Shown one piece after another: positions 1 through 64,000 of a stretch of 64,000 nt of DNA. The translations under genes were made by a program, and so were the position numbers. The notes under the pieces were generated by a model. That model was not told the origin of the DNA. It ran no database searches and saw nothing but the letters and a program-made list of their open reading frames with translations. Origin of the DNA: Variovorax gracilis (lineage in GTDB: Bacteria > Pseudomonadota > Gammaproteobacteria > Burkholderiales > Burkholderiaceae_C); assembly GCF_030317115.1 (NCBI RefSeq), contig NZ_JASZYF010000013.1:62001-126000 (forward strand). The letters run 5' to 3'. Numbering within the stretch: the first letter of the stretch is position 1; every line of letters begins with the position of its first letter.

Positions 1-739
1 ACATGCGCACGCCGGTGCAGGCGTCGATGCGGCGCAGCAGTTCGGCGGACGTGAGTCTGGATTCGCGCGGCAGCCCTTGCCAGAGCGGGTAGGCAGGCTC
101 GCCGGGCAGGGGATGGTTGTTGCAGACGTATTGATAGACGACACGCAAGTCCAACCGGTAGTCATAGGCTTGCGTTCCTCCGCCGAGCACGCCGCTGGTG
201 AGGAGCAATCCGTCATACGGCCCTTTGCGACCATCTACGGTCGCGTAGAGCTCGGCCGCTTTCGCGGCGACGCCTGCACCGTAGCTCTGGCCGTGCAGCA
301 CGGTGCGCCGAGGTGCGCCGAAGGTCTGGACGAAGAGCGAACGCAGTCGCTCGGTGTCCTCGGCAGCCATCGTGACGCCATACCCGCCGCGCCGGTACGT
401 GGATCCGGCCCACGCGTAGCCGGCCTTCACCGTGACGGCCCATCGCTGCAAGTCTTCGGTGGCGCGTGCCATGGTCGGCGCGCCCAACTCGGGGCCGCCA
501 TGCGCGTGCATGACGAGCACCCCGTTCCAGTCGGCAGGTATGGCGATCCAGTAGAACGCGTGCGCGCTGTCTTGCCCGCTGTAGCAGCGCGCGTCGATGG
601 GCAATCCCTTGGGACATGGAGACGCGGCAGGCTGCCCGCCAGCGCCTTGCGGCTGCGGCTTGTCGTCGGTGATGGAACTGCACGCGCCAAGCGCGAAGGC
701 GCAGGCAGCAATGACGGAGCGAAGAATGCTTTGTCTCAT
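1..739 (-). CDS. alpha/beta hydrolase lipoprotein, 3' part cut by window edge
   Basis: An open frame runs from the ATG at 739 to the window edge (246 codons) without a stop, so the C-terminus is missing. The N-terminus is a lipoprotein signal peptide ending in the lipobox ALGAC. A serine-hydrolase nucleophile elbow, HGQSYGAG, lies near residue 160, and the VLVMHAHGG stretch near residue 80 fits an oxyanion-hole segment. This points to an exported, lipid-anchored alpha/beta hydrolase (esterase or depolymerase-like). The catalytic Asp and His would lie mostly beyond the edge. The substrate cannot be told. It is transcribed away from the glycine-zipper gene and separated from it by that gene's terminator. 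Confidence 0.8.
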   Translation of the reverse strand, partial: MRQSILRSVIAACAFALGACSSITDDKPQPQGAGGQPAASPCPKGLPIDARCYSGQDSAHAFYWIAIPADWNGVLVMHAHGGPELGAPTMARATEDLQRWAVTVKAGYAWAGSTYRRGGYGVTMAAEDTERLRSLFVQTFGAPRRTVLHGQSYGAGVAAKAAELYATVDGRKGPYDGLLLTSGVLGGGTQAYDYRLDLRVVYQYVCNNHPLPGEPAYPLWQGLPRESRLTSAELLRRIDACTGVRM

Positions 740-770
740 GCCGCGTTTATACGGTCCCTGGCTCGCCATG

Positions 771-793
771 AAAAAGCGCGCCCGAAGGCGCGC
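771..793 (-). terminator. intrinsic terminator of the glycine-zipper lipoprotein gene
   Basis: Read on the minus strand, a 7-bp GC stem (787-793 pairing with 776-782) closes on a TTCG tetraloop and is followed by five T residues (775-771). It lies 32 bases after the stop codon of the upstream lipoprotein gene and before the hydrolase start. Confidence 0.85.
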
Positions 794-824
794 CATCTCG
801 ATCTTCATCACCTCGATCAACAGG

Positions 825-1103
825 TCAATAGCGCGGACCGTTGTTGGGGTAGTAACTGTTGCTCGGGTAGTAGTTGCGTTGATTGCGTTCGTCGACGCTG
901 CGGCCGACCTGGTTGCCGATCAGGCCACCGATGGCCGCACCACCGACCGTGCTGGCCGTGTTGCCGCCCACTGCATTGCCGATCAGCGCACCACCCACCG
1001 CGCCACCCGCGGTGCCGAGGTTCTGATTGGGCCCGCTTGCGCAGCCGGCCAAGGTTAGAACGCAAGCGGCAGAGGCTGCCGAGATCCAGAGTCTTGTCTT
1101 CAT
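825..1103 (-). CDS. glycine-zipper outer-membrane lipoprotein
   Basis: A 92-residue protein starting MKTRL, with a signal peptide ending in the lipobox TLAGC. Two glycine-zipper membrane segments follow (GGAVGGALIGNAVGG and GGAAIGGLIGNQVG), then a Tyr/Asn-rich tail. This matches the YMGG/OsmB-like glycine-zipper families of small lipoproteins, whose role is probably envelope or stress related. The ATG at 1103 is chosen because AAAGGTGG lies just upstream. A GTG nine bases earlier is in frame but would overlap that ribosome binding site. It is a single-gene unit with its own terminator. Confidence 0.85.
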   Translation of the reverse strand: MKTRLWISAASAACVLTLAGCASGPNQNLGTAGGAVGGALIGNAVGGNTASTVGGAAIGGLIGNQVGRSVDERNQRNYYPSNSYYPNNGPRY

Positions 1104-1246
1104 GATGTCCACCTTTCAGTGATTGGTGAATTCATTCTCTGGAGAAGCCTTCGCCGAGGTGTAGGAGATGGCCCCGGTGTAGTGCCCGAAAGGATGGTCG
1201 CCCCTTGCGCGACTGCAGCGACCCGCACTGCGCGACCACGGCTTGT

Positions 1247-2188
1247 TCAACTCGAGCGTCTGCGCGAAAGATGGATGCCGGCGATCATGCAGCGTACCGA
1301 GCCGCCCGCCATCTCGATCGTCGGCACCGCAAGCGGAACCAGCCGCGCCGAGCGCTCGATGACCGCCTTCTGCTGCGCCGTGAGGCTGTCGCAGGCGCGC
1401 TGCGAGAGCGCGAGGACGCGGCCGTCGCGCCCCGAGAGCTCGATCGCATTGCCCGCAAAGTTGGCAATCTGCTGCGCGCTCAACGCAATGACGTCGCGTC
1501 CCGATTCCTCCAGGCGTGCACGCACTTCTTTCGCGCGGCGGGTGTCGGAGATGAGGTCGAGGCCCGCCATGGCGAACTCAGTCGCGACGCACATCAGCAC
1601 GTTGGTGTGATAGATCGGCTGCCCGCTCGGATCGGCCGAGTCGAAAGCCATCGGCTCGAAATTGAAATGCGTGCTGAAGTGCTCCAGCGCGACGGGGTCC
1701 GCACGATGGGAGCGCGCAACGTAGGCAACGCGCGCCATGTGGTCGAACACCATCGCACCAGTGCCTTCGAGGAAGAGGCCGTCGTGCTCCAGGCCGGAGT
1801 AGTCGATGACCTCCTGAACGCGGTACTCGGCCTTGAGCATCTCGATGACGTCAGGGCGGCGCTCGCGGCGGCGGTTCTCGCAGTACATGGGATAGAGCGC
1901 GACGTGGCCGCCCGGATGCGTGGAGAACCAGTTGTTGGGGAAGACCGAATCGGGTGTGTCGCGCTCGCCGCGATCCTCGAAGAGATGCACGCGCACGCCT
2001 TCGGCTTCCAGGCGCTCGGCCGCAGCCGTCACCTCGCGGTACGCAGAGCGGGCAACGGCTTGCGCGGATTCCTGTTCGGCCCGGCTCTGGAATGCGTTGT
2101 CCGCCGCTGTCTCCGGGTTGGGCGTGAAGCCGTGCGGCCGAATCATGACAACTGCGGAAGGCGCCTGGATCGAAAGGAAACGCGACAT
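1247..2188 (-). CDS. ctlX: CtlX-type amidinotransferase/arginine deiminase-related protein
   Basis: A 313-residue protein of the amidinotransferase (pentein) superfamily, closest in motif pattern to citrulline-utilization hydrolase CtlX. Visible signatures are FPNNWFSTH (about residue 84), EGTGAMVFD (about 140), the catalytic-His segment YHTNVLM (about 190) and a C-terminal SVRCMIAGIHL carrying the nucleophilic Cys. The family hydrolyses guanidino or ureido compounds. The ATG at 2188 is preceded by AGGAG at good spacing, while the frame is open further upstream without a site. The divergent Lrp-type gene is the likely regulator. The exact substrate is inferred. Confidence 0.85.
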   Translation of the reverse strand: MSRFLSIQAPSAVVMIRPHGFTPNPETAADNAFQSRAEQESAQAVARSAYREVTAAAERLEAEGVRVHLFEDRGERDTPDSVFPNNWFSTHPGGHVALYPMYCENRRRERRPDVIEMLKAEYRVQEVIDYSGLEHDGLFLEGTGAMVFDHMARVAYVARSHRADPVALEHFSTHFNFEPMAFDSADPSGQPIYHTNVLMCVATEFAMAGLDLISDTRRAKEVRARLEESGRDVIALSAQQIANFAGNAIELSGRDGRVLALSQRACDSLTAQQKAVIERSARLVPLAVPTIEMAGGSVRCMIAGIHLSRRRSS

Positions 2189-2333
2189 CTTGTGGGATCT
2201 CCTGTGACTGCACCGCGTGCTGCGGCATGCGTCCATTGTTCCAGCAGATGGTGCCAGAATGAATCATGCAACTTGTCATAAATACCAGAGATGCTTACAT
2301 TGTGTCGATCAAAAGTGGCAATGTGCTAAATCA

Positions 2334-2756
2334 ATGGACGACACCGATCGCCAACTCATAGCCCTGCTGCGCGACGACGCCCGCATGTCCGTCGTGGCGC
2401 TGGCGCAGAAGCTCCGTGTGGCGCGCGCCACCGTGCAGAACCGGATCAGCAAGCTGGAGAGCGACGGAACCATCGTGGGCTACACCGTGCGGCTTCGGCC
2501 GGACGCGGAGCCCCATCGCATCCGGGCCATGATGAGCATCGAGGTCGACGGGCCGCATGGCGCCGAGGTACGGCGCGCGCTGCGAGGTCACGCCAATGTC
2601 GTGACACTCCACACGACGAATGGCCGCTGGGACCTGATGGCCGAGTTGCGTGCCGATTCGCTCGAGGCCTTCGACCGCGTGCTCACGGCCATTCGCTCGA
2701 TCCCCGGCATATCGAACAGCGAGACGAGCATCCTGCTGTCGACCTACAAGCTGTAG
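2334..2756 (+). CDS. Lrp/AsnC family transcriptional regulator
   Basis: A 140-residue protein: an N-terminal winged helix-turn-helix (LAQKLRVARATVQNRISKL) and a C-terminal RAM ligand-binding domain ending GISNSETSILLSTYKL. Family members form oligomers and sense amino acids. The ATG at 2334 gives the normal family length; an in-frame start 117 bases upstream would add an unlikely tail. No clear Shine-Dalgarno precedes it. It is divergent from ctlX over 145 bases, so control of ctlX and of itself by arginine- or citrulline-related ligands is the simplest inference. Confidence 0.9.
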   Translation: MDDTDRQLIALLRDDARMSVVALAQKLRVARATVQNRISKLESDGTIVGYTVRLRPDAEPHRIRAMMSIEVDGPHGAEVRRALRGHANVVTLHTTNGRWDLMAELRADSLEAFDRVLTAIRSIPGISNSETSILLSTYKL

Positions 2757-2801
2757 TCGGGTCAGTTGAGTGCGCCCGGGCGAGGTCGGGCGTCCACATA
2801 C

Positions 2802-2870
2802 ATTGATTCGAAATGCGGATGAATCGATCCAAACTTTCGATTTTACGGATGAAGCGGACAAGCCTAGAGT
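2802..2870 (+). promoter_or_regulatory. promoter region of the AtuA operon with direct repeats
   Basis: A -10-like TAGAGT (2865-2870) ends 6 bases before the ATG, and TTTACG (2842-2847) is spaced 17 bases from it as a -35. The octamer CGGATGAA occurs twice, at 2816-2823 and 2846-2853, 30 bases apart, which puts both copies on the same face of the helix. An imperfect inverted repeat ATTGATTC/GAATCGAT spans 2802-2828. These are candidate activator sites. No Shine-Dalgarno is present, so the mRNA may be leaderless. Confidence 0.5.
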
Positions 2871-2876
2871 GCGTCC

Positions 2877-4265
2877 ATGAACTCCATTGCCCGCCCCGCG
2901 CTCCTGATCGGCTGTGCCGCCGGTTTTTCTGGTGACCGCACGGACGCCGCCGGGCCGGTGGTCCAGACGCTCATCGCCCGTCTGCGAGACGGCCCCGATG
3001 GCCAACGTGCGTTCCTGATCTTCGAAACCCTGGCCGAGCGCACGCTGGCGCTGGCGCAACTGCGTCGCCGCAGCGACCCGGAAGCGGGCTACGAGCCACT
3101 GCTCGATGCGATGCTGCGGCCGGTGCTGGCGCGCTGCCTGGCGCACGGCATCCGGATCGTCAGCAACTTCGGCGCTGCCAACCCGCGCGCCGCCGCCCGG
3201 CACATCGCGCGCATGGCGCGCGAACTCGGCGCCGCGCCGCCGCACATCGCGGTAGTGGAGGGCGACGACCTTTCCGCGCCGGCGCAACTGGCGCTGCTGC
3301 GCGAACAACTCGGCGTGGAGATGGACGGAATCCGCCTCGTCAGCGCCAACGCCTATATCGGCGCCGAACCGATCGCCGCGGCGCTCGATGCGGGCGCGCA
3401 GATCGTGGTCTGCGGTCGCGTGGCCGATCCCTCGCTTGCCGTCGGGCCGGCCATGTCGCACTTCGGCTGGCGCAGCGATGACTGGGAGCGCCTGGGCCGC
3501 GCCACCATGGCAGGCCATCTTCTCGAGTGCGGCGCGCAGGTCTGTGGCGGCTACTTCGCCGACCCTGGCTACAAAGATGTGCCGGGCCTGGAGGCAGTCG
3601 GCTTTCCGATCGCGGAGATCGATGCCGACGGCTGCTGCACCGTCGGCAAGGCAGACGCCACGGGCGGCCTCGTGACGGAGGCGACGGTCAAGGAGCAACT
3701 GCTCTATGAAGTGCACGATCCCGCCGCCTACCTGACGCCCGACGTGGTGGCCGACATTTCCGATGCGGAAGTCCATGGGCTTGGAACGAACCGCGTGGCG
3801 GTGTCGGGTGTGCGTGGCCACGCGCGGCCGACGCACTACAAGGTCAACATCTGCCACGAAGGTGGCTGGCTGGCCGAAGGCGAGATTTCCTATGCGGGGC
3901 CGCGTGCCGAGGCGCGCGCGAGGCTGGCCGCCGATGTGCTGAAGAAGCGCCTGGCCGATCTGGTGCTTCGCGTCGATCTCATCGGGGCCGTCAGCGTTCT
4001 GGGCGACGACGCAGGCCGCACGCTCGCAGCGACGCCCGATGCAGGCTTGCGCGACATCCGCCTGAGGGTTGCAGCAACGCACGACGACCGTGCCCAAGCC
4101 GAGCGCCTCGCGCGCGAAGTCATGGCGCTCTACACCTGTGGGCCGGCCGGAGGCGGCGGCGTGCGCACCGCGCTCACACCGAGGCTCAACACCATCTCGT
4201 GCCTGCTGCCACGCGAGGCCGTGCCCGTGAGCTTCGCGATGATCGACGAGGAGATGCCCGCATGA
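2877..4265 (+). CDS. AtuA family (DUF1446) acyl-CoA metabolism protein
   Basis: A 462-residue DUF1446 protein. The family is named after AtuA of Pseudomonas acyclic terpene utilization and is widespread beside CoA-dependent degradation genes; its biochemical reaction is unsettled. Visible family features are the N-terminal IGCAAGFSGDR segment, RIVSNFGAANP (about residue 97), VVCGRVADPSLAVGP (about 178) and ECGAQVCGGYF (about 217). Its stop overlaps the start of the next gene (ATGA), so the two are translationally coupled. A Bug receptor follows 33 bases after that. Together they look like an uptake and degradation unit for a branched or cyclic carboxylate. Confidence 0.85.
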   Translation: MNSIARPALLIGCAAGFSGDRTDAAGPVVQTLIARLRDGPDGQRAFLIFETLAERTLALAQLRRRSDPEAGYEPLLDAMLRPVLARCLAHGIRIVSNFGAANPRAAARHIARMARELGAAPPHIAVVEGDDLSAPAQLALLREQLGVEMDGIRLVSANAYIGAEPIAAALDAGAQIVVCGRVADPSLAVGPAMSHFGWRSDDWERLGRATMAGHLLECGAQVCGGYFADPGYKDVPGLEAVGFPIAEIDADGCCTVGKADATGGLVTEATVKEQLLYEVHDPAAYLTPDVVADISDAEVHGLGTNRVAVSGVRGHARPTHYKVNICHEGGWLAEGEISYAGPRAEARARLAADVLKKRLADLVLRVDLIGAVSVLGDDAGRTLAATPDAGLRDIRLRVAATHDDRAQAERLAREVMALYTCGPAGGGGVRTALTPRLNTISCLLPREAVPVSFAMIDEEMPA

Positions 4266-4627
4266 CGACGACCACCGACTTCCCGCTCTACCGCGCCGCG
4301 CATGGCCGCACCGGCGACAAGGGCGACCGCTCCAACATCAGCGTGATCGCCTGGCACCCGGCGCTCTATCCGTTGCTGGTGGAGCAGGTCACGCCCGAAG
4401 CGGTGGCGGCGCAGTTCCTGCATCGGGCGCCCGCTGGCGTGCGGCGCTTTCTGCTGCCCAGGCTGCACGCGATGAACTTCGTGCTCGACAGCGTCCTTGA
4501 CGGCGGCGTGAACGATGCGCTGAACCTCGACACGCACGGAAAGGCGCTGTCCTTCCTCTTGCTCGACCTGCGGATACGCGTTCCGCAGGAACTGGTTTCA
4601 CTGCTTGTCGGTAGTGACGCGTACTGA
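4262..4627 (+). CDS. AtuA-related small partner protein
   Basis: A 121-residue protein beginning MTTTTDFPLYRAAHGRTGDK, with GDRSNISVIAW and FLLPRLHAMNFVLDSVLDGG. These are typical of the small ferredoxin-fold domain that accompanies, or is fused to the C-terminus of, AtuA/DUF1446 proteins. It overlaps the upstream gene by four bases. The two probably form one enzyme complex. No catalytic residues are assignable from sequence alone. Confidence 0.8.
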   Translation: MTTTTDFPLYRAAHGRTGDKGDRSNISVIAWHPALYPLLVEQVTPEAVAAQFLHRAPAGVRRFLLPRLHAMNFVLDSVLDGGVNDALNLDTHGKALSFLLLDLRIRVPQELVSLLVGSDAY

Positions 4628-4660
4628 ATTTTCAATCACCACTCTTCTGGAGACAAAACA

Positions 4661-5626
4661 ATGAATCGCTTTCCGCTGACCGTGCTCACCTCCGCGCTGG
4701 CCATCGTCCCATTGCTTTCGCAGGCGCAGGCCTTCCCCGAAAAGCCCATCACGTTCGTGGTGCCCTTTGCCGCAGGCACGGCCACCGACCAGATTGCCCG
4801 GGCGCTCGGAAATGGCGTGACGGCGGAGACGAAGCAGCCGGTGGTCATCGACAACAAGGCCGGCGCCAGCGGGTTCATCGCCTCGCAGCAGGTCGCCAAG
4901 GCGCCGGCCGACGGCTACACCGTGCTGATCACCACCAACACCACGCACGCGGCCAACGAGCATCTTTTCAAGAAGCTGCCCTACGACCCGGTGAAGGACT
5001 ACGCGCCCATCGCGGCATTGGGCAAGGGCGGTCAGATCATGGTGGTCAACCCGTCCTTCCCGGCCAAGACCGTCGCCGAGTTTGTCGAGATGGCGAAGAA
5101 GGAACCGGGCAAGTACAGCTTCGGCAGCGGCAGTTCGTCGAGCCGGATGGCGGGCGAGTTGCTGCAGCAGATGGCCGACATCAAGCTGCTGCATGTACCC
5201 TACAAGAGCAACACGCTCGCGGTGACGGACCTGCTCGGCGGCCAGATCAACATGATGATCACCGACACCGCGACCGGCCTCCCGCAGGTGAAGTCCGGCA
5301 AGTTGCGTGCGCTGGGCGTTTCAAGCGCCAAGCGGTCGCCGTTGGCGCCCGATGTGCCGACCATCTCCGAGGCCGGCGTGAAGGGCTACGAGATGGGCTA
5401 CTGGTTCGCCGCGTACGCACCGGCGAAGACGCCACCCGCAGTCGTCAAGCGCCTGAACGAGTTGCTGGTCAAGGCCGCGAAGAGCGATGCGGCCAAGGCC
5501 GCGTTCTACGAGCCGACCGGCACCGAAGTGTTCACGACCTCGCCGGAGGAACTCGCGAAGTTTCAGGCCGGCGAATCACAGAAGTGGGGGCGCATCGTGA
5601 AGGCCGCTGGCATCGAGGCCGAATAG
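4661..5626 (+). CDS. Bug family periplasmic carboxylate-binding protein
   Basis: A 321-residue Bug (TctC-type) receptor. It has a signal peptide ending SQAQA, followed by the canonical FPEKPITFVVPFAAGTATDQ, a DNKAGASG loop (about residue 67), LPYDPVKDYAPIA (about 106) and an HVPYKS motif (about 179). Bug proteins bind small organic acids in the periplasm. No TctA/TctB membrane partners are encoded nearby, so it must share a transporter or act as a sensor. A TCTGGAG ribosome site precedes the ATG. Its position after the AtuA pair suggests it captures the substrate of that pathway. Confidence 0.92.
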   Translation: MNRFPLTVLTSALAIVPLLSQAQAFPEKPITFVVPFAAGTATDQIARALGNGVTAETKQPVVIDNKAGASGFIASQQVAKAPADGYTVLITTNTTHAANEHLFKKLPYDPVKDYAPIAALGKGGQIMVVNPSFPAKTVAEFVEMAKKEPGKYSFGSGSSSSRMAGELLQQMADIKLLHVPYKSNTLAVTDLLGGQINMMITDTATGLPQVKSGKLRALGVSSAKRSPLAPDVPTISEAGVKGYEMGYWFAAYAPAKTPPAVVKRLNELLVKAAKSDAAKAAFYEPTGTEVFTTSPEELAKFQAGESQKWGRIVKAAGIEAE

Positions 5627-5648
5627 TCGCGGCCCTCGGCGCGCGAAA

Positions 5649-7112
5649 CTAGAGTTGGCGGCTGCGCGCCAACGGCGGGTTTTGCGCGAAGTAGCGCTGA
5701 ATCCCCCGCATCAGTGCATCCGCCAGGTCTTCCTGGTAGGCCGTGCTGCGCAGCTTTGCCTCTTCCTCGGGGTTGCTGATGAAGGCCGTCTCGACCAGCA
5801 CGCTCGGGATGTCCGGCGCCTTGAGCACCGCGAAGCCGGCCTGCTCGACCTGTGGCTTGTGCAGCCGCGCGCCGATGCTGCGGATCTCGCCGAGCATCGC
5901 GCCGCCGAGCTTGAGGCTGTCGTTGATCTGCGCGGTGGTGCTCATGTCGAGCAGCGCGCGCTGCACCTGCGCCTCGTGGTTGCCCACGTTCACGCCGCCC
6001 ACAGTGTCGGCCTGGTTTTCCTTGTTCGCGAGCCAGCGTGCGGCACTGCTCGATGCGCCGCCCTGGCTCAGCGCGAACACGCTCGCGCCTCGCGCCTCGG
6101 GCGTGGTGAAGGCATCGGCGTGGATGCTCACGAACAGGTCGGCCTGCACGCGCCGCGCCTTCTGCACGCGCACGCCGAGCGGCACGAAAAAGTCCGCGTC
6201 GCGCGTGAGAAAGGCGCGCATCGGGTTGCCGTTGACGCTGCTCGCATTGATGCGTTCGCGCAGCCGGTGGGCGATCTGCAGGACGATGTCCTTCTCGCGC
6301 GTGCCATTCGGTCCCATCGCGCCGGGGTCCTCGCCGCCATGCCCCGGGTCCAGCGCGACGATGATGATGCGGTCGGTCTGGCTCGCCGTGGCGACGCCAC
6401 GCCCGGCGGTCACTGGGGGAGGCGGCGCGCTGACTACCGGTGGGGGCATGGGAATGGGCAGCGGGCCGACCGGCGCCGACGGGCGATTGGCCTGCGAGAC
6501 TGACACCGGTGGTGTAGCGCGCGCCGATTGCTGCGCCATCAGGTCGCCCAGGGGATCGGCGGCCGCGGTGCCGGATCGCGATGGCGCGGCCGCGTCGCCC
6601 GGGGGGGGAGGAGCGGCGCCGGCCGCCGCGGTCTTCGGCGCGTCGCGCAAGCGCTCGGCAATCAGTGACTCGAGCGGATCGGCGGCCTGCTGCGGATAGA
6701 GGTCCAGCACGAGCCGGTCCTTGTACGCCGCAACCGGCGCCAGAGAGAACACCTGCGGCGCCACTGCCTGCTTGAGGTCGAAGACGATGCGCACGACGCC
6801 GGGCGCAAACTGACCGACGCGCAGGCCGTTGATGTACGGGTCGTCGGGCTTGATCTTGCCGACCAGCTCCCGCAGCGCGGGATTGAGGTCGATGCCGTTG
6901 ATGTCCACCGCCAGCCGCGGCGGACTGCCGACCACCAGTTGCTGCGAGTTCAGCCGGCCGTCGGATTCGATGGTGACGCGCGTGTAGTCGGAGGCGGGCC
7001 ATACGCGGACCGCGACGATGGTTGCGCCCTTCGCAATCTCGTGCACGCCCAGCAGCAATGCAATGCTGCCGCCTTGAAGCAGCGCACGTCGCTTCAGTCC
7101 GCGCTCCTTCAT
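5649..7112 (-). CDS. amiC: N-acetylmuramoyl-L-alanine amidase, AmiC type
   Basis: A 487-residue septal murein amidase. Residues 1-30 look like a Tat-type signal (LKRRALLQGGSIALLLG). An AMIN domain for septal targeting covers about 32-140, and a Pro/Ala-rich linker about 145-245. The zinc amidase_3 domain starts at VALDPGHGGEDPGAMG, with TREKD, SIHADAF and SVLVETAFISNPEEE supplying the His/Glu metal ligands and catalytic Glu. It cleaves septal peptidoglycan to separate daughter cells. Its ATG overlaps the tsaE stop (ATGA), the usual tsaE-amiC order in this group. Confidence 0.95.
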   Translation of the reverse strand: MKERGLKRRALLQGGSIALLLGVHEIAKGATIVAVRVWPASDYTRVTIESDGRLNSQQLVVGSPPRLAVDINGIDLNPALRELVGKIKPDDPYINGLRVGQFAPGVVRIVFDLKQAVAPQVFSLAPVAAYKDRLVLDLYPQQAADPLESLIAERLRDAPKTAAAGAAPPPPGDAAAPSRSGTAAADPLGDLMAQQSARATPPVSVSQANRPSAPVGPLPIPMPPPVVSAPPPPVTAGRGVATASQTDRIIIVALDPGHGGEDPGAMGPNGTREKDIVLQIAHRLRERINASSVNGNPMRAFLTRDADFFVPLGVRVQKARRVQADLFVSIHADAFTTPEARGASVFALSQGGASSSAARWLANKENQADTVGGVNVGNHEAQVQRALLDMSTTAQINDSLKLGGAMLGEIRSIGARLHKPQVEQAGFAVLKAPDIPSVLVETAFISNPEEEAKLRSTAYQEDLADALMRGIQRYFAQNPPLARSRQL

Positions 7113-7606
7113 GCAGCGTCGGCAAGCAACAGGCTGCCGCGCGGCGTGTGCGCGCGAAGTGTCACTGTGCGGGTATCGTCGGTCATTGCTTCGATTTTAA
7201 TAGCGAGGTCCGCAAGCGGAATGCGCCCCGCGGCGTTTTCGGGCCATTCCGCCAACTTCACGCCCGGTCCGGCGAAGATGTCACGGAAACCTGCATCCTC
7301 CCATTCGCGCGGGTCGCTGAAGCGATAGAAGTCGAAATGGAATATCGCGAGCCCATCGGGCGCCTCATGCGGCTCGACGACAGCGTAGGTCGGGCTCTTG
7401 ATGCGGCCCGTGATGCCGAGCGCGCGCAGCAGGTGACGAACGAAGGTTGTCTTGCCCGCGCCCAGGTCGCCTTGCAACGAGATGAAGGCGTCGCGCAACG
7501 CCGGTGACTGCGCGAGGGCACGCGCCAATGCGTCCGTGTCGACTTCGGTGCGCCACACCAGGGTGGCGCTGTGCGTTTCTACAATCGGCAGGTGATCGGC
7601 AGCCAT
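7109..7606 (-). CDS. tsaE: tRNA threonylcarbamoyladenosine biosynthesis ATPase TsaE
   Basis: A 165-residue P-loop protein with LQGDLGAGKTTFVRHLLRAL (Walker A), IKSPTYAVVEPH and IFHFDFYRFSDP, followed by the EWPENA segment, all diagnostic of TsaE. It drives the TsaBDE cycle that installs t6A37 on ANN-decoding tRNAs. The ATG at 7606 gives normal length. It is divergent from queG, and the two 5' ends overlap by about 15 bases if queG starts at 7592. It is cotranscribed with amiC. Confidence 0.93.
   Translation of the reverse strand: MAADHLPIVETHSATLVWRTEVDTDALARALAQSPALRDAFISLQGDLGAGKTTFVRHLLRALGITGRIKSPTYAVVEPHEAPDGLAIFHFDFYRFSDPREWEDAGFRDIFAGPGVKLAEWPENAAGRIPLADLAIKIEAMTDDTRTVTLRAHTPRGSLLLADAA
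7580..7585 (+). promoter_or_regulatory. -10 element for queG, inside tsaE
   Basis: TACAAT lies 6 bases before the GTG at 7592, within the tsaE coding region, and no ribosome site is present. The spacing is the same as for several other genes in the window and supports both a leaderless queG mRNA and the GTG start. No good -35 is evident. Confidence 0.45.
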
Positions 7607-8662
7607 CAACTCGTGATTCGGATTCAGGCTTTGGCCCGGGAGCTCGGATTCTCCCAAATCGGGGTCGCGGGTGTCGATCTATCGAGTGCGGAGCCGGGGT
7701 TGATGCAGTGGCTGGCCGAGGGATTCCATGGCGACATGCACTACATGGCCGCCCATGGCACGCGGCGCGCGCGGCCGGCGGAACTGGTGCCGGGCACGGT
7801 ATCGGTGATCACGGCCCGCATGGACTACCTTCCGCGAGCCACCCCTGACGACTGGCAGGCGATCGAGTTCTCGCGCCTCCAGCGGAAGGACGAAGGCATC
7901 GTGTCGCTCTATGCGCGCGGCCGGGACTATCACAAGGTCCTGCGCTCGCGCCTCTCGAAACTGGCGGACCGCATTGCCGAAGAGGTCGGGCCGTTCGGCC
8001 ATCGCGCCTTCACCGACTCCGCGCCCGTGCTGGAGGCCGAGCTCGCGTCGCGCAGCGGGCAGGGCTGGCGCGGCAAGCACACGCTGGTGCTGGACCGCGA
8101 AGCCGGCTCGATGTTCTTCCTCGGCGAGATCTACGTCGACATGGCGTTGCCGCCGAGCGAGCCGGTCACGCCGCATTGCGGCAGTTGCAGTGCGTGCATC
8201 GACGTGTGCCCGACGCGGGCCATCATCGCGCCCCACCGGCTCGACGCGCGGCGGTGCATCTCATACCTGACGATCGAACACGCAGGCGCGATCCCCATCG
8301 AGTTGCGGCCTCTGATGGCCAACCGCATCTACGGATGCGACGACTGCCAGTTGATCTGCCCGTGGAACAAGTTCGCCAGGAAGAGTTCGCTGCCCGATTT
8401 CGACGCGCGAGACGGCCTCACCGGGCGTCAGTTGAGCGAACTCTTCGCCTGGAGCGAGGCAGACTTCCTGCGCTACACCGAAGGCAGCCCGATCCGGCGC
8501 ATCGGCCATGAGCGATGGTTGCGCAACGTGGCTGTCGCGCTCGGGAATGCACTGCGCGCCGGGGATGACGGTGCGCGCGCGGCCCTGGCCACCCGCCGCG
8601 AACACCCGAGCGCGCTGGTGCGCGAGCACGTCGAGTGGGCGCTGGCCGTCAGTGCCGGATGA
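7592..8662 (+). CDS. queG: epoxyqueuosine reductase QueG
   Basis: About 356 residues. QueG performs the last step of queuosine synthesis, reducing epoxyqueuosine in tRNA with cobalamin and two 4Fe-4S clusters. Cluster-binding cysteines are visible in CGSCSACIDVCP (about residue 195) and in YGCDDCQLICPWNK (about 248), and DUF1730-type sequence precedes them. The C-terminal RWLRNVAVALGNAL resembles a HEAT-like repeat. The start is uncertain: GTG 7592 is preferred because a TACAAT hexamer lies just before it. GTG codons at 7571 and 7613 are alternatives. The 3' end overlaps the convergent exported-protein gene by 14 bases. Confidence 0.93.
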   Translation: MIGSHQLVIRIQALARELGFSQIGVAGVDLSSAEPGLMQWLAEGFHGDMHYMAAHGTRRARPAELVPGTVSVITARMDYLPRATPDDWQAIEFSRLQRKDEGIVSLYARGRDYHKVLRSRLSKLADRIAEEVGPFGHRAFTDSAPVLEAELASRSGQGWRGKHTLVLDREAGSMFFLGEIYVDMALPPSEPVTPHCGSCSACIDVCPTRAIIAPHRLDARRCISYLTIEHAGAIPIELRPLMANRIYGCDDCQLICPWNKFARKSSLPDFDARDGLTGRQLSELFAWSEADFLRYTEGSPIRRIGHERWLRNVAVALGNALRAGDDGARAALATRREHPSALVREHVEWALAVSAG

Positions 8663-9077
8663 TGGCGGAGATCTGGGCCGTTCCCGAGTCCAGCGAGCGC
8701 ATCGAACTCAGGCGAAGCGAGGCGTACTTCAACGCGGGGTTGTTGATGAGCTTGCCGCTGAAATGCCCGTTGAAGCGCGCGTCCCTGCAGCCGCTCACGG
8801 TGAGCTCGATCGAGGCATTCGCGGGCGACACATAGTCCGTGCTCGACCCCATCATCATGCAGGCGGCTTCGGGGACATCGCCGTGCACCCGGCCGTCGAA
8901 GTCGATCTGCAGCGCGCCCGGGTAGACCTCCGGCGGCCCTTGCGCGCCCGTGTCCTGCTGCACCACGTAAAAGAGGAAGGGGCCGTTCCAGCCGCCCTGG
9001 TAGCGGGTGTAGTCCTGTGCGTGCGCCAAACCCGCCAAAGACGATGCTGCGATAACGGCCAAGAGGTAGCGGCGCAT
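8649..9077 (-). CDS. hypothetical secreted protein
   Basis: A 142-residue protein starting MRRYLLAVIAASSLAG, with a signal peptide cleaved after AHA. The mature part (about 122 residues) has only two cysteines, near residues 73 and 97, possibly a disulfide. No family was recognised; the alternating pattern suggests a small beta-rich periplasmic protein. TACCAT (9089-9084) ends 6 bases before the ATG and could be a leaderless promoter. It converges on queG with a 14-base overlap of coding ends. Confidence 0.75.
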   Translation of the reverse strand: MRRYLLAVIAASSLAGLAHAQDYTRYQGGWNGPFLFYVVQQDTGAQGPPEVYPGALQIDFDGRVHGDVPEAACMMMGSSTDYVSPANASIELTVSGCRDARFNGHFSGKLINNPALKYASLRLSSMRSLDSGTAQISAIIRH

Positions 9078-9083
9078 CGGGAG

Positions 9084-9089
9084 ATGGTA
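9084..9089 (-). promoter_or_regulatory. -10-like element before the secreted-protein gene
   Basis: TACCAT on the minus strand ends 6 bases before the ATG at 9077, with no Shine-Dalgarno between. It belongs to the tight-spacing class described for queG, xerD and others. Confidence 0.35.
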
Positions 9090-9106
9090 GCCCGTGAAGG
9101 TCGCGG

Positions 9107-10012
9107 CTAGCGCGTGAGCGCCAGGGCAAAGGGCAGGCTCAGGACGCCGAGGAGCGTCGACAGCGTCACAAGCCCCGCCACGTAGGCGCCGTTGTAGCCC
9201 ATGCGCGCCGCGAGCACGTAGGCGCTCGACGCTGTGGGCACGGCAGCGAAAGTCATCAGTACCGCCGCCTGCGCCGGGTCCAGCCTGAGCACGATCGCGA
9301 GCGCCCAGCCGATCAGCGGCAGCACCAGATGCCGGATGGCGAGCACCGACACCGCGAGCACCTTGCCTTGCGCGAGCGTCGCGAACTGCATGCCCGCGCC
9401 GGCCGCCATCAGCCCGAGGGCGAGCGAGGCAGCCCCGATGCGGGTGAGCGTCGGCTCGAGCCAGGTCGGGACGCCGAGTCCCAGAACGTTGGCGATCAGC
9501 CCGGTCAGGGTGGCGATGATCAGCGGATTGCGCGCAAGCTGCCGCGCGAAGCCGGTTTGCGCGTGGCGGGTCATCGGCCAGACCGCCGCGATGTTGAACA
9601 TCGGCACGCACACGCCGATCAGCACCGCGATCATGAGCAGGCCCTCGGGCCCCGCCACGCGATCCGCCAGCGCGAGGCAGATGAATGAATTGAAGCGAAA
9701 TGCGATCTGCGCGCTCGCCGCGTGGTCGCGACGATCGATGTGGGCGCCGATCCCCGGCACGAAGGGCAGGGAGTAAGCCAGCGCGATGCCGCTGAGCCCG
9801 ACGCCCACGCCCGCGGTCAGCAGGTTGGAGGTGGCGCCGAAGTCGAGCGGGCTGCGAACGATCGAATGGAACAGTAGGACCGGGAAGAGGAAGTAATACA
9901 CCAGACTCTCCACCTGATTCCACACGCGGCGGTCGAGCGCCGTGTAGCGGCACAACAGCCAGCCGCACGCGATGAGGGAAAAGTCGGGGAAGAGCAGTTG
10001 CGCATAGTTCAC
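9107..10012 (-). CDS. AEC family transporter (auxin-efflux-carrier fold)
   Basis: About 301 residues with roughly ten hydrophobic segments, an N-terminal FFP-type region (YYFLFPVLLFHSIV) and internal PLIIATLTGLIANVLGLGVP, typical of the AEC/MdcF-like permease family that moves organic acids such as malonate or malate. GTG 10012 (MNYAQLLFPDF) is preferred because the first membrane helix starts there; the frame is open to 10081. It is divergent from a Bug receptor gene over 106 bases, so the two may handle related carboxylates. Confidence 0.85.
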   Translation of the reverse strand: MNYAQLLFPDFSLIACGWLLCRYTALDRRVWNQVESLVYYFLFPVLLFHSIVRSPLDFGATSNLLTAGVGVGLSGIALAYSLPFVPGIGAHIDRRDHAASAQIAFRFNSFICLALADRVAGPEGLLMIAVLIGVCVPMFNIAAVWPMTRHAQTGFARQLARNPLIIATLTGLIANVLGLGVPTWLEPTLTRIGAASLALGLMAAGAGMQFATLAQGKVLAVSVLAIRHLVLPLIGWALAIVLRLDPAQAAVLMTFAAVPTASSAYVLAARMGYNGAYVAGLVTLSTLLGVLSLPFALALTR

Positions 10013-10118
10013 CCGTTCGAGGATATCCGCCGCGCGACATGGGTAATCCACGAGGTGGGGGGGCGAGCGACCCGTTAGCATCCGGGCTTTTCTTATTGGC
10101 CCAAGGAGGGCTATCCAA

Positions 10119-11093
10119 ATGCAACGTCGTCAATGGAATGCGTTTGCCAGCGCAGCCGCGCTGTTCGCGCTCGCAGGGTCCAGCTGGGCGCAGGGTTATC
10201 CGAACAAGCCTGTCGAACTCTCGGTGCCGTTTGCACCCGGCGGCACCACCGACATCGTGGCGCGCGTGATCTCCGAACCACTGGGCAAGACGCTGGGCCA
10301 GCCCGTGGTGGTCATCAACAGGGCGGGCGGCGGCGGCATCGTCGGTGCGGCTGAAACGGCGCGGGCCGCGCCGGACGGCTACAAGCTCGGCGTCGCGACC
10401 GTGTCGAGCACGGCGGCCAATCCGGCGATCAACCCGAAGACGCCGTACGACCCGATCAACGATTTCACGCCGATCGTCAACATCGCGGCCACGCCCAACA
10501 TCATCGCGGTGCATCCGGGCTTCCCGGCCAAGAACTACGCCGAATTCATCGCCGAACTCAAGAAGAACCCCGGCAAGTATTCGTATGCGTCGTCGGGCAC
10601 GGGCGGCATCGGGCACCTGCTGATGGAGCTCTACAAGAACCTGACCAACACCTTCGTCACCCATATCCCGTATCGCGGCGCCGGCCCTGCGCTGAACGAC
10701 GTCGTGGCCGGACAGGTGCCGATCATGTTCGACAACCTCCCGTCGGCGCTGCCGTTCATCCAGACCGGCAAGCTGGTGCCGATCGTGGTCTCGGCGCCCC
10801 AGCGCCTCGCCGCGCTGCCCAATGTGCCCACCTTCAAGGAAGTCGGCCTGGAGCCGGTGAACCGCATGGCCTACTACGGCATCCTCGGCCCGAAGGGCCT
10901 GCCGAAGGAAGTGGTGGACAAGATCAACGCGGGCGTCAAGAAGTCCGTGGAGGACCCCGGCGTGCGCAAGCGCATCGAGGACACTGGCTCGCTCATCGTG
11001 GCGAACACGCCCGAACAGTTCGCGGCGCAGATCAAGGCCGAGTACGAGGTCTACAAGCAGGTCGTGGCCAAGCAGAAGCTCAAGCTCGACTGA
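10119..11093 (+). CDS. Bug family periplasmic carboxylate-binding protein
   Basis: A 324-residue receptor with a signal peptide ending SSWAQG, then YPNKPVELSVPFAPGGTTDI, INRAGGGGIVG, TPYDPINDFTPI and THIPYRGAGPALNDVVAGQV, the classic Bug pattern. A strong AAGGAGG site lies 11 bases before the ATG. It is monocistronic, with a terminator directly after it. No TctAB genes are present; the neighbouring AEC permease is transcribed the other way. Confidence 0.92.
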   Translation: MQRRQWNAFASAAALFALAGSSWAQGYPNKPVELSVPFAPGGTTDIVARVISEPLGKTLGQPVVVINRAGGGGIVGAAETARAAPDGYKLGVATVSSTAANPAINPKTPYDPINDFTPIVNIAATPNIIAVHPGFPAKNYAEFIAELKKNPGKYSYASSGTGGIGHLLMELYKNLTNTFVTHIPYRGAGPALNDVVAGQVPIMFDNLPSALPFIQTGKLVPIVVSAPQRLAALPNVPTFKEVGLEPVNRMAYYGILGPKGLPKEVVDKINAGVKKSVEDPGVRKRIEDTGSLIVANTPEQFAAQIKAEYEVYKQVVAKQKLKLD

Positions 11094-11116
11094 TCCGGGA
11101 CGCCCTCGCCCAAAGC

Positions 11117-11144
11117 CGCCCCTTTCCGGGCGACTTTTTCTTTT
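11117..11144 (+). terminator. intrinsic terminator after the Bug receptor gene
   Basis: A short stem CGCCC/GGGCG (11117-11121 with 11128-11132) closes a six-base loop and is followed by a T-rich tract (TTTTTCTTTT). It separates the receptor gene from xerD, whose -10-like hexamer sits just downstream. Confidence 0.65.
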
Positions 11145-11146
11145 GT

Positions 11147-11152
11147 TATCTT
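11147..11152 (+). promoter_or_regulatory. -10 element for xerD
   Basis: TATCTT ends 7 bases before the xerD ATG. TTCCGG at 11124-11129 has 17-base spacing but falls inside the preceding terminator stem. No ribosome binding site follows, so the transcript would be leaderless. Confidence 0.4.
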
Positions 11153-11159
11153 GCATCGC

Positions 11160-12074
11160 ATGACCGCGGCCACTGAAACGCGTACCGACACGCCCGAAAT
11201 CGACGACTTCATCGACGCCCTGTGGCTCGAGGACGGTCTCTCCAAGAACACCCTGGCGGCCTACCGCCGTGATCTCGAACTGTTCGCTCAATGGATGAAA
11301 GCAGAGCGCGGCAAGGCCCTGGACGCCGCCCAGGAGAACGACCTGCAGGCCTACATGGGCGTGCGCCTTTCCGACAAGGGCAAGGCCACCTCGGCCAACC
11401 GGCGGCTCACCGTGTTCAAGCGCTACTACCGATGGGCCCTGCGCGAACAGCGCATCGCCGCCGACCCGAGCCTGCGGCTGGCGCCGGCGCGGCAGATGCC
11501 GCGTGCGATCAAGACCTTGTCGGAGAAGCAGGTCGACGATCTGCTCGCCGCGCCCGACGTCGACACGCCCCTGGGCTTGCGCGACCGCGCGATGCTCGAA
11601 CTGATGTACGCGAGCGGGCTTCGCGTCAGCGAACTGGTCGAACTGAAAGTGTTCGAGATGAGCCTGAACGATGGCGTGCTGCGCGTCCTCGGCAAGGGGA
11701 GCAAGGAGCGGCTGGTGCCTTTCGGTGGCGAGGCGCGCCGCTGGATCGAGCGCTATCTGCACGACTCGCGCCCCCTGATCTTGGACGGGCAGCAGACGCC
11801 CGACCTGTTCGTGACCAGCCGCGGCGCGGGCATGACGCGCATGATGTTCTGGGTCATCGTGAAGAAGAACGCGCTGGCGGCCGGCATCCATGTGTCGCTG
11901 TCGCCGCACACGCTGCGCCACGCCTTTGCGACCCACCTGCTCAACCATGGGGCCGACCTGCGCGCCGTGCAACTGCTGCTGGGGCATGCGGATATCTCGA
12001 CGACCACCATCTACACCCATGTCGCGCGCGAGCGGCTGAAGCAGCTACATGCGCAGCACCATCCGCGCGGCTGA
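11160..12074 (+). CDS. xerD: site-specific tyrosine recombinase XerD
   Basis: A 304-residue tyrosine recombinase resolving chromosome dimers at dif with XerC. A SAM-like N-terminal core-binding domain (FIDALWLEDGLSKNTLAAY) precedes the catalytic domain. Active-site residues are visible: Arg in ASGLRVSEL, Lys in GKGSKERLVP, His-x-x-Arg in LSPHTLRHAFATHL, His in LLGHADISTT and Tyr in IYTHV. The ATG at 11160 is chosen; a GTG/ATG nine bases upstream would overlap the -10. It has the housekeeping length and composition, not that of an integron or phage integrase. Confidence 0.93.
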   Translation: MTAATETRTDTPEIDDFIDALWLEDGLSKNTLAAYRRDLELFAQWMKAERGKALDAAQENDLQAYMGVRLSDKGKATSANRRLTVFKRYYRWALREQRIAADPSLRLAPARQMPRAIKTLSEKQVDDLLAAPDVDTPLGLRDRAMLELMYASGLRVSELVELKVFEMSLNDGVLRVLGKGSKERLVPFGGEARRWIERYLHDSRPLILDGQQTPDLFVTSRGAGMTRMMFWVIVKKNALAAGIHVSLSPHTLRHAFATHLLNHGADLRAVQLLLGHADISTTTIYTHVARERLKQLHAQHHPRG

Positions 12075-12147
12075 CACCGCGCCTTTGTCATTCGCCGCAG
12101 AATTGCGTGCTGAATTCGAGTCCGAGAACGGTCCAGGAGTTGTATCG

Positions 12148-13122
12148 ATGCCTTTGAAATTTCCCCGGCGTGCCATCGCCCTGGCGCTGGGTCTTGCACT
12201 GTTTGCCGGCATGTCGCAGGCGCAAGTCATCCCGAAGACCATCCGCCTCGTCGTCGCCTATCCGGCGGGCGGTGTCAGTGACGTTGTCGCGCGGGCGCTG
12301 GCGGACAAGCTGGCCGCGCAGCTCGGCAGCACGGTGGTGGTCGAGAACAAGGCGGGCGCCAGCGGAACGATCGGCATGGACGCGGTCGCCAAGGCCGCGC
12401 CCGACGGCGCCACGCTGGGCTTTTCGGCCATCAGCCCGCTGGTGCTGAATCCGCACCTCGGCAAGTCGCCCTTCGATCCCCTCAAGGACATCGCGCCCGT
12501 GGCCAGCGTGATGTACTCGCCGGTGCTGCTGCTGGCGACGCCCGCCACGGGAACGCGCGATTTCCGTTCCTTGCTCGACGATGCGAGGGCGCGGCCCGGC
12601 GCAGTGCGCTGGGCAACGTCGGGCCAGGCTTCGCTCGGCCATGTGGTGCTGGAGCAATTGCGCGCGGCGGCGAAGGTCGACATCACGCACATCCCGTACA
12701 AGGGCGGTGGCCAGCAGTTGAACGACGCGCTCGGCGGCCAGTTCGAGATTCTCTCGACCAACGCGGGACCGACGGTCGCCGCGCAGATCAAGGCTGGCAA
12801 GCTCCGTCCGTTGGCAGTCGGCGCGCCGGCGCGGCTCGACAACCTGCCGAAGGTCGCCACGCTGGCCGAACTCGGCTATCCGGCGGCCAACCTGTCATCG
12901 CTCTTCGGCGTCTTCGCGCCTGCCGGGACGCCATCCATCCTGATCGAGAAGTACAACGTCGAGATCAACAAGGCCCTGGCCAGCGCCGACCTGCGCGCGA
13001 AGCTGCAGTCCACGGACAACGTGCCGACCGGCGGGCGCGCCGAAGAGTTCGCAAACGAGATCGCGGAAGAGTTCGAGAGCAATGGCCGCATCGTTCGTGC
13101 GGCGGGAATCCGCGCGGAATAG
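12148..13122 (+). CDS. Bug family periplasmic carboxylate-binding protein
   Basis: A 324-residue Bug receptor. Its signal peptide is MPLKFPRRAIALALGLALFA, ending MSQAQ. Motifs are IRLVVAYPAGGVSDVVARAL, ENKAGASGTIGMDAVAKAAP, SPFDPLKDIAPVASVMYSPV and THIPYKGGGQQLNDALGGQF. AGGAG precedes the ATG at 12148. It is an isolated gene between xerD and a convergent DUF455 gene, with no membrane partner. The ligand is unknown. Confidence 0.92.
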   Translation: MPLKFPRRAIALALGLALFAGMSQAQVIPKTIRLVVAYPAGGVSDVVARALADKLAAQLGSTVVVENKAGASGTIGMDAVAKAAPDGATLGFSAISPLVLNPHLGKSPFDPLKDIAPVASVMYSPVLLLATPATGTRDFRSLLDDARARPGAVRWATSGQASLGHVVLEQLRAAAKVDITHIPYKGGGQQLNDALGGQFEILSTNAGPTVAAQIKAGKLRPLAVGAPARLDNLPKVATLAELGYPAANLSSLFGVFAPAGTPSILIEKYNVEINKALASADLRAKLQSTDNVPTGGRAEEFANEIAEEFESNGRIVRAAGIRAE

Positions 13123-13139
13123 CTCTTGTCCGGCTGCGC

Positions 13140-13940
13140 TCAGGCTCGAGACAGCGCCTGCAGTTCTTCGTCCGTGAAGCCGGCCAGGGCGCGCGCCTCG
13201 AGGTTGAAGGGCGCGCGCAGGCGCGGCGCCTCGTGCCGCCGGTACAGCACGCGGTAGTGCGCGATCGGGTCGAGGCCCTCGCGCTCGCACAGCCAGCGGT
13301 ACCAGCGGTTGCCGATCGCCACGTGCCCGACTTCGTCGCGCAGGATGATGTCGAGGATCGCGCAGGCGGCCAGCGCATCCGGTGTGTTCACGCGGCGCAG
13401 CTTGGCCTGGATCAAGGGCGTCGCGTCCAGCCCACGCGCTTCGAGCGTGCGCGGCACCAGCGCCATGCGTGCGACCACGTCGTCCCTGGTCTTCTCGCAC
13501 ATGTTCCACAGGCCGTCGTGCCCGGTGAAATCGCCGTAGCTGTAGCCCATGCCGCGAAGATGGTCGTGCAGCATCGTGAAGTGCTGGGCTTCCTCGTCGG
13601 CCACGCGCAGCCAGTCGCGGTAGTAGGCCTCGGGCATGCCGTCGAAGCGCCAGGCCGCATCGAGCGCAAGGTTGATCGCGTTGAACTCGATATGGCAGAT
13701 CGAATGGATCAGCGCGGCGCGGCCTTCCGTCGTGAAGGGTGAGCGCTTCTCGACCGCGGTGGCGCAGACGCGCAGCGGACGTTCGGGACGGCCGGGCACG
13801 GCGGTTTCGTCGCCTTCGGTGCGGACAGGCTCCGTGGGGATCGAGTGCAGGGCCGACTGCGCTGCGGCGCGCGTCGCGGCCACCTTGAGGTCAGGATCGG
13901 TGAGGCGCAGAGCGGCCAGGGCGCCAAGGCGGGAGTGCAT
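13140..13940 (-). CDS. DUF455 family ferritin-like protein
   Basis: A 266-residue member of DUF455, a diiron ferritin-like family of unproven function. Carboxylate and His ligands of a four-helix bundle are visible: [14 protein letters not shown] (about residue 82), [14 protein letters not shown] (about 115) and [15 protein letters not shown] (about 195). It lies 39 bases from the divergent gamma-carbonic anhydrase. TAGAAT (13953-13948) is 7 bases before its ATG. Function is not inferred beyond a likely metal-dependent oxidase or hydroxylase. Confidence 0.85.
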
Positions 13941-13947
13941 CCCTACA

Positions 13948-13953
13948 ATTCTA
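13948..13953 (-). promoter_or_regulatory. -10 element for the DUF455 gene
   Basis: TAGAAT on the minus strand, with 7 bases to the ATG at 13940 and no ribosome binding site between. It fits the leaderless arrangement. On the plus strand, TACAAT at 13944-13949 overlaps it and may serve the carbonic anhydrase gene. Confidence 0.45.
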
Positions 13954-13979
13954 GGTTTTCGACCTCTGGAGACACCGCA

Positions 13980-14504
13980 ATGGCCCTTTATGAACTCGAT
14001 GGCGTGGCGCCCCGGCTTGGCGAAGGTGCATGGGTCGCAGACAGTGCGCAGGTCATGGGCAACGTCGAGTTGGCCGAGAACGCGAGCGTCTGGTTCGGCT
14101 CGGTGCTGCGCGGCGACAACGAAGCGATGCGCATCGGGCGCAACAGCAACGTGCAGGACCTGGCGATGCTCCATTCCGACCCGGGCTGCCCGCTGACCAT
14201 CGGCGACAACGTGACGATCGGCCACCAGGTCATGCTGCACGGCTGCACGATCGGTGACAACTCGCTCATCGGTATCCAGGCGGTGATCTTGAATAACGCG
14301 AAGATCGGCCGCAATTCGATCGTTGGCGCCGGCAGCGTCGTGACCGAGGGCAAGGAGTTTCCCGACAACTCGCTGATCATCGGATCGCCGGCCAAGGTGG
14401 TGCGCACGCTCGACGATGCCGCCGCGGCGAAGCTGCGGCATGGCGCCGAGCACTATGTGAAAAACGGCCGTCGCTTCGCGAAGGGCCTCAAGAAAATCGC
14501 CTGA
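13980..14504 (+). CDS. gamma-carbonic anhydrase family protein
   Basis: A 174-residue left-handed beta-helix protein made of hexapeptide repeats ([40 protein letters not shown]). Metal-ligand histidines are visible in [15 protein letters not shown]. It is of the YrdA/CaiE type; in this group it is annotated as gamma-carbonic anhydrase, though activity varies. CTGGAG precedes the ATG at 13980. The hslO gene follows after 23 bases, so they may be cotranscribed. Confidence 0.9.
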
Positions 14505-14527
14505 AAGGGCGGGAGAGCGAGTCCCAA

Positions 14528-15526
14528 TTGAGCGAGTTGCACAAGTTCCTGTTCGACGGTCTGCCGGTGCGCGGCATGGTCGTGCGCCTGACCGATGCCT
14601 GGCAGGAAATCCTGGCGCGTCGTGCGTCCAACACCGCCACCGGTGCCTATCCGGCTCCGGTGGCGGAACTGCTGGGCGAAATGACGGCCGCCGCCACGCT
14701 GATGCAGGCCAACATCAAGTTCAACGGGGCGCTCATCCTGCAGATCTTCGGCGACGGCCCGGTCAAGATCGCGGTCGCGGAAGTAAAGCCCGACCTGAGC
14801 CTGCGCGCCACCGCCAAGGTGGTGGGTGAACTGGCGGCCGATGTGCGCCTGTCGGACATGGTCAACGTCAAGAACAAGGGCCGCTGCGCGATCACGCTGG
14901 ACCCGAAAGACAAGCTCCCGGGCCAGCAGCCCTACCAGGGCGTGGTGCCGCTGTTCGGCGACCGCGGCGAGAAGCTCGACCGACTCAGCGACGTGCTGCA
15001 GCACTACATGCTGCAGAGCGAACAACTCGATACCACGCTGGTGCTGGCGGCGGACGACAAGGTGGCCGCCGGCCTCCTGATCCAGCGCCTGCCGGTCAAG
15101 GGCGAAGCCAATCTCGAAGGCACGTCCCGCAGCGACCACGACCAGTCCAACGAGGACGAGATCGGTCGCAACGAGGACTACAACCGCATCTCCATCCTCG
15201 CGTCGAGCCTGACGCGCGACGAACTGCTGACGTTGGACGTCGACACGATCCTGCGCCGCCTCTTCTGGGAAGAGAAGCTACTGCGCTTCGAGCCGCAGGC
15301 CGGCCTCCTGGGGCCGCACTTCGCGTGCACCTGCGGGCGGACGCGGGTCGCGAACATGATCCGCGGGCTGGGCATGGAGGAAGCGGAAAGCATCCTCGCC
15401 GAGCGGGGCGACATCGAGGTCGGTTGCGACTTCTGCGGCAAGCAGTACCGCTTCGATGCGGTCGATGCCGCGCAGATCTTCACCGCGCCGGGGGATCAGA
15501 TGCCGGGTACGGCTGTGGTTCAGTAG
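14528..15526 (+). CDS. hslO: Hsp33 redox-activated chaperone HslO
   Basis: A 332-residue protein whose substrate-binding domain begins LSELHKFLFDGLPVRGMVVR. The C-terminal zinc switch is CTC (residues about 259-261, in FACTCGRTR) plus CDFC (about 292-295). Under oxidative stress these cysteines form disulfides, zinc is lost and the protein becomes a holdase. An acidic insert (SNEDEIGRNEDYN) lies in the linker. The start is TTG, preceded by GGGAG; no ATG is available nearby. Confidence 0.95.
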   Translation: MSELHKFLFDGLPVRGMVVRLTDAWQEILARRASNTATGAYPAPVAELLGEMTAAATLMQANIKFNGALILQIFGDGPVKIAVAEVKPDLSLRATAKVVGELAADVRLSDMVNVKNKGRCAITLDPKDKLPGQQPYQGVVPLFGDRGEKLDRLSDVLQHYMLQSEQLDTTLVLAADDKVAAGLLIQRLPVKGEANLEGTSRSDHDQSNEDEIGRNEDYNRISILASSLTRDELLTLDVDTILRRLFWEEKLLRFEPQAGLLGPHFACTCGRTRVANMIRGLGMEEAESILAERGDIEVGCDFCGKQYRFDAVDAAQIFTAPGDQMPGTAVVQ

Positions 15527-15645
15527 GGCGCGAACCAGCGAACCTGCGCCCGGAACCGGTCGCCGAACCGCACGGCGCCCAGGCCGCACGTCTCGAAGAC
15601 ATCGGGCTCCCTGCCTGCCGGCGCGGGGCCCGATTCGACCTTCAT
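15520..15645 (-). CDS. possible 41-residue protein coupled to the upstream gene
   Basis: A 41-codon frame whose ATG overlaps the stop of the upstream 328-residue gene (ATGA) and whose stop overlaps the 3' end of hslO by 7 bases. It fills an otherwise empty 115-base gap exactly. The sequence starts MKVESGPAPAGREPDVFETC and ends VRWFAPY, with no signal peptide and one Cys. No family was recognised. ATGA coupling is common for real genes here, but the small size leaves it tentative. Confidence 0.35.
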   Translation of the reverse strand: MKVESGPAPAGREPDVFETCGLGAVRFGDRFRAQVRWFAPY

Positions 15646-16628
15646 GGCCTTCCTGTCCGGGCGGCCTCGAAACGGCTGAACCGGATGTCCGGCGCGCTGG
15701 TGTTGTGGCGCGATGGCACCACCCGGCCGAAGCGGACCTCCGCCGCTTCGAGCGTGGAGACCGACGGCAGGTCGCGAGTCTGCATCGCCGAAGTGGGCGA
15801 CGCCTTCCAGCTCAGCGCGCTCATGTCGGCGTTGTCGGCGGTCACGTACATCGAGCGCAGCATCGCGAAGGGCTGCTCGGCGCGCGTCGGTGGCTTCAGG
15901 GACACATCGAGCGCGGTGCGCTTCTCGCTGATCTCCGCGACCTTCAGGTCCGCGTGGCCGCCGCCGGCGAAGCGAACATGGAAGGCGAGCGGCTTGATAC
16001 TGACGTCGATCGATGCGATGTTGACCACCGGTCGGCGGTCCATCTGGACCGGCCCCATCAGGAAGGACGAGCCGTAGACGCCGTCACCGAAGCGGGCCAG
16101 CGGCAGCGGCTTGAGGCGCCAGTAGCCGTCGGCCGGATACATCACGAGCGCTTCGAGGGGCTTGGCGCCCGCCTTCTTCGCGTAGACCTGCAGGAGATGG
16201 ATGTCGTCCTCCGTGCGCTTGCCGACACGCACCGGCACCCGGTGCGGCCGCCAGAAACTGGGCAGCGTGAGGCCGACGATCATCCAATCCTTGCCGTCGT
16301 GCAACACGACGCGGCGCGGCTTGAACGGGAAACTTGGGTCGGTGGGATGCGCACCGCCATCGAAATTGCAGTTGGAGAAGTCGGGCGCCGTGACGTCTGC
16401 CTTGATGTTCGCCAGGTAGGGCGGTTGCAGCGCCTCGACCCGGAAGCGGGTGATACCCCGGCCGCTGAGGGTCAAGGACACGTTGTCTTCCTCGGCGCAG
16501 GCCGTGGGGCGAGTCTGGTTGCCGACGGTCACGCTGGCGGGTGCGGCCCATGCCGATGCGCAGGCGAAGGATGCCGCGGCCAACGAAGCAGCGGCGATCC
16601 GAACTTGGAGATGCGATGAACTTGCCAT
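15642..16628 (-). CDS. hypothetical exported protein
   Basis: A 328-residue protein with a signal peptide ending ASAWAA. The mature part contains two cysteines near residues 42 and 86 and no recognisable enzyme motif. Stretches such as HDGKDWMIVGLTLPSFW and MLRSMYVTADNADMSALSWK suggest beta-rich repeats. It follows 22 bases upstream of nothing on its own strand except the kinase-like gene ending region; the downstream 41-codon frame is coupled to it. The ATG at 16628 is chosen because it begins the signal peptide; the frame stays open upstream without a site. Confidence 0.75.
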   Translation of the reverse strand: MASSSHLQVRIAAASLAAASFACASAWAAPASVTVGNQTRPTACAEEDNVSLTLSGRGITRFRVEALQPPYLANIKADVTAPDFSNCNFDGGAHPTDPSFPFKPRRVVLHDGKDWMIVGLTLPSFWRPHRVPVRVGKRTEDDIHLLQVYAKKAGAKPLEALVMYPADGYWRLKPLPLARFGDGVYGSSFLMGPVQMDRRPVVNIASIDVSIKPLAFHVRFAGGGHADLKVAEISEKRTALDVSLKPPTRAEQPFAMLRSMYVTADNADMSALSWKASPTSAMQTRDLPSVSTLEAAEVRFGRVVPSRHNTSAPDIRFSRFEAARTGRP

Positions 16629-16650
16629 GAGTCTTGGTGGATCTGTTGCA

Positions 16651-17307
16651 CTAGGGGCGCCGGGCCACGAGGTCACTGAACAGCCGGTGCTCGCACGCGG
16701 GGTCGGAACACTTGTCGCATGGCCAGAACCACAGACGCTGTTGCTCGCCGGTGCGTCCCCTGCTCGACGCATTGGCCGCTGCTTCCGCGCTGGCGTTGAT
16801 GGCGTTCCACGCACTGGCCAGCCGCTCCGGGCCGCGGCCGTGGATCACGGTGTAGGGCGCTCCCGCGCGGGCGAGGGCCGCGCGCAGCGATGCGTCCATC
16901 CGCTCGCGTTCCGCCTCGTCGCCGCTGCACGGCAGGTCGAGCGCCATCAGCAGCGTGATCGCGTAGCCGCGGTGGGCCGTCATCGCGTTCGCAAACAGCG
17001 CGTCGTTCCCGAACAGGGTGTCGCTGTGGACCGCTGTCGTCAGGGCTGTCGTGTCGGCCACGACCACGCCTCGTTCAGCTGCGGACGCGATGAGACGGGT
17101 CTGTTCGCGGGCGATCGCGGCCAGTTGGGCGTCGTCTGGCGTGCGCTCCTCGCGCATCCGCCATTCGTGCGAGACATCCGCCACCAGGGTGACCGCGACG
17201 CCGCGCTGCGCCAGCCGGGCGGCGAGCGCGTTCGCGAGTTCGGTCTTTCCGGTGCTTGGGGCGCCGAGCAGCGCGATGACGCAGCCAGCGGGGAGATCGG
17301 GCGTCAT
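16651..17307 (-). CDS. P-loop ATPase/kinase, NadR-like
   Basis: A 218-residue P-loop protein with Walker A GAPSTGKTELANAL near residue 15, and AIAREQTRLIASAAERGVVVADTT, whose terminal Asp may be Walker B. It resembles the AAA_28/NadR kinase-like family. The C-terminus carries a possible metal site CDKCSDPACEH, which follows WFWP. It lies in a minus-strand run upstream of the exported protein and 23 bases downstream of ftsB. The phosphoacceptor is unknown. Confidence 0.75.
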   Translation of the reverse strand: MTPDLPAGCVIALLGAPSTGKTELANALAARLAQRGVAVTLVADVSHEWRMREERTPDDAQLAAIAREQTRLIASAAERGVVVADTTALTTAVHSDTLFGNDALFANAMTAHRGYAITLLMALDLPCSGDEAERERMDASLRAALARAGAPYTVIHGRGPERLASAWNAINASAEAAANASSRGRTGEQQRLWFWPCDKCSDPACEHRLFSDLVARRP

Positions 17308-17330
17308 GGGGCCGCCGGGATCGAGGCCAT

Positions 17331-17606
17331 TCAGCGCGTGATCTGCACGAAGACTTCGTTGGGCTTGACCATGCCGAGCTCCTGCCGGGCACGCTCCTCG
17401 ACCATCTCCAGCCCTTCCTTCAGGTCGTTGACCTCGTTGGCGAGCCGTTCGTTGTTCAAGGCGGCGCGGGCGTTGGCTTCCTTCTGGTCGGCCAGTTTCT
17501 CCTGCAACTGCGCGACCTCGCGCACGCTGCCGCGCCCGGTCCACAGCTGCCACTGGAGGATCAGCAGCAGGAGGACCAGGATGATCGGGACGATGCGCGA
17601 TCGCAT
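17331..17606 (-). CDS. ftsB: cell division protein FtsB
   Basis: A 91-residue bitopic protein: a short cytoplasmic start (MRSRIVP), one transmembrane helix (IILVLLLLILQWQLW) and a periplasmic coiled coil rich in Glu, Asn and Leu, ending GMVKPNEVFVQI, which is typical of FtsB/DivIC. It forms the FtsQLB complex that activates septal synthesis. It follows eno by 20 bases, the standard eno-ftsB arrangement in Proteobacteria. Confidence 0.95.
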   Translation of the reverse strand: MRSRIVPIILVLLLLILQWQLWTGRGSVREVAQLQEKLADQKEANARAALNNERLANEVNDLKEGLEMVEERARQELGMVKPNEVFVQITR

Positions 17607-17626
17607 GGCGCCTGATCCCGGGAAGA

Positions 17627-18943
<1,317 letters not shown>

Positions 18944-18970
18944 TCACACAGCGCTCAAAACCTGACGCTC

Positions 18971-19261
18971 CTATACACCTTCGACAACGATCATTCGCAT
19001 GATCGCCGCGCCCTGGCGCGCGGCCCGCGCCTTGCCGTATTCCGGCGAATTATTGAATTTCTTGGCTGCCTCGACGGTCGGGAACTTGAGGAGCACCAGG
19101 CGCTGGGGATTCCAGTCGCCCTCGAGCACTTCGACCTTGCCGCCGCGCACGCAGACTTCTGCGCCGTGCGCCTTCATGGCCTCGGTGGACCACTTCTTGT
19201 ATTCCTCGTACTGCGTCGGGTTCGTGACTTCGACGTTGGCGATGATGTAGGCACTGGTCAT
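18971..19261 (-). CDS. DUF1330 family protein
   Basis: A 96-residue dimeric alpha/beta-barrel domain of the DUF1330 family ([59 protein letters not shown]). Biochemical function is unknown for the family. Its ATG overlaps the kdsA stop (ATGA), so it is translated with kdsA; eno follows 60 bases on. Confidence 0.9.
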
Positions 19262-20115
19262 TGTTGAAAGATGTCCTCTAGGAATGAGTTCTTCTTGGCG
19301 ACGCTGTCGAGCGCCAGCAGCGTCTCGAGCAGGGCCTTCATGTGCTTGAGCGGCACGGCATTGGGGCCGTCGCTGAGCGCCTTGGCCGGGTCCGGATGCG
19401 TTTCCATGAACAGGCCGGCCACGCCCACTGCGACGGCCGCACGCGACAGCACCGGCACCATTTCGCGCTGGCCGCCGGAACTTGTGCCTTGGCCGCCGGG
19501 CAACTGCACCGAGTGTGTGGCGTCGAAGACCACCGGCGCGCCCGTCTCGCGCATGATCGCGAGCGAGCGCATGTCGGAGACGAGGTTGTTGTAGCCGAAG
19601 CTCGCGCCGCGTTCGCAGGCCATGAAGCTGTCTTCAGGCAAGCCCTTTTCCCTGGCGGCCGCACGCGCCTTGTCGATCACGTTCTTCATGTCGTGCGGCG
19701 CGAGGAACTGGCCCTTCTTGATGTTGACCGGCTTGCCCGACTGCGCCACCGCGCGGATGAAGTCGGTCTGGCGGCAGAGGAAGGCCGGCGTCTGCAGCAC
19801 ATCCACGACCTGGGCAGCGGCCGTGATGTCGTCCTCGGTGTGCACGTCGGTCAACACCGGCAGGCCCAGCTCGCGCTTGACCTTGGCGAGGATGTCCAGG
19901 CCCTTGTCACGACCGGGGCCGCGAAAGCTGGTGCCGGACGAGCGATTGGCCTTGTCGAAGCTGCTCTTGAAGATGAAGGGGATGCCGAGCGAGGAGGTGA
20001 TTTCCTTCAGCGTGCCGGCCGTGTCCATCTGCAGCTGCTCGGACTCGACCACGCACGGTCCCGCGATCAGGAAGAAGGGCTTGTCCAGCCCGATGTCGAA
20101 TCCGCACAGTTTCAT
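19258..20115 (-). CDS. kdsA: 3-deoxy-8-phosphooctulonate synthase KdsA
   Basis: A 285-residue enzyme condensing arabinose-5-phosphate with phosphoenolpyruvate to make KDO-8-phosphate for lipopolysaccharide. Motifs: [77 protein letters not shown] and [17 protein letters not shown]. It lies between pyrG and the DUF1330 gene. The metal-dependent or independent class cannot be assigned confidently from motifs alone. Confidence 0.97.
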
Positions 20116-20194
20116 GCAACCCCCGCGCTTGTCACCTTGTGTACCGCGCTGCCTCCCAAGGGGGCATTCGCGCCTCGAAGCGGTCCAGCGGCGC
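20116..20194. repeat. possible intergenic palindromic (REP-like) element between pyrG and kdsA
   Basis: A 79-base spacer containing a GC-rich imperfect palindrome (GCCTCCCAAGGGGGC) followed by GCGCC/GGCGC arms. There is no T tract, so it is not a normal terminator. The composition resembles short intergenic palindromic repeats common in Comamonadaceae genomes. A looser GC-rich palindromic stretch is at 29931-29980. Confidence 0.3.
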
Positions 20195-21936
<1,742 letters not shown>

Positions 21937-21938
21937 TT

Positions 21939-21944
21939 TACACT
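21939..21944 (+). promoter_or_regulatory. -10 element for coaBC
   Basis: TACACT ends 7 bases before the coaBC ATG, with no Shine-Dalgarno between, consistent with a leaderless transcript. Confidence 0.4.
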
Positions 21945-21951
21945 GCCGGCC

Positions 21952-23178
21952 ATGCAAGAACTCGCAGGCAAACATATCGTCTTGGGGCTCACCGGGGGCA
22001 TCGCCTGCTACAAGTCGGCGGAGTTCTGCCGGCTGCTGGTCAAGTCGGGCGCCACCGTACAGGTCGTGATGACCGAAGCCGCCGCGCAATTCATCACGCC
22101 TGTGACGATGCAGGCGCTGTCCGGGCGCCCCGTGTACACCTCGCAATGGGACGTGCGCGAACTCAACAACATGCCCCATATCAACCTGAGCCGCGAAGCC
22201 GATGCAATCGTGCTGGCGCCAGCCAGTGCCGATTTCATCGCGCGGCTCGTGCAGGGGCGTTCCGACGAACTCCTGAGCCTCATGTGCCTGGCGCGCCCGA
22301 TGGACCGCGTGCCGCTGCTCATTGCACCGGCCATGAACCGCGAGATGTGGAGCCATCCGGCAACGCAGCGCAACCTGCGGCAGGTCGATGCCGACGGCGC
22401 CCTCGTCTTGGGCGTGGGCAACGGCTGGCAGGCCTGCGGCGAGACGGGCGACGGCCGCATGCTCGAAGCCGATCAACTGTTGGACGAAGTCATTGCCCAG
22501 TTCCAGCCCAAGGTGCTCGCAGGCCAGCATGTGGTCGTGACGGCCGGTCCGACCTTCGAGGCACTCGACCCGATCCGCGGCATCACGAACCACTCGTCCG
22601 GCAAGATGGGCTTTGCTATTGCCCGTGCGGCGCGCGATGCCGGCGCCGAGGTCACGCTGGTGGCCGGCCCCGTGCATCTGCCGACGCCGCGTGGCGTGCG
22701 CCGTGTCGACGTGTTGTCTGCACAGCAGATGCTGGAAGCCACCCTGCATTCGGTCCGGACCGCGTCGATCTTCGTCGCGACCGCCGCCGTGGCCGACTGG
22801 CGCCCGGCCGCGCACAGCCAGCAGAAGATCAAGAAGGACGGCACCGGCAAGCCGCCCATGCTGCAGTTTGTCGAGAACGAAGACATCCTGCTGACCGTCG
22901 CCCAGGGTGCGCGCGCCCAGGGCGGTCAGTTGTTCTGCGTGGGTTTCGCCGCCGAAAGCGAGAACCTCGCCGAACATGCCAAGGCCAAGCGCGAGCGCAA
23001 GGGCATTCCGCTCCTGGTCGGAAACATCGGGCCGCTCACGTTCGGCCAGGACCACAACAGCCTGCTGCTGGTCGACGCGAAGGGCGTGCGGGAGCTGCCG
23101 CGCGCCCCCAAGCTCACGCTGGCGCGAGAGCTGGTCGCGGAGATCGCGGCCCGCTTGCCCGCCGGGCTCCACCCATGA
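21952..23178 (+). CDS. coaBC: bifunctional phosphopantothenoylcysteine decarboxylase/synthase CoaBC
   Basis: A 408-residue bifunctional coenzyme A enzyme. The N-terminal CoaC flavoprotein half has [14 protein letters not shown], the active-site His in [19 protein letters not shown] and the catalytic Cys loop [12 protein letters not shown]. The C-terminal CoaB half starts [20 protein letters not shown] and has [19 protein letters not shown] and [11 protein letters not shown]. It is divergent from pyrG. The dut gene follows after 34 bases, the usual coaBC-dut order. Confidence 0.97.
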
Positions 23179-23212
23179 AACAACAGCCATCCCAATTTCA
23201 AAGGCGCAATCA

Positions 23213-23659
23213 GTGAAAGTCGACGTTCGAATCCTCGATCCCCGCATGCAGGACCAACTGCCGGCGTATGCAACCCCTGGCAGCGCCGGACTGGACCTCA
23301 GGGCCTGTCTCGATGCGCCCATCACGCTGGAGCCGAATGCTTGGCAATTGGTGGGAACGGGTATCGCGATCCATCTGGCTGATCCCGGTTTTGCGGCCAT
23401 GATCCTGCCGCGCTCGGGGCTCGGCCACAAGCACGGCATCGTGCTGGGCAACCTGGTCGGCCTGATCGACAGCGACTACCAGGGCGAACTCAAGGTGAGC
23501 GCGTGGAACCGCAGCGACACGCCTTTCGTGTTGCAGCCCATGGAGCGGCTGGCCCAGCTGGTGATCGTTCCGGTCGTTCAGGCGCGGTTCAACGTGGTGG
23601 CCGAATTCCCGCCCAGCGAGCGCGGCGAGGGTGGGTACGGCTCGACGGGCAAGCACTGA
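23213..23659 (+). CDS. dut: deoxyuridine 5'-triphosphate nucleotidohydrolase
   Basis: A 148-residue trimeric dUTPase with all five motifs: [10 protein letters not shown] (1), [16 protein letters not shown] (2), [17 protein letters not shown] (3, catalytic Asp), [10 protein letters not shown] (4) and [12 protein letters not shown] (5). It keeps uracil out of DNA and provides dUMP. The start is GTG at 23213 (VKVDVRILD) with AAAGG upstream; the next ATG would remove the first strand. Confidence 0.97.
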
Positions 23660-23731
23660 AAAGGCGGGGGCGAGAGCCGCTGTAGGCCCGGTCCTTCAAC
23701 AGCGCACCGGGGGCGCCCACGCGTAAAGAAT

Positions 23732-23756
23732 GGAACCGGAGACGTCGTCGCGCGTC
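23732..23756 (+). promoter_or_regulatory. ECF-sigma-type promoter before the glycine-zipper lipoprotein
   Basis: GGAAC (23732-23736) is separated by exactly 16 bases from CGTC (23753-23756), matching the group-4 (RpoE-like) -35/-10 pattern. It lies about 100 bases upstream of the lipoprotein ATG in a 196-base spacer. Envelope lipoproteins of this kind are common targets of RpoE-like sigma factors. Confidence 0.45.
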
Positions 23757-23855
23757 GAAGGTTTCAACATGTGTTCAACGTCATCGAGCGCGCCGTCGCT
23801 GCGTTAATTCACATGCCCGGGGCGCATCGGTCGTGCCGTTTCGAGGAACTACATC

Positions 23856-24350
23856 ATGAAAATCTCCATTCGTTCGCTTTCCGTCACCGCCTCCTTGGCG
23901 GCCATCGCCACACTGACTGCCTGCGTGGCGCCCGCACCTGTCTATCAGACCTCCCGCTATCCGTACCAGCCGGTGCAACCGATCGCACAACCAGGCCCGT
24001 ACGTCGAGTACGGCCGCGTTGCCAACATCGAGGTGCTCCGCAGCGAGACCGCGGGAACCGGCTCCACCGGCGTCGGCGCCATCGCCGGTGGTTTGCTCGG
24101 GGGGGTGGCCGGCAATCAGATCGGCAAGGGCAACGGCCGGACTGCAGCGACCGTTGCGGGTGTGGTCGGCGGCGCGTTGCTGGGCAACAGCATCGAGTCG
24201 AATCGCAACGCTCCGCGCGCCTATGAAAGCTATCGCGTCTCGATCCAGACAGACAACGGCGGCTATCGCGCGTTCGACGTGCCGTCGCCCGGCGACCTGC
24301 GCATCGGCGATCGTGTCCGCATAGACAACGGACAGATTTCACGGTTCTGA
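23856..24350 (+). CDS. glycine-zipper 2TM lipoprotein (SlyB/17-kDa antigen type)
   Basis: A 164-residue outer-membrane lipoprotein with lipobox LTAC near residue 23 and a Pro/Tyr/Gln-rich linker. The glycine-zipper hairpin GVGAIAGGLLGGVAGNQIG ... VAGVVGGALLGNSIES (about 72-112) precedes a C-terminal beta domain (YRVSIQTDNGGYRAFDV). It resembles SlyB/Pcp lipoproteins, which are envelope-stress related. GAGGAAC precedes the ATG. It is monocistronic, with a strong terminator. Confidence 0.9.
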   Translation: MKISIRSLSVTASLAAIATLTACVAPAPVYQTSRYPYQPVQPIAQPGPYVEYGRVANIEVLRSETAGTGSTGVGAIAGGLLGGVAGNQIGKGNGRTAATVAGVVGGALLGNSIESNRNAPRAYESYRVSIQTDNGGYRAFDVPSPGDLRIGDRVRIDNGQISRF

Positions 24351-24371
24351 CCTCCGTGCGCCAACGTGAAA

Positions 24372-24395
24372 AGCCGGGCAATGCCCGGCTTTTTC
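24372..24395. terminator. bidirectional intrinsic terminator
   Basis: An 8-bp stem AGCCGGGC/GCCCGGCT (24372-24390) with a three-base loop, flanked by AAAA on the left and TTTTTC on the right. It can stop the lipoprotein gene on the plus strand and slyD on the minus strand, whose stop is at 24415. Confidence 0.9.
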
Positions 24396-24414
24396 ATGAG
24401 TGCTGGGGATGCGT

Positions 24415-24939
24415 TCAGTGAAGCAGGTCGTTGCCGGGCGCCGTGTTCGGAACCTTGAAAAAGCCCGTGCCTGCTGTGCCCCGACCGATCTCTTCTTCGG
24501 TCGCTTCGCGCACGGACTTCACGGTCATGTCCAGACGGATCGCTATGCCCGCCAGCGGGTGGTTCCCATCCAGCACCAAATGGTCCGGATAGATTTCGCT
24601 GACCGTATAGAGCACGTCCTTGGGCATGTCGGGGTTCACGCCTTGCGGCAACGCAGCCCCGTCGAAAGTCATGCCTTCCTCCGTGCCTTCGGGGAAGAGG
24701 GTGCGGGGCTCGAGGAAGAGCAACTGGTCGTTGAAGTCGCCGAAAGCCTGTTCGGGTTCGAGTTGAAGCTGCACCCTGGCGCCCGGGCCATGGCCCATAA
24801 GAGCGGCCTCGATGGCCTCGAAAAGATCGTCGCCGCCGACCAGGAATTCGACAGGGTCATCGAGCACGTCCAGAACTTCGCCCAGCGTGTCTTTCAGCGT
24901 CCAGGTCAGGCCGACCACGCATTGTTCAGAGATTTCCAT
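24415..24939 (-). CDS. slyD: FKBP-type peptidyl-prolyl isomerase, SlyD-like
   Basis: A 174-residue protein with an FKBP domain and an IF insert, as in SlyD: VVGLTWTLKDTLGEVLD, LVGGDDLFEAIEAALMGHGPG, EPEQAFGDFNDQLLFLEPRTLF and HPLAGIAIRLDMTVKSVREAT. It catalyses proline isomerization and acts as a chaperone. It lacks the His-rich metal-binding tail of E. coli SlyD, so a nickel role is not supported. It is divergent from roxA, with only 14 bases between start codons. Confidence 0.88.
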   Translation of the reverse strand: MEISEQCVVGLTWTLKDTLGEVLDVLDDPVEFLVGGDDLFEAIEAALMGHGPGARVQLQLEPEQAFGDFNDQLLFLEPRTLFPEGTEEGMTFDGAALPQGVNPDMPKDVLYTVSEIYPDHLVLDGNHPLAGIAIRLDMTVKSVREATEEEIGRGTAGTGFFKVPNTAPGNDLLH

Positions 24940-24941
24940 AC

Positions 24942-24951
24942 GAGAATTCTC
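24942..24951. promoter_or_regulatory. symmetric divergent promoter element between slyD and roxA
   Basis: The perfect palindrome GAGAATTCTC is centred in the 14-base gap between two divergent start codons, with two bases on either side. On each strand GAGAAT ends 6 bases before the start, so one sequence may provide the -10 for both genes. No Shine-Dalgarno is present for roxA; GGGAG lies 9 bases before slyD. Confidence 0.5.
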
Positions 24952-24953
24952 CC

Positions 24954-26093
24954 ATGGAGATTGATCACCCCTTGACCTTGCTCGGTGGACTGAGCGCTCA
25001 ACAGTTCATGCGCCGCCATTGGCAAAAGAAGCCACTGCTGGTACGACAGGCCGTGCCCGCGATGGTGCCACCGATTGCGCGTCCCGAACTGCTCGATTTG
25101 GCGGCACGCGAGGAGGTCGAGTCTCGCCTCATCCAGCATGGCAAGTCGGGGTGGACGCTCAGGCATGGCCCCTTCGCGCGCCGATCGCTGCCTTCCCTCA
25201 AGCAACCCGGCTGGACGTTGCTGGTGCAGGGGGTCGATCTTCATGACCAAGGTGTGCATGAATTGTTGCAGCAGTTCCGATTTGTTCCCGATGCCCGGCT
25301 CGACGACGTGATGATCAGCTACGCGAGCGACACCGGCGGCGTCGGCCCGCATTTCGACAGTTACGACGTGTTCCTGCTGCAGGCGCAGGGTCGACGTCGC
25401 TGGTCGATCGGCAAGCAGCGCGATCTGCGCCTCCAGCCGAATGTCCCGCTCAAGATCCTCGCGCAGTTCGAGCCCGAGCAGAGCTTTGTGCTCGAAGCGG
25501 GCGACATGCTCTATCTGCCGCCGCGCTATGCGCACGATGGCGTTGCAGATGGCGATGACTGCATGACCTATTCCATCGGCCTGCGCTCGCCGGCCGCTGC
25601 GCCGCTGGGCGCTGACCTGCTCGCGCGCATCGCGGAGGCCCAGGCTGATGCCGCGCAGGACGCGGCAACGCGAGCGGCGGTGCACTATCGCGATCCGTTG
25701 CAGCCTGCCCTTGACACCCCGGCGGCGATGCCGCCCGCCCTGCAGGCTTTTGCCCGGGAGGCCGTGCTGGCCGTCATGCGCGATGGCGACATCGTCGACC
25801 GCGCGCTCGGCGAATCGATGACCGAGCCCAAGCCGACGGTCTGGTTCGACCAGGGCGAAGCGCCGTCCGAATTGAACGCCGTCGCCCTCGACCGCCGCAC
25901 GCGGATGCTTTACGACGAGCGGCATCTCTATATCAACGGCGAGAGCTTTCGTGCCTCCGGCCGCGACGCGAAGCTCATGCGGCGTCTCGCCGATCAGCGA
26001 GAGCTCGGGCCTCGCGAGCTCGCGAGCGCGAGCGCAGATGCACTCGCGCTCCTGAGCGACTGGTGCGAAGCAGGGTGGGTGCATGCAGAGTGA
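24954..26093 (+). CDS. roxA: JmjC-type ribosomal protein L16 arginine hydroxylase RoxA
   Basis: A 379-residue cupin/JmjC 2-oxoglutarate oxygenase of the YcfD/RoxA family, which hydroxylates an arginine of ribosomal protein L16. The iron ligands are His and Asp in GPHFDSYDVFLLQ (about residue 127) and the distal His in PPRYAHDG (about 190). QKKPLLVRQAVP near the N-terminus and a C-terminal winged-helix-like dimerization region complete the family layout. It is divergent from slyD, and the next gene overlaps its 3' end by 11 bases. Confidence 0.9.
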   Translation: MEIDHPLTLLGGLSAQQFMRRHWQKKPLLVRQAVPAMVPPIARPELLDLAAREEVESRLIQHGKSGWTLRHGPFARRSLPSLKQPGWTLLVQGVDLHDQGVHELLQQFRFVPDARLDDVMISYASDTGGVGPHFDSYDVFLLQAQGRRRWSIGKQRDLRLQPNVPLKILAQFEPEQSFVLEAGDMLYLPPRYAHDGVADGDDCMTYSIGLRSPAAAPLGADLLARIAEAQADAAQDAATRAAVHYRDPLQPALDTPAAMPPALQAFAREAVLAVMRDGDIVDRALGESMTEPKPTVWFDQGEAPSELNAVALDRRTRMLYDERHLYINGESFRASGRDAKLMRRLADQRELGPRELASASADALALLSDWCEAGWVHAE

Positions 26094-26586
26094 AACACCT
26101 GTTGCCGAATTGCCCGATGGCCCATTCGATGGGCGCCATGCATTTCGCGCGCACCTGCAGACGGCTCTGTCGGCCGCGGCGAGGCAGAACTGGCGCGAAA
26201 TCGTCCTGAGCGATCCCGACTTCGACGACTGGCCGTTGGGCGAGCGCGCCATCGTCGATGCGCTTCAGGCCTGGTCGGCGGCGGGGCGCAGTTTCGTGCT
26301 GCTGGCGCAGGGTTTTCGTGTCTTCGAGCGGGAACACGCACGCTTTGTCCACTGGCGGCGCATGTGGAGCCACATCGTGGAATGCCGCGCCTGCGACGGA
26401 CCCGGCCTGCCCGAGGTGCCGAGCGCGATCTGGACGCCGTCATGGTTTCTGCATCGCATCGACGTCGATCATGGCCGCGGTGTCTGCGGACGCGATCCCG
26501 AGGGCCGTCGTGCATTGCGGGAGCGCCTTGACGAATGCCTGGGGCGTGCGCGGCCGGCTTTTCCGGCATCGACGCTTGGCTTGTAA
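26083..26586 (+). CDS. conserved hypothetical protein coupled to roxA
   Basis: A 167-residue soluble protein with no signal or membrane segment, overlapping roxA by 11 bases, so it is translated with it. It contains EIVLSDPDFDDWPLGERAIV and FVLLAQGFRVFEREHARFVHWRRMWSHI in separate blocks, plus VECRACDG. The pattern resembles a family found beside roxA in related bacteria, but no function is known to me. A role in ribosome or translation regulation is only a guess from context. Confidence 0.75.
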   Translation: MQSETPVAELPDGPFDGRHAFRAHLQTALSAAARQNWREIVLSDPDFDDWPLGERAIVDALQAWSAAGRSFVLLAQGFRVFEREHARFVHWRRMWSHIVECRACDGPGLPEVPSAIWTPSWFLHRIDVDHGRGVCGRDPEGRRALRERLDECLGRARPAFPASTLGL

Positions 26587-26637
26587 GCCAATGCCGCGAA
26601 TCGCACTGCAATACATACTCTGCGGAGGGTGCAGGTC

Positions 26638-26643
26638 TAGAAT
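26638..26643 (+). promoter_or_regulatory. -10 element for the small lipoprotein gene
   Basis: TAGAAT lies 36 bases before the ATG at 26680, followed by a T-rich leader and an AAAGGAG ribosome site. No strong -35 was seen. Confidence 0.45.
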
Positions 26644-26679
26644 TTTTTCTTTGAGACCTTCATCCAAAGGAGCCCTGTA

Positions 26680-26931
26680 ATGAAGAAGTCTGCATTGATC
26701 GCTTCGCTGATCGCCGCTGCCGCACTGACCGCATGCGGAAAGAAGGAAGAGCCGCCGGCCGTGGTTGCACCACCGCCTGCCCAGGTCACTCCGCCTGCCG
26801 CACCTGCGCCCGCGCCGGCACCCGATGCATCGGCGACCCCGTCTCCCAATGCGTCTTCCGCTCTCGATGCGGCCAATGCCGCGACGGAAGCAGCCAAGAA
26901 GAATGCGGAAACACCGCCAGCAAAGCCCTGA
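26680..26931 (+). CDS. small Pro/Ala-rich lipoprotein
   Basis: An 83-residue lipoprotein: signal peptide MKKSALIASLIAAAAL with lipobox LTAC, then a charged KKEEPP segment and a low-complexity Pro/Ala region, then an Ala/Asn/Lys helix (DAANAATEAAKK). It could be a short periplasmic spacer lipoprotein. AAAGGAG precedes the ATG, and it has its own promoter and terminator. Function unknown. Confidence 0.85.
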   Translation: MKKSALIASLIAAAALTACGKKEEPPAVVAPPPAQVTPPAAPAPAPAPDASATPSPNASSALDAANAATEAAKKNAETPPAKP

Positions 26932-26967
26932 AGTTCCGAATCACAAGTGCAACTGCAACAACCACCG

Positions 26968-26990
26968 GGCCGCCTTCGGGCGGCCTTTTT
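26968..26990 (+). terminator. intrinsic terminator with TTCG tetraloop
   Basis: A 7-bp stem GGCCGCC/GGCGGCC (26968-26974 with 26979-26985) around TTCG, followed by TTTTT. It ends the small lipoprotein transcript. Confidence 0.92.
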
Positions 26991-27005
26991 CATGCGCTCG
27001 AAGAT

Positions 27006-27782
27006 TCACAGGTCGAGCCAGGGCGAGCCATCGGCCGCGGTGGCCGTGAGCATCTCGTCCTCGTTCGAGCCCAGTGCTTCGGCCATCGCGCGCCGCACGA
27101 TGTCGGGCTTGTTGTTCTGCTCGCTCAGGTGTGCGCCCAGCACGTGGCGAAGGCCGGAGTGCAGTACCGCCTTCGCGATGGCCGCGGCTGCCGCGTTCGA
27201 GAGATGGCCGTAGTTGCCGCCCACGCGTTGCTTGAGGAAGGGCGGATAGGCAGACCCGGCCAGCATGTCGCCGTCGTGGTTGAACTCGAGGAGCAGCGCA
27301 TCGAGCCCCATCAGCCGGTCCAGCACATGCGGCGTGGCATGCCCGAGGTCGGTCAGCACACCGAGGCTGCGGGCGCCATCGGTGCAGCGCAGTTGCAGGG
27401 GCTCGCGCGCATCATGTGGCACGGTGAAGGGTTGAATCACGAGATCGCCGACCTGGATGTCGAGGCCGTCGCGTGCGAGGTGCAGGCGTCCTTCATAGTC
27501 GCGCCCCCCGGTTGCCAGCCAAGTGCCTTCGCTCATCCATACTGGAATCCGCTCGCGCCGCGACAGCGCATGCGCGCACCCGATGTGATCGCCGTGCTCG
27601 TGCGTGATGAAGATCGCATCGATGTCCGCGGCTTCAAGTCCTGCCCTGGCAAGCCGGGCATGCAAGTCGCGCAGCGTGAAGCCGCAGTCGACCAGCAGCC
27701 TCGAAGTTCGCCCGTTGCTGGTCGCTTCGACCAGCGTGGCGTTGCCGGTGCTGCCGCTGCCCAGACTGCGGAAGCGCAGCAT
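27006..27782 (-). CDS. metallo-beta-lactamase-fold hydrolase (YycJ/WalJ-like)
   Basis: A 258-residue MBL-fold protein with FRSLGSGSTGNATLVE at the start, the metal motif THEHGDHIGC (about residue 60), LTDLGHAT (about 145) and LGAHLSEQNNKPD near the C-terminus. This is the pattern of the YycJ/VicX group, which has been linked to exonuclease-like or cell-wall-related roles. ATG 27782 has AAGGT upstream and is preferred to TTG 27788. It lies 10 bases after bamC on the same strand. Confidence 0.88.
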   Translation of the reverse strand: MLRFRSLGSGSTGNATLVEATSNGRTSRLLVDCGFTLRDLHARLARAGLEAADIDAIFITHEHGDHIGCAHALSRRERIPVWMSEGTWLATGGRDYEGRLHLARDGLDIQVGDLVIQPFTVPHDAREPLQLRCTDGARSLGVLTDLGHATPHVLDRLMGLDALLLEFNHDGDMLAGSAYPPFLKQRVGGNYGHLSNAAAAAIAKAVLHSGLRHVLGAHLSEQNNKPDIVRRAMAEALGSNEDEMLTATAADGSPWLDL

Positions 27783-27792
27783 CGGCAAGACC

Positions 27793-28878
27793 TTATTTCA
27801 GGTCGTCGGCGATGACCTGCACGATGCGCTGCGCGTTGGCCGAAGTGTCCGGCGCGCCGTTGCCGTCGAGCACCGAGACCGTGCTGCTCGCATCACCCTG
27901 GCCCTTGACCAGGATGCGGAACTTGAGCGGCGCCTCGGTCTTGCCCGAGCCGAAGGTGAACAGCTTGCCGAAGAAGCCGGGGTCACTCTTGTTCGGGTTC
28001 GGCGGCACATAGCGAACGAAGTACGTACCGGCCGCGCGGTCCCGGTCCTCGACGGTGAAGCCGGTGCGGTCCAGCGCCAGGCCCACACGGCGCCATGCGC
28101 GCTCGAAGCCTTCACTGATCTGCACCACCGGCTGGCCGCCGACATTGGCAACGCGTGCGGTCTGCACCGGCGCGCCGGCCGAGGCGATCACCTTGGACTG
28201 CTCTTGCGAGACGCCGAGCTTCACCATCAGGCGACGAAGGAATTCGGTCTCGAGTTCGGGGTCGCTGGGCCGGGGCTGCCACACCGTCTGGTCTTGGCGC
28301 GAGCTGCTGTAGACCTCTTGCATGCCCCGGTGGGAGATGAAGATCTCGGTGCCGTTGGGCGTGCGCTCCATGCGCGTGCGGAAGCGGTCCAGCTCACCCG
28401 TGGAGTACATCGACTCGACCAGCTTGCCCAGGGTTCCGCGGATGATGTCCTGCGGCAGCTTGGCACGGTTCTCGGCCCAGTCGGTTTCCATGATGCCGAG
28501 GTTGCGCTGCTCGGTGGTGATCAGGAAGCCGCTTTCCTGCCAGAAGTCCTTGACGGGATCCCAGAGCTGATCTGCGGGGCGGTTGATGACCAGCCAGCGT
28601 TGCGAGCCCGAGCGCTCCATGCGCACGTCGCCGATGTTGGTGAGAGCGGTCGGAAGGCCGGGCGCGTTGGCCAGGCCCTGCTGATAGGAGTTGGCCGTGA
28701 CGGCACCGCCCGGCACCGCGTAGCGGTTGTCGCGCGACAGTTGCGTCAGGTCGGGCGGCACTTCGAGGGTGGGGGCCTTGCCCGCGCTCTTGTAGTCGAT
28801 CTTGTCGGTCTCGAGGACAGAACAGGCGGCGAGGCTGGCGACAAGGGCCAGCAGTGCGAATCGCGAAATGGTATTCAA
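27793..28878 (-). CDS. bamC: outer membrane protein assembly factor BamC
   Basis: A 361-residue NlpB/BamC lipoprotein of the beta-barrel assembly machine. The signal peptide ends LAAC (residue 19), followed by the unstructured BamD-binding segment (DYKSAGKAPTLEVPPDLTQL) and two helix-grip domains. The start is TTG at 28878, with AAGGAAG upstream. It lies between dapA and the MBL gene, the common dapA-bamC order. Confidence 0.93.
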   Translation of the reverse strand: MNTISRFALLALVASLAACSVLETDKIDYKSAGKAPTLEVPPDLTQLSRDNRYAVPGGAVTANSYQQGLANAPGLPTALTNIGDVRMERSGSQRWLVINRPADQLWDPVKDFWQESGFLITTEQRNLGIMETDWAENRAKLPQDIIRGTLGKLVESMYSTGELDRFRTRMERTPNGTEIFISHRGMQEVYSSSRQDQTVWQPRPSDPELETEFLRRLMVKLGVSQEQSKVIASAGAPVQTARVANVGGQPVVQISEGFERAWRRVGLALDRTGFTVEDRDRAAGTYFVRYVPPNPNKSDPGFFGKLFTFGSGKTEAPLKFRILVKGQGDASSTVSVLDGNGAPDTSANAQRIVQVIADDLK

Positions 28879-28997
28879 CGTCGTCTTCCTTCTTGGAATA
28901 TCTAACTCAATCGGTGCGCGGCCGCGGCGCCCGCAGTTTCAGAGCGCAGCCAGCGCAAAAGGTTGCCGGCGTTCGACAACGGCAAGGTAAAGATGGA

Positions 28998-29888
28998 TCA
29001 GTCCTTGAGCAGGCCGCTGGCGCGCAGAGCGGACTCGACCACCGGCTGGCCGGATTCGGCGAGCGGGGTGAGCGGCAGGCGCAGTGCGCCACCGCACAGC
29101 CCCAGCCGTGCCATGGCCCACTTGACCGGAATCGGATTGGGTTCGACGAAGAGATGGCGATGCAGGGGCATCAGCTCGAACTGGATCTGCATCGCGCGAC
29201 GGACGTCGCCGGCGATGGCGGCCACGCACAGCTCGTGCATCTTGCGCGGTGCAACGTTGGCGGTGACGCTGATGTTGCCCTGGCCGCCGCACAGCATCAG
29301 CGCGACCGCGGTCGGGTCGTCGCCGGAATACACGGCGAAGGACTTCGGCAGGTCGCGAATGAGCCACTGGGCGCGCTCGATATTGCCGGTCGCTTCCTTG
29401 ATGCCGATGATGCCGGGCACTTGGGAGAGGCGAAGCACGGTGTCGTGCGCCATATCGGCGACGGTGCGGCCGGGCACGTTGTAAAGCACGGTCGGGAGGT
29501 CTCCCACCGCTTCGGCGATCGCCTTGAAATGCTGGTACTGGCCTTCCTGCGTCGGCTTGTTGTAGTAGGGCACCACCTGCAGCTGGCAATCGGCGCCCAC
29601 GCCCTTGGCGAACCTGGCGAGTTCGATGGCTTCCTTGGTGGAATTGGCACCGCAGCCCGCCATCACGGGAACGCGGCCGCGGGCCTGTTCCACCGAGACG
29701 CGGATGATCTCGCAGTGTTCCTCGACATCGACCGTCGGCGATTCGCCGGTGGTGCCGACCACGCCGAGACAATCGGTGCCTTCGTCGATGTGCCAGTCGA
29801 TCAGCCGGCGCAGGGCGGGATAGTCGACACTGCCGTCGTCATGCATCGGCGTGACGAGCGCGACGATGCTGCCTGTCAGTTGCTCCAA
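28998..29888 (-). CDS. dapA: 4-hydroxy-tetrahydrodipicolinate synthase
   Basis: A 296-residue lysine and peptidoglycan precursor enzyme condensing pyruvate with aspartate semialdehyde. Motifs: [26 protein letters not shown], the proton-relay Tyr in [19 protein letters not shown], the Schiff-base Lys in [10 protein letters not shown] and YSGDD. A TTG start at 29888 is chosen because a TAGAAT -10 overlaps the upstream ATG (29924), which would then not be in the mRNA. AAGAGA lies before the TTG, and the resulting N-terminus matches the family. Confidence 0.93.
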
Positions 29889-29922
29889 GGGAAATCTCTT
29901 TGTCGGTGGACGAAAAGCAGAC

Positions 29923-29928
29923 ATTCTA
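29923..29928 (-). promoter_or_regulatory. -10 element of dapA
   Basis: TAGAAT on the minus strand; transcription would start near 29915, giving about a 28-base leader to the TTG start. The spacer upstream (29929-29980) is a GC-rich palindromic stretch without a T tract. Confidence 0.45.
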
Positions 29929-29980
29929 CTAACTCGGCCCGGCCGCGCGGCTCCGCCGGGCGGGCCCCCGGAGGGGCCGG

Positions 29981-30541
29981 TCAGCCGGCGTCCAGCGGAT
30001 GGCGGCGCAGCGCCGGGTCGGAGGCGCCCGAAGGCCGGACGGCCGCGACGCGCTGGACGAACCGGTCCGGCGCCGCAAGGAACCCATCTTCATAGCCGAC
30101 GACACGCAGACCCGCGCAGGCCACAAGCAGTTCGCCCGGCTGTAACAGGAAATCGGGCCGGGACGGCTTGCCGACGGTTTCGTTGCCCGCGGCAAAGGTT
30201 TCATACAGCAGCACGCCGCCGGGTGCGACGGCCGCCACGATGTCGGCCAGTCGCTCCCGCCAGAGATAGTTGGTGACGATCACCCCACCGAAAGCCTGCC
30301 CGGCAAACGGCCACGGCCCGGATTCGATGTCGGCCAGCACGGTTCGGCCGAAGGGCGCCGCTGCGGCGATCGCTTCCGGCGACCGGTCCACGCCGGTCGT
30401 GGGATGGCCAAGTTCGGCGAACCAGTGCATGTGACGCCCCGAGCCGCAGGCCACGTCCAGCACCGTGGCGCCCGGCGCCAGCAGGTGAGACCAGCGCACG
30501 ATCCAGGGCGAAGGCGCAAGCGTCGAGTGGTTCAAAAACAT
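29981..30541 (-). CDS. class I SAM-dependent methyltransferase
   Basis: A 186-residue Rossmann methyltransferase with the SAM-binding motif [15 protein letters not shown] (about residue 27), an acidic GVDRSPEAI and [12 protein letters not shown]. It is TehB-like in size, but the substrate is unknown. Its start overlaps the stop of a 46-residue membrane peptide gene by ten bases, itself just after an MFS gene, so the three form one operon. Confidence 0.85.
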
Positions 30542-30672
30542 GCCCAGATCTGGTCGATCAGCGTCACGAGGAACCCCGGACGCGTGTAAAGCGCGAACAC
30601 CGCCGCCAACGCCAGCGCGGCCGCGCCCAGCCAGCCGGCTTGAACGAGGCGATGGCGCGTCAGTTCGGACAT
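30532..30672 (-). CDS. 46-residue single-pass membrane protein
   Basis: A 46-codon gene between the MFS and methyltransferase genes: 8 bases after the MFS stop, and overlapping the methyltransferase start by 10 bases. It has a basic N-terminus (MSELTRHRLVQ), a single hydrophobic helix (GWLGAAALALAAVFALY) and a short tail. The tight packing argues that it is translated. Function unknown; it may be a small partner of the transporter. Confidence 0.6.
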   Translation of the reverse strand: MSELTRHRLVQAGWLGAAALALAAVFALYTRPGFLVTLIDQIWACF

Positions 30673-30680
30673 CGCGGTGT

Positions 30681-31901
30681 TCAGGCCGGCTGCGGCGTCG
30701 GACGCACGATCGCGCTTTCCTTCACCGGCAGGTTGATGAGCGCCGCGCCCACGCCCAGCGCAATGGCGATGTACCAGACTAGGTCGTAGCTGCCGGTCCG
30801 GTCGTAGAGGTAGCCGCCGAGCCAGACGCCCAGGAACGAACCGACCTGGTGGCTCAGGAACACGATGCCGCCCAGCATCGACAAGTGGGCGACGCCGAAG
30901 ATCTGGGCCACGATGCCGCTGGTGAGCGGCACGGTCGAAAGCCACAGGAAGCCCATCACGCTGGCAAAGACGTACACGGTCAGGGGTGAGATCGGCACGA
31001 TCAGGAAGAGCGCGATCGCCACCGCTCGACTGATATAGATCGCCGCCAGCAGCTTGCGCTTGGCCAGCCGAGCGCCCAGCGAACCGGCGATGTAGGTGCC
31101 GAACACGTTGAACAACCCGATCAGCGCCAGCGCGTAGCTTGCGACCTCGGGCGACAGCCCCTTGTCTCGCAGATAGCTCGGCATGTGCACGCCGATGAAC
31201 ACCACCTGGAACCCACAGACGAAATAACCGGCCGTGAGTAGCACGAAGCTGGGGTATTTGAAGGCCTCCTGCATGGCCTGCATGATGGTCTGGCTGCGGC
31301 GCACGCTGGTGGTCGCTTCGTGCCGGGGCTCGCGCAGGCCGAAGGCCAGCGGCACGATGATCAGCACCATGGCGGCCAGCACCAGCAGCGCCGTCTGCCA
31401 GCCCAGGCGGGCGATCAACTGGCCCTCCACCGGCACCATCAGGAACTGCCCGAAGGAGCCGGCCGCCGCGGCCACGCCCATCGCCCAGGAGCGCTTTTCG
31501 GCAGGGATCTGGCGACCGATGACGCCGTAGATGACCGCGTACGTCGTGCCCGCCTGCGCCGCGCCGATCAGGACACCCGCGGTGAGCGCGAACATCAATG
31601 GCGTGGGAGACAACGCCATGCCGACCAGGCCCAGCGCATAAAGTGCGGCGCCTGCCAACAGGACGCGAAACGCACCCAGCTTGTCCGCCAGCATCCCCGC
31701 GAATACGCCAATCACGCCCCACGACAGGTTCTGAATGGCGATCGCGAAGGAAAAAGCCTGCCGCGACCAGCCCTGCTCCTGCGTGATCGGCTGGAGCCAG
31801 AGCCCGAAGCCGTGGCGAATGCCCATCGACAGCGTGACGATCATGGCGCCGCAAACGAGGACCTGCTTGAGGCTGAGAGGCTGGCTGGGGGAGGAAGTCA
31901 T
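30681..31901 (-). CDS. major facilitator superfamily transporter
   Basis: A 406-residue MFS permease with about 12 transmembrane segments. Between helices 2 and 3 lies GMLADKLGAFRVLL, and GARLAKRKLLAA marks the second repeat, as in OFA/NNP-like carboxylate carriers (HGFGLWLQPITQEQGWSR is typical of that group). ATG 31901 follows TACATT by 7 bases. It leads the operon with the 46-residue peptide and the methyltransferase and is divergent from parE. Confidence 0.88.
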   Translation of the reverse strand: MTSSPSQPLSLKQVLVCGAMIVTLSMGIRHGFGLWLQPITQEQGWSRQAFSFAIAIQNLSWGVIGVFAGMLADKLGAFRVLLAGAALYALGLVGMALSPTPLMFALTAGVLIGAAQAGTTYAVIYGVIGRQIPAEKRSWAMGVAAAAGSFGQFLMVPVEGQLIARLGWQTALLVLAAMVLIIVPLAFGLREPRHEATTSVRRSQTIMQAMQEAFKYPSFVLLTAGYFVCGFQVVFIGVHMPSYLRDKGLSPEVASYALALIGLFNVFGTYIAGSLGARLAKRKLLAAIYISRAVAIALFLIVPISPLTVYVFASVMGFLWLSTVPLTSGIVAQIFGVAHLSMLGGIVFLSHQVGSFLGVWLGGYLYDRTGSYDLVWYIAIALGVGAALINLPVKESAIVRPTPQPA

Positions 31902-31908
31902 CCCGGGC

Positions 31909-31914
31909 AATGTA
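31909..31914 (-). promoter_or_regulatory. -10 element for the MFS operon
   Basis: TACATT on the minus strand, 7 bases before the ATG; CCGACA lies 18 bases further upstream (31938-31933) as a possible -35. No ribosome site is present. Confidence 0.45.
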
Positions 31915-32038
31915 CCCAAAAGCGAAGGTCCGTGTCGGCGGGACGCCCGGTCTCGATTGTTGAAATTTTCGAGCGGCTTTGATGCGATAGGGGAATGCCT
32001 CGCCTGGGAAACTTCCTGGGGGCCGCAAGACCAACGCC

Positions 32039-32044
32039 TAGAAT
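32039..32044 (+). promoter_or_regulatory. -10 element for parE
   Basis: TAGAAT ends 8 bases before the parE ATG with no Shine-Dalgarno, suggesting a leaderless or nearly leaderless mRNA. The -35 is weak. Confidence 0.45.
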
Positions 32045-32052
32045 CCCGCGCC

Positions 32053-34050
32053 ATGGCAAGCAAGGAACCAGGCAGTTACGGCGAGGCGTCGATTCGCGTC
32101 CTCAAGGGCCTCGAGCCCGTCAAGCAGCGGCCGGGGATGTACACCCGCACCGACAACCCGCTGCACATCATTCAGGAAGTATTGGACAACGCCGCCGACG
32201 AGGCGCTGGCGGGGTACGGCAAGAAGATCAAGGTCACGCTCCACGCCGACGGCTCCGTCAGCGTCGAGGACGACGGCCGCGGCATTCCGTTCGGATTGCA
32301 CCCGGAGGAAAAGGCCCCGGTGGTCGAGCTGGTGTTCACCCGGCTGCACGCGGGCGGCAAGTTCGACAAGGGCGCGGGCGGTGCGTACAGCTTCTCGGGC
32401 GGCCTGCATGGGGTGGGCGTCTCGGTGACCAATGCGCTTTCGAAGCGCCTGGAAGTGACTTCCTACCGCGAAGGCTCGGTGGCGCAGATCGCGTTCTCGG
32501 CCGGCGACGTGGTCGAGCTGCTCAAGCTTCGGCCGCAGGAAAGCGCGGCCGCGTCCAATGGCGACGGCCCGCGCGACCGCCGCCAGGGCACCACGGTGCG
32601 CGCCTGGCCGGACGCCAAGTATTTCGAATCCCCGGCGCTGCCGATCAACGAACTCACGCACCTGCTGCGCAGCAAGGCGGTGCTGATGCCCGGCGTCACG
32701 GTGACGCTGGTGGTCGAGAAGACCAAGGAAACCCAGACCTGGCTCTACAAGGGCGGCCTGCGCGACTACCTGATGCAGACGCTAAACGGCGACCCGGTGA
32801 TCCCGCTCTTCGAAGGCGCGGGTCATGCCGACAAGAACGCCGACAACTTCGCCGAGGGCGAGGGCGCCGAATGGTGCGTAGCCTTCACCGAGGACGGCCA
32901 ACCGGTGCGCGAGAGCTACGTCAACCTGATCCCGACCAGTGCCGGCGGCACGCACGAAAGCGGGCTGCGCGATGGCCTGTTCAACGCGGTCAAGAGCTTC
33001 GTCGAACTGCATTCGCTGTTGCCCAAGGGCGTGAAGCTGCTGCCCGAAGACGTCTTTGCGCGCGCTTCGTACGTGCTCTCGGCCAAGGTGCTCGATCCGC
33101 AATTCCAGGGCCAGATCAAGGAACGGCTCAATTCGCGCGATGCCGTGCGGCTGGTGTCGAGCTTCGTGCGCCCGGCGCTGGAGCTGTGGCTCAACCAGCA
33201 CGTCGACTACGGCAGGAAGCTCGCCGAACTGGCGATCAAGGCCGCGCAGACGCGCCAGAAGGCCGGCCAGAAGGTCGAGAAGCGCAAGGGCTCCGGCGTG
33301 GCCGTGCTGCCCGGCAAGCTGACCGACTGCGAGAGCAAGGACATCGCGCACAACGAAGTCTTCCTGGTCGAGGGCGACTCCGCCGGCGGCAGCGCCAAGA
33401 TGGGCCGCGACAAGGAAAGCCAGGCCATCCTGCCCCTGCGCGGCAAGGTGCTCAACACCTGGGAGGTGGAGCGCGACCGGCTCTTCGCCAACACCGAAAT
33501 CCACGACATCTCCGTCGCGATCGGCGTCGATCCGCATGGCCCGGACGACACGCCCGACATGACGGGCCTGCGCTACGGCAAGGTCTGCATCCTGAGCGAT
33601 GCGGATGTGGACGGATCGCACATCCAGGTGCTGCTGCTCACTCTGTTCTTCCGTCACTTTCCCAAGCTGATCGATGCAGGGCACGTCTACGTCGCCAAGC
33701 CGCCACTGTTCCGCGTCGATGCACCGGCGCGCGGCAAGAAGCCGGCCTCGAAGGTCTATGCGTTGGACGAAGGTGAGCTCACAGCCATCCTCGACAAGCT
33801 GCGCAAGGACGGCGTACGCGAAGGCGCGTGGAGCATCAGCCGCTTCAAGGGCCTGGGAGAAATGAGCGCAGAACAGCTGTGGGAGACCACGCTCAACCCC
33901 GATACGCGGCGCCTGCTGCAGGTGCGCCTCGGTCGCTTCGACGCATTGGGCACGCAGGGCGAGATCACCAAGCTCATGGGCAAGGGCGAAGCCGCCGCGC
34001 GGCGCGAACTGATGGAACTGCGCGCGGACGACGTCGAGGTGGACGTCTGA
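32053..34050 (+). CDS. parE: DNA topoisomerase IV subunit B
   Basis: A 665-residue ATPase subunit. The GHKL domain is marked by EVLDNAADEALAGYGK (Mg/ATP Asn), EDDGRGIPFGLHP and YSFSGGLHGVGVSVTN. The TOPRIM domain has LVEGDSAGGSAKMGRDKE and ILSDADVDGSHIQVLLLT. The C-terminal RFKGLGEMSAEQLWETT is the GyrB/ParE tail. With ParC it unlinks daughter chromosomes. parC lies 3.7 kb downstream on the same strand but separated by unrelated genes. Confidence 0.97.
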   Translation: MASKEPGSYGEASIRVLKGLEPVKQRPGMYTRTDNPLHIIQEVLDNAADEALAGYGKKIKVTLHADGSVSVEDDGRGIPFGLHPEEKAPVVELVFTRLHAGGKFDKGAGGAYSFSGGLHGVGVSVTNALSKRLEVTSYREGSVAQIAFSAGDVVELLKLRPQESAAASNGDGPRDRRQGTTVRAWPDAKYFESPALPINELTHLLRSKAVLMPGVTVTLVVEKTKETQTWLYKGGLRDYLMQTLNGDPVIPLFEGAGHADKNADNFAEGEGAEWCVAFTEDGQPVRESYVNLIPTSAGGTHESGLRDGLFNAVKSFVELHSLLPKGVKLLPEDVFARASYVLSAKVLDPQFQGQIKERLNSRDAVRLVSSFVRPALELWLNQHVDYGRKLAELAIKAAQTRQKAGQKVEKRKGSGVAVLPGKLTDCESKDIAHNEVFLVEGDSAGGSAKMGRDKESQAILPLRGKVLNTWEVERDRLFANTEIHDISVAIGVDPHGPDDTPDMTGLRYGKVCILSDADVDGSHIQVLLLTLFFRHFPKLIDAGHVYVAKPPLFRVDAPARGKKPASKVYALDEGELTAILDKLRKDGVREGAWSISRFKGLGEMSAEQLWETTLNPDTRRLLQVRLGRFDALGTQGEITKLMGKGEAAARRELMELRADDVEVDV

Positions 34051-34136
34051 GCTTGCCCGTCGGCAGGATTCGGTCGCTCCGTCGGCCTGCTTGAAGTGGT
34101 CGAACAGGCCCGCGCGGCCCTTGTCGTCCGGCGGCT

Positions 34137-34709
34137 TCAGGACACGAAGGCCGATGGAACCACCGGCACCTCGCCGAGCGCCTGCCGCAGCACGGCCCAG
34201 TGCATGGCTTCGTCGCCGAGGATGCTCGCCGCGGCCTTGGAGAGGTCGCGGTCGCCGAACAGCGGGACGGCACCCAGGTAGGCGCTGACGGCGCCTTGTT
34301 CCAGCTTGGCCGCGAAACGGAGTACGTCCGCTTGCGACTTCAACTGCTCGACCGGGAAGTCGTATGTGCTCTTTGCGAGCACAGGCTTGCCGCCCAGTTT
34401 CGCGACCGTCGCGGCCAGCACGGCCGCATGCGCCCTGTGATGCCCCTGGAAGGTCACGGCGAGGTCGAGCACCGGCTTCTCCAGCAGCTTGCTTTCCGCA
34501 CCGACCTGGTAGGCCGCGATGGCCTCAAGTTCCGCACCGAGCGCCGTGTTGAGGATCTGCACGTCCCCCGCAGTGTCGCCGCCCGCCTTCGCGGCCAACG
34601 CGTCCCTCCCGGCGAGCAGCGCGACTGCTGCGCCTGACAGCACGAGTCCCGATCGGCCCAGGAACAGGCGGCGCGCGGCGATGGGCGTGGGCATTTGAAA
34701 GAAGGACAT
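34137..34709 (-). CDS. exported ferritin-like domain protein
   Basis: A 190-residue protein with a Tat-like or Sec signal (ARRLFLGRSGLVLSGAAVAL, then ALA) and a ferritin_2-type helical domain. Likely metal carboxylate/His residues are in GAELEAIAAYQVGA, TFQGHHRAHAAVL and LGDEAMHWAVLRQAL. Function unknown; exported ferritin-like proteins are often tied to desiccation or oxidative stress. AAGGAG precedes the ATG. It lies 21 bases after an ECF sigma gene and is cotranscribed. Confidence 0.85.
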   Translation of the reverse strand: MSFFQMPTPIAARRLFLGRSGLVLSGAAVALLAGRDALAAKAGGDTAGDVQILNTALGAELEAIAAYQVGAESKLLEKPVLDLAVTFQGHHRAHAAVLAATVAKLGGKPVLAKSTYDFPVEQLKSQADVLRFAAKLEQGAVSAYLGAVPLFGDRDLSKAAASILGDEAMHWAVLRQALGEVPVVPSAFVS

Positions 34710-34730
34710 GACGTCTCCTTGTGATTGGAT

Positions 34731-35453
34731 TCAGGGGGTGGGCTGCTGGCCCGACGCATCGCTGGCGATCGCGGACATCACGTGGGCGACGATGTCGTCG
34801 CAGCGCTTGCCCGCGAACGAGAAGGCGTCTCCGATCGCCAGATCGACTTCGCGCGACAGGGCCTCGCGCAAAAGGCCGCGCGCCCGGAAGTAGCGGCTGC
34901 GCACGGTGGCTTCCGGAATCTCCAGCGCCGCCGCGACCTCTTCGATGCTCATGTCCTCCACGGCGCGCAGGACGAACACGGTCCGAAAGGCTTCCGGGAG
35001 CGCATCGATCCGGGTTTCGATCAGGCTGCGGAATTCGCCGCGCATGGCCTGGCGTTCGGGCTGTTCGTCCGGATCTGCGTGCATCCATGTCTCCCCTTGC
35101 GTTTCGGCCGCATCGCTGGCGGTGTCGAGCGGAATAACCTGCGCGCTGCGGCGTCCGCGCAGCCGGCCGAGTGCTTCGTTCACGACGATCCGCACAAGCC
35201 AGGTCGAGAGCCTGGCCTCCGCCCTGAAGCTGGCGAGCGAACGCCAGGCGCGCACGTAGGCTTCCTGCAGCGCGTCCTGTGTCTCTTCGTCGTTCTGCAG
35301 GATGCTCCGGCCCGTGCGGAACAGCAGGCGGTTGTGCCGACGCATGATGTGCTGGAAGGCGAGGGTGTCGCCTCGCGCGGCGCGCATCGCCAGTTCGGCA
35401 TCTGCCAGAAGGCTGGATGTCGCGGCGGAATCAAGGGGTTCGATGTTGTGCAT
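34731..35453 (-). CDS. ECF-type RNA polymerase sigma factor
   Basis: A 240-residue sigma-70 family protein with region 2 (FQHIMRRHNRLLFRTGRSIL, then DALQEAYVRAWR and FRAEARLSTWLVRIVVNEAL) and region 4 (ALPEAFRTVFVLRAVEDMSI, EVAAALEIPEATVRSRYFRA). A C-terminal extension of about 40 residues follows. No anti-sigma gene is adjacent; an exported ferritin-like protein is the partner. ATG 35453 is used; an in-frame ATG at 35471 would add six residues. Confidence 0.9.
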   Translation of the reverse strand: MHNIEPLDSAATSSLLADAELAMRAARGDTLAFQHIMRRHNRLLFRTGRSILQNDEETQDALQEAYVRAWRSLASFRAEARLSTWLVRIVVNEALGRLRGRRSAQVIPLDTASDAAETQGETWMHADPDEQPERQAMRGEFRSLIETRIDALPEAFRTVFVLRAVEDMSIEEVAAALEIPEATVRSRYFRARGLLREALSREVDLAIGDAFSFAGKRCDDIVAHVMSAIASDASGQQPTP

Positions 35454-35652
35454 GGTGATGTCTCTGCCCATTGGATGGACGCGGGTGGTGTCCTGTTCCC
35501 AGGCGCTCCGAGGGACGTGCCGTGGGGCACATCGACGACAATGTCCCCCATGACGGTTCAAGACAAGCTGTTGACTACTTGCGGGAACCCTGCGCGCTGG
35601 CGCAGTGCCGGCTGATCGCCGACGCACCGCGGGCGCTGACCTTCCACCAGCG

Positions 35653-36522
35653 ATGAATTTCTCACGTGCTCTGGCTCGCGGCCGGTTGCTGCCGGCCCTG
35701 CTGTTCGCGCTGCTGATGTGGCAGCCGCATGCCCGCGCCGGCGACATCTACGGCTATGTCGATCAGAAGGGCGTGGCGCACTTCGCATCGGAGAAGCTCG
35801 ACGAGCGCTACCAGCTCTTCTTCCGAGGCGGCCAGAGCTTCGACACCGCGAACGGCATCGGCCCCCTGGGCCGGGCGCGCAAGGGCACGATCGACGGCAA
35901 GGTCCCGCGGGCTTCGCAGACCCTGCTGGCGCTGTTCGAGGCTTCGCCCAGCTACAAGGTGGCGAAATCCGCGCTGCGCGACGCATCGCGCAAACACGAC
36001 ATCGACTACGAGTTGCTGCAGGCGCTGATCGCGACGGAGTCTGGCTTCGACGCGCAGGCGGTGTCGCCCAAGGGCGCGCTCGGGCTCATGCAACTCATGC
36101 CCGCGACAGCGCAACGCTATGGGGTCTCGGCCGACCAGCGCGCGACCATCGAGAAGAAGCTGTTCGACCCGCGCATCAACATCGCCACCGGATCCCGACA
36201 CCTGCGCGACCTGATCGCGATGTTCCCGGGCCAGATTGAACTGGCGCTCGCGGCCTACAACGCGGGCGAGGGCGCAGTCCAGCGCGCCGGCAACAGGATT
36301 CCCAACTACCCCGAGACGCAGAACTACGTGCAGACAGTGCTTCAGCTCTACGCCTATCTCAAGCCATCGGCGGGGCTGGGCCGCGGCAAGGGGCCCGCGC
36401 GCATCCGGATGGAAATGACGGTTCCGCAGGGCGGGGCCATCGGTCGTGGCAATATGCCGCCCGCTTCCGGGGAGTTGCCGGCGATGCCGGCCATCCCCGA
36501 GGCGCCGCCCGCGGTGCCTTGA
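35653..36522 (+). CDS. lytic transglycosylase with DUF4124 domain
   Basis: A 289-residue exported SLT family 1 enzyme. A signal peptide ends near HARAG, followed by a DUF4124-like segment (DIYGYVDQKGVAHFASEKLD). The catalytic domain has ALIATESGFDAQAVSPKGALGLMQLMPATA in two consecutive blocks, with the Glu of ATESGF as general acid, and ELALAAYNAGEGAVQ. It cleaves peptidoglycan glycan strands to give 1,6-anhydromuramoyl products. The tail is Pro-rich. Confidence 0.92.
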   Translation: MNFSRALARGRLLPALLFALLMWQPHARAGDIYGYVDQKGVAHFASEKLDERYQLFFRGGQSFDTANGIGPLGRARKGTIDGKVPRASQTLLALFEASPSYKVAKSALRDASRKHDIDYELLQALIATESGFDAQAVSPKGALGLMQLMPATAQRYGVSADQRATIEKKLFDPRINIATGSRHLRDLIAMFPGQIELALAAYNAGEGAVQRAGNRIPNYPETQNYVQTVLQLYAYLKPSAGLGRGKGPARIRMEMTVPQGGAIGRGNMPPASGELPAMPAIPEAPPAVP

Positions 36523-36560
36523 GCGCACCCGTGCCTTTCGATCCGATGAAGGAAATCGCC

Positions 36561-37676
36561 ATGCAACGTCGAAACCTCGTGCTCGCTACAGCGTCAGCCG
36601 CCGTGGTCGGCATCGCGCGTGCGCAAGGGGCGTCGCCGCGCCTGCCCGTGGCACCTTCCGCCGACGAGCCCTACGCGCGGCTGCAAGGTGGCGTGCCCCA
36701 CCACATGACGCCCGAGCAGGAAGCGCAGCGCTTCACCGAAAGCCCGGCGCCCGCCGGCCCGCCGGGGCGATGGGCGCCGCGCGCGGCCTTGCCGATCCCG
36801 CGCAGCGAGATGGCCTGGGCCACCGCCGCGGCGGGTCGCATGCACGTGGTCGGCGGCTACGGCGAAGGCGCGGTCAACCGCGACTACCACCACATCTATG
36901 ACCCGGCATCCGACCGCTGGCTTTCCGGCGCTCCGCTCCCGCGCGGCGCGAACCACGTCGCCGTCGCCGCGGATGCGGGCCGGGTCTATGCGTTCGGCGG
37001 CTTCGTCGAACAGAACCGAAGGTCGGACACCAACGCCTACGCCTACGAGATCGCTGCAGACCGCTGGGTGGCGATCGCGCCCTTGCCGCGCCCGCGCGGT
37101 GCGGCTGCGGCGGTGGTCGTGGATGGCGCGATCCATCTGATTGGCGGTGCCTCCGAGCCCGCGAGCGAGCGCGCCAGCGTGGGCTGGCACGAGGTGTACG
37201 ACCCGAAGACCGACCGCTGGTCCGCGCGAAAGGCATTGCCGGGCGCGCGCGACCACGTCGGCTGCGTGTCGCACGGCGGCCAGATCCACGTGATCGGCGG
37301 GCGCTTCAACACCTTCGAATACAACACCGACCTGCACCACGTCTACCTGCCGGCGCGGGACACCTGGGAATTGCGCTCGCCGCTGCCCACTGCGCGCTCG
37401 GGCCATGGCCTGGTGGTCTACCGCGGGCGCTGCTACGCCATGGGCGGCGAAGGCGGCATCCTGGTGGGCGGCGTGCCGCGCCAGGCCAAGGTCTTCGGCC
37501 AGATGGAAAGCTACGATCCGGCAACCGACACCTGGCAACGCCACGCGCCGATGCCCACGCCACGCCATGCGGTGGGCGCGGCCGTGATCGGCGACTGGAT
37601 CTACGTCGCCGGCGGCGGTGCCGTCCTGGGCGGCGCCGTGCAGTCGGCCGTGCATGAAGCATTCACACCGGGCTGA
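36561..37676 (+). CDS. exported kelch-repeat beta-propeller protein
   Basis: A 371-residue protein with a twin-arginine-like signal (MQRRNLVLATASAAVVGIA) and about six kelch repeats with GG doublets followed by Tyr and Trp (MHVVGGYGEGAV, RVYAFGGF, AIHLIGGAS, IHVIGGRF, CYAMGGEGG, IYVAGGGAVLGG). It is a beta-propeller, probably periplasmic; binding or sugar-modifying roles are possible but unproven. ATG 36561 is preferred for its AAGGA site. It lies 38 bases after the transglycosylase, so likely the same operon. Confidence 0.88.
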   Translation: MQRRNLVLATASAAVVGIARAQGASPRLPVAPSADEPYARLQGGVPHHMTPEQEAQRFTESPAPAGPPGRWAPRAALPIPRSEMAWATAAAGRMHVVGGYGEGAVNRDYHHIYDPASDRWLSGAPLPRGANHVAVAADAGRVYAFGGFVEQNRRSDTNAYAYEIAADRWVAIAPLPRPRGAAAAVVVDGAIHLIGGASEPASERASVGWHEVYDPKTDRWSARKALPGARDHVGCVSHGGQIHVIGGRFNTFEYNTDLHHVYLPARDTWELRSPLPTARSGHGLVVYRGRCYAMGGEGGILVGGVPRQAKVFGQMESYDPATDTWQRHAPMPTPRHAVGAAVIGDWIYVAGGGAVLGGAVQSAVHEAFTPG

Positions 37677-37728
37677 GCGCGCAACGGTGCGCTGACCCCC
37701 GATTCATTTCCCCTCTCATTTTTTTCCC

Positions 37729-40113
37729 ATGGACTCCCAACCTTCGCTCGATCTCCAGAGCCCCGAAGAAGACGGCGCGCTGACGCTGGCCGACTATGCG
37801 CAGACCGCCTACCTCGAGTACGCATTGAGCGTCGTCAAGGGCCGTGCGCTGCCTGACGTCAGCGACGGCCAGAAGCCGGTGCAGCGGCGCATCCTCTATT
37901 CGATGTCGCGCATGGGCCTCGGCTACGGCGGCGCCAACGGCACCGTCGGCGCCAAGCCGGTCAAGAGCGCACGCGTGGTCGGCGACGTGCTCGGCCGCTT
38001 TCATCCGCACAGCGACCAGGCCGCCTACGACGCGCTGGTGCGCATGGCGCAGGACTTCTCGCAACGCTATCCGCTGGTCGACGGCCAGGGCAACTTCGGC
38101 AGCCGTGACGGCGATGGTGCAGCGGCCATGCGCTACACCGAGGCGCGCCTCGCCCGCATCACCAGCCTGCTGCTCGACGAAATCGACGAGGGCACGGTCG
38201 ACTTCATTCCCAACTACGACGGCTCGACCGAAGAGCCGCGGCTGCTGCCCGCGCGCCTGCCTTTCGCGCTGCTCAATGGCGCGAGCGGCATCGCGGTCGG
38301 CCTGGCCACAGAGATCCCGAGCCACAACCTGCGCGAGATCGCCGATGCCTGCGTGGCGCTCATCAAGAGCAACGGCAAGCTGTCCGACGAGGAACTGCTC
38401 GGCTTCGTGCCCGGCCCTGACTACCCGGGTGGTGCGCAGATCATCAGCAGCGCAGCCGACATCGCCGACGCGTACCGGACCGGTCGCGGCTCCCTCAAGG
38501 TGCGCGCGCGCTGGAAGATCGAGGAGTTGGCGCGCGGCCAGTGGCAACTCGTGGTCAACGAACTGCCGCCGGGTGTCAGCACCCAGAAGGTGCTGGAGGA
38601 AATCGAGGAACTCACGAACCCCAAGGTCCGTGCCGGAAAGAAGGCGCTCACGGCCGAGCAGACGCAACTGAAGGCCGCTGTTCTCTCCGTGCTCGACGTG
38701 GTGCGCGACGAGTCGAGCAAGGACGCGCCGGTGCGCCTGGTGTTCGAACCCAAGACCTCGCGCATCAGCCAGGAAGAGTTCATCACCACGCTGCTGTCGC
38801 AGACCTCGTTGGAAACCTCTGCGCCTATCAACCTGACGATGGTGGGCATCGACGGCAAGCCGACGCAGAAGTCGCTGCGGCAGATGCTCAACGAGTGGAT
38901 CGCCTTCCGCGAGATCACGGTCGAGAAGCGGTCGCGCCATCGACTCGGCAAGGTGGAAGACCGCATCCACATCCTCGAAGGCCGGCAACTGGTGCTGCTG
39001 AACATCGACGAGGTGATCGCCATCATCCGCGCCGCCGAGGACCCGAAGGCAGCACTGATCGCACGTTTCAACCTCAGCGAACGGCAGGCAGAGGACATCC
39101 TTGAAATCCGCCTGCGCCAGCTCGCGCGGCTGGAGGCCATCAAGATCGAGCAGGAGCTGAAAGGCCTGCGCGAAGAGCAGAAGAAGCTCGAGGACATCCT
39201 CGGCAGCCCGGCCGCGTTGCGCCGGTTGCTTGTGAAGGAGATCGAGACCGATGCGAAGAGCTTCGAAGACCCGCGCCGCACACTGATCCAGGCCGAGAAG
39301 CGCGCCGTCGCCGAAGTGCGCGTGGTCGACGAGCCGGTCACTGTCATCGTGTCGCAGAAGGGTTGGGTCCGCACGCAGAAGGGCTGGGCCAGCGAGCGCG
39401 CGGCGGGTGCCGGGGCGCCTGAATACAGCTTCAAGTCAGGCGATTCGCTGTACGGCGCCTTCGAGTGCCGCACCGTCGACACGCTGCTCGTGTTCGGCAC
39501 CGCCAAGGACAAGGGCGTGCGCGTCTACAGCGTGCCGGTGGCGTCGCTGCCGGGCGGTCGCGGTGACGGCCAGCCCGTCACGACGCTGATCGACCTGGAC
39601 AGCGGCACGCACGTGGCGCATTACTTCGCGGGACCGCTCGGTGCGAACCTGTTGTTGTCGAACACCGGCGGTTACGGCTTCATCGCGTCGGTCGAGAACA
39701 TGATTTCGCGACAGCGCGGTGGAAAGGCCTTCGTCGACGTGGGCGAAGGCGAGCAGATGTGCCGGCCTTCGCTTGTCGGTGGTGCGGGCGGTGCCGAGCC
39801 GCTGCCGGCGGCCACGCACGTCGCCTGCGCCTCCACGGGCGGTCGCATCCTCACCTTCGACATCAACGAACTCAAGGCGCTGCCGAAGGGCGGGCGCGGG
39901 CTCACGCTCATCGACCTCGAAGCCAAGGACACGCTTGCAGGCGCGGCGGCCTACACGCGCAGCGTGAAGATCGAAGGCATCGGTCGTGGCGGCAAGGAGC
40001 GCGAGGAGACGTTGGAAATCCGCACGCTCAACAACGCGCGCGCCAGCCGTGCGCGCAAGGGCAAGGCGGCCGATCTCGGCTTCAAGCCCGCGAGCATCGT
40101 GCGCGTCCAGTAG
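37729..40113 (+). CDS. parC: DNA topoisomerase IV subunit A
   Basis: A 794-residue subunit carrying the cleavage tyrosine in [11 protein letters not shown]. The breakage-reunion domain starts [20 protein letters not shown]. Beta-pinwheel C-terminal repeats are present ([24 protein letters not shown]). The quinolone-pocket residues differ from E. coli: [10 protein letters not shown] replaces HPHGDSACYE, so the Ser80 and Glu84 equivalents are Gln and Asp. No Shine-Dalgarno is evident before the ATG. Confidence 0.96.
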
Positions 40114-40135
40114 CACGGCACACGGGGGGACGCAG

Positions 40136-40315
40136 ATGGAAATCGGAATCCTGGGCCTGGTCATCGCCGTGGTCAGCGGCCTTGCCAGCTACGCGCTCGG
40201 CCGCTGGCTCTCCAACAAGCGTCGGCAGAAGAAGGCCGATCAGGCGCGCGCCATCGCCGAAGCCGGGCAGAGCCGGCAGGTGCGGCGCGCTCGCGAGCGC
40301 CAGCGGCGGCGCTGA
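40136..40315 (+). CDS. 59-residue membrane-anchored basic protein after parC
   Basis: A small gene 22 bases after parC with GGGGGGA upstream. It has one N-terminal transmembrane helix (GILGLVIAVVSGLASYALG) and a strongly basic cytoplasmic tail ending RRARERQRRR. No family was recognised. The location right after parC, plus the charge, leaves open a DNA or membrane association, which is only an inference. Confidence 0.65.
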   Translation: MEIGILGLVIAVVSGLASYALGRWLSNKRRQKKADQARAIAEAGQSRQVRRARERQRRR

Positions 40316-40340
40316 TCCGCCCGGCCTTGCGGAGGCGGGG

Positions 40341-41480
40341 CTACTTCAGCCCTTGCCACCAGCGCACATTGGTGCGCGGCTGGCCGACCGTCAGCACCTC
40401 GCCGATGGCCGGCGTGGCGAGTTCGATCTTCTGTCGCTCCGACAGATCCGCGATGCGGTCCAGCGGGTCGTGCCACGTGTGGAAGGCGAGGTCGAAGGTG
40501 CTGTTGTGCACCGAGAAGAGCACCTTGGCCCGCAGGTCCTGAAAGGCCTGCACGCTTTGCTCGGGTGTCATGTGCACCGAGGGCCAGTAGGCGTCGTAGG
40601 CACCGTTTTCCATCATCGCGAGGTCGAAGCCGCTGAAGCGCTCGCCGATCTGGCCGAAGCCCTTGAAGTAGCCGGAGTCGCCGCTGTAGAAGATGCGCTG
40701 GTCGCCGCTCTGGATGACCCACGATGCCCACAGCGTCTTGTCGCGGTCGTCCAGCGTACGTCCCGAGAAATGCTGGGCCGGCGTGGCGGTGAGCTGCACG
40801 CCGTCATGTTGCCCGGCCTGCCACCAGTCGAACTCGGCGATTCGATCGGCCGGCACGCCCAACTCCACGAGCCGCGCGCCCACACCCAGCGGCACGAAGT
40901 AACGGTTCACGCGTTTCGCCAGGTATTCGATGGTCGCGATGTCGAGATGGTCGTAGTGGTCGTGCGAGAGGATCAATCCCTCGATCGGCGGCAACTGTTC
41001 GAGCGTGAGCGGCGGTTTGTGGAAACGCTTGGGGCCGATCCACTGGAAGGGCGATGCGCGTTCGCTGAAGACCGGGTCGATCAACCAGAACTTCCCACGC
41101 AGCTTGAGCAGATGGGAAGAGTGACCCAGGCGGATCACGTGATTGCCCTGCGCGTCCAACGCCTCCAACTGCGCGGTGGTGAGCGGGCGCACCGGGATCG
41201 GGTCGGTCGGTACCGTGTCGGTCTTCGTGCCGACGAGGAATCGCGACCAGATCTTCCATTGGCTCGCCGAGGGCAGCGCGTCGGGATTGGGCGGATTGCG
41301 GAAACCGCAGCCCTGGAACTGCGGGGATGCGGCGTAGGGCGTCTCGCAGGCGCTGTGGCTGGCGCAACTGGCGAGCAGCGCGCAGGCCGCCACCAGGAGG
41401 CCACCGCACCACTGGCGCAGCCTTGGCCGCGAAGGCCGCGAATTGGATGCCGGTGCTGCAGATGCGGTGTTGGCTGTCAT
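40341..41480 (-). CDS. metallo-beta-lactamase-fold lipoprotein (NAPE-PLD/RomA-like)
   Basis: A 379-residue protein with a lipoprotein-type signal peptide (LASCASHSAC region) and a beta-lactamase-fold domain. Metal motif SHDHYDHLD (about residue 215), RLGHSSHLLKLRGKFWLIDP before it, GDSGYF (about 292) and SVHNSTF match the NAPE-phospholipase-D/RomA family. It probably hydrolyses a lipid-like ester in the envelope. GGGAG lies upstream of the ATG. It is divergent from the giant patatin gene, an interesting pairing of two putative lipid hydrolases. Confidence 0.85.
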   Translation of the reverse strand: MTANTASAAPASNSRPSRPRLRQWCGGLLVAACALLASCASHSACETPYAASPQFQGCGFRNPPNPDALPSASQWKIWSRFLVGTKTDTVPTDPIPVRPLTTAQLEALDAQGNHVIRLGHSSHLLKLRGKFWLIDPVFSERASPFQWIGPKRFHKPPLTLEQLPPIEGLILSHDHYDHLDIATIEYLAKRVNRYFVPLGVGARLVELGVPADRIAEFDWWQAGQHDGVQLTATPAQHFSGRTLDDRDKTLWASWVIQSGDQRIFYSGDSGYFKGFGQIGERFSGFDLAMMENGAYDAYWPSVHMTPEQSVQAFQDLRAKVLFSVHNSTFDLAFHTWHDPLDRIADLSERQKIELATPAIGEVLTVGQPRTNVRWWQGLK

Positions 41481-41621
41481 GTGGATAGGGCTCCCGGTAG
41501 CGGTGTCGACTCGCGCCGGGCGAGCTTAACCAATGCGGCCCTGCGGTCCGGCATAGACCGTTCGCTCCATTGATGCGCCGGGGCAAGCATGAAATATTGC
41601 GACCGAACGACGAGGACCCGC

Positions 41622-44600
41622 ATGGACGAAACCATCCAGAAGCTGGTCGCCGAGCGTCGCCGTGCGCTTGATGGCGCCGATGACGGCCGTCGGCCCTGGG
41701 GCCTGGCACTGTCCGGTGGCGGCATCCGCAGCGCGACCTTCTGCCTGGGGCTGCTCAAGTCGCTGGCGGCGCAGCGGCAGTTGCTCAGGTTCGACTTGAT
41801 GTCGACGGTTTCCGGAGGTGGCTACGTCGGCGCCATGCTGGGCCGGCTCTGCACGAACGCGAAGTCGGCCGATGAGGTGCGCGAGATCGAGCGCGCGCTC
41901 GGCGACGTCGATCGCGCGCGCTTCGGCTGGTGGCTGCGTGGCAATGGTCGCTACCTCATTCCGGGCGGCTTGCGTGACACGCTCTTCGCCGCCGCGCTCT
42001 ACCTGCGCAACCTGCTCGGCACGCACATCGAACTCGCGATCGCTGCCAGCCTGATCGGCATCGTGCTCGCGGCGACCAATCTGTTGCTGTGGGACGCGGT
42101 CTTCAGGGCTGTGGACCTCAACAGCATCTCGCCCGACAACGCGAACGGCGCGACTGCGCTCACCAGCGTGCAGTACGTGCGCCTGCTGGTCGAATGGGCG
42201 ACACAGTGGCCGACCCTGTGGTTCACGCTCGTCGGGCCTTTCATCGCCTCGGTGGTTCTGGCTTGCGCCTACTGGTCGGTGCGCGACAAGCCATCGACAT
42301 CGTCGATGCTGCTGCAAGTCGCCATGTGGGTGGCGCTCGGTCTCGGCGCCTGCTGGATCGGTCCGCCGCTGCTGCGGCGCTACAGCGGGCCGCCCTGGCT
42401 GGCTCCGGCCTTCGAGGTCTTTGCGCTGTGCTGGGTCGTCTCCTTGCTGTGGGTGCTGTACCGCAGCCGTGTGCGATCGGCGGCCGAGTTGCGCAACGAG
42501 TTGACGGACTGGCTGGCGTCGGTAATCAACACGGCGCTGTTGATCGTGATGCTCGGCCTGCTCGATCGCAGCGCCTGGTGGCTGGCGGCGGAGACGCCGC
42601 GGCAGTCCATCTCCTACGGTGCGGTATTGCTGGTCGTGGCCGCGGGGCTTCGCGGCGTGCTGCCGATGCTGCTCTCCCATCGGCAGGAGATCCCCGGCGT
42701 CGGCAAGACCCTCGTGATGACGCTCGCGAGCGTGCTGGGCCTGGTGCTGGCCTTCTGTCTTGCCGCATGGTGGGTGAGCGTCGTGTATTCGGTGGTGCTG
42801 CTGCCCGTGTTCACGCCCGCGGGGCTGGACTTCATGCGCGGCTGGGCCTGGCTGGGCACCATCGCCGTGATCCTCGGCACCTACGCGCTGGTGACGGGGC
42901 GCAACTTCGCCTTTCTCAACGTCTCGTCGCTGCACATGTTTTACAAGGCGCGCATCGTTCGGGGCTATCTCGGTGCGGCCAATGCGCGCCGGCTGGGCGC
43001 GAGCCCGACGGACAAGATGTCGGGCCTGGAGCCGCCGCAGGTGCCCGTGGGGGAGGTCGACTCGCACGACGACATCTCGCAGCTCCACTATGCGCCGCAG
43101 ACCCATGGCGGCCTGGTTCATTTTGCGAATGTCTGCATCAACCAGACTCACGGCACCAAGGACAAGCTCTTCAATCGCGACCGCAAGAGCCTGCCGCTCA
43201 CCGTCGGGCCCTGCGGCTGGATGCAGGCAGCCGGCGCGCCCTGGACACAGGCCCATGGCGACGGCGCGCTCTCGCTCGGCGCATGGACCGCGATCTCGGG
43301 CGCGGCCTTTGCGCCCGGCCTCGGCCGGCTGACCAAGCGCGGCATCTCGGCGTTGTCGGTCTTTGCGGGCCTGCGGCTCGGGTACTGGTGGAACAGTGCC
43401 GACGCCGGCATCGTGCAGCGCGGCGCCGTCGTGCATGCGAGCCCGTTGCTGATGAAGACACGCTTCATGCTGCTCGAATGCTTCGGCGCGTTCCCGGGCA
43501 GCAGCTCGGCGAACTGGTACCTGAGCGACGGCGGCCATTTCGAGAACACGGGCGCCTACGCGCTGCTGCGGCAGGAGGCCGCGTTGATCGTGATCGCCGA
43601 CTGCGGCGCCGATCCGGACTACCGCTTCTGCGACCTGGAGATCCTCATCCGCCGCGCGCGCATCGATCTCAATGCGGAGATCACCTTCATGAAGCCGCGG
43701 CCGGGCGCCGATTGGACGCACCTTGCCTCCTTCGGCTCGCTCAACGACCTCGCGTCGCCGAGCAGCCAGGCCTGCCTCGCGCTGGCGCAGGTGCGCTACG
43801 CGAGCGGGGCCATGGGGCAGATCGTGCTGGTCAAGCCCAACGTCTCTGCCGCACTGCCTGTGGATCTCGTGAACTTCAAGGCCGCCAATCCGCTGTTTCC
43901 TCAACAGCCGACCACCGACCAGTTCTTCGACGAAGCGCAGTGGGAAAGCTACTTCCGCCTTGGCGCCGAGATCGGCGATCGGCTCGAGGAAGAGATGCTC
44001 GAGCACGTCGCCGCAGGCGCAGCCGGCTTGTTCGTGCCCGACGACGGGCAACCGAACTCCACGCCGCAAGCGGCGAAACCCGGCGACAAGGACAGCGCCG
44101 CTGCAGCGGCTGTGGGCTCGATGAGCCGCCTCCAGGCCCGGGTCCTGAAGGCAGGGGCGGTCACGGCGTCGATCGGCATCGGGACCGCGGCCACCTTTGG
44201 CGTCGCGGCATGGCAGGGCATCGACAGTTGGCGCGCACAACGCGCTGAAGCGGAGCGTTCGGAAAACAGCGCATTCAAGGATCTCACCGAACGCTGGGCG
44301 CACCTGCGCAACGGGACAGGCGGCGGCGATGCGCCGGCCCTGCTGGCGGCCGAGCTGCTGCGCACGGGCGACTTGCTGTGCCGCGAAGGCAGCGACAACT
44401 TCATGGCGAACTTCCGTTTGTCCGTGCGCATCGTCGACGACGCCAAGCAGGCCTGTGCGAACGAAACCGTGGAGCAGCGTGCGCCGGCCTGCGCGCGCCT
44501 GCTCGACCCCGGCAACGGCATCGACTGCCTGCAGCCTCCACCGGCCCAACCGTGCGCGCCGCGCTATTGGGCGCGCGACTACACGGGTCAGACGGGGTCG

Positions 44601-45101
44601 AAGCAGAACTGCAGCGGCATCCTGCCGGAGCCCTTTGCCATTGCCGTGCGGGTGCGTGACCTGGTGACGGGGTGGCGCGGCGAGACGCGGGTGGCGGCCG
44701 CGCCGCCGCCCTACGCACCCTCGACCGGTTCAAACGGTTCGGCCCCCGCGCCGGCGCCGATCCCGCCCGACGTCTGCGAAGGCGCTGTCGTCTACATCCA
44801 GACCTACGGCACCGCGTTCCGCGACAAGGCACGCCTATGGCGCGGGCCTTGGCGCGAACTGGGTGCCTCCGTGCCGCCGATCGAGGACGTGCTCAGCACC
44901 TCGCGTCGCCAGGGGCGGGCGCCACCCGTGGGCCATCCGGCACCGACCGTGGTCATCCGCGAAGAGTCATCGCGCGCCTGTGCGCAGGCACTTGTCCAGA
45001 CCGCTCCGACGCCGACCGGACAGCCCTGGGTCGTCAAGCTGCTGCCGCGCCCGATCAATGCCGATCCCGGCGCGATCGAGGTCTGGTTGCCGAGGCCTTA
45101 G
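41622..45101 (+). CDS. large multi-pass membrane patatin-like phospholipase
   Basis: A 1159-residue protein. The patatin oxyanion motif LSGGGIRSATF (about 31-41) and nucleophile Ser in STVSGGGYVGAML (about 60) open the protein. About eight hydrophobic segments follow (roughly residues 130-440). The catalytic Asp is in YLSDGGHFENTGAYALL (about 630). A further hydrophobic segment (TASIGIGTAATFGVAAW, about 850) precedes a Cys-containing C-terminal region of about 290 residues. ATG 41622 is favoured by GAGGA upstream; ATG 41589 is in frame. It likely acts on membrane phospholipids. Confidence 0.85.
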   Translation: MDETIQKLVAERRRALDGADDGRRPWGLALSGGGIRSATFCLGLLKSLAAQRQLLRFDLMSTVSGGGYVGAMLGRLCTNAKSADEVREIERALGDVDRARFGWWLRGNGRYLIPGGLRDTLFAAALYLRNLLGTHIELAIAASLIGIVLAATNLLLWDAVFRAVDLNSISPDNANGATALTSVQYVRLLVEWATQWPTLWFTLVGPFIASVVLACAYWSVRDKPSTSSMLLQVAMWVALGLGACWIGPPLLRRYSGPPWLAPAFEVFALCWVVSLLWVLYRSRVRSAAELRNELTDWLASVINTALLIVMLGLLDRSAWWLAAETPRQSISYGAVLLVVAAGLRGVLPMLLSHRQEIPGVGKTLVMTLASVLGLVLAFCLAAWWVSVVYSVVLLPVFTPAGLDFMRGWAWLGTIAVILGTYALVTGRNFAFLNVSSLHMFYKARIVRGYLGAANARRLGASPTDKMSGLEPPQVPVGEVDSHDDISQLHYAPQTHGGLVHFANVCINQTHGTKDKLFNRDRKSLPLTVGPCGWMQAAGAPWTQAHGDGALSLGAWTAISGAAFAPGLGRLTKRGISALSVFAGLRLGYWWNSADAGIVQRGAVVHASPLLMKTRFMLLECFGAFPGSSSANWYLSDGGHFENTGAYALLRQEAALIVIADCGADPDYRFCDLEILIRRARIDLNAEITFMKPRPGADWTHLASFGSLNDLASPSSQACLALAQVRYASGAMGQIVLVKPNVSAALPVDLVNFKAANPLFPQQPTTDQFFDEAQWESYFRLGAEIGDRLEEEMLEHVAAGAAGLFVPDDGQPNSTPQAAKPGDKDSAAAAAVGSMSRLQARVLKAGAVTASIGIGTAATFGVAAWQGIDSWRAQRAEAERSENSAFKDLTERWAHLRNGTGGGDAPALLAAELLRTGDLLCREGSDNFMANFRLSVRIVDDAKQACANETVEQRAPACARLLDPGNGIDCLQPPPAQPCAPRYWARDYTGQTGSKQNCSGILPEPFAIAVRVRDLVTGWRGETRVAAAPPPYAPSTGSNGSAPAPAPIPPDVCEGAVVYIQTYGTAFRDKARLWRGPWRELGASVPPIEDVLSTSRRQGRAPPVGHPAPTVVIREESSRACAQALVQTAPTPTGQPWVVKLLPRPINADPGAIEVWLPRP

Positions 45102-45110
45102 CGAGGCTCC

Positions 45111-46814
45111 CTAGTCGGATCCGGGCCGCCACACCCTCGCCAGCACGCCCAGCTTGGTACGCAGCGTGTGACGCTCGTCCGACAGCGCGTCGATGAAGTC
45201 GGACAGCCGCTTCGACTTGACCATGGTGTAGACCGTGAGCCAGGTCGTGAATGCGAAGGTCAGGCCGAACCAGAGCAGCTTGCGCCACATCGGCGATTCA
45301 GCTTCCGCCAGCAGGTTCATGCCGAGGAAGCCGGTCGTGATGGTGCCGATCAGGCCGAAAAGCGTGACCACCGTGAGCCGTACCACTGTGTTGGCCTGCC
45401 GGCGCAAGCTGTCGGCATCGAGGTACGTGTTCATGTCGGCGATGCGCTCCTTGACTTCGTCGTAGAGCGGGTCGAGGCCAAGGTGCGTGGTGCACAGATG
45501 CGACAGCGCGCGCACCTGTGCCTGTTCGGAGATCTCGTGGAACCAGTAGCGGTGCGTGAAGCGCAGGAAGCCTTCGAAGCTGGCCCGGATCGCACGCTTG
45601 AAGCGCTTGACGCTCGCGACGTCGTGAATGTCGAGGTTGCGCAGCGCCTCGACCAGCCGGTCCGAATACATCAGCAGCGCCGCCTTCTGGAAATGCGCGA
45701 TGAGGAAGAGCAGGAAGTGCTGGTGCCGGAACTGCGCCAGCACGCCGCGGTCGCGGCAGCAGAAGAACTCGGCGTGGGCATCGCCGACCACGATCAGCGC
45801 CCGCCCGTTGCACAGGTAGCGCGTGTTGGGCGCCGCGCCGGCATTGACCCAGAAGCGGTCGTAGCAGTAGCGCTCCTCGAAATCGGCCATGCTGTCCTCG
45901 GCGAAGGGCAGCGGACCGCCGCCGGAGACGACGGGGTCCGCGGCACCGCTGACCAGGGCCAGCCGCACGAAGTCCGTGCGCGACAGGCGGCGAGGGTCGT
46001 CCAGCGCGAGGTAGGCCATCACCGGCATGCGGTAGTACTCGATCTGGCGGAATCGCAGCGCGCCGGCCTCGTCCGAATGGTCGCTCACGAGCGGTCGCAT
46101 CAGCCACGCCCAGTGGGCGGCCAGGCGCGGTGCGCGGTGCTCGGCCACATGCGACATGAAGGCTTCGCGCTGCTGCGCATCGGACCTCGACAACACGCTG
46201 CCGTCGGCCGCGAGCCATTCGACGTTGCTCATGCAGTGCAGAGCCTGCCCCTGCGCATCCCAGCCGCCGGGATAGGCTCGGCCGAAGCGATAGAGGATCT
46301 CCTGCGCCTGCGGCAGGCTCAGGTCGTCGACACCGACTTCGACATTGAGCAGTACCACGTCGACGTCGAAGAAGAAGTACAGGTCGACGTGCACCACCTG
46401 CAGCGTGATCGGCGCGTCGCCGGGCCGCGCCACCACTCGCACCGCCGTGACGTCGTTGCGCCGGAACACGCGCATGGGTGAATCGCTGCCCGAATCCGTG
46501 CCTGCCTGGCGACCCTTGCGGCCGTCGCCGTACAGGAAGCGCTGCACGTAGGGCAGGAAGCTCACGAACTCGTTGTAGTGGCGCTCGTGGAAGCGGTCGC
46601 TGCTGCCGGTGTATTCATCGATCTCCTCGCGCCATGGCGATGCATCGCCGAGGTCGCGCAGCACCTGCCAGGGGCCGCGATGCGCGTGGCGCGGTTGCGC
46701 CGTCGGCATCAGGCGAAGCGGCCACAGCAAGGTCTGGCGCAAGTGGTGCACCGCGGGGGCGGACTCCGTGGCTGCAAGCTGTGCCTTCGCGTCGGACGTG
46801 TCGGTGATCAGCAT
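45111..46814 (-). CDS. CorA-like membrane protein with large N-terminal domain
   Basis: A 567-residue protein whose C-terminus has two transmembrane helices, the first ending in the CorA signature GFLGMNLL and the second LLWFGLTFAFTTWLTVYTMV, with a helical stalk (EVKERIADMNTYLDADSLRR). The N-terminal 400 residues are not the usual CorA funnel; they contain VVHVDLYFFFDVDVVLLNVE and CNGRALIVVGDAHAEFFCCR. It is probably a pentameric divalent-cation channel or a derivative. It ends 9 bases from the convergent patatin gene. Confidence 0.8.
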   Translation of the reverse strand: MLITDTSDAKAQLAATESAPAVHHLRQTLLWPLRLMPTAQPRHAHRGPWQVLRDLGDASPWREEIDEYTGSSDRFHERHYNEFVSFLPYVQRFLYGDGRKGRQAGTDSGSDSPMRVFRRNDVTAVRVVARPGDAPITLQVVHVDLYFFFDVDVVLLNVEVGVDDLSLPQAQEILYRFGRAYPGGWDAQGQALHCMSNVEWLAADGSVLSRSDAQQREAFMSHVAEHRAPRLAAHWAWLMRPLVSDHSDEAGALRFRQIEYYRMPVMAYLALDDPRRLSRTDFVRLALVSGAADPVVSGGGPLPFAEDSMADFEERYCYDRFWVNAGAAPNTRYLCNGRALIVVGDAHAEFFCCRDRGVLAQFRHQHFLLFLIAHFQKAALLMYSDRLVEALRNLDIHDVASVKRFKRAIRASFEGFLRFTHRYWFHEISEQAQVRALSHLCTTHLGLDPLYDEVKERIADMNTYLDADSLRRQANTVVRLTVVTLFGLIGTITTGFLGMNLLAEAESPMWRKLLWFGLTFAFTTWLTVYTMVKSKRLSDFIDALSDERHTLRTKLGVLARVWRPGSD

Positions 46815-46820
46815 CGCTCC

Positions 46821-46826
46821 AGTGTA
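46821..46826 (-). promoter_or_regulatory. -10 element for the CorA-like gene
   Basis: TACACT on the minus strand, 6 bases before the ATG at 46814; TTCCCC lies exactly 17 bases upstream (46849-46844) as a -35, inside the inverted repeat at 46842-46855. Confidence 0.45.
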
Positions 46827-46841
46827 GGCACGCCGGGTGAT

Positions 46842-46855
46842 TAGGGGAATCCCTA
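46842..46855. promoter_or_regulatory. inverted repeat overlapping the CorA-like -35
   Basis: TAGGG and CCCTA arms around GAAT. It sits between the two divergent promoters and covers the -35 of the minus-strand gene, so it is a candidate operator distinct from the PtxS site ten bases away. Confidence 0.4.
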
Positions 46856-46864
46856 GGGTGGTGC

Positions 46865-46886
46865 TGAAACCGGTTTCACATATACT
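46865..46886 (+). promoter_or_regulatory. PtxS operator and -10 of the kgu/ABC operon
   Basis: TGAAACCGGTTTCA (46865-46878) is a perfect 14-bp palindrome, identical to the operator described for PtxS of Pseudomonas. A -10 TATACT follows at 46881-46886, so the operator lies in the -35/-10 spacer and a bound repressor would block RNA polymerase. The transcript would begin near 46893 and cover the ABC genes, kguEKD and ptxS. 2-ketogluconate is the known effector that releases PtxS. Confidence 0.85.
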
Positions 46887-46960
46887 GAATCGCACCGCAA
46901 TGAAGTGCTTCTGCACTGCGGCGCACCACCCCCGAACCCCCACCCGAGTCATCGTCACCC

Positions 46961-47632
46961 GTGAATTACCAATTCCAGTTCGACGCCGTCTTCGCCGCCT
47001 GGCCGCTGTTGCTGAAGGGCACCTGGATCACCATCCAGCTCTCGCTCGTCGCCACGCTGCTGGGGCTGGTGGTGGCCATCTTCTGCGCCTGGGGCAAGAC
47101 CTCTGGGCCGGGCTGGGTGCGCTTCATCGTGAACGCGTACATCGAGGTCATCCGCAACACGCCTTTCCTGGTGCAGTTGTTCTTCTTTTTCTTCGCGCTG
47201 CCGGCCATCGGGCTGCGCTGGTCGCCCTACACGGCGGCGCTCACGGCGATGGTGGTGAATCTCGGCGCCTATGCGGCCGAGATCGTTCGCGCCGGCATCG
47301 AGTCCATCCCCAAGGGCCAGATCGAAGCGGGCAGGGCGCTCAACCTCAAGCCGTGGGGGATCTTCCGCTTCGTGATCATCAAGCCCGCCCTCAAGGCCAT
47401 CTACCCGGCGCTGACGAGCCAGTTCATCCTGCTGATGCTGAGTTCGGCGGTGGTGTCGGTGATCTCGGCCGATGACCTCACCTCGGTCGCGGCCAACCTG
47501 CAGTCGCAGACCTTCCGCAGCTTCGAGATCTACATCGTGGTCGCGTGCATCTACCTGGCGTTGGCGCTGTCCTTCTCGGCGCTGTTCAAGCTGATCTACA
47601 AGCGCACGCTCAACTATCCGGATCGGCGCTGA
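46961..47632 (+). CDS. polar-amino-acid-type ABC transporter permease 1
   Basis: A 223-residue inner-membrane permease of the HisM/GlnP type (PAAT family). It has five predicted helices and the EAA loop AAEIVRAGIESIPKGQIEAG that contacts the ATPase, preceded by IEVIRNTPFLVQLFFFFFAL. The start is GTG at 46961 (MNYQFQFD). It is the first gene after the PtxS operator, which links it to 2-ketogluconate use rather than amino acid uptake. Confidence 0.92.
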   Translation: MNYQFQFDAVFAAWPLLLKGTWITIQLSLVATLLGLVVAIFCAWGKTSGPGWVRFIVNAYIEVIRNTPFLVQLFFFFFALPAIGLRWSPYTAALTAMVVNLGAYAAEIVRAGIESIPKGQIEAGRALNLKPWGIFRFVIIKPALKAIYPALTSQFILLMLSSAVVSVISADDLTSVAANLQSQTFRSFEIYIVVACIYLALALSFSALFKLIYKRTLNYPDRR

Positions 47633-47637
47633 ACACC

Positions 47638-48291
47638 ATGCGTACTTTCGGCTTTCCCGAATTCCTGTTCATCCTCGAAGCGGCCAAGTGGACGCTGGCG
47701 TTGTCGCTCATCGCCTTTGTCGGCGGGGCGATCCTGGGGCTGGTCATTGCGCTGGGTCGCACCTCCGAGAGCAAGGTGGCGCGTGTGCTGTCCACCGGCT
47801 TCATCCAGATCTTCCAGGGCACGCCCCTGCTGCTGCAACTGTTCCTGATCTTCTTCGGCGCACCGGTGCTGGGTTTCGACATCAATCCCTGGATCGCGGC
47901 GGGCGTGGCGCTGGTGCTCAACAGCGCCGCCTTCCTCGGCGAAATCTGGCGCGGCTGCATCGAGGCCATTCCACGCGGCCAGTGGGAAGCGGCTGAGGCG
48001 CTCAATCTCAACTACACCTCGCGCATGCGTGACGTGGTGCTGCCGCAGGCCTTCAAGATCGCGCTGCCGCCGACCGTGGGCTACGTGGTGCAGATCATCA
48101 AGGGCACCTCGCTCGCGGCCATCATCGGGTTCACCGAGATCACGCGCGCCGGGCAGATCATCAACAACGCGACCTTCCAGCCGCTGCATGTCTTCACGAC
48201 GGTGGCCGCGATCTATTTCGTCATCTGCTGGCCGCTGTCGCTGCTGGCCGCGCGCATGGAGCGCAAGAGGGCGCGCGCCCTCGCGAGATGA
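47638..48291 (+). CDS. polar-amino-acid-type ABC transporter permease 2
   Basis: A 217-residue permease homologous to the first, with IQIFQGTPLLLQLFLIFFGA and the EAA loop LGEIWRGCIEAIPRGQWEAA. It starts 5 bases after permease 1, so the two are coupled and form a heterodimeric channel. ATG 47638. Confidence 0.92.
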   Translation: MRTFGFPEFLFILEAAKWTLALSLIAFVGGAILGLVIALGRTSESKVARVLSTGFIQIFQGTPLLLQLFLIFFGAPVLGFDINPWIAAGVALVLNSAAFLGEIWRGCIEAIPRGQWEAAEALNLNYTSRMRDVVLPQAFKIALPPTVGYVVQIIKGTSLAAIIGFTEITRAGQIINNATFQPLHVFTTVAAIYFVICWPLSLLAARMERKRARALAR

Positions 48292-48345
48292 GCGCGTCGC
48301 CGAACCCTTCCTCTGTGTTTCTGTTCTTAATCTAGGAGACTCGAC

Positions 48346-49143
48346 ATGATCCTCTTGACCACCCGTCGCGCTGCGATTGCAGCCCTGGGCCTTGGCGCCG
48401 CGCTGACTGCCTTCGCCCCTTTCGCATCCGCCCAGAGCGTGGCCGACATCAAGAAGAAGGGTGAGATCACCATCGGCATGCTCGTCGACTTCCCGCCCTA
48501 CGGCACGACCAACGCGCAGAACCAGCCGGACGGCTACGACGCCGACGTCGCCAAGCTGCTGGCCAAGGACTGGGGCGTGAAGGCCAATATCGTGCCGGTC
48601 ACGGGCCCGAACCGCATTCCCTTCCTGCTGACCAACAAGGTCGACCTGCTGGTGGCTTCGCTCGCGGTGACGCCGGAGCGCGCCAAGCAGGTGCAGTTCT
48701 CGCAGCCGTATGCGGCCGCGACCATCGTGCTGTATGGCAAGACCGGCGCGCCAATCAAGAGCGCCGCCGACCTGAAGGGCGTGCGCGTGGGCGTGGCCCG
48801 CGCCAGTACGCAGGACGTGGCCGTGACCAAGGCCGCGCCCGAAGGCACCGAGATCCGCCGCTTCGACGACGACGCGTCGGCCATGCAGGCGCTGATGTCG
48901 GGACAGGTCGACGCGATCGGCGCGTCCACCACCGTCGCGGCGCAGATCGCCAAGCGCGTTCCGGCCAATACCTTCGAGAACAAGTTCACGCTGGTACAGC
49001 AGAACATGGGCATCGCAATGCGCCCGGGCCAGGACGACCTGCTCAAGAACGTGAACGAGTTCATCGCCAAGAACACGGCCAATGGCGAGCTCAACAAGCT
49101 CTATCAGAAGTGGCTCCAGACCGACCTGCCCAAGCTGCAGTAA
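48346..49143 (+). CDS. ABC transporter periplasmic substrate-binding protein
   Basis: A 265-residue SBP_bac_3 protein with a signal peptide ending FASAQS, then KKKGEITIGMLVDFPPYGTT, QPDGYDADVAKLLAKDWGVK, VDLLVASLAVTPERAKQVQF, ADLKGVRVGVARASTQD and a C-terminal YQKWL. Family members bind amino acids or other small acids. The amino-acid alpha-carboxylate-binding Arg is present in TPERAKQ, as in many members; specificity for a sugar acid is inferred from the operon. TAGGAG precedes the ATG. Confidence 0.92.
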   Translation: MILLTTRRAAIAALGLGAALTAFAPFASAQSVADIKKKGEITIGMLVDFPPYGTTNAQNQPDGYDADVAKLLAKDWGVKANIVPVTGPNRIPFLLTNKVDLLVASLAVTPERAKQVQFSQPYAAATIVLYGKTGAPIKSAADLKGVRVGVARASTQDVAVTKAAPEGTEIRRFDDDASAMQALMSGQVDAIGASTTVAAQIAKRVPANTFENKFTLVQQNMGIAMRPGQDDLLKNVNEFIAKNTANGELNKLYQKWLQTDLPKLQ

Positions 49144-49169
49144 GCCCATAGGCCTTTCAGGGAGCACAC

Positions 49170-49946
49170 ATGACCGATGCAGTCGCGACTCACGCTGGCG
49201 CCGAGACGATCATCCGGCTCGAGGCGGTGAACAAGTGGTACGGCACCTTCCAGGTGCTGACCGACATCGACCTCTCGGTGCGCACCGGCGAGCGCATTGT
49301 GATCTGCGGGCCGTCGGGCTCAGGCAAGTCGACGCTGATCCGCTGCATCAACCGTCTCGAGACGGTGCAGAAGGGTCGGATCGTGGTCGACGGCATCGAC
49401 CTCACGGCCGGCGGCAAGAACGTCGACGCAGTGCGTGCCGAGGTCGGCATGGTGTTCCAGCAGTTCAACCTGTTCCCGCATCTCACCATCCTGCAGAACT
49501 GCACCCTGGCACCGATGCGCTCACGCGGCATGAGCAAGCCGCAGGCGGAAGAGGTGGCGATGAAGTACCTGACGCGAGTGCGCATCCCGGAACAGGCGCA
49601 CAAGTACCCGAGCCAGCTCTCCGGTGGCCAGCAGCAGCGCGTGGCGATCGCCCGTGCGCTGTGCATGGCGCCGAAGATCATGCTGTTCGACGAGCCGACC
49701 TCGGCACTCGATCCCGAGATGGTCAAGGAAGTGCTCGACACCATGATCGGCCTGGCCGACGACGGGATGACCATGCTGTGCGTTACCCACGAGATGGGCT
49801 TCGCGCGCAGCGTGGCGGACCGCGTGATCTTCATGGCCGACGGCAAGATCGTGGAGCAAGGCCCACCCACGGAATTCTTCGGCAATCCGAAGCACGAGAA
49901 GACGCGCCAGTTCCTCGGCCAGATCCTCAGTTCGCATCATGGCTGA
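49170..49946 (+). CDS. ABC transporter ATP-binding protein (PAAT type)
   Basis: A 258-residue ATPase. Walker [14 protein letters not shown] (about residue 47), Q-loop [13 protein letters not shown], signature [15 protein letters not shown] (about 150), Walker [15 protein letters not shown] and switch His in [14 protein letters not shown] precedes the ATG. It drives the two permeases; kguE follows after 114 bases. Confidence 0.95.
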
Positions 49947-50060
49947 CTCCCAGCCTCGCCCACTTCGAGTGGCTCTGCACGCCCTTTCGGGGGGCAATAC
50001 AGGCGGCCCGGCCAAGCCGGATCCGCGGTACTTCCCGCAAGCGGGGGCGGAGTTCGCCGT
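49947..50060 (+). other. intercistronic spacer with small hairpins before kguE
   Basis: A 114-base gap in an otherwise tightly packed operon. It contains two short GC hairpins (CCC-TTTCGG-GGG near 49980 and CCCGC-AA-GCGGG near 50035) without T tracts. It could be an RNA processing or stability element that sets the ratio of transporter to enzyme, or a remnant repeat. No gene or promoter was seen. Confidence 0.4.
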
Positions 50061-50807
50061 ATGACGCCGATCCTCATTTCCCTTTCATCGTTCGGCGCCG
50101 CGGAAATCGGGCGCCACGGCCAGTTGTGGTGTTCGCAACTCGCCAGATCTGCCGGCGCGGACAGCGTGGAGGTGCGTGGCGAATTGCTGCGCGATCCGGC
50201 GACTGAACTCCCGGCGCTGGCGGGACTTGCCTCGGTCTACTCCAGCCCCGAAGGTCTTTGGGCCGAAGGCGGCTGGCTCGACAGCGCGGCCCTCGGGCGC
50301 GGCATCGCGGCGGCAACCACGCTGGGCGCGAAGCGGCTCAAGATGTCGATCGGCGCCTTCGGTCCGTCGTCGCACGGATCGCTGTGGGGCCTCAAGGTGC
50401 AGCTCGCCGAAACCCGCATCGAACTCGTGATCGAGAACGACCAGACCGTTTCCGCCGGCACGCTGCCCGCATTGCAGGCCTTCTTCGACGCCGCCGACCG
50501 TGCGGGGCTCGACCTGGGCATGACATTCGACATGGGCAACTGGCACTGGGTCGGTGAATGCCCGTTGCAGGCCGCGCAGGCACTGGGCCGCCGCGTGCGC
50601 TACGTACATTGCAAAGGCGCACAGCGACTGCCGGCCAAGTGGGTGGCGGTGCCGCTCGCCGAATCGGTGGCGCCCTGGCGCGCTGTGCTGCGTGCGCTCC
50701 CGGCCGACGTGCCGCACGCCATCGAATATCCTTTGATCGGCGATGACCTGTTCGCCATCACGCGCGACCAGGTCTCGCACATCCGTTCCTTGCGAGCCAC
50801 GCCATGA
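50061..50807 (+). CDS. kguE: KguE-like sugar-acid epimerase/isomerase
   Basis: A 248-residue TIM-barrel protein (AP-endonuclease 2/xylose isomerase-like) with IELVIENDQT (about residue 128), LDLGMTFDMGNWHWVGE (about 153), VRYVHCKGAQ and HAIEYPLIG, whose Glu/Asp/His would bind metal. In Pseudomonas KguE is encoded with KguK and KguD for 2-ketogluconate use; its exact reaction is unclear. Its stop overlaps the kguK ATG (ATGA). Confidence 0.82.
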   Translation: MTPILISLSSFGAAEIGRHGQLWCSQLARSAGADSVEVRGELLRDPATELPALAGLASVYSSPEGLWAEGGWLDSAALGRGIAAATTLGAKRLKMSIGAFGPSSHGSLWGLKVQLAETRIELVIENDQTVSAGTLPALQAFFDAADRAGLDLGMTFDMGNWHWVGECPLQAAQALGRRVRYVHCKGAQRLPAKWVAVPLAESVAPWRAVLRALPADVPHAIEYPLIGDDLFAITRDQVSHIRSLRATP

Positions 50808-51754
50808 CCCATCCTTCCTTCGATGTCGCGCTGTTCGGCGAAGCCATGTTGCTGCTTGTGGCCGACCAGCCAGGTCCGATAGAGAACGCCACGGCCTTCC
50901 ACAAGCGAACGGCCGGCGCCGAGACCAACGTGGCAATCGGCCTTTCGCGCCTGGGCCTGAAGGTCGGCTGGGCCAGCCGGCTCGGCACCGACTCGATGGG
51001 CCGCGCGCTGCTCGCCGCCATGCAGGGCGAGGGCATCGACTGCTCTCATGTGATCACCGATGCGACGCAGCGCACCGGCTTCCAGTTCAAGGGCCGCGTG
51101 ACGGACGGCAGCGATCCGCCGGTGGAATACCACCGAAAAGGGTCGGCTGCAAGCCAGATGGGCCCGGCCGACATCGATGAAGCCTGGCTGCGCTCCGCAC
51201 GGCACCTGCACGCGACCGGCGTGTTCGCAGCCATCTCCAGCACCAGCCTGCAGGCGGCGACAAAGTCCATGGACGTGATGCGCCAGGCAGGCCGCACGAT
51301 TTCCTTCGACCCCAATCTTCGGCCTACGCTATGGTCCTCGCCCGAGGTGATGCGCAACACCATCAACGATCTCGCGGCCCGCGCGGACTGGGTGCTGCCG
51401 GGCATGGAAGAAGGCCTGTTCCTGACCGGCGAGAGCACGCCGGAAGGTGTGGCGCATTTCTACCGGCAGCGCGGCGCCAGGCTGGTGGTCGTGAAGCTCG
51501 GCGCCGAGGGCGCCTACTACGACAGCGACGTGGCAGGCACGGGACGGGTCGAAGGCTTCCCGGTCAAGGAGATCGTCGACACCGTGGGTGCCGGCGATGG
51601 CTTCGCGGCGGGCGTGGTGAGCGCGCTGCTCGAAGGCAGGACGGTGCCTGAAGCTGTCCGGCGCGGCGCCTGGATCGGCGCGCGCGCCGTGCAGGTGCTC
51701 GGCGATACGGAAGGCCTGCCCACGCGGGCGCAACTCGAAGAGGCCCGGCTATGA
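50804..51754 (+). CDS. kguK: 2-ketogluconate kinase KguK (PfkB family)
   Basis: A 316-residue ribokinase-fold sugar kinase beginning FDVALFGEAMLLL, with AGAETNVAIGLSRLGLKVGW (PfkB signature 1 region) and the catalytic DTVGAGDGFAAGVVSALL (about 259-276, Asp general base). It phosphorylates 2-keto-3-deoxy- or 2-ketogluconate; the operon argues for 2-ketogluconate to its 6-phosphate. It overlaps both kguE and kguD by four bases. Confidence 0.87.
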   Translation: MTHPSFDVALFGEAMLLLVADQPGPIENATAFHKRTAGAETNVAIGLSRLGLKVGWASRLGTDSMGRALLAAMQGEGIDCSHVITDATQRTGFQFKGRVTDGSDPPVEYHRKGSAASQMGPADIDEAWLRSARHLHATGVFAAISSTSLQAATKSMDVMRQAGRTISFDPNLRPTLWSSPEVMRNTINDLAARADWVLPGMEEGLFLTGESTPEGVAHFYRQRGARLVVVKLGAEGAYYDSDVAGTGRVEGFPVKEIVDTVGAGDGFAAGVVSALLEGRTVPEAVRRGAWIGARAVQVLGDTEGLPTRAQLEEARL

Positions 51755-52737
51755 CGCGCAAGAACATCCTCGTTTTCCGGGAGCTGCCGGATGACCAGCT
51801 GGCGCGCTTGCGCGTGGCACACGAAGTCACCGTCGCAAATCCGCGCGCGGCGGCGCAACGCGCGGCCTTCGACGCGGCGTTGCCGACGTCCCACGGCTTG
51901 ATCGGCTCGAGTTTTCCCATCGACGATGCATTGCTCGCGTGCGCGCCGCAGCTCGAAGTGGTTTCCAGCGTATCGGTCGGCGTCGACAACTACGCGCTGG
52001 CAGCGCTCCATGCGCGCGGCATCATGCTGTGCCACACGCCCGGCGTGCTCGACGAGACAGTGGCGGACACCGTCTTCGCACTGCTCATGGCGACCAGCCG
52101 CCGCGTGGTCGAACTGTCGAACCTGGTGCGCGAGGGTCGGTGGACCCAGAACGTCGGCGAGGACCTGTTCGGCTTCGACGTGCACGGCAAGACGGTCGGC
52201 CTCCTGGGCTTCGGCCGCATCGGCCAGGCGATCGCGCGACGTGCCGCGCTCGGCTTCGGCATGCCGGTGCTCTATCACGCGCGACGCGCGGTCGATCTCG
52301 CCACGCAGGCGCCGGAATTGCAGGGCCTTGCAATGCACACGCCGCTCGATGAACTGCTCGCGCGTTCCGACATCGTCGTCGCGATGCTGCCGCTGTCGGA
52401 CAGCACGCGCGGGATGATCGACGCGAAGGTGTTCGGCGCGATGAAGCCGGGCGCCATCTTCATCAATGGCGGCCGTGGGGCCACTGTGCAGGAAGATGCG
52501 TTGCTCGCAGCGCTCGACCAGGGCACGCTGCGCGCGGCGGGTCTCGACGTCTTTGCGACCGAGCCGCTTCCCATGGCGTCGCCGCTGCGCACGCATCCGC
52601 GCGTGACGCCGCTGCCGCACATCGGTTCGGCCACGCACGAGACGCGCCATGCAATGGCCGAGCTCGCGACCACCAATCTGCTGCGCGCATTGGCCGGCGA
52701 GAAGCCCCTGGCCGTCTTCGACATGGCCTCCGCTTGA
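51751..52737 (+). CDS. kguD: 2-ketogluconate-6-phosphate reductase KguD (2-hydroxyacid dehydrogenase)
   Basis: A 328-residue D-isomer 2-hydroxyacid dehydrogenase. The Rossmann motif is VGLLGFGRIGQAIARRAA (about residue 149); catalytic Arg/Glu/His lie in INGGRGATVQEDAL, GLDVFATEPLP and LPHIGSATHETR. KguD reduces 2-keto-6-phosphogluconate to 6-phosphogluconate, which enters Entner-Doudoroff and pentose-phosphate routes. GhrB-like glyoxylate/hydroxypyruvate reduction is an alternative, but the gene neighbourhood favours KguD. Confidence 0.85.
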   Translation: MTRKNILVFRELPDDQLARLRVAHEVTVANPRAAAQRAAFDAALPTSHGLIGSSFPIDDALLACAPQLEVVSSVSVGVDNYALAALHARGIMLCHTPGVLDETVADTVFALLMATSRRVVELSNLVREGRWTQNVGEDLFGFDVHGKTVGLLGFGRIGQAIARRAALGFGMPVLYHARRAVDLATQAPELQGLAMHTPLDELLARSDIVVAMLPLSDSTRGMIDAKVFGAMKPGAIFINGGRGATVQEDALLAALDQGTLRAAGLDVFATEPLPMASPLRTHPRVTPLPHIGSATHETRHAMAELATTNLLRALAGEKPLAVFDMASA

Positions 52738-52751
52738 ACGTCAGGGCTCCC

Positions 52752-53777
52752 ATGCAGCGGCAGGGTCGCGCAACCATCGCGGACGTGGCCAAGGCGGCCG
52801 GCGTGTCGAAGGCCACGGTCTCGCGATTCCTCAACCACCGCGAACGCCTGCTGAGCCCCGACATCGCAGCCCGCGTGGAAGCCGCGGTGGCCGAACTGGC
52901 CTACACGCCGAGTCCCATGGCGCAGGCGTTGAGCCACGGCCGCTCGCGCCTGATCGGCCTGATCGTGGCCGACATCACCAACCCCTATTCGGTCGCCGTA
53001 CTTCGCGGCGCCGAGAAGGCCTGCCAGGATGCCGGCTACCTGGTCATGCTGTTCAACCTCGGCAACGACATCGACCGCGAGCGCGAGGCCATCGACGCGC
53101 TCGCCGGCTACCAGGTCGACGGCTTCATCCTCAACACGCTGGGACGTGGTGCAGGCCTTGTCGATGCCGACGCCTTGCACGGCAAGCCGGCCGTGCTGGT
53201 GGACCGCAGGCACGCCGGCATGCACACCGACTTCGTCTCGCTGGACAACGTGGCCGCGATGAAGATGGCCTGCGGGCATCTCGTCGAAGGCGGTTATCGA
53301 GAACTGCTCTACATCACCGAGCCGCTGAAGGGCGTGAGCTCGCGGCGCGAACGCGCGGCGGCCTTCGGCGCGTGCATGGCCGCGCACGAGCCGCGCGTGG
53401 CGGGCGAGGTTTTCGAATGCACGGGGGACGATGGCGATGCCCTCGAGGCCGCATTGGGTGCCTTGCGCAAGCGTGCCAGGCGCGGCCGCCGCGTCGCCGT
53501 CCTGGCGGGCAATGCGGTGGTCACGCTGCGCGTGGCCGCGGCCATGGCGCGGATGGGGCTGGGCTTTGGTACGGATGTCGGCTTCGTCGGCTTCGACGAT
53601 GCCGAATGGGCCCCGTTGATCGGTCCCGGACTGAGCGCCGTCGCGCAGCCGACCGACGCCATCGGGCGCGCCGCGGCCACCTGCCTCATCGAGCGCCTGC
53701 GCGGCCTCGAAGGACCTGCGCGGCAGTTGTTGCTGCCGGGCGAACTGGTGGTTCGCGGATCGTCGGCTGGGGCTTGA
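52752..53777 (+). CDS. ptxS: LacI family repressor PtxS
   Basis: About 341 residues: N-terminal LacI helix-turn-helix (ATIADVAKAAGVSKATVSRF, then LNHRERLLSP), hinge LAYTPSPMAQALSHGRSRLI, and a periplasmic-binding-protein-like effector domain (GLIVADITNPYSVAVLRGAE, GFVGFDDAEWAPLIGP). It is the last gene of the operon whose promoter carries the PtxS-type palindrome, implying autoregulation through the whole transcript. ATG 52752 has AGGG upstream; TTG 52734, overlapping the kguD stop, is the alternative. Confidence 0.88.
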   Translation: MQRQGRATIADVAKAAGVSKATVSRFLNHRERLLSPDIAARVEAAVAELAYTPSPMAQALSHGRSRLIGLIVADITNPYSVAVLRGAEKACQDAGYLVMLFNLGNDIDREREAIDALAGYQVDGFILNTLGRGAGLVDADALHGKPAVLVDRRHAGMHTDFVSLDNVAAMKMACGHLVEGGYRELLYITEPLKGVSSRRERAAAFGACMAAHEPRVAGEVFECTGDDGDALEAALGALRKRARRGRRVAVLAGNAVVTLRVAAAMARMGLGFGTDVGFVGFDDAEWAPLIGPGLSAVAQPTDAIGRAAATCLIERLRGLEGPARQLLLPGELVVRGSSAGA

Positions 53778-53919
53778 TCGGTCCGCAACGGCCTGATCGC
53801 CTCTCCCTCATTGGGCGGATGCGCTTCAGCACGGATGGCGCGCACACTCTCTCTGCCCTGCAGACTTCTGTTTCGTGACGAGCACGCCCCGCATGAGGCG
53901 GCTTGCGAGGAGCATCGAC

Positions 53920-54936
53920 ATGACTGTGCCCCGACGTCCCTGGAAACCGTGCGCCGTAATGCTCGCGCTGGCCTGCGTCGCGATCCGGCCCGGCATCGCG
54001 GCAGAAACCGTCTACGAGGGCATCTGCGACGCGTCCGCGGCGATTGCGATCGGCAAGAACCATTTTGTGGTGGGCGAGGACGAGCGCAACGTTTTCCACG
54101 TCTACCGTTTCGGCGAGTCGGACTCCAAGGCCCAGATCGACCTGACCAGCTACCTCCGTGGCGCCGACAAGAAGGAATCGGATGTCGAGGGTGCAGCCCG
54201 CGTCGGAAATCGCATCTACTGGATTGCATCGCATGGCAGGGACAAGAAGGCGAAGGTCGAGCCCAGCCGGCTGCGCTTCTTCGCGACAAGCATCGACGAG
54301 ACAGGCGATGTACCGACTGTCAAGGCGGTCTCGACGCCGCCCTACACGAAGCTGCTGGATTTCATCGGCGCGGACCCACGCTTCGCGGTGCTCAAGGATG
54401 CGTCCCAGTTCGCGCCGAAGAGCGGGGAGGGCCTCAATATCGAAGGCCTTGCCGCGACCCCTGACGGACGCCTGCTGATCGGATTCCGGAACCCGAGGCC
54501 GAAGGGGAAGGCACTGGTCCTGCCGCTCCTCAACCCGGCCGCGGTGATCGATTCGGCCGCTGATCCGCAGTTCGGAGACCTGATCGCTCTCGACCTGGGA
54601 AGGCGCGGGATTCGAAGCATCGAGTGGGTGGATGGCGGCTACGTGATCGTTGCCGGTGCGCATGACGATCGCTCCCTCAATCCCAAGGCACTGGATTTCA
54701 GGCTCTATCGCTGGGCGGGCCCCGGATCGAAGCCTGTCAAGGCGAAGAGCCTTGGATTCGGTCTGAACCCGGAAGCTCTCTTCGAGGTGAAGGGAGAGAC
54801 ACCGGGGACGGTGTACGTGCTGAGCGACGACGGAGAGGTTTCCGCCGGAGGCGAGAAGTGCAAGGACGCGCCGGGCGGCAAGAAGCACTTCCGCGCGATG
54901 GCCGTTGGACTGCAGGCCTCATCTTCCAAACATTGA
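53920..54936 (+). CDS. exported DUF3616 family protein
   Basis: A 338-residue secreted protein (signal peptide ending GIAA) with a DUF3616-type beta-propeller pattern: ICDASAAIAIGKNHFVVGED, VEGAARVGNRIYWIASHGRD, GLNIEGLAATPDGRLLIGFR and GGYVIVAGAHDD. Molecular function is unknown. GAGGAG lies before ATG 53920; in-frame starts at 53875 and 53893 lack sites. The GH25 gene follows after 17 bases, so they are probably cotranscribed. Confidence 0.8.
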   Translation: MTVPRRPWKPCAVMLALACVAIRPGIAAETVYEGICDASAAIAIGKNHFVVGEDERNVFHVYRFGESDSKAQIDLTSYLRGADKKESDVEGAARVGNRIYWIASHGRDKKAKVEPSRLRFFATSIDETGDVPTVKAVSTPPYTKLLDFIGADPRFAVLKDASQFAPKSGEGLNIEGLAATPDGRLLIGFRNPRPKGKALVLPLLNPAAVIDSAADPQFGDLIALDLGRRGIRSIEWVDGGYVIVAGAHDDRSLNPKALDFRLYRWAGPGSKPVKAKSLGFGLNPEALFEVKGETPGTVYVLSDDGEVSAGGEKCKDAPGGKKHFRAMAVGLQASSSKH

Positions 54937-54953
54937 ACGCGTGAAGGATCCCC

Positions 54954-55628
54954 ATGCCCACAGGTGAATTCGATCGTCCATGGACCAACCCCGACACTGC
55001 ATTGGTCATCGATGCTTTTGCGGACAACACCATCGTCTGGGACAAGCTTCAGACTGAAAGGCGCGTGGTCGCCATCATCCACAAGTCCACGATCGGCACG
55101 ACGCGCATCGACAGCGGTTATTTCGCGCGAAAGGCCGAGGCGAAGCAGCGCGGCTACCTGTGGGGGTCGTATCACTGGGGCCTGACCGGGGAGCCCGAGG
55201 CACAGGCCGACCACTACATCGACACCGTCAAGCCGGAAGCGGGCGAACTGATCTCGCTCGACCTGGAGGATGCCACCTCCGACGAACTCATGGATGCGGC
55301 CGAGGCCTTGCGGTTCATCAAGCGAGTGAAGGAGCGCACGGGCCGCTTTCCGGTCCTCTACACCAATCACGCGAGCGCCAAGCTCATCTCCGCGAACTTC
55401 AGGAACACCGATTTCGCCAGGACACCGTTGTGGTACGCGCGCTTCCGCAGTTCGGTCAGTGACTTCCCGACCGGCGTCTGGCCGACCTATTCCCTCTGGC
55501 AGTTCTCGAGCGAGATCCTGGTGCAATTGCCCATCCCCGGAACGAGGCCGGACATCGACGTCAACGTCTTCAATGGGACCATCGCCCAACTGAAGGCGAA
55601 ATGGCCGCTGACCAGCAGCAGTGCCTGA
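54954..55628 (+). CDS. glycoside hydrolase family 25 lysozyme-like protein
   Basis: A 224-residue GH25 fold: N-terminal Asp in ALVIDAFADN, KSTIGTTRIDSGYFARKAEA, YLWGSYHWGL, the catalytic pair region SLDLEDA and WQFSSEILVQLP near the end with PDIDVNVFNG. It would hydrolyse the peptidoglycan glycan backbone. It has no signal peptide or holin neighbour, so it needs another export route or acts as an effector. AAGGA precedes the ATG. Confidence 0.82.
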   Translation: MPTGEFDRPWTNPDTALVIDAFADNTIVWDKLQTERRVVAIIHKSTIGTTRIDSGYFARKAEAKQRGYLWGSYHWGLTGEPEAQADHYIDTVKPEAGELISLDLEDATSDELMDAAEALRFIKRVKERTGRFPVLYTNHASAKLISANFRNTDFARTPLWYARFRSSVSDFPTGVWPTYSLWQFSSEILVQLPIPGTRPDIDVNVFNGTIAQLKAKWPLTSSSA

Positions 55629-55656
55629 GCCGCCTGAGGGCTTGATCGCTCGGTTG

Positions 55657-56436
55657 TCAACCTTCGACGAGTGCCAGTACCCGGAGCGGGCTGCCGGAAC
55701 CCTGCTGAATCTTCAGCGGTGCGGACACGATCAGTGCGCCCGTGGGTGGAAGCTGGTCGAGGTTCTTCAGGCATTGCAGGCCGTACCGGTTGGCGCCGTG
55801 CATGAGTGTGTGGCAGGGGTAGGCCAGTGGCCAGGCATAGGACTGCCCGGCGTCGGTGTTGATCGTCTCGACGCCGAAGCCATGCACCTTGCGCTCATGG
55901 ATGAGCCACTCCACCGCTGCCTGCGTGGGGCCCGGCGTATGGGCGCCGTCTTCGCGCATGTTCACGAAGGCCGCCGGGTCGCCGAGGCGCTTGGACCAGT
56001 CGGTGCGCAGGAACACCCAGGCGCCTTCGGGGATTCGGCCGTGTTGCGCTTCCCAGGCCTGCAGGAACTCGACGGTGAGCAGCCAGTCAGCGTCCTGCGC
56101 CACTTCGGCGCTCGCATCCACCACCACCGCCGGCGCAATGAAGTTGTCGGGCGCAATGGTGTCGACGGTGTTGCGAGGGTGGTCTTTGCCGGTCACCCAG
56201 TGTGCCGGCGCGTCGAAATGCGTGCCGGTGTGTTCGCCGCACGAGAAGTTGTTCCAGTACCAGCCGGGCCCGGCTTCGTCGTAGTGCGAGATGCGTTCCA
56301 TCTTGAACGGGGAGACCTGGCCGAACTGTGGCGGCAGTTGCAGGGCAGGGAAGTCCTCGCTCAAGGTGTGTGTGAGGTCGATCGCGCGAACCGAACCGTT
56401 GCGCAGGGATTGGGCGAGTTGCGTGAGGATGGTCAT
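55657..56436 (-). CDS. cyclase/KynB-like metal-dependent hydrolase
   Basis: A 259-residue member of the cyclase family (kynurenine formamidase KynB and isatin hydrolase). The defining metal motif CGEHTGTHFDAPAHW (about residue 67) is intact. IDLTHTLSEDFP opens the protein, and HTLMHGANRYGLQCL lies near the end. It hydrolyses an N-formyl or cyclic amide substrate. It is the last gene of a five-gene minus-strand operon. The ATG at 56436 is used; TTG 56448 is an alternative. Confidence 0.85.
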   Translation of the reverse strand: MTILTQLAQSLRNGSVRAIDLTHTLSEDFPALQLPPQFGQVSPFKMERISHYDEAGPGWYWNNFSCGEHTGTHFDAPAHWVTGKDHPRNTVDTIAPDNFIAPAVVVDASAEVAQDADWLLTVEFLQAWEAQHGRIPEGAWVFLRTDWSKRLGDPAAFVNMREDGAHTPGPTQAAVEWLIHERKVHGFGVETINTDAGQSYAWPLAYPCHTLMHGANRYGLQCLKNLDQLPPTGALIVSAPLKIQQGSGSPLRVLALVEG

Positions 56437-56482
56437 CAAAAGATCCAATCGAGAAAAGACGATTCACAAACCCCTGCGCGGC

Positions 56483-56884
56483 TCAGATCTGCCGCCGCGC
56501 GGTCACTTCGAGTTCGACCTTGGCGCCTTCCACGGCCAACGCGCTGCACAGCGTGGTGTTGGCCGGGCGGTTGGCATTGAAGCGGCGGCGGAGCACTTCG
56601 CTGACGGCGATCACGTCGGCGCGGTCCGGAACGTAGACGCGTACACGGACCACGTCGGCGAGGCTCGAGCGCGCTTGCGAGAGCGCGGCTTCGATCGTGT
56701 CGAGCGCGACCTCGCATTGCTGCTGCGCCGTGGCCGGAAACTCACCGGTGGCGAAGACCTGGCCCAAGGTGCCGGAGACGAAGACCCACTCGCCGTCGAC
56801 CACGGCGCGCGAGTAGCCGGCCAGCTCTTCCCAGCGCGATCCGCTCTGGATGAATTCGCGTCCCATGCGTATCTCGGTGTTCAT
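56483..56884 (-). CDS. RidA family (Rid/YjgF) protein
   Basis: A 133-residue trimeric Rid-type protein (SRAVVDGEWVFVSGTLGQ, ATAQQQCEVALDTIEAALSQ, RVRVYVPDRADV, ANTTLCSALAVEGAKVELEV). The substrate-binding Arg of true RidA imine deaminases is in the region VRVRVYV, and the Glu in KVELEVTA is present. It likely deaminates an enamine or imine produced by the PLP enzyme of the operon. Its ATG overlaps the Bug stop (ATGA); ATG 56866 is an alternative start. Confidence 0.87.
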   Translation of the reverse strand: MNTEIRMGREFIQSGSRWEELAGYSRAVVDGEWVFVSGTLGQVFATGEFPATAQQQCEVALDTIEAALSQARSSLADVVRVRVYVPDRADVIAVSEVLRRRFNANRPANTTLCSALAVEGAKVELEVTARRQI

Positions 56885-57870
56885 TGCGCCTTGAAGCCCG
56901 ATTCCCGGATCACCTTGCTCCAGTTGCGATTGGCATCGATCACCCACTGTCCGACTTCCTTCGACGAGGCGGCCGTGACCTCGTTGCCCATCTTCGCAAG
57001 GCGCTCCTGGAGGTCGGGCTGCGCCAGCGCCGTCTTCATCGCGAGGTCGAACTGGTCGACGAAATCCGGAGGCATCCCTTTCGGTCCGAAGAAGGCCAGC
57101 CACGGGTTCTTGTCGATTCCGCTGAAGCCCAGCTCCTGGAAGGTGGGGATCTCAGGTGCGGTCTTGCTGCGCTCCTGGCCCGAGCTGCCCAGGATGCGGA
57201 CCTTGCCGGCGCGGTGGTATTCGATCAGCTCCGTCATCGAGGCGATGCCGATCGGAATCTGTCCTGCGAGCAGGTCCTGCACCATGGGAGCGCCGCCCTT
57301 GTAGGGCACCGAGTTCATCGTCACGCCGAAGGACTTGCCGATGACGTGGCCGATGAACTGCGGAACGCTGCCGGCGGCGGGAATTCCATAGTTCGCTTCG
57401 TTCGGATGCGCCTTCACCCATGTGCCGAGCTCGGCCATGGTCTTCACGCCGGTGGCGGCGCTGACGGCGAGCACGTTGTAGTAGCTCGCCACGCCTGCCA
57501 GGGCGGTGAAGTCGGCCACCGGATCGTAGCCGGCAGCGGCGATGGTCAGGGGAATGATCACCTGCGTGTGGTCGATCGACAGCATGATGGTCGAGCCGTC
57601 CGCGGGTGCCGCCTTGAGCAGCTGTGCGGCGATCTGCCCTCCGGCGCCCGGCTTGTTGTCGACGACGAACACCTGGCCGCTCATGGTCTTGCCCAGCTTG
57701 TCGATCACGGCGCGCGCGACCACGTCCGTGGCGCCGCCCGGCGGAAAGCCGACCAGCACGCGGATGGGCCCGGTGTAGGCCTTGGTGCTGGCGTTGGCGC
57801 TCCAAGGCGACGAGAGCGCCGGAGCAAGCAAGGCTGCCGCGAATGCCTGGCCGAAATGGCGTCGATTCAT
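56881..57870 (-). CDS. Bug family periplasmic carboxylate-binding protein
   Basis: A 329-residue Bug receptor with a signal peptide ending ANAST, GPIRVLVGFPPGGATDVVAR, DNKPGAGGQIAAQLLKAAP, GYDPVADFTALAG and NSVPYKGGAPMVQDLLAGQI. GGAAGAG lies before the ATG. It is the only one of the four Bug genes in this window that is embedded in a catabolic operon other than the AtuA one, and probably captures the operon's substrate. No TctAB is present. Confidence 0.92.
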   Translation of the reverse strand: MNRRHFGQAFAAALLAPALSSPWSANASTKAYTGPIRVLVGFPPGGATDVVARAVIDKLGKTMSGQVFVVDNKPGAGGQIAAQLLKAAPADGSTIMLSIDHTQVIIPLTIAAAGYDPVADFTALAGVASYYNVLAVSAATGVKTMAELGTWVKAHPNEANYGIPAAGSVPQFIGHVIGKSFGVTMNSVPYKGGAPMVQDLLAGQIPIGIASMTELIEYHRAGKVRILGSSGQERSKTAPEIPTFQELGFSGIDKNPWLAFFGPKGMPPDFVDQFDLAMKTALAQPDLQERLAKMGNEVTAASSKEVGQWVIDANRNWSKVIRESGFKAQ

Positions 57871-57880
57871 GATCTCTTCC

Positions 57881-58381
57881 TCATCGTGGTTTCAAAGAAC
57901 TGGCGAGTGGCGTGGTGCGCGGCGATGCGGTCTGAAGGTCGAGGCGGGCCTGGATCAGCAGCACTTCTACTTCATGGCAATGCACGAGGCGCAGCCATCG
58001 GGCGTTGTCCATGTCGGGCGTGCGCGTCGCGAGCAGGCTGATGCGGCATGACTCGTCGGCGCCGTCCGCCGCGGCGAGGGGTTCGACCACCGCGCTGATG
58101 CGAGGGCTCAGCACGTCGGGCGTGCCGCCGACGTAGTAGACCACGGTCATGCGTGCCTCGTCCATCACGGGACGCACATAGCCCGGCTGATCATCAAACA
58201 GCGAATGGCCGCGCACGACGCCATCGCCAACGGCTTCCGTCTGCCAGCATCCCAGCGCCCAACGCCCGAGTTGCAGGCCATCGGCAAGGAAGGCCAGGGC
58301 CCGCTGCGCAGACACCCGGCATTCGGCCGAGGCGCAATGCGAGCTGGGGGTGTCCTCGGTGGGGTTTCGCATGGGCATCAT
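57881..58381 (-). CDS. hypothetical protein, SRPBCC-like
   Basis: A 166-residue soluble protein (RALAFLADGLQLGRWALGCW, SLFDDQPGYVRPVMDEARMT, VVYYVGGTPDVLSPRISAVV) whose pattern resembles a SRPBCC/START-type hydrophobic-ligand domain. No signal peptide. Its ATG overlaps the stop of the class V aminotransferase gene, and the Bug gene follows after 10 bases. A ligand-binding or ring-cyclizing accessory role is only inferred. Confidence 0.7.
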   Translation of the reverse strand: MMPMRNPTEDTPSSHCASAECRVSAQRALAFLADGLQLGRWALGCWQTEAVGDGVVRGHSLFDDQPGYVRPVMDEARMTVVYYVGGTPDVLSPRISAVVEPLAAADGADESCRISLLATRTPDMDNARWLRLVHCHEVEVLLIQARLDLQTASPRTTPLASSLKPR

Positions 58382-59514
58382 CGCGTCAGACGCGCGAGTT
58401 CGCGCAAGGCGCCCACGACGTCGTCAGCGGTGTTGTAGAAGTGCGGCGCGACACGGATGACGTCGTTGCGTGCAGAGACCACATAGCCGGCCTGCAGCAT
58501 CTGTGCCTCCACCTGCGCCGCATTGGGGATGCGGATGGCCGTGTTGGCGCCCTTGGCGGATGGGGCGGTCGGGCTTGCAATCGAAAGGCCGAGGCGCGCC
58601 GCTTCCTCTATGGCGACCGCCGAAAGCCGAGTCAGATAGGCCTCGATCGCCGGTATGCCGATCTCGTTCAGCAGGCTCATGCTGGCGCGGGCCACGCTGG
58701 CGCACATCATGGGCGGTGTGCCCGTATTGAAGCGGGTCGCTCCCGCCGCGAAATCGAGGTTGGCGGGGTTGAACTCGAACGGGTTCACGCGGCCGAACCA
58801 GCCGGTGACCGTGGGCGTCAGCCGCCTCGCGAGGTCGGGGCGCACATACAGGAAGGCGATGCCAGGAATGCCCAGCAGATATTTCTGTGCGCCGCTCGCG
58901 AGGATGTCGACGGCCTGTTCGCGAACATCGATCGCGATGGAGCCGGCGGATTGATAGGCATCGACGAACTGGATGGCGCCGCGTTCGCGCGATGCCCGGC
59001 CGGTGGCGTCGATGTCGACGATCTGGCCGTCATAGAAACAGGCATGCGAAACGGACACCAGGGCCGTCTGTGCATCGATGGTGTCTACGATGCGGTTCGT
59101 CGTGCCCGTGTCGCCGGCCTCCGCCTGCACGAAGCGAACCTGCGCGCCGCGGGGCTGCTGAGCCAGCCAGACATGGCAGATCGACGGGAAGTCCAGCGTG
59201 GTCGTGACGATGCCGCGGCGATCCGCTTCGAAGCGGAGCGCCGAGGCAATGCTGGAAGCCGCGTCCGACACGCTCCCTAGCATCGCGATGTCATCCACAT
59301 CGGCATGGATCATGCGAGCGAACTCCGCGCGCGCCAGGTCGACCTGCTCCATCCAGTAGCCCCAGTCGGCGCCGCGCCTCACCCAGGCATCGAGGTAGTC
59401 GTCGATGGCCTGCCGCACGGGCAGACTGAGCGCGCTCTGCGAGCAACTGGAGAGCTGGACCGCGTTGTCCAGGATAGGGAAGAGCTTGCGGTACGCAGAG
59501 AATGGATGATTCAT
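58378..59514 (-). CDS. class V PLP-dependent aminotransferase/kynureninase-like enzyme
   Basis: A 378-residue fold-type I PLP enzyme. QLSSCSQSALSLPVRQAIDD opens the protein; the PLP Asp region is SVSHACFYDGQIVDID, FVDAYQSAGSIAIDV and the Schiff-base Lys is in ASGAQKYLLGIPGIAFLY (about residue 220). NTGTPPMM and a C-terminal small domain follow. It could be a kynureninase-like beta-lyase, a desulfurase or an epimerase. AAGGCG lies before the ATG. It heads a five-gene operon and is divergent from a Crp/Fnr gene 35 bases away. Confidence 0.8.
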   Translation of the reverse strand: MNHPFSAYRKLFPILDNAVQLSSCSQSALSLPVRQAIDDYLDAWVRRGADWGYWMEQVDLARAEFARMIHADVDDIAMLGSVSDAASSIASALRFEADRRGIVTTTLDFPSICHVWLAQQPRGAQVRFVQAEAGDTGTTNRIVDTIDAQTALVSVSHACFYDGQIVDIDATGRASRERGAIQFVDAYQSAGSIAIDVREQAVDILASGAQKYLLGIPGIAFLYVRPDLARRLTPTVTGWFGRVNPFEFNPANLDFAAGATRFNTGTPPMMCASVARASMSLLNEIGIPAIEAYLTRLSAVAIEEAARLGLSIASPTAPSAKGANTAIRIPNAAQVEAQMLQAGYVVSARNDVIRVAPHFYNTADDVVGALRELARLTR

Positions 59515-59520
59515 GAAATC

Positions 59521-59540
59521 GCCTTGCGCAACGACAAGGC
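59521..59540. promoter_or_regulatory. inverted repeat in the 35-bp gap between the class V enzyme and Crp/Fnr genes
   Basis: Perfect 6-base arms GCCTTG (59521-59526) and CAAGGC (59535-59540) around 8 bases; the left arm also contains the palindrome TTGCGCAA (59524-59531). It occupies most of the divergent intergenic region and is a natural site for the adjacent Crp-family protein. Confidence 0.5.
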
Positions 59541-59549
59541 CTTGAGACG

Positions 59550-60242
59550 ATGAACAAGAACGGAGACACGGCGACGTCCCCCTCGGCATGGATCGAGGTG
59601 CCGCACTTCGCCTGGAAGACGCTGACGGCAGGCGGCGCGCCAACGGTGCGCTTCAGCAAGGGCCAGACCCTGTTTTCGCAGGGCGACCCGGTGAACCATG
59701 TGCTCGTCGTCGAGCACGGGCGCGTACGGCTGGTGCTGTTGTCGGAGTCCGGACACGAGAAGCACATGGCCATCGTCGGCACCCACGGGCTGGTCGGGGA
59801 ATGCAGCGCCTTCCTGGACGGCCGCCATTCGGTGACTGCGGTGGCCTCGTCGGACGTGGTGGCACGGCAGGTCGAGCGGCAGCAATTGCTGCACTGCATC
59901 GAGCGCGACCCCGAGTGCCTGCGCCAGGTGCTCTGGCTGATGAACGTCAAGCTGCGCGTGCTCGCCCACCAGAACCTGCTCCTGAGCCAGGCCACTGCCG
60001 CCCAGCGGGTGATCCACCATCTGGTGCAACTGGCCGACACCTACGGCGAGGCGCACGCCGCGGGCGTTGCGATCCGCATTTCCTTCACGCACCAGGAGAT
60101 GGCCAACATCGCCGGCCTGAGCCGCGTCATGACCTCGAACGTGCTGACCCAGCTTCAGGACCAGGGGATGATCGAGATGGTCAAGTCGCATTGCGTGATT
60201 CGGGATCCGGACGGATTGAGGCGGCGGGCGCTGGCTCTGTGA
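59550..60242 (+). CDS. Crp/Fnr family transcriptional regulator
   Basis: A 230-residue regulator with an N-terminal cyclic-nucleotide-binding-like jelly roll (SKGQTLFSQGDPVNHVLVVE, HGRVRLVLLSESGHEKHMAI) and a C-terminal winged helix (SFTHQEMANIAGLSRVMTSN). The N-terminus lacks an FNR-type Cys cluster, so it is not an oxygen sensor of that kind. It probably controls the divergent class V/Bug/RidA operon and itself. Confidence 0.87.
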   Translation: MNKNGDTATSPSAWIEVPHFAWKTLTAGGAPTVRFSKGQTLFSQGDPVNHVLVVEHGRVRLVLLSESGHEKHMAIVGTHGLVGECSAFLDGRHSVTAVASSDVVARQVERQQLLHCIERDPECLRQVLWLMNVKLRVLAHQNLLLSQATAAQRVIHHLVQLADTYGEAHAAGVAIRISFTHQEMANIAGLSRVMTSNVLTQLQDQGMIEMVKSHCVIRDPDGLRRRALAL

Positions 60243-60420
60243 TTCGGCGTTGCGACCCAGTTTAGGAACGCCCGGACGCACCGTATGTCAACGGCTTTAC
60301 AACGCAGAAGATTTTTCTTGCCGCTGGCGCGCTGACCATTCGAGCGTTCGCCCCGTCATTTCGCCCAAACGCCGTGCGCATTCGACGCAATGCCGGCTTC
60401 CTCCTGCCAGCGGGCCCTTC

Positions 60421-60426
60421 TAGAGT
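60421..60426 (+). promoter_or_regulatory. -10-like element before the saccharopine-dehydrogenase-like gene
   Basis: TAGAGT, the same hexamer as at the AtuA promoter, 37 bases before the ATG, with an AAGGAG ribosome site between. The remainder of the 221-base spacer (60243-60463) shows no gene or obvious repeat. Confidence 0.35.
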
Positions 60427-60463
60427 TCCTTCAGTCCGGTGACCGAATACGAAGGAGTGCCCC

Positions 60464-61660
60464 ATGAATCCGATCGACATCCGCAAGGTCCTCGTTCTGG
60501 GCGCTGGCAAGGTCGGCGGCACGGTCGCCGACATGGTGGCCGAGTACCACCGGCTGCCTGTCACGCTCGCAGACCGTGAGCTACGTCGGCACGAGCCCGG
60601 CGATCGACTGGTGCAGTGCATCATCGTCAATGTCGAGGACGACACCGCGCTCGCCGCCGCGATGCTGGGCCATGACGTCGTGATCAATGCGCTGCCTTTC
60701 TATCTCGCATCGAACGTCGCGGCGGCAGCCCGATCCCTCGGCGTGCACTACTTCGACCTGACGGAAGACGTCGCCGCCACAGCCGCCATCCGCGCCATGG
60801 CAGAGGGTTCCCCTACGGTGCTGATGCCGCAGAGCGGCCTTGCACCCGGCGTGATCGGGATGCTGGGAGGCCACCTTGCAAATCGCTTCGACGAGCTCTA
60901 CGACCTTCACCTGCGTGTCGGCGCGCTTTCGCGCCACGCGACCAACGGACTGCGCTACAACTTCACATGGAGCATCGACGGCGTCATCAACGAGTACTGT
61001 CATCCGTGCGCGGCCATCGTGCAGGGCCATCCGGTGTCCGCGCAACCGCTCGAAGGACTCGAGACGCTGATGCTCGACGGGGAAAGTTTTGAGGCCTTCA
61101 ACACCTCGGGCGGGCTTGGCACGCTCTGCGAGACGCTTGCGGGGCGTGTGCGGAACCTCGACTACAAGACCCTCCGCTACCCTGGTCACCGCGATGCCAT
61201 GGCGTTGCTGCTGCACGACCTCCGCCTGATCGAGCGTCGCGATCTGCTGAGGCAGGTTCTCGACCACGCCGTGCCGCACAGCCGTGAAGACAAGGTGATC
61301 GTGTTCGCATCGGCTTCGGGATTGCGCCATGGCCGTTTCGAGCAGGAGACGCGCATGGCCCGCATCCACGGCGGCCGGCTGCGCGGCGTGGACCGTACCG
61401 CCATCGAGCTGGCGACGGCTGCCGGGGTCGTGGGCGTGTTCGAACTGCTGCGCAATGGGCAGTTGCCTGTGTGCGGCTTCGTCGGGCAGGAGCAGGTTGC
61501 GCTCGAAGCTTTCCTCGCTACGCGGGTCGGCAGTTGCTACGCGGGCCTGGGTGACGCAGGCGCCGGCGCCGAACACGCGAGTGCGCCTCGCGGCCAGACC
61601 TTCGCACATACTTGGCCGCCTCAGGCACGACGCCGGAACCGGAAGGAGCCACAAGCATGA
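60464..61660 (+). CDS. saccharopine dehydrogenase-like/lysine 6-dehydrogenase family protein
   Basis: A 398-residue NAD(P)-dependent oxidoreductase. The N-terminal Rossmann motif is VLVLGAGKVGGTVADMVAEY, then VVINALPFYL and VHYFDLTEDV; the C-terminal saccharopine-dehydrogenase domain has MPQSGLAPGVIGMLGG and LRYNFTWSIDGVINEY. With the downstream ALDH7 gene it probably converts lysine to aminoadipate semialdehyde. Its stop overlaps the ALDH start (ATGA). AAGGAG precedes the ATG. Confidence 0.85.
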   Translation: MNPIDIRKVLVLGAGKVGGTVADMVAEYHRLPVTLADRELRRHEPGDRLVQCIIVNVEDDTALAAAMLGHDVVINALPFYLASNVAAAARSLGVHYFDLTEDVAATAAIRAMAEGSPTVLMPQSGLAPGVIGMLGGHLANRFDELYDLHLRVGALSRHATNGLRYNFTWSIDGVINEYCHPCAAIVQGHPVSAQPLEGLETLMLDGESFEAFNTSGGLGTLCETLAGRVRNLDYKTLRYPGHRDAMALLLHDLRLIERRDLLRQVLDHAVPHSREDKVIVFASASGLRHGRFEQETRMARIHGGRLRGVDRTAIELATAAGVVGVFELLRNGQLPVCGFVGQEQVALEAFLATRVGSCYAGLGDAGAGAEHASAPRGQTFAHTWPPQARRRNRKEPQA

Positions 61661-63162
61661 GTGACGTACAAGCTGTTCTCGAACGCTGCGGAATCACCGC
61701 GCCGCAACTCTCGGGCGGCGCACTGCGCGTGCGCTCGGCCATCGACGGCGCCGATCTCGCGCACCTGCATGAGACGCCGGCCGCGTCGATGCCCGAGGTG
61801 GTCGCGCGTTCGCAGGCCGCATTTCGGCTCTGGCGCGAAGTGCCGGCGCCCTCGCGCGGCGAACTGGTGCGGCTCTGGGGCGAGGAACTGCGCAAGTCCA
61901 AGGTCGATATCGGCCAGGTCATCTCGCTCGAAGTCGGCAAGATCGCCCAGGAAGGGCTGGGCGAAGTGCAGGAGGGCGTGGACATCTGCGAATTCGCGCT
62001 CGGCCTGTCGCGGCAGCTCTACGGCAGGACCATCGTGTCGGAACGGCCGGGCCACCGGATCATGGAGCAGTACCACCCGCTGGGGCCGGTGGCGGTCATC
62101 ACGGCATTCAACTTTCCGAGCGCGGTGTTCGCCTGGAATGCCGCCATCGCGCTGGTGTGCGGCGACCCCGTGATCTTCAAGCCGTCGGAGAAAGCGCCGC
62201 TGTCCGGCCTCGTGACCTTCAGGGCGCTGGAACGCGCGATCGCGCGCTTCGGACACGGCGCACCGCGGGGGCTCGCGCAGATCGTGATCGGTGGCGCGGC
62301 GCAGTCGCAGGCGCTGGTCGACAGCCCCGACATTCCGCTGGTGTCCGCGACCGGCTCCACGCGCATGGGCCGGGAGGTTGGTCCGCGTGTGGCGGCGCGA
62401 TTCGGCCGGCGCATCCTCGAACTCGGCGGGAACAACGCGATGATCGTCACGCCGGCGGCCGATCTCGACATGGCCTTGCGGGCGATCCTGTTCAGTGCGG
62501 TGGGCACCGCTGGCCAACGCTGCACCTCGCTGCGCCGGCTCATCGTTCATCGCACGGTCAAGGAGGCCTTGGTGGCGAAGCTGCTGGCGGCCTACGAAAG
62601 CCTGCACATCGGTCATCCGCTGGAAGAGGGCACGCTGGTCGGCCCGCTGATCGACGAGGCCGCTTACGACGCCCTGCGGAATGCCGTCGCCGAAGTCGAG
62701 GCGCAGGGCGGCCGCATTCTCTTCGGCGGCGATCGCGTGCTGGCCGAGCGCTTCCCGAGGGCCTACTACGTGCGCCCCGCCATTGCCGACATGCCGGCGC
62801 AGACAGAGTTGGTCCGGCGCGAAACCTTCGGCCCGTTGCTCCATGTGCTGGCCTACGACGACCTCGATCAGGCGATTGCGATCCACAACGACGTTCCACA
62901 AGGCTTGTCGTCGTGCATCTTCTCGAACGACTTGCGCGAGGTCGAGCGATTCATCTCCGCGGCGGGCTCGGATTGCGGCATGGCCAACGTGAACATCGGT
63001 CCGAGTGGCGCAGAGATCGGCGGTGCATTCGGCGGCGAGAAGGAAACGGGCGGCGACCGCGAGAGCGGCTCGGACGCATGGAAGCAATACATGCGGCGCA
63101 CGACGAACACCATCAACTTCTCGACCGAGCTGCCGCTGGCACAGGGCATCCGGTTCGGCTGA
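61657..63162 (+). CDS. amaB: ALDH7-type aminoadipate semialdehyde dehydrogenase
   Basis: A 501-residue aldehyde dehydrogenase. The cofactor-binding region is VAVITAFNFPSAVFAWN; the catalytic Glu lies in LELGGNNAMIV and the Cys in TAGQRCTSLRRL, the latter matching the ALDH7 (antiquitin) subfamily. Substrate: alpha-aminoadipate semialdehyde/piperideine-6-carboxylate to aminoadipate. GGAAGGAG precedes the ATG at 61657. It ends 8 bases from the convergent radical-SAM gene. Confidence 0.87.
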   Translation: MSDVQAVLERCGITAPQLSGGALRVRSAIDGADLAHLHETPAASMPEVVARSQAAFRLWREVPAPSRGELVRLWGEELRKSKVDIGQVISLEVGKIAQEGLGEVQEGVDICEFALGLSRQLYGRTIVSERPGHRIMEQYHPLGPVAVITAFNFPSAVFAWNAAIALVCGDPVIFKPSEKAPLSGLVTFRALERAIARFGHGAPRGLAQIVIGGAAQSQALVDSPDIPLVSATGSTRMGREVGPRVAARFGRRILELGGNNAMIVTPAADLDMALRAILFSAVGTAGQRCTSLRRLIVHRTVKEALVAKLLAAYESLHIGHPLEEGTLVGPLIDEAAYDALRNAVAEVEAQGGRILFGGDRVLAERFPRAYYVRPAIADMPAQTELVRRETFGPLLHVLAYDDLDQAIAIHNDVPQGLSSCIFSNDLREVERFISAAGSDCGMANVNIGPSGAEIGGAFGGEKETGGDRESGSDAWKQYMRRTTNTINFSTELPLAQGIRFG

Positions 63163-63170
63163 AGCAAGGA

Positions 63171-64000
63171 CTACGCCGCGAGGCGCACCGGAATCCTCCG
63201 GCGGCCGAAGCCGCGTGCAAAGGCTTCGAATCTGCCCGCAATCCGTGTGCCGCAATGCGGGCATTCGCCGCTCGCGTCGAGCTGGCAATCGAGGACGAGA
63301 TACCAGTCGCGCCGTACCAGCGCCGCGTGACAGACGGGGCAGAGGGTCGTTCCGCCTTCGACGTCATGCACGTTGCCGGTGTAGACGTGGTGCAGGCCGT
63401 TCCCGAGCGCGATGGCGCGCGCCCGCGTCAGCGTGGCTGGCGGCGTCGGCTCCACGTCCAGCATCCGGTAGTCCGGGTGGAAGGCGGTGAAGTGCAGCGG
63501 CACGTCGGGACCCAGGCGGTCGGCGATCCAGCGCGTCATCGCGTCGATCTCGGCGTCGCTGTCGTTGTGGCCGGGGATCAGAAGCGTCGTGATCTCGAAC
63601 CAGCAATCGGTCTCGTGGCGAAGGTATTGCAGCGTGTCGAGCACGGGCGCAAGGTGCGCGCCGGTCTGTTGGAAATAGAAACTTTCGGTGAACCCTTTGA
63701 GGTCGACGTTGGCCGCGTCCATTCGGGCGTAGAACTCGCGACGGGGCGCGGCATGCATGTAGCCTGCCGTCACCGCGACGCTGTGCAGGCCGAGGGCGTG
63801 GCAGGCGTCGGCCGTATCCATCGCGTACTCTGCAAAGATCACGGGGTCGTTGTAGGTGAAGGCCACGCTCGAGGCGCCGCTCGCTCGCGCTGCCTCGGCG
63901 ATGCGTTCAGGCGAGGCCGCGTCCGTCAGTCGGTCCGTCTCGCGGCTCTTCGAGATGTCCCAGTTCTGGCAGAACTTGCACGCGAGGTTGCAACCTGCCG
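63171..64000 (-). CDS. amrS: AmmeMemoRadiSam system radical SAM enzyme, 5' end cut by window edge
   Basis: An open frame runs in from the window edge; about 275 C-terminal residues are present. The radical-SAM cluster motif AGCNLACKFCQNWDISK is at the very start of the visible part, the AmmeMemoRadiSam signature. FTYNDPVIFAEYA, VDLKGFTESFY and LLIPGHNDSDAEID follow. The C-terminus carries a rubredoxin-like zinc ribbon (CPVCHAAL and CPHCGTRI). The physiological substrate is unknown; partners AmmeMemo proteins may lie beyond the edge. Confidence 0.9.
   Translation of the reverse strand, partial: AGCNLACKFCQNWDISKSRETDRLTDAASPERIAEAARASGASSVAFTYNDPVIFAEYAMDTADACHALGLHSVAVTAGYMHAAPRREFYARMDAANVDLKGFTESFYFQQTGAHLAPVLDTLQYLRHETDCWFEITTLLIPGHNDSDAEIDAMTRWIADRLGPDVPLHFTAFHPDYRMLDVEPTPPATLTRARAIALGNGLHHVYTGNVHDVEGGTTLCPVCHAALVRRDWYLVLDCQLDASGECPHCGTRIAGRFEAFARGFGRRRIPVRLAA

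Follow-up and report, generated by a model that had tools for sequence, protein, structure and literature searches.

Among the described systems closest to this locus are the isatin hydrolases and the bacterial gene clusters that degrade indole-type compounds. The isatin hydrolases RsIHA (5nmp), LaIHA (5nnb), and LaIHB (4j0n) share the Mn motif HxGTHxDxPxH. In PMC6117287, where RsIHA was assayed on isatin, H69, H73, D75, and Q219 are given as metal ligands and H79, H207, and D193 as catalytic residues. The position of Gln219 is occupied by Glu in KynB, and Gln219 is a feature of LaIHA and RsIHA as opposed to LaIHB, itself an assayed isatin hydrolase (PMC6117287).

The iad locus, which converts IAA to anthranilate, occurs in the same genus as our window, Variovorax, and includes iadI, a gene annotated as kynurenine formamidase. 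Isatin was reported as an intermediate of this pathway in 2022, and the early steps were revised in 2025. The 2025 preprint describes IadI as a "broad-specificity amidase," leaves its substrate open, and reports that C8H7NO2 accumulates without it. Clusters of the iad, iac, and iif types carry an oxygenase that attacks indole or IAA, and the iad locus has a Rieske oxygenase and a thiolase. The operon described here, from a 64-kb window (the whole stretch of DNA that was analysed) of Variovorax gracilis, has neither of these among its five genes. Its cyclase instead has a PLP enzyme and a Bug receptor as partners, and gene and Pfam calls gave no indole- or IAA-attacking oxygenase among the five genes or the neighboring Crp/Fnr-family gene (crp). 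We found no description of this operon in the one open-access literature collection searched.

Gene layout and conservation

The operon spans positions 55657-59514 of the window, with all five genes on the minus strand (Table 1). ATGA overlaps join the PLP gene to the SRPBCC-like gene and the Bug gene to the Rid gene, with gaps of 10 bases between the SRPBCC-like and Bug/TctC genes and 46 bases between the Rid and cyclase genes. This layout, the divergent Crp/Fnr gene, the lack of a tryptophan dioxygenase (TDO) gene in the operon, and a parts list of uptake receptor, PLP enzyme, and ring or amide hydrolase are all as the original prediction had them, and the synteny that it expected in relatives is conserved.

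Table 1. Features of the operon and its divergent neighbor, in window coordinates.
Feature	Coordinates	Strand	Basis
Class V (fold type I) PLP enzyme, 378 aa	58378..59514	-	PF00266 (Aminotran_5) 120.5 bits
Small SRPBCC/START-like protein, 166 aa	57881..58381	-	AlphaFold/Foldseek fold match (predicted)
Bug/TctC periplasmic solute receptor, 329 aa	56881..57870	-	PF03401 184.7 bits
RidA-superfamily protein, 133 aa	56483..56884	-	PF01042 (Ribonuc_L-PSP) 75.7 bits
Isatin-hydrolase-type cyclase, 259 aa	55657..56436	-	PF04199 (Cyclase) 149 bits
Crp/Fnr-family gene, 230 aa, divergent	59550..60242	+	PF00027 + PF13545
Divergent intergenic gap, 35 bases start to start	59515..59549	.	sequence

Fifteen genomes, the window included, contain a PLP orthologue of at least 69% identity; they belong to Variovorax, Ramlibacter, Pseudacidovorax, and one unclassified MAG. 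All five genes occur in the same order in 12 of them, while the PLP-SRPBCC-Bug-Rid core order is kept in 14 and crp is divergent from the operon in 14. The exceptions are L048, where the contig stops before the cyclase position; Variovorax soli (L050), whose operon has no cyclase; and L053, which is rearranged and yielded no cyclase within the 13.3 kb examined. The core can thus exist without the cyclase, as V. soli and L053 illustrate.

Its position makes the Crp/Fnr-family protein a possible regulator of the operon, one that may sense the substrate. The intergenic gap of the window holds an inverted repeat, GCCTTG-N8-CAAGGC, but we did not use it as evidence, because only some Variovorax show this palindrome clearly and Pseudacidovorax and Ramlibacter lack it. 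Beyond crp, the window carries a saccharopine-dehydrogenase-like gene and an ALDH gene for which the score against L-piperidine-6-carboxylate dehydrogenase is 763.8 bits (cut-off 730). Their adjacency raises the idea that these lysine-type genes and the operon together serve lysine or pipecolate breakdown. We consider this highly improbable and did not count them in the operon unit, since both genes adjoin the operon and crp in only 5 of the 15 genomes (at L047 the first stands alone, and at L048 the contig ends too early to tell) and the loci of Ramlibacter and Pseudacidovorax yielded neither. Among nine loci compared, a GH25 gene lies downstream of the operon in the window's own locus only.

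The cyclase and its genomic contexts

The window cyclase carries the motif HTGTHFDAPAH, an instance of the Mn motif of isatin hydrolases, and is 79.4% identical (494 bits) to RsIHA, the crystallised Ralstonia enzyme, and 57.9% identical to LaIHA. In the alignment all seven equivalents of H69, H73, D75, H79, D193, H207, and Q219 are kept, so that it has both the His79/His207/Asp193 set and the Gln219 of LaIHA and RsIHA. Against the KynB profile TIGR03035 it reaches 22.9 bits where the cut-off is 223. Judged by its sequence, with Gln rather than Glu at position 219, this protein is an isatin hydrolase and not the KynB-like cyclase originally predicted, and strong homology suggests that it would convert isatin to isatinate.

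Homologues of 60-82% identity were also compared at 14 loci outside the operon. At four of these (L041, L081-L083) there is a monooxygenase gene of the styrene/indole type. Another, L080, is a Rieske/thiolase cluster of the host itself, which encloses a cyclase paralogue of 60% identity, and a further six (L085-L089, L092) have at least five genes in common with it, the Rieske gene not being among the common genes at L089. The other three (L039, L040, L091) have one or no gene in common with L080 and fit neither type. V. soli carries a cyclase copy of 79% identity near a Rieske-type gene, outside its operon.

The pairing of an isatin-hydrolase-like protein with a PLP enzyme points to an oxidised tryptophan-like substrate that is broken down via isatin to isatinate, a reading that we hold tentatively, at not quite an even chance, and that the contexts of the cyclase homologues favor. 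Alternatively, the cyclase could have shifted to another cyclic amide or lactone, with the PLP enzyme acting on an unrelated amino acid. This would be in keeping with the surroundings of some PLP relatives. In Deinococcus and Natronosalvus, genes of the M24 peptidase type and FAD oxidoreductases accompany these relatives, with no indole link; L035, L036, L120, L123, and L124 likewise have no indole link, and the last three no tryptophan link either. A non-indolic substrate nevertheless appears rather unlikely given the cyclase, with its complete active site and close identity to an assayed isatin hydrolase.

The PLP enzyme and its distant relatives

In addition to its Aminotran_5 match, the PLP enzyme matches KYNU_C with 30.9 bits, and it reaches no cut-off among the curated NCBIfam families. 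With kynureninase (KynU) it shares membership of class V, the FP motif (Phe109), the GW(F/W)G loop (here GWFG), and the C-terminal Arg region; Lys211 is the PLP lysine. Its score against the kynureninase profile TIGR01814 is 76.2 bits, with a cut-off of 246.4, and it has Gln-Lys and DAYQ where 7 of 7 kynureninases extracted from Variovorax loci (eight kynU loci, L110 left out) have Tyr-Lys and Asp-Leu-Ala-His, which takes it out of the kynureninase family to which the original prediction had likened it. A cysteine desulfurase (SufS/NifS) was also considered and rejected; such enzymes have a catalytic-Cys loop ahead of the C-terminal Arg, whereas the corresponding C-terminal stretch GYVVSARNDVIRVAPHF contains no Cys, and the score is 82.1 against a cut-off of 475 bits. 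The AlphaFold model of the PLP enzyme is mediocre (pLDDT 71.5, and below 50 at 234-267).

A kynurenine-pathway operon proper can be set aside, because the cyclase and the PLP enzyme match KynB and KynU neither in profile score nor in the residues compared and the host has kynA and kynU elsewhere, at C17:330447-332562. A second, specialised pathway of the kynurenine type, in which the PLP enzyme would cleave an N-formyl- or ring-substituted kynurenine, or kynurenine itself, to an anthranilate and alanine and the cyclase would remove a formyl group, is a rival reading. The FP motif and GWFG loop favor it, as does a tree of 39 of the 48 collected PLP sequences (nine duplicates, near-duplicates, fragments, and a second hit being dropped) that takes in 10 of the 15 operon genomes, where the canonical kynureninase of L110, on a long branch, falls within the same 29-row group as the operon clade. 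In this tree, the closest neighbors of the operon clade are weakly supported and come from Priestia/Bacillus and Natronosalvus; the TDO-linked clade is not adjacent to it. The Priestia/Bacillus relatives (40-41% identity) have no telling neighbors.

Evidence that bears on this route and on the one through isatin comes from distant relatives (36-38% identity) encoded immediately after a TDO-family gene in Micromonospora (L119), in Nonomuraea (L129/L140), and in a genome of the Burkholderiales (L079). Two of these clusters also contain an isatin-hydrolase-family gene (L079, 47%; L140, 51%), along with an FAD monooxygenase and a class IV aminotransferase, identified by Pfam in L079 and by eye in L140. 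This gene set resembles kynurenine steps, and a kynurenine pathway rebuilt from other parts is one possible reading of the two clusters. They differ from the operon in their TDO-family and further genes and in having Thr at position 219 of the cyclase. The substrate of these cyclases may thus differ, although Thr at 219 alone does not exclude isatin.

Overall, a TDO-family gene lies within 7 of 23 distant PLP loci, a count that leaves aside L050, L053, L125, and L130, which the scan also covered. Only L079, L119, and L129 are clean cases, since L127 was picked through the TDO search and the PLP genes of L128, L134, and L135 fall in a weakly supported six-row group with kynureninase. The TDO search supplied six loci (L125-L130). 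In three of them, L127, L128, and L129, the TDO gene has a class V gene adjacent or close by. TDO-family genes also occur without a PLP relative, since L125 and L126 have none annotated and L130 yielded none. These three clean cases make the link to tryptophan oxidation suggested by the original prediction plausible. For the operon itself, we regard a specialised kynurenine route as unlikely, given the isatin-hydrolase Gln of its cyclase in place of the KynB Glu and the profile score far below the KynB cut-off, a PLP enzyme without Tyr-Lys and DLAH, and a host already equipped with kynA and kynU.

The small proteins and a putative route through isatin

The Rid protein matches the family of RidA/YjgF imine deaminases, but in an alignment with solved relatives all 15 orthologues have Asn at the equivalent of Arg105, which is essential for imine hydrolysis (PMC4433059). 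With its catalytic Arg replaced, it belongs to the unexplained Rid4-7 kind rather than being the RidA imine deaminase first supposed; a 2015 survey called the function of such arginine-less proteins mysterious (PMC4433059).

The SRPBCC-like protein of the window has no Pfam match, and 8 of 14 family members match Polyketide_cyc2 weakly (best E 0.0079). Its AlphaFold model (mean pLDDT 82.8) has the beta-alpha-alpha-beta(n)-alpha secondary structure of a helix-grip fold, and Foldseek against the PDB returned PYR/PYL receptors (PYL2), lachrymatory factor synthase, and PR-10 with probability 1.00 and TM-scores of 0.41-0.65. These proteins belong to the SRPBCC superfamily, and the predicted SRPBCC/START fold bears out the label that the protein had been given. 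Two relatives (34% identity) in a plasmid collection adjoin an ACAD-type flavin monooxygenase, the type reported for IacA, and a flavin reductase.

Lachrymatory factor synthase handles an unstable product after alliinase, and PLP, Rid, and SRPBCC genes share one operon here. The PLP enzyme could accordingly be a beta-lyase that eliminates 2-aminoacrylate from a beta-substituted alanine. Pyruvate would then come from deamination by the Rid protein, and the unstable leaving group would fall to the SRPBCC protein. Of the 23 distant loci, two have a Rid-family gene close to the PLP relative; the one in L037 retains the Arg and the one in L038 lacks it. We nevertheless find a beta-lyase pathway improbable; the missing arginine weakens RidA clean-up of 2-aminoacrylate, and the likeness to lachrymatory factor synthase is at the level of fold, with 11-17% identity.

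Returning to a route through isatin, the Bug receptor would take up an aromatic amino acid, an oxidised relative of tryptophan, and the PLP enzyme would detach its side chain by breaking the bond from C-beta to the ring carbon, in a manner close to that of kynureninase. This would give alanine plus a product of oxindole type, which either is isatin already or turns into it. The cyclase would then hydrolyse isatin to isatinate (2-aminophenylglyoxylate), to be carried further by enzymes encoded elsewhere in the genome. The SRPBCC and arginine-less Rid proteins probably bind or convert an unstable intermediate between the PLP enzyme and the cyclase. As no operon gene would take isatinate further, the "complete route" of the original prediction is too strong.

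The operon encodes neither an oxygenase nor an oxidase, which tells against this reading, since isatin would have to arise straight from the cleavage. The loci of V. soli and L053, with no cyclase found in the operon, tell against it too, as do the Thr-219 cyclases of L079 and L140, the TDO-family genes that lack a PLP relative, and the tree position of the operon clade. We infer dioxindolylalanine (3-hydroxy-2-oxindol-3-yl-alanine) as the favored concrete substrate, because a kynureninase-like retro-aldol cleavage would yield isatin and alanine directly. Kynureninase has a retro-aldol side reaction, and dioxindolylalanine is a product of oxidative damage to tryptophan. In its most specific form, the proposal is a third bacterial entry to isatin, besides indole and IAA, in which imported free dioxindolylalanine is cut in this way by a PLP enzyme of the kynureninase fold, with the SRPBCC and arginine-less Rid proteins as working parts; we judge this full combination quite unlikely.

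The labels "kynurenine formamidase" and "RidA" are a likely annotation trap, as together they would suggest a kynurenine pathway. The PLP-SRPBCC-Bug-Rid order, conserved in 14 of 15 genomes, now provides a gene context for a Rid protein that lacks the arginine of imine hydrolysis. If the route through isatin holds, an unassigned clade of class V PLP enzymes would gain a reaction that can be tested, a Rid4-7 protein would be placed in a pathway, and isatin metabolism would have a branch starting from an amino acid in Variovorax, which is already known to clear auxin.

Layout and spread of the operon

The five genes of the operon lie on the minus strand, as had been predicted; two of their junctions are ATGA overlaps, and 10 and 46 bases separate the genes at the other two. 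The host genome (7.78 Mb) carries the window at C10:62001-126000, and its closest named relatives by the PLP gene are Variovorax. A Crp/Fnr-type gene is divergent from the operon's first start codon, and the 35-base interval between them leaves little room for two ordinary promoters. An inverted repeat lies within this gap; it reads GCCTTG/CAAGGC in some Variovorax and GCCCG/CGGGC in others, and is missing from the gap sequences of Pseudacidovorax and Ramlibacter that we compared.

Coordinates of the operon and of associated features, numbered within the window or the named locus
Feature	Coordinates	Description	Sequence
Five-gene operon	55657-59514		window
Divergent gap, crp/PLP gene	59515-59549	start codons 35 bases apart	window and several relatives
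Saccharopine-dehydrogenase-like gene and L-piperidine-6-carboxylate dehydrogenase gene	60464-63162	the latter above its NCBIfam cut-off; looks like a lysine/allysine oxidation pair	window
Flanked module	1131-6943	two similar ATP-synthase epsilon-like reading frames on either side (by eye)	L046, Ramlibacter MAG
Stretch with cupin protein	6676-7905	weak glyoxalase match at the N-terminus of the cupin; a Crp-like gene on either side	L053, KLAP71 MAG, rearranged module

We found 14 more genomes with a PLP-enzyme orthologue (69-93% identity), namely genome G008 and those of 13 of the 14 named loci recovered by a single pattern-based scan across the species-genome collection; the fourteenth, L055, was left out at 36% identity. 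Synteny, on which the original prediction depended, held well: 12 of 15 genomes, the window counted, have all five genes in one conserved order and crp diverging from them. At L048 the contig ends ahead of the cyclase position, and L050 (V. soli) carries the operon without the cyclase. In the rearranged locus L053, the PLP, Bug, and Rid genes stay together while the SRPBCC gene and a second Bug gene lie elsewhere in it, and no cyclase was found within the locus's 13.3 kb.

Flanking reading frames, judged by eye, vary among the Variovorax, Ramlibacter, and Pseudacidovorax loci, so the operon looks like a self-contained module. The lysine/allysine-type genes both adjoin it in only 5 of the 15 genomes. 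The flanks in L046 appear as if the module had been inserted into an atp operon with duplication, or as if the assembly were an artefact. The operon is rare, occurring in 9 of 101 relatives (own genome counted), all nine in one genus; of 200 genomes from the family, the SRPBCC profile matched 2. In 399 sampled genomes of the order and 398 of the phylum, the thresholds used gave no other matches except some at 31-36% identity. No description of the operon was found in the open-access literature searched.

The cyclase and its homologues in other settings

Among solved structures, the cyclase comes closest to 5nmp, an isatin hydrolase from Ralstonia (494 bits and, across 257 residues, 79.4% identity) that is reported to show Michaelis-Menten kinetics on isatin (PMC6117287). 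The metal ligands described for isatin hydrolase are His69, His73, Asp75, and Gln219, with His79, His207, and Asp193 as catalytic residues, and KynB is described as having Glu at the Gln219 position (PMC6117287). The window cyclase keeps all seven, Gln219 included. By sequence it is therefore an isatin hydrolase, and the earlier description as KynB-like falls away.

We compared 14 loci outside this operon with cyclase homologues 60-82% identical. Four contain a styrene/indole-monooxygenase-type gene, and one is the Rieske/thiolase cluster of the host itself, where the cyclase paralogue is 60% identical; six have five or more genes in common with this cluster, and the other three have one or none. 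V. soli has a 79% cyclase copy near a Rieske-type gene. The host cluster resembles the Variovorax iad locus, for which a 2022 report describes an indole-3-acetic acid (IAA) route via isatin to anthranilate (PMC9613470). A 2025 preprint revises the early iad steps, describes accumulation of C8H7NO2 without IadI, and presents IadI, a relative of the cyclase, as a possible broad-specificity amidase (PMC12633357), so that isatin is not settled as the IadI substrate.

POR/DUF6537-type genes accompany several isatin-hydrolase loci. DUF6537 proteins are encoded in 10 of 10 genomes tested, in the host at four places including a cluster on C17, and isatinate could thus be taken further via POR/DUF6537-type enzymes. 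Most of the listed DUF6537 copies lie in long frames and may be other 2-oxoacid oxidoreductases.

The PLP enzyme and its possible tryptophan link

The PLP enzyme is unassigned. It is a class V enzyme with a kynureninase-like C-terminal match and shares the FP motif and GWFG loop with kynureninases, but it reaches no curated cut-off (SufS, 82 of 475 bits; kynureninase, 76 of 246), and where 7 of 7 kynureninases extracted from its genus have Tyr-Lys and DLAH, it reads Gln-Lys and DAYQ. In the host, kynA and kynU are located at C17.

The operon enzymes group in the tree as a single starred clade (10 rows), whose nearest neighbours, at weak support, are genes of Priestia/Bacillus and Natronosalvus. 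A separate starred clade of four has three members beside genes of the tryptophan dioxygenase (TDO) family (L079, appearing as L056; L119; L129); it falls into one 29-row group with the operon clade, as does, on long branches, a canonical kynureninase. At L121, L122, and L038, the Deinococcus and Natronosalvus relatives have an FAD oxidoreductase and several M24 peptidase-type genes as neighbours, a context different from that of the operon.

A TDO-family gene lies directly upstream of the PLP relative in L079 (Burkholderiales), L119 (Micromonospora), and L129/L140 (Nonomuraea), and each locus has a second, larger TDO-family gene. This set of small TDO, class V PLP, and large TDO genes recurs in L079 and two actinobacteria (L119/L139 and L129/L140), accompanied in one case by a nitric oxide synthase gene, and looks like a tryptophan-modifying biosynthetic set. 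L079 and L140 each also encode a member of the isatin-hydrolase family, at 47% and 51% identity. The PLP and cyclase families meet in three settings (the operon, L079, and L140), an argument for a shared pathway in which both act on an oxidised tryptophan skeleton. The gene sets of L079 and L140 could just as well represent a rebuilt kynurenine pathway; their cyclases have Thr at position 219, which counts against the oxidised-tryptophan/isatin reading, as do TDO-family genes occurring without a PLP relative in three further loci (L125, L126, L130).

Accessory proteins and the proposed route

The small protein is predicted to adopt the SRPBCC fold originally proposed; M124, D125, R128-L132, and C135-E137 are invariant in its C-terminal helix. 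In the plasmid collection it has two relatives (34%, Caballeronia), and their neighbours are an ACAD-type flavin monooxygenase, a flavin reductase, and an HpcH/HpaI aldolase. The monooxygenase scores nearest to phenol-type hydroxylases, under their cut-offs, and IacA, which attacks IAA, is likewise reported as ACAD-annotated (PMC7225977); these neighbours are no more than suggestive.

In the case of the Rid protein, the label of RidA imine deaminase has to be dropped, as the alignment places Asn at RidA's required Arg in 15 of 15 orthologues. A survey describes this arginine as kept in RidA and Rid1-3 and absent from Rid4-7, for which imine hydrolysis is apparently absent and which "remain mysterious" (PMC4433059).

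From the parts of the operon, which are established, we infer the substrate, the reaction order, and the roles of the SRPBCC, Rid, and Crp proteins. The Bug receptor would import the substrate, an oxidised tryptophan, and the PLP enzyme would cleave its side chain; isatin, perhaps formed via dioxindole, would be handled by the SRPBCC and Rid proteins, and its ring would then be opened to isatinate. The operon is real and conserved, and while isatin-directed catabolism is already known, its proposed entry here is unusual.
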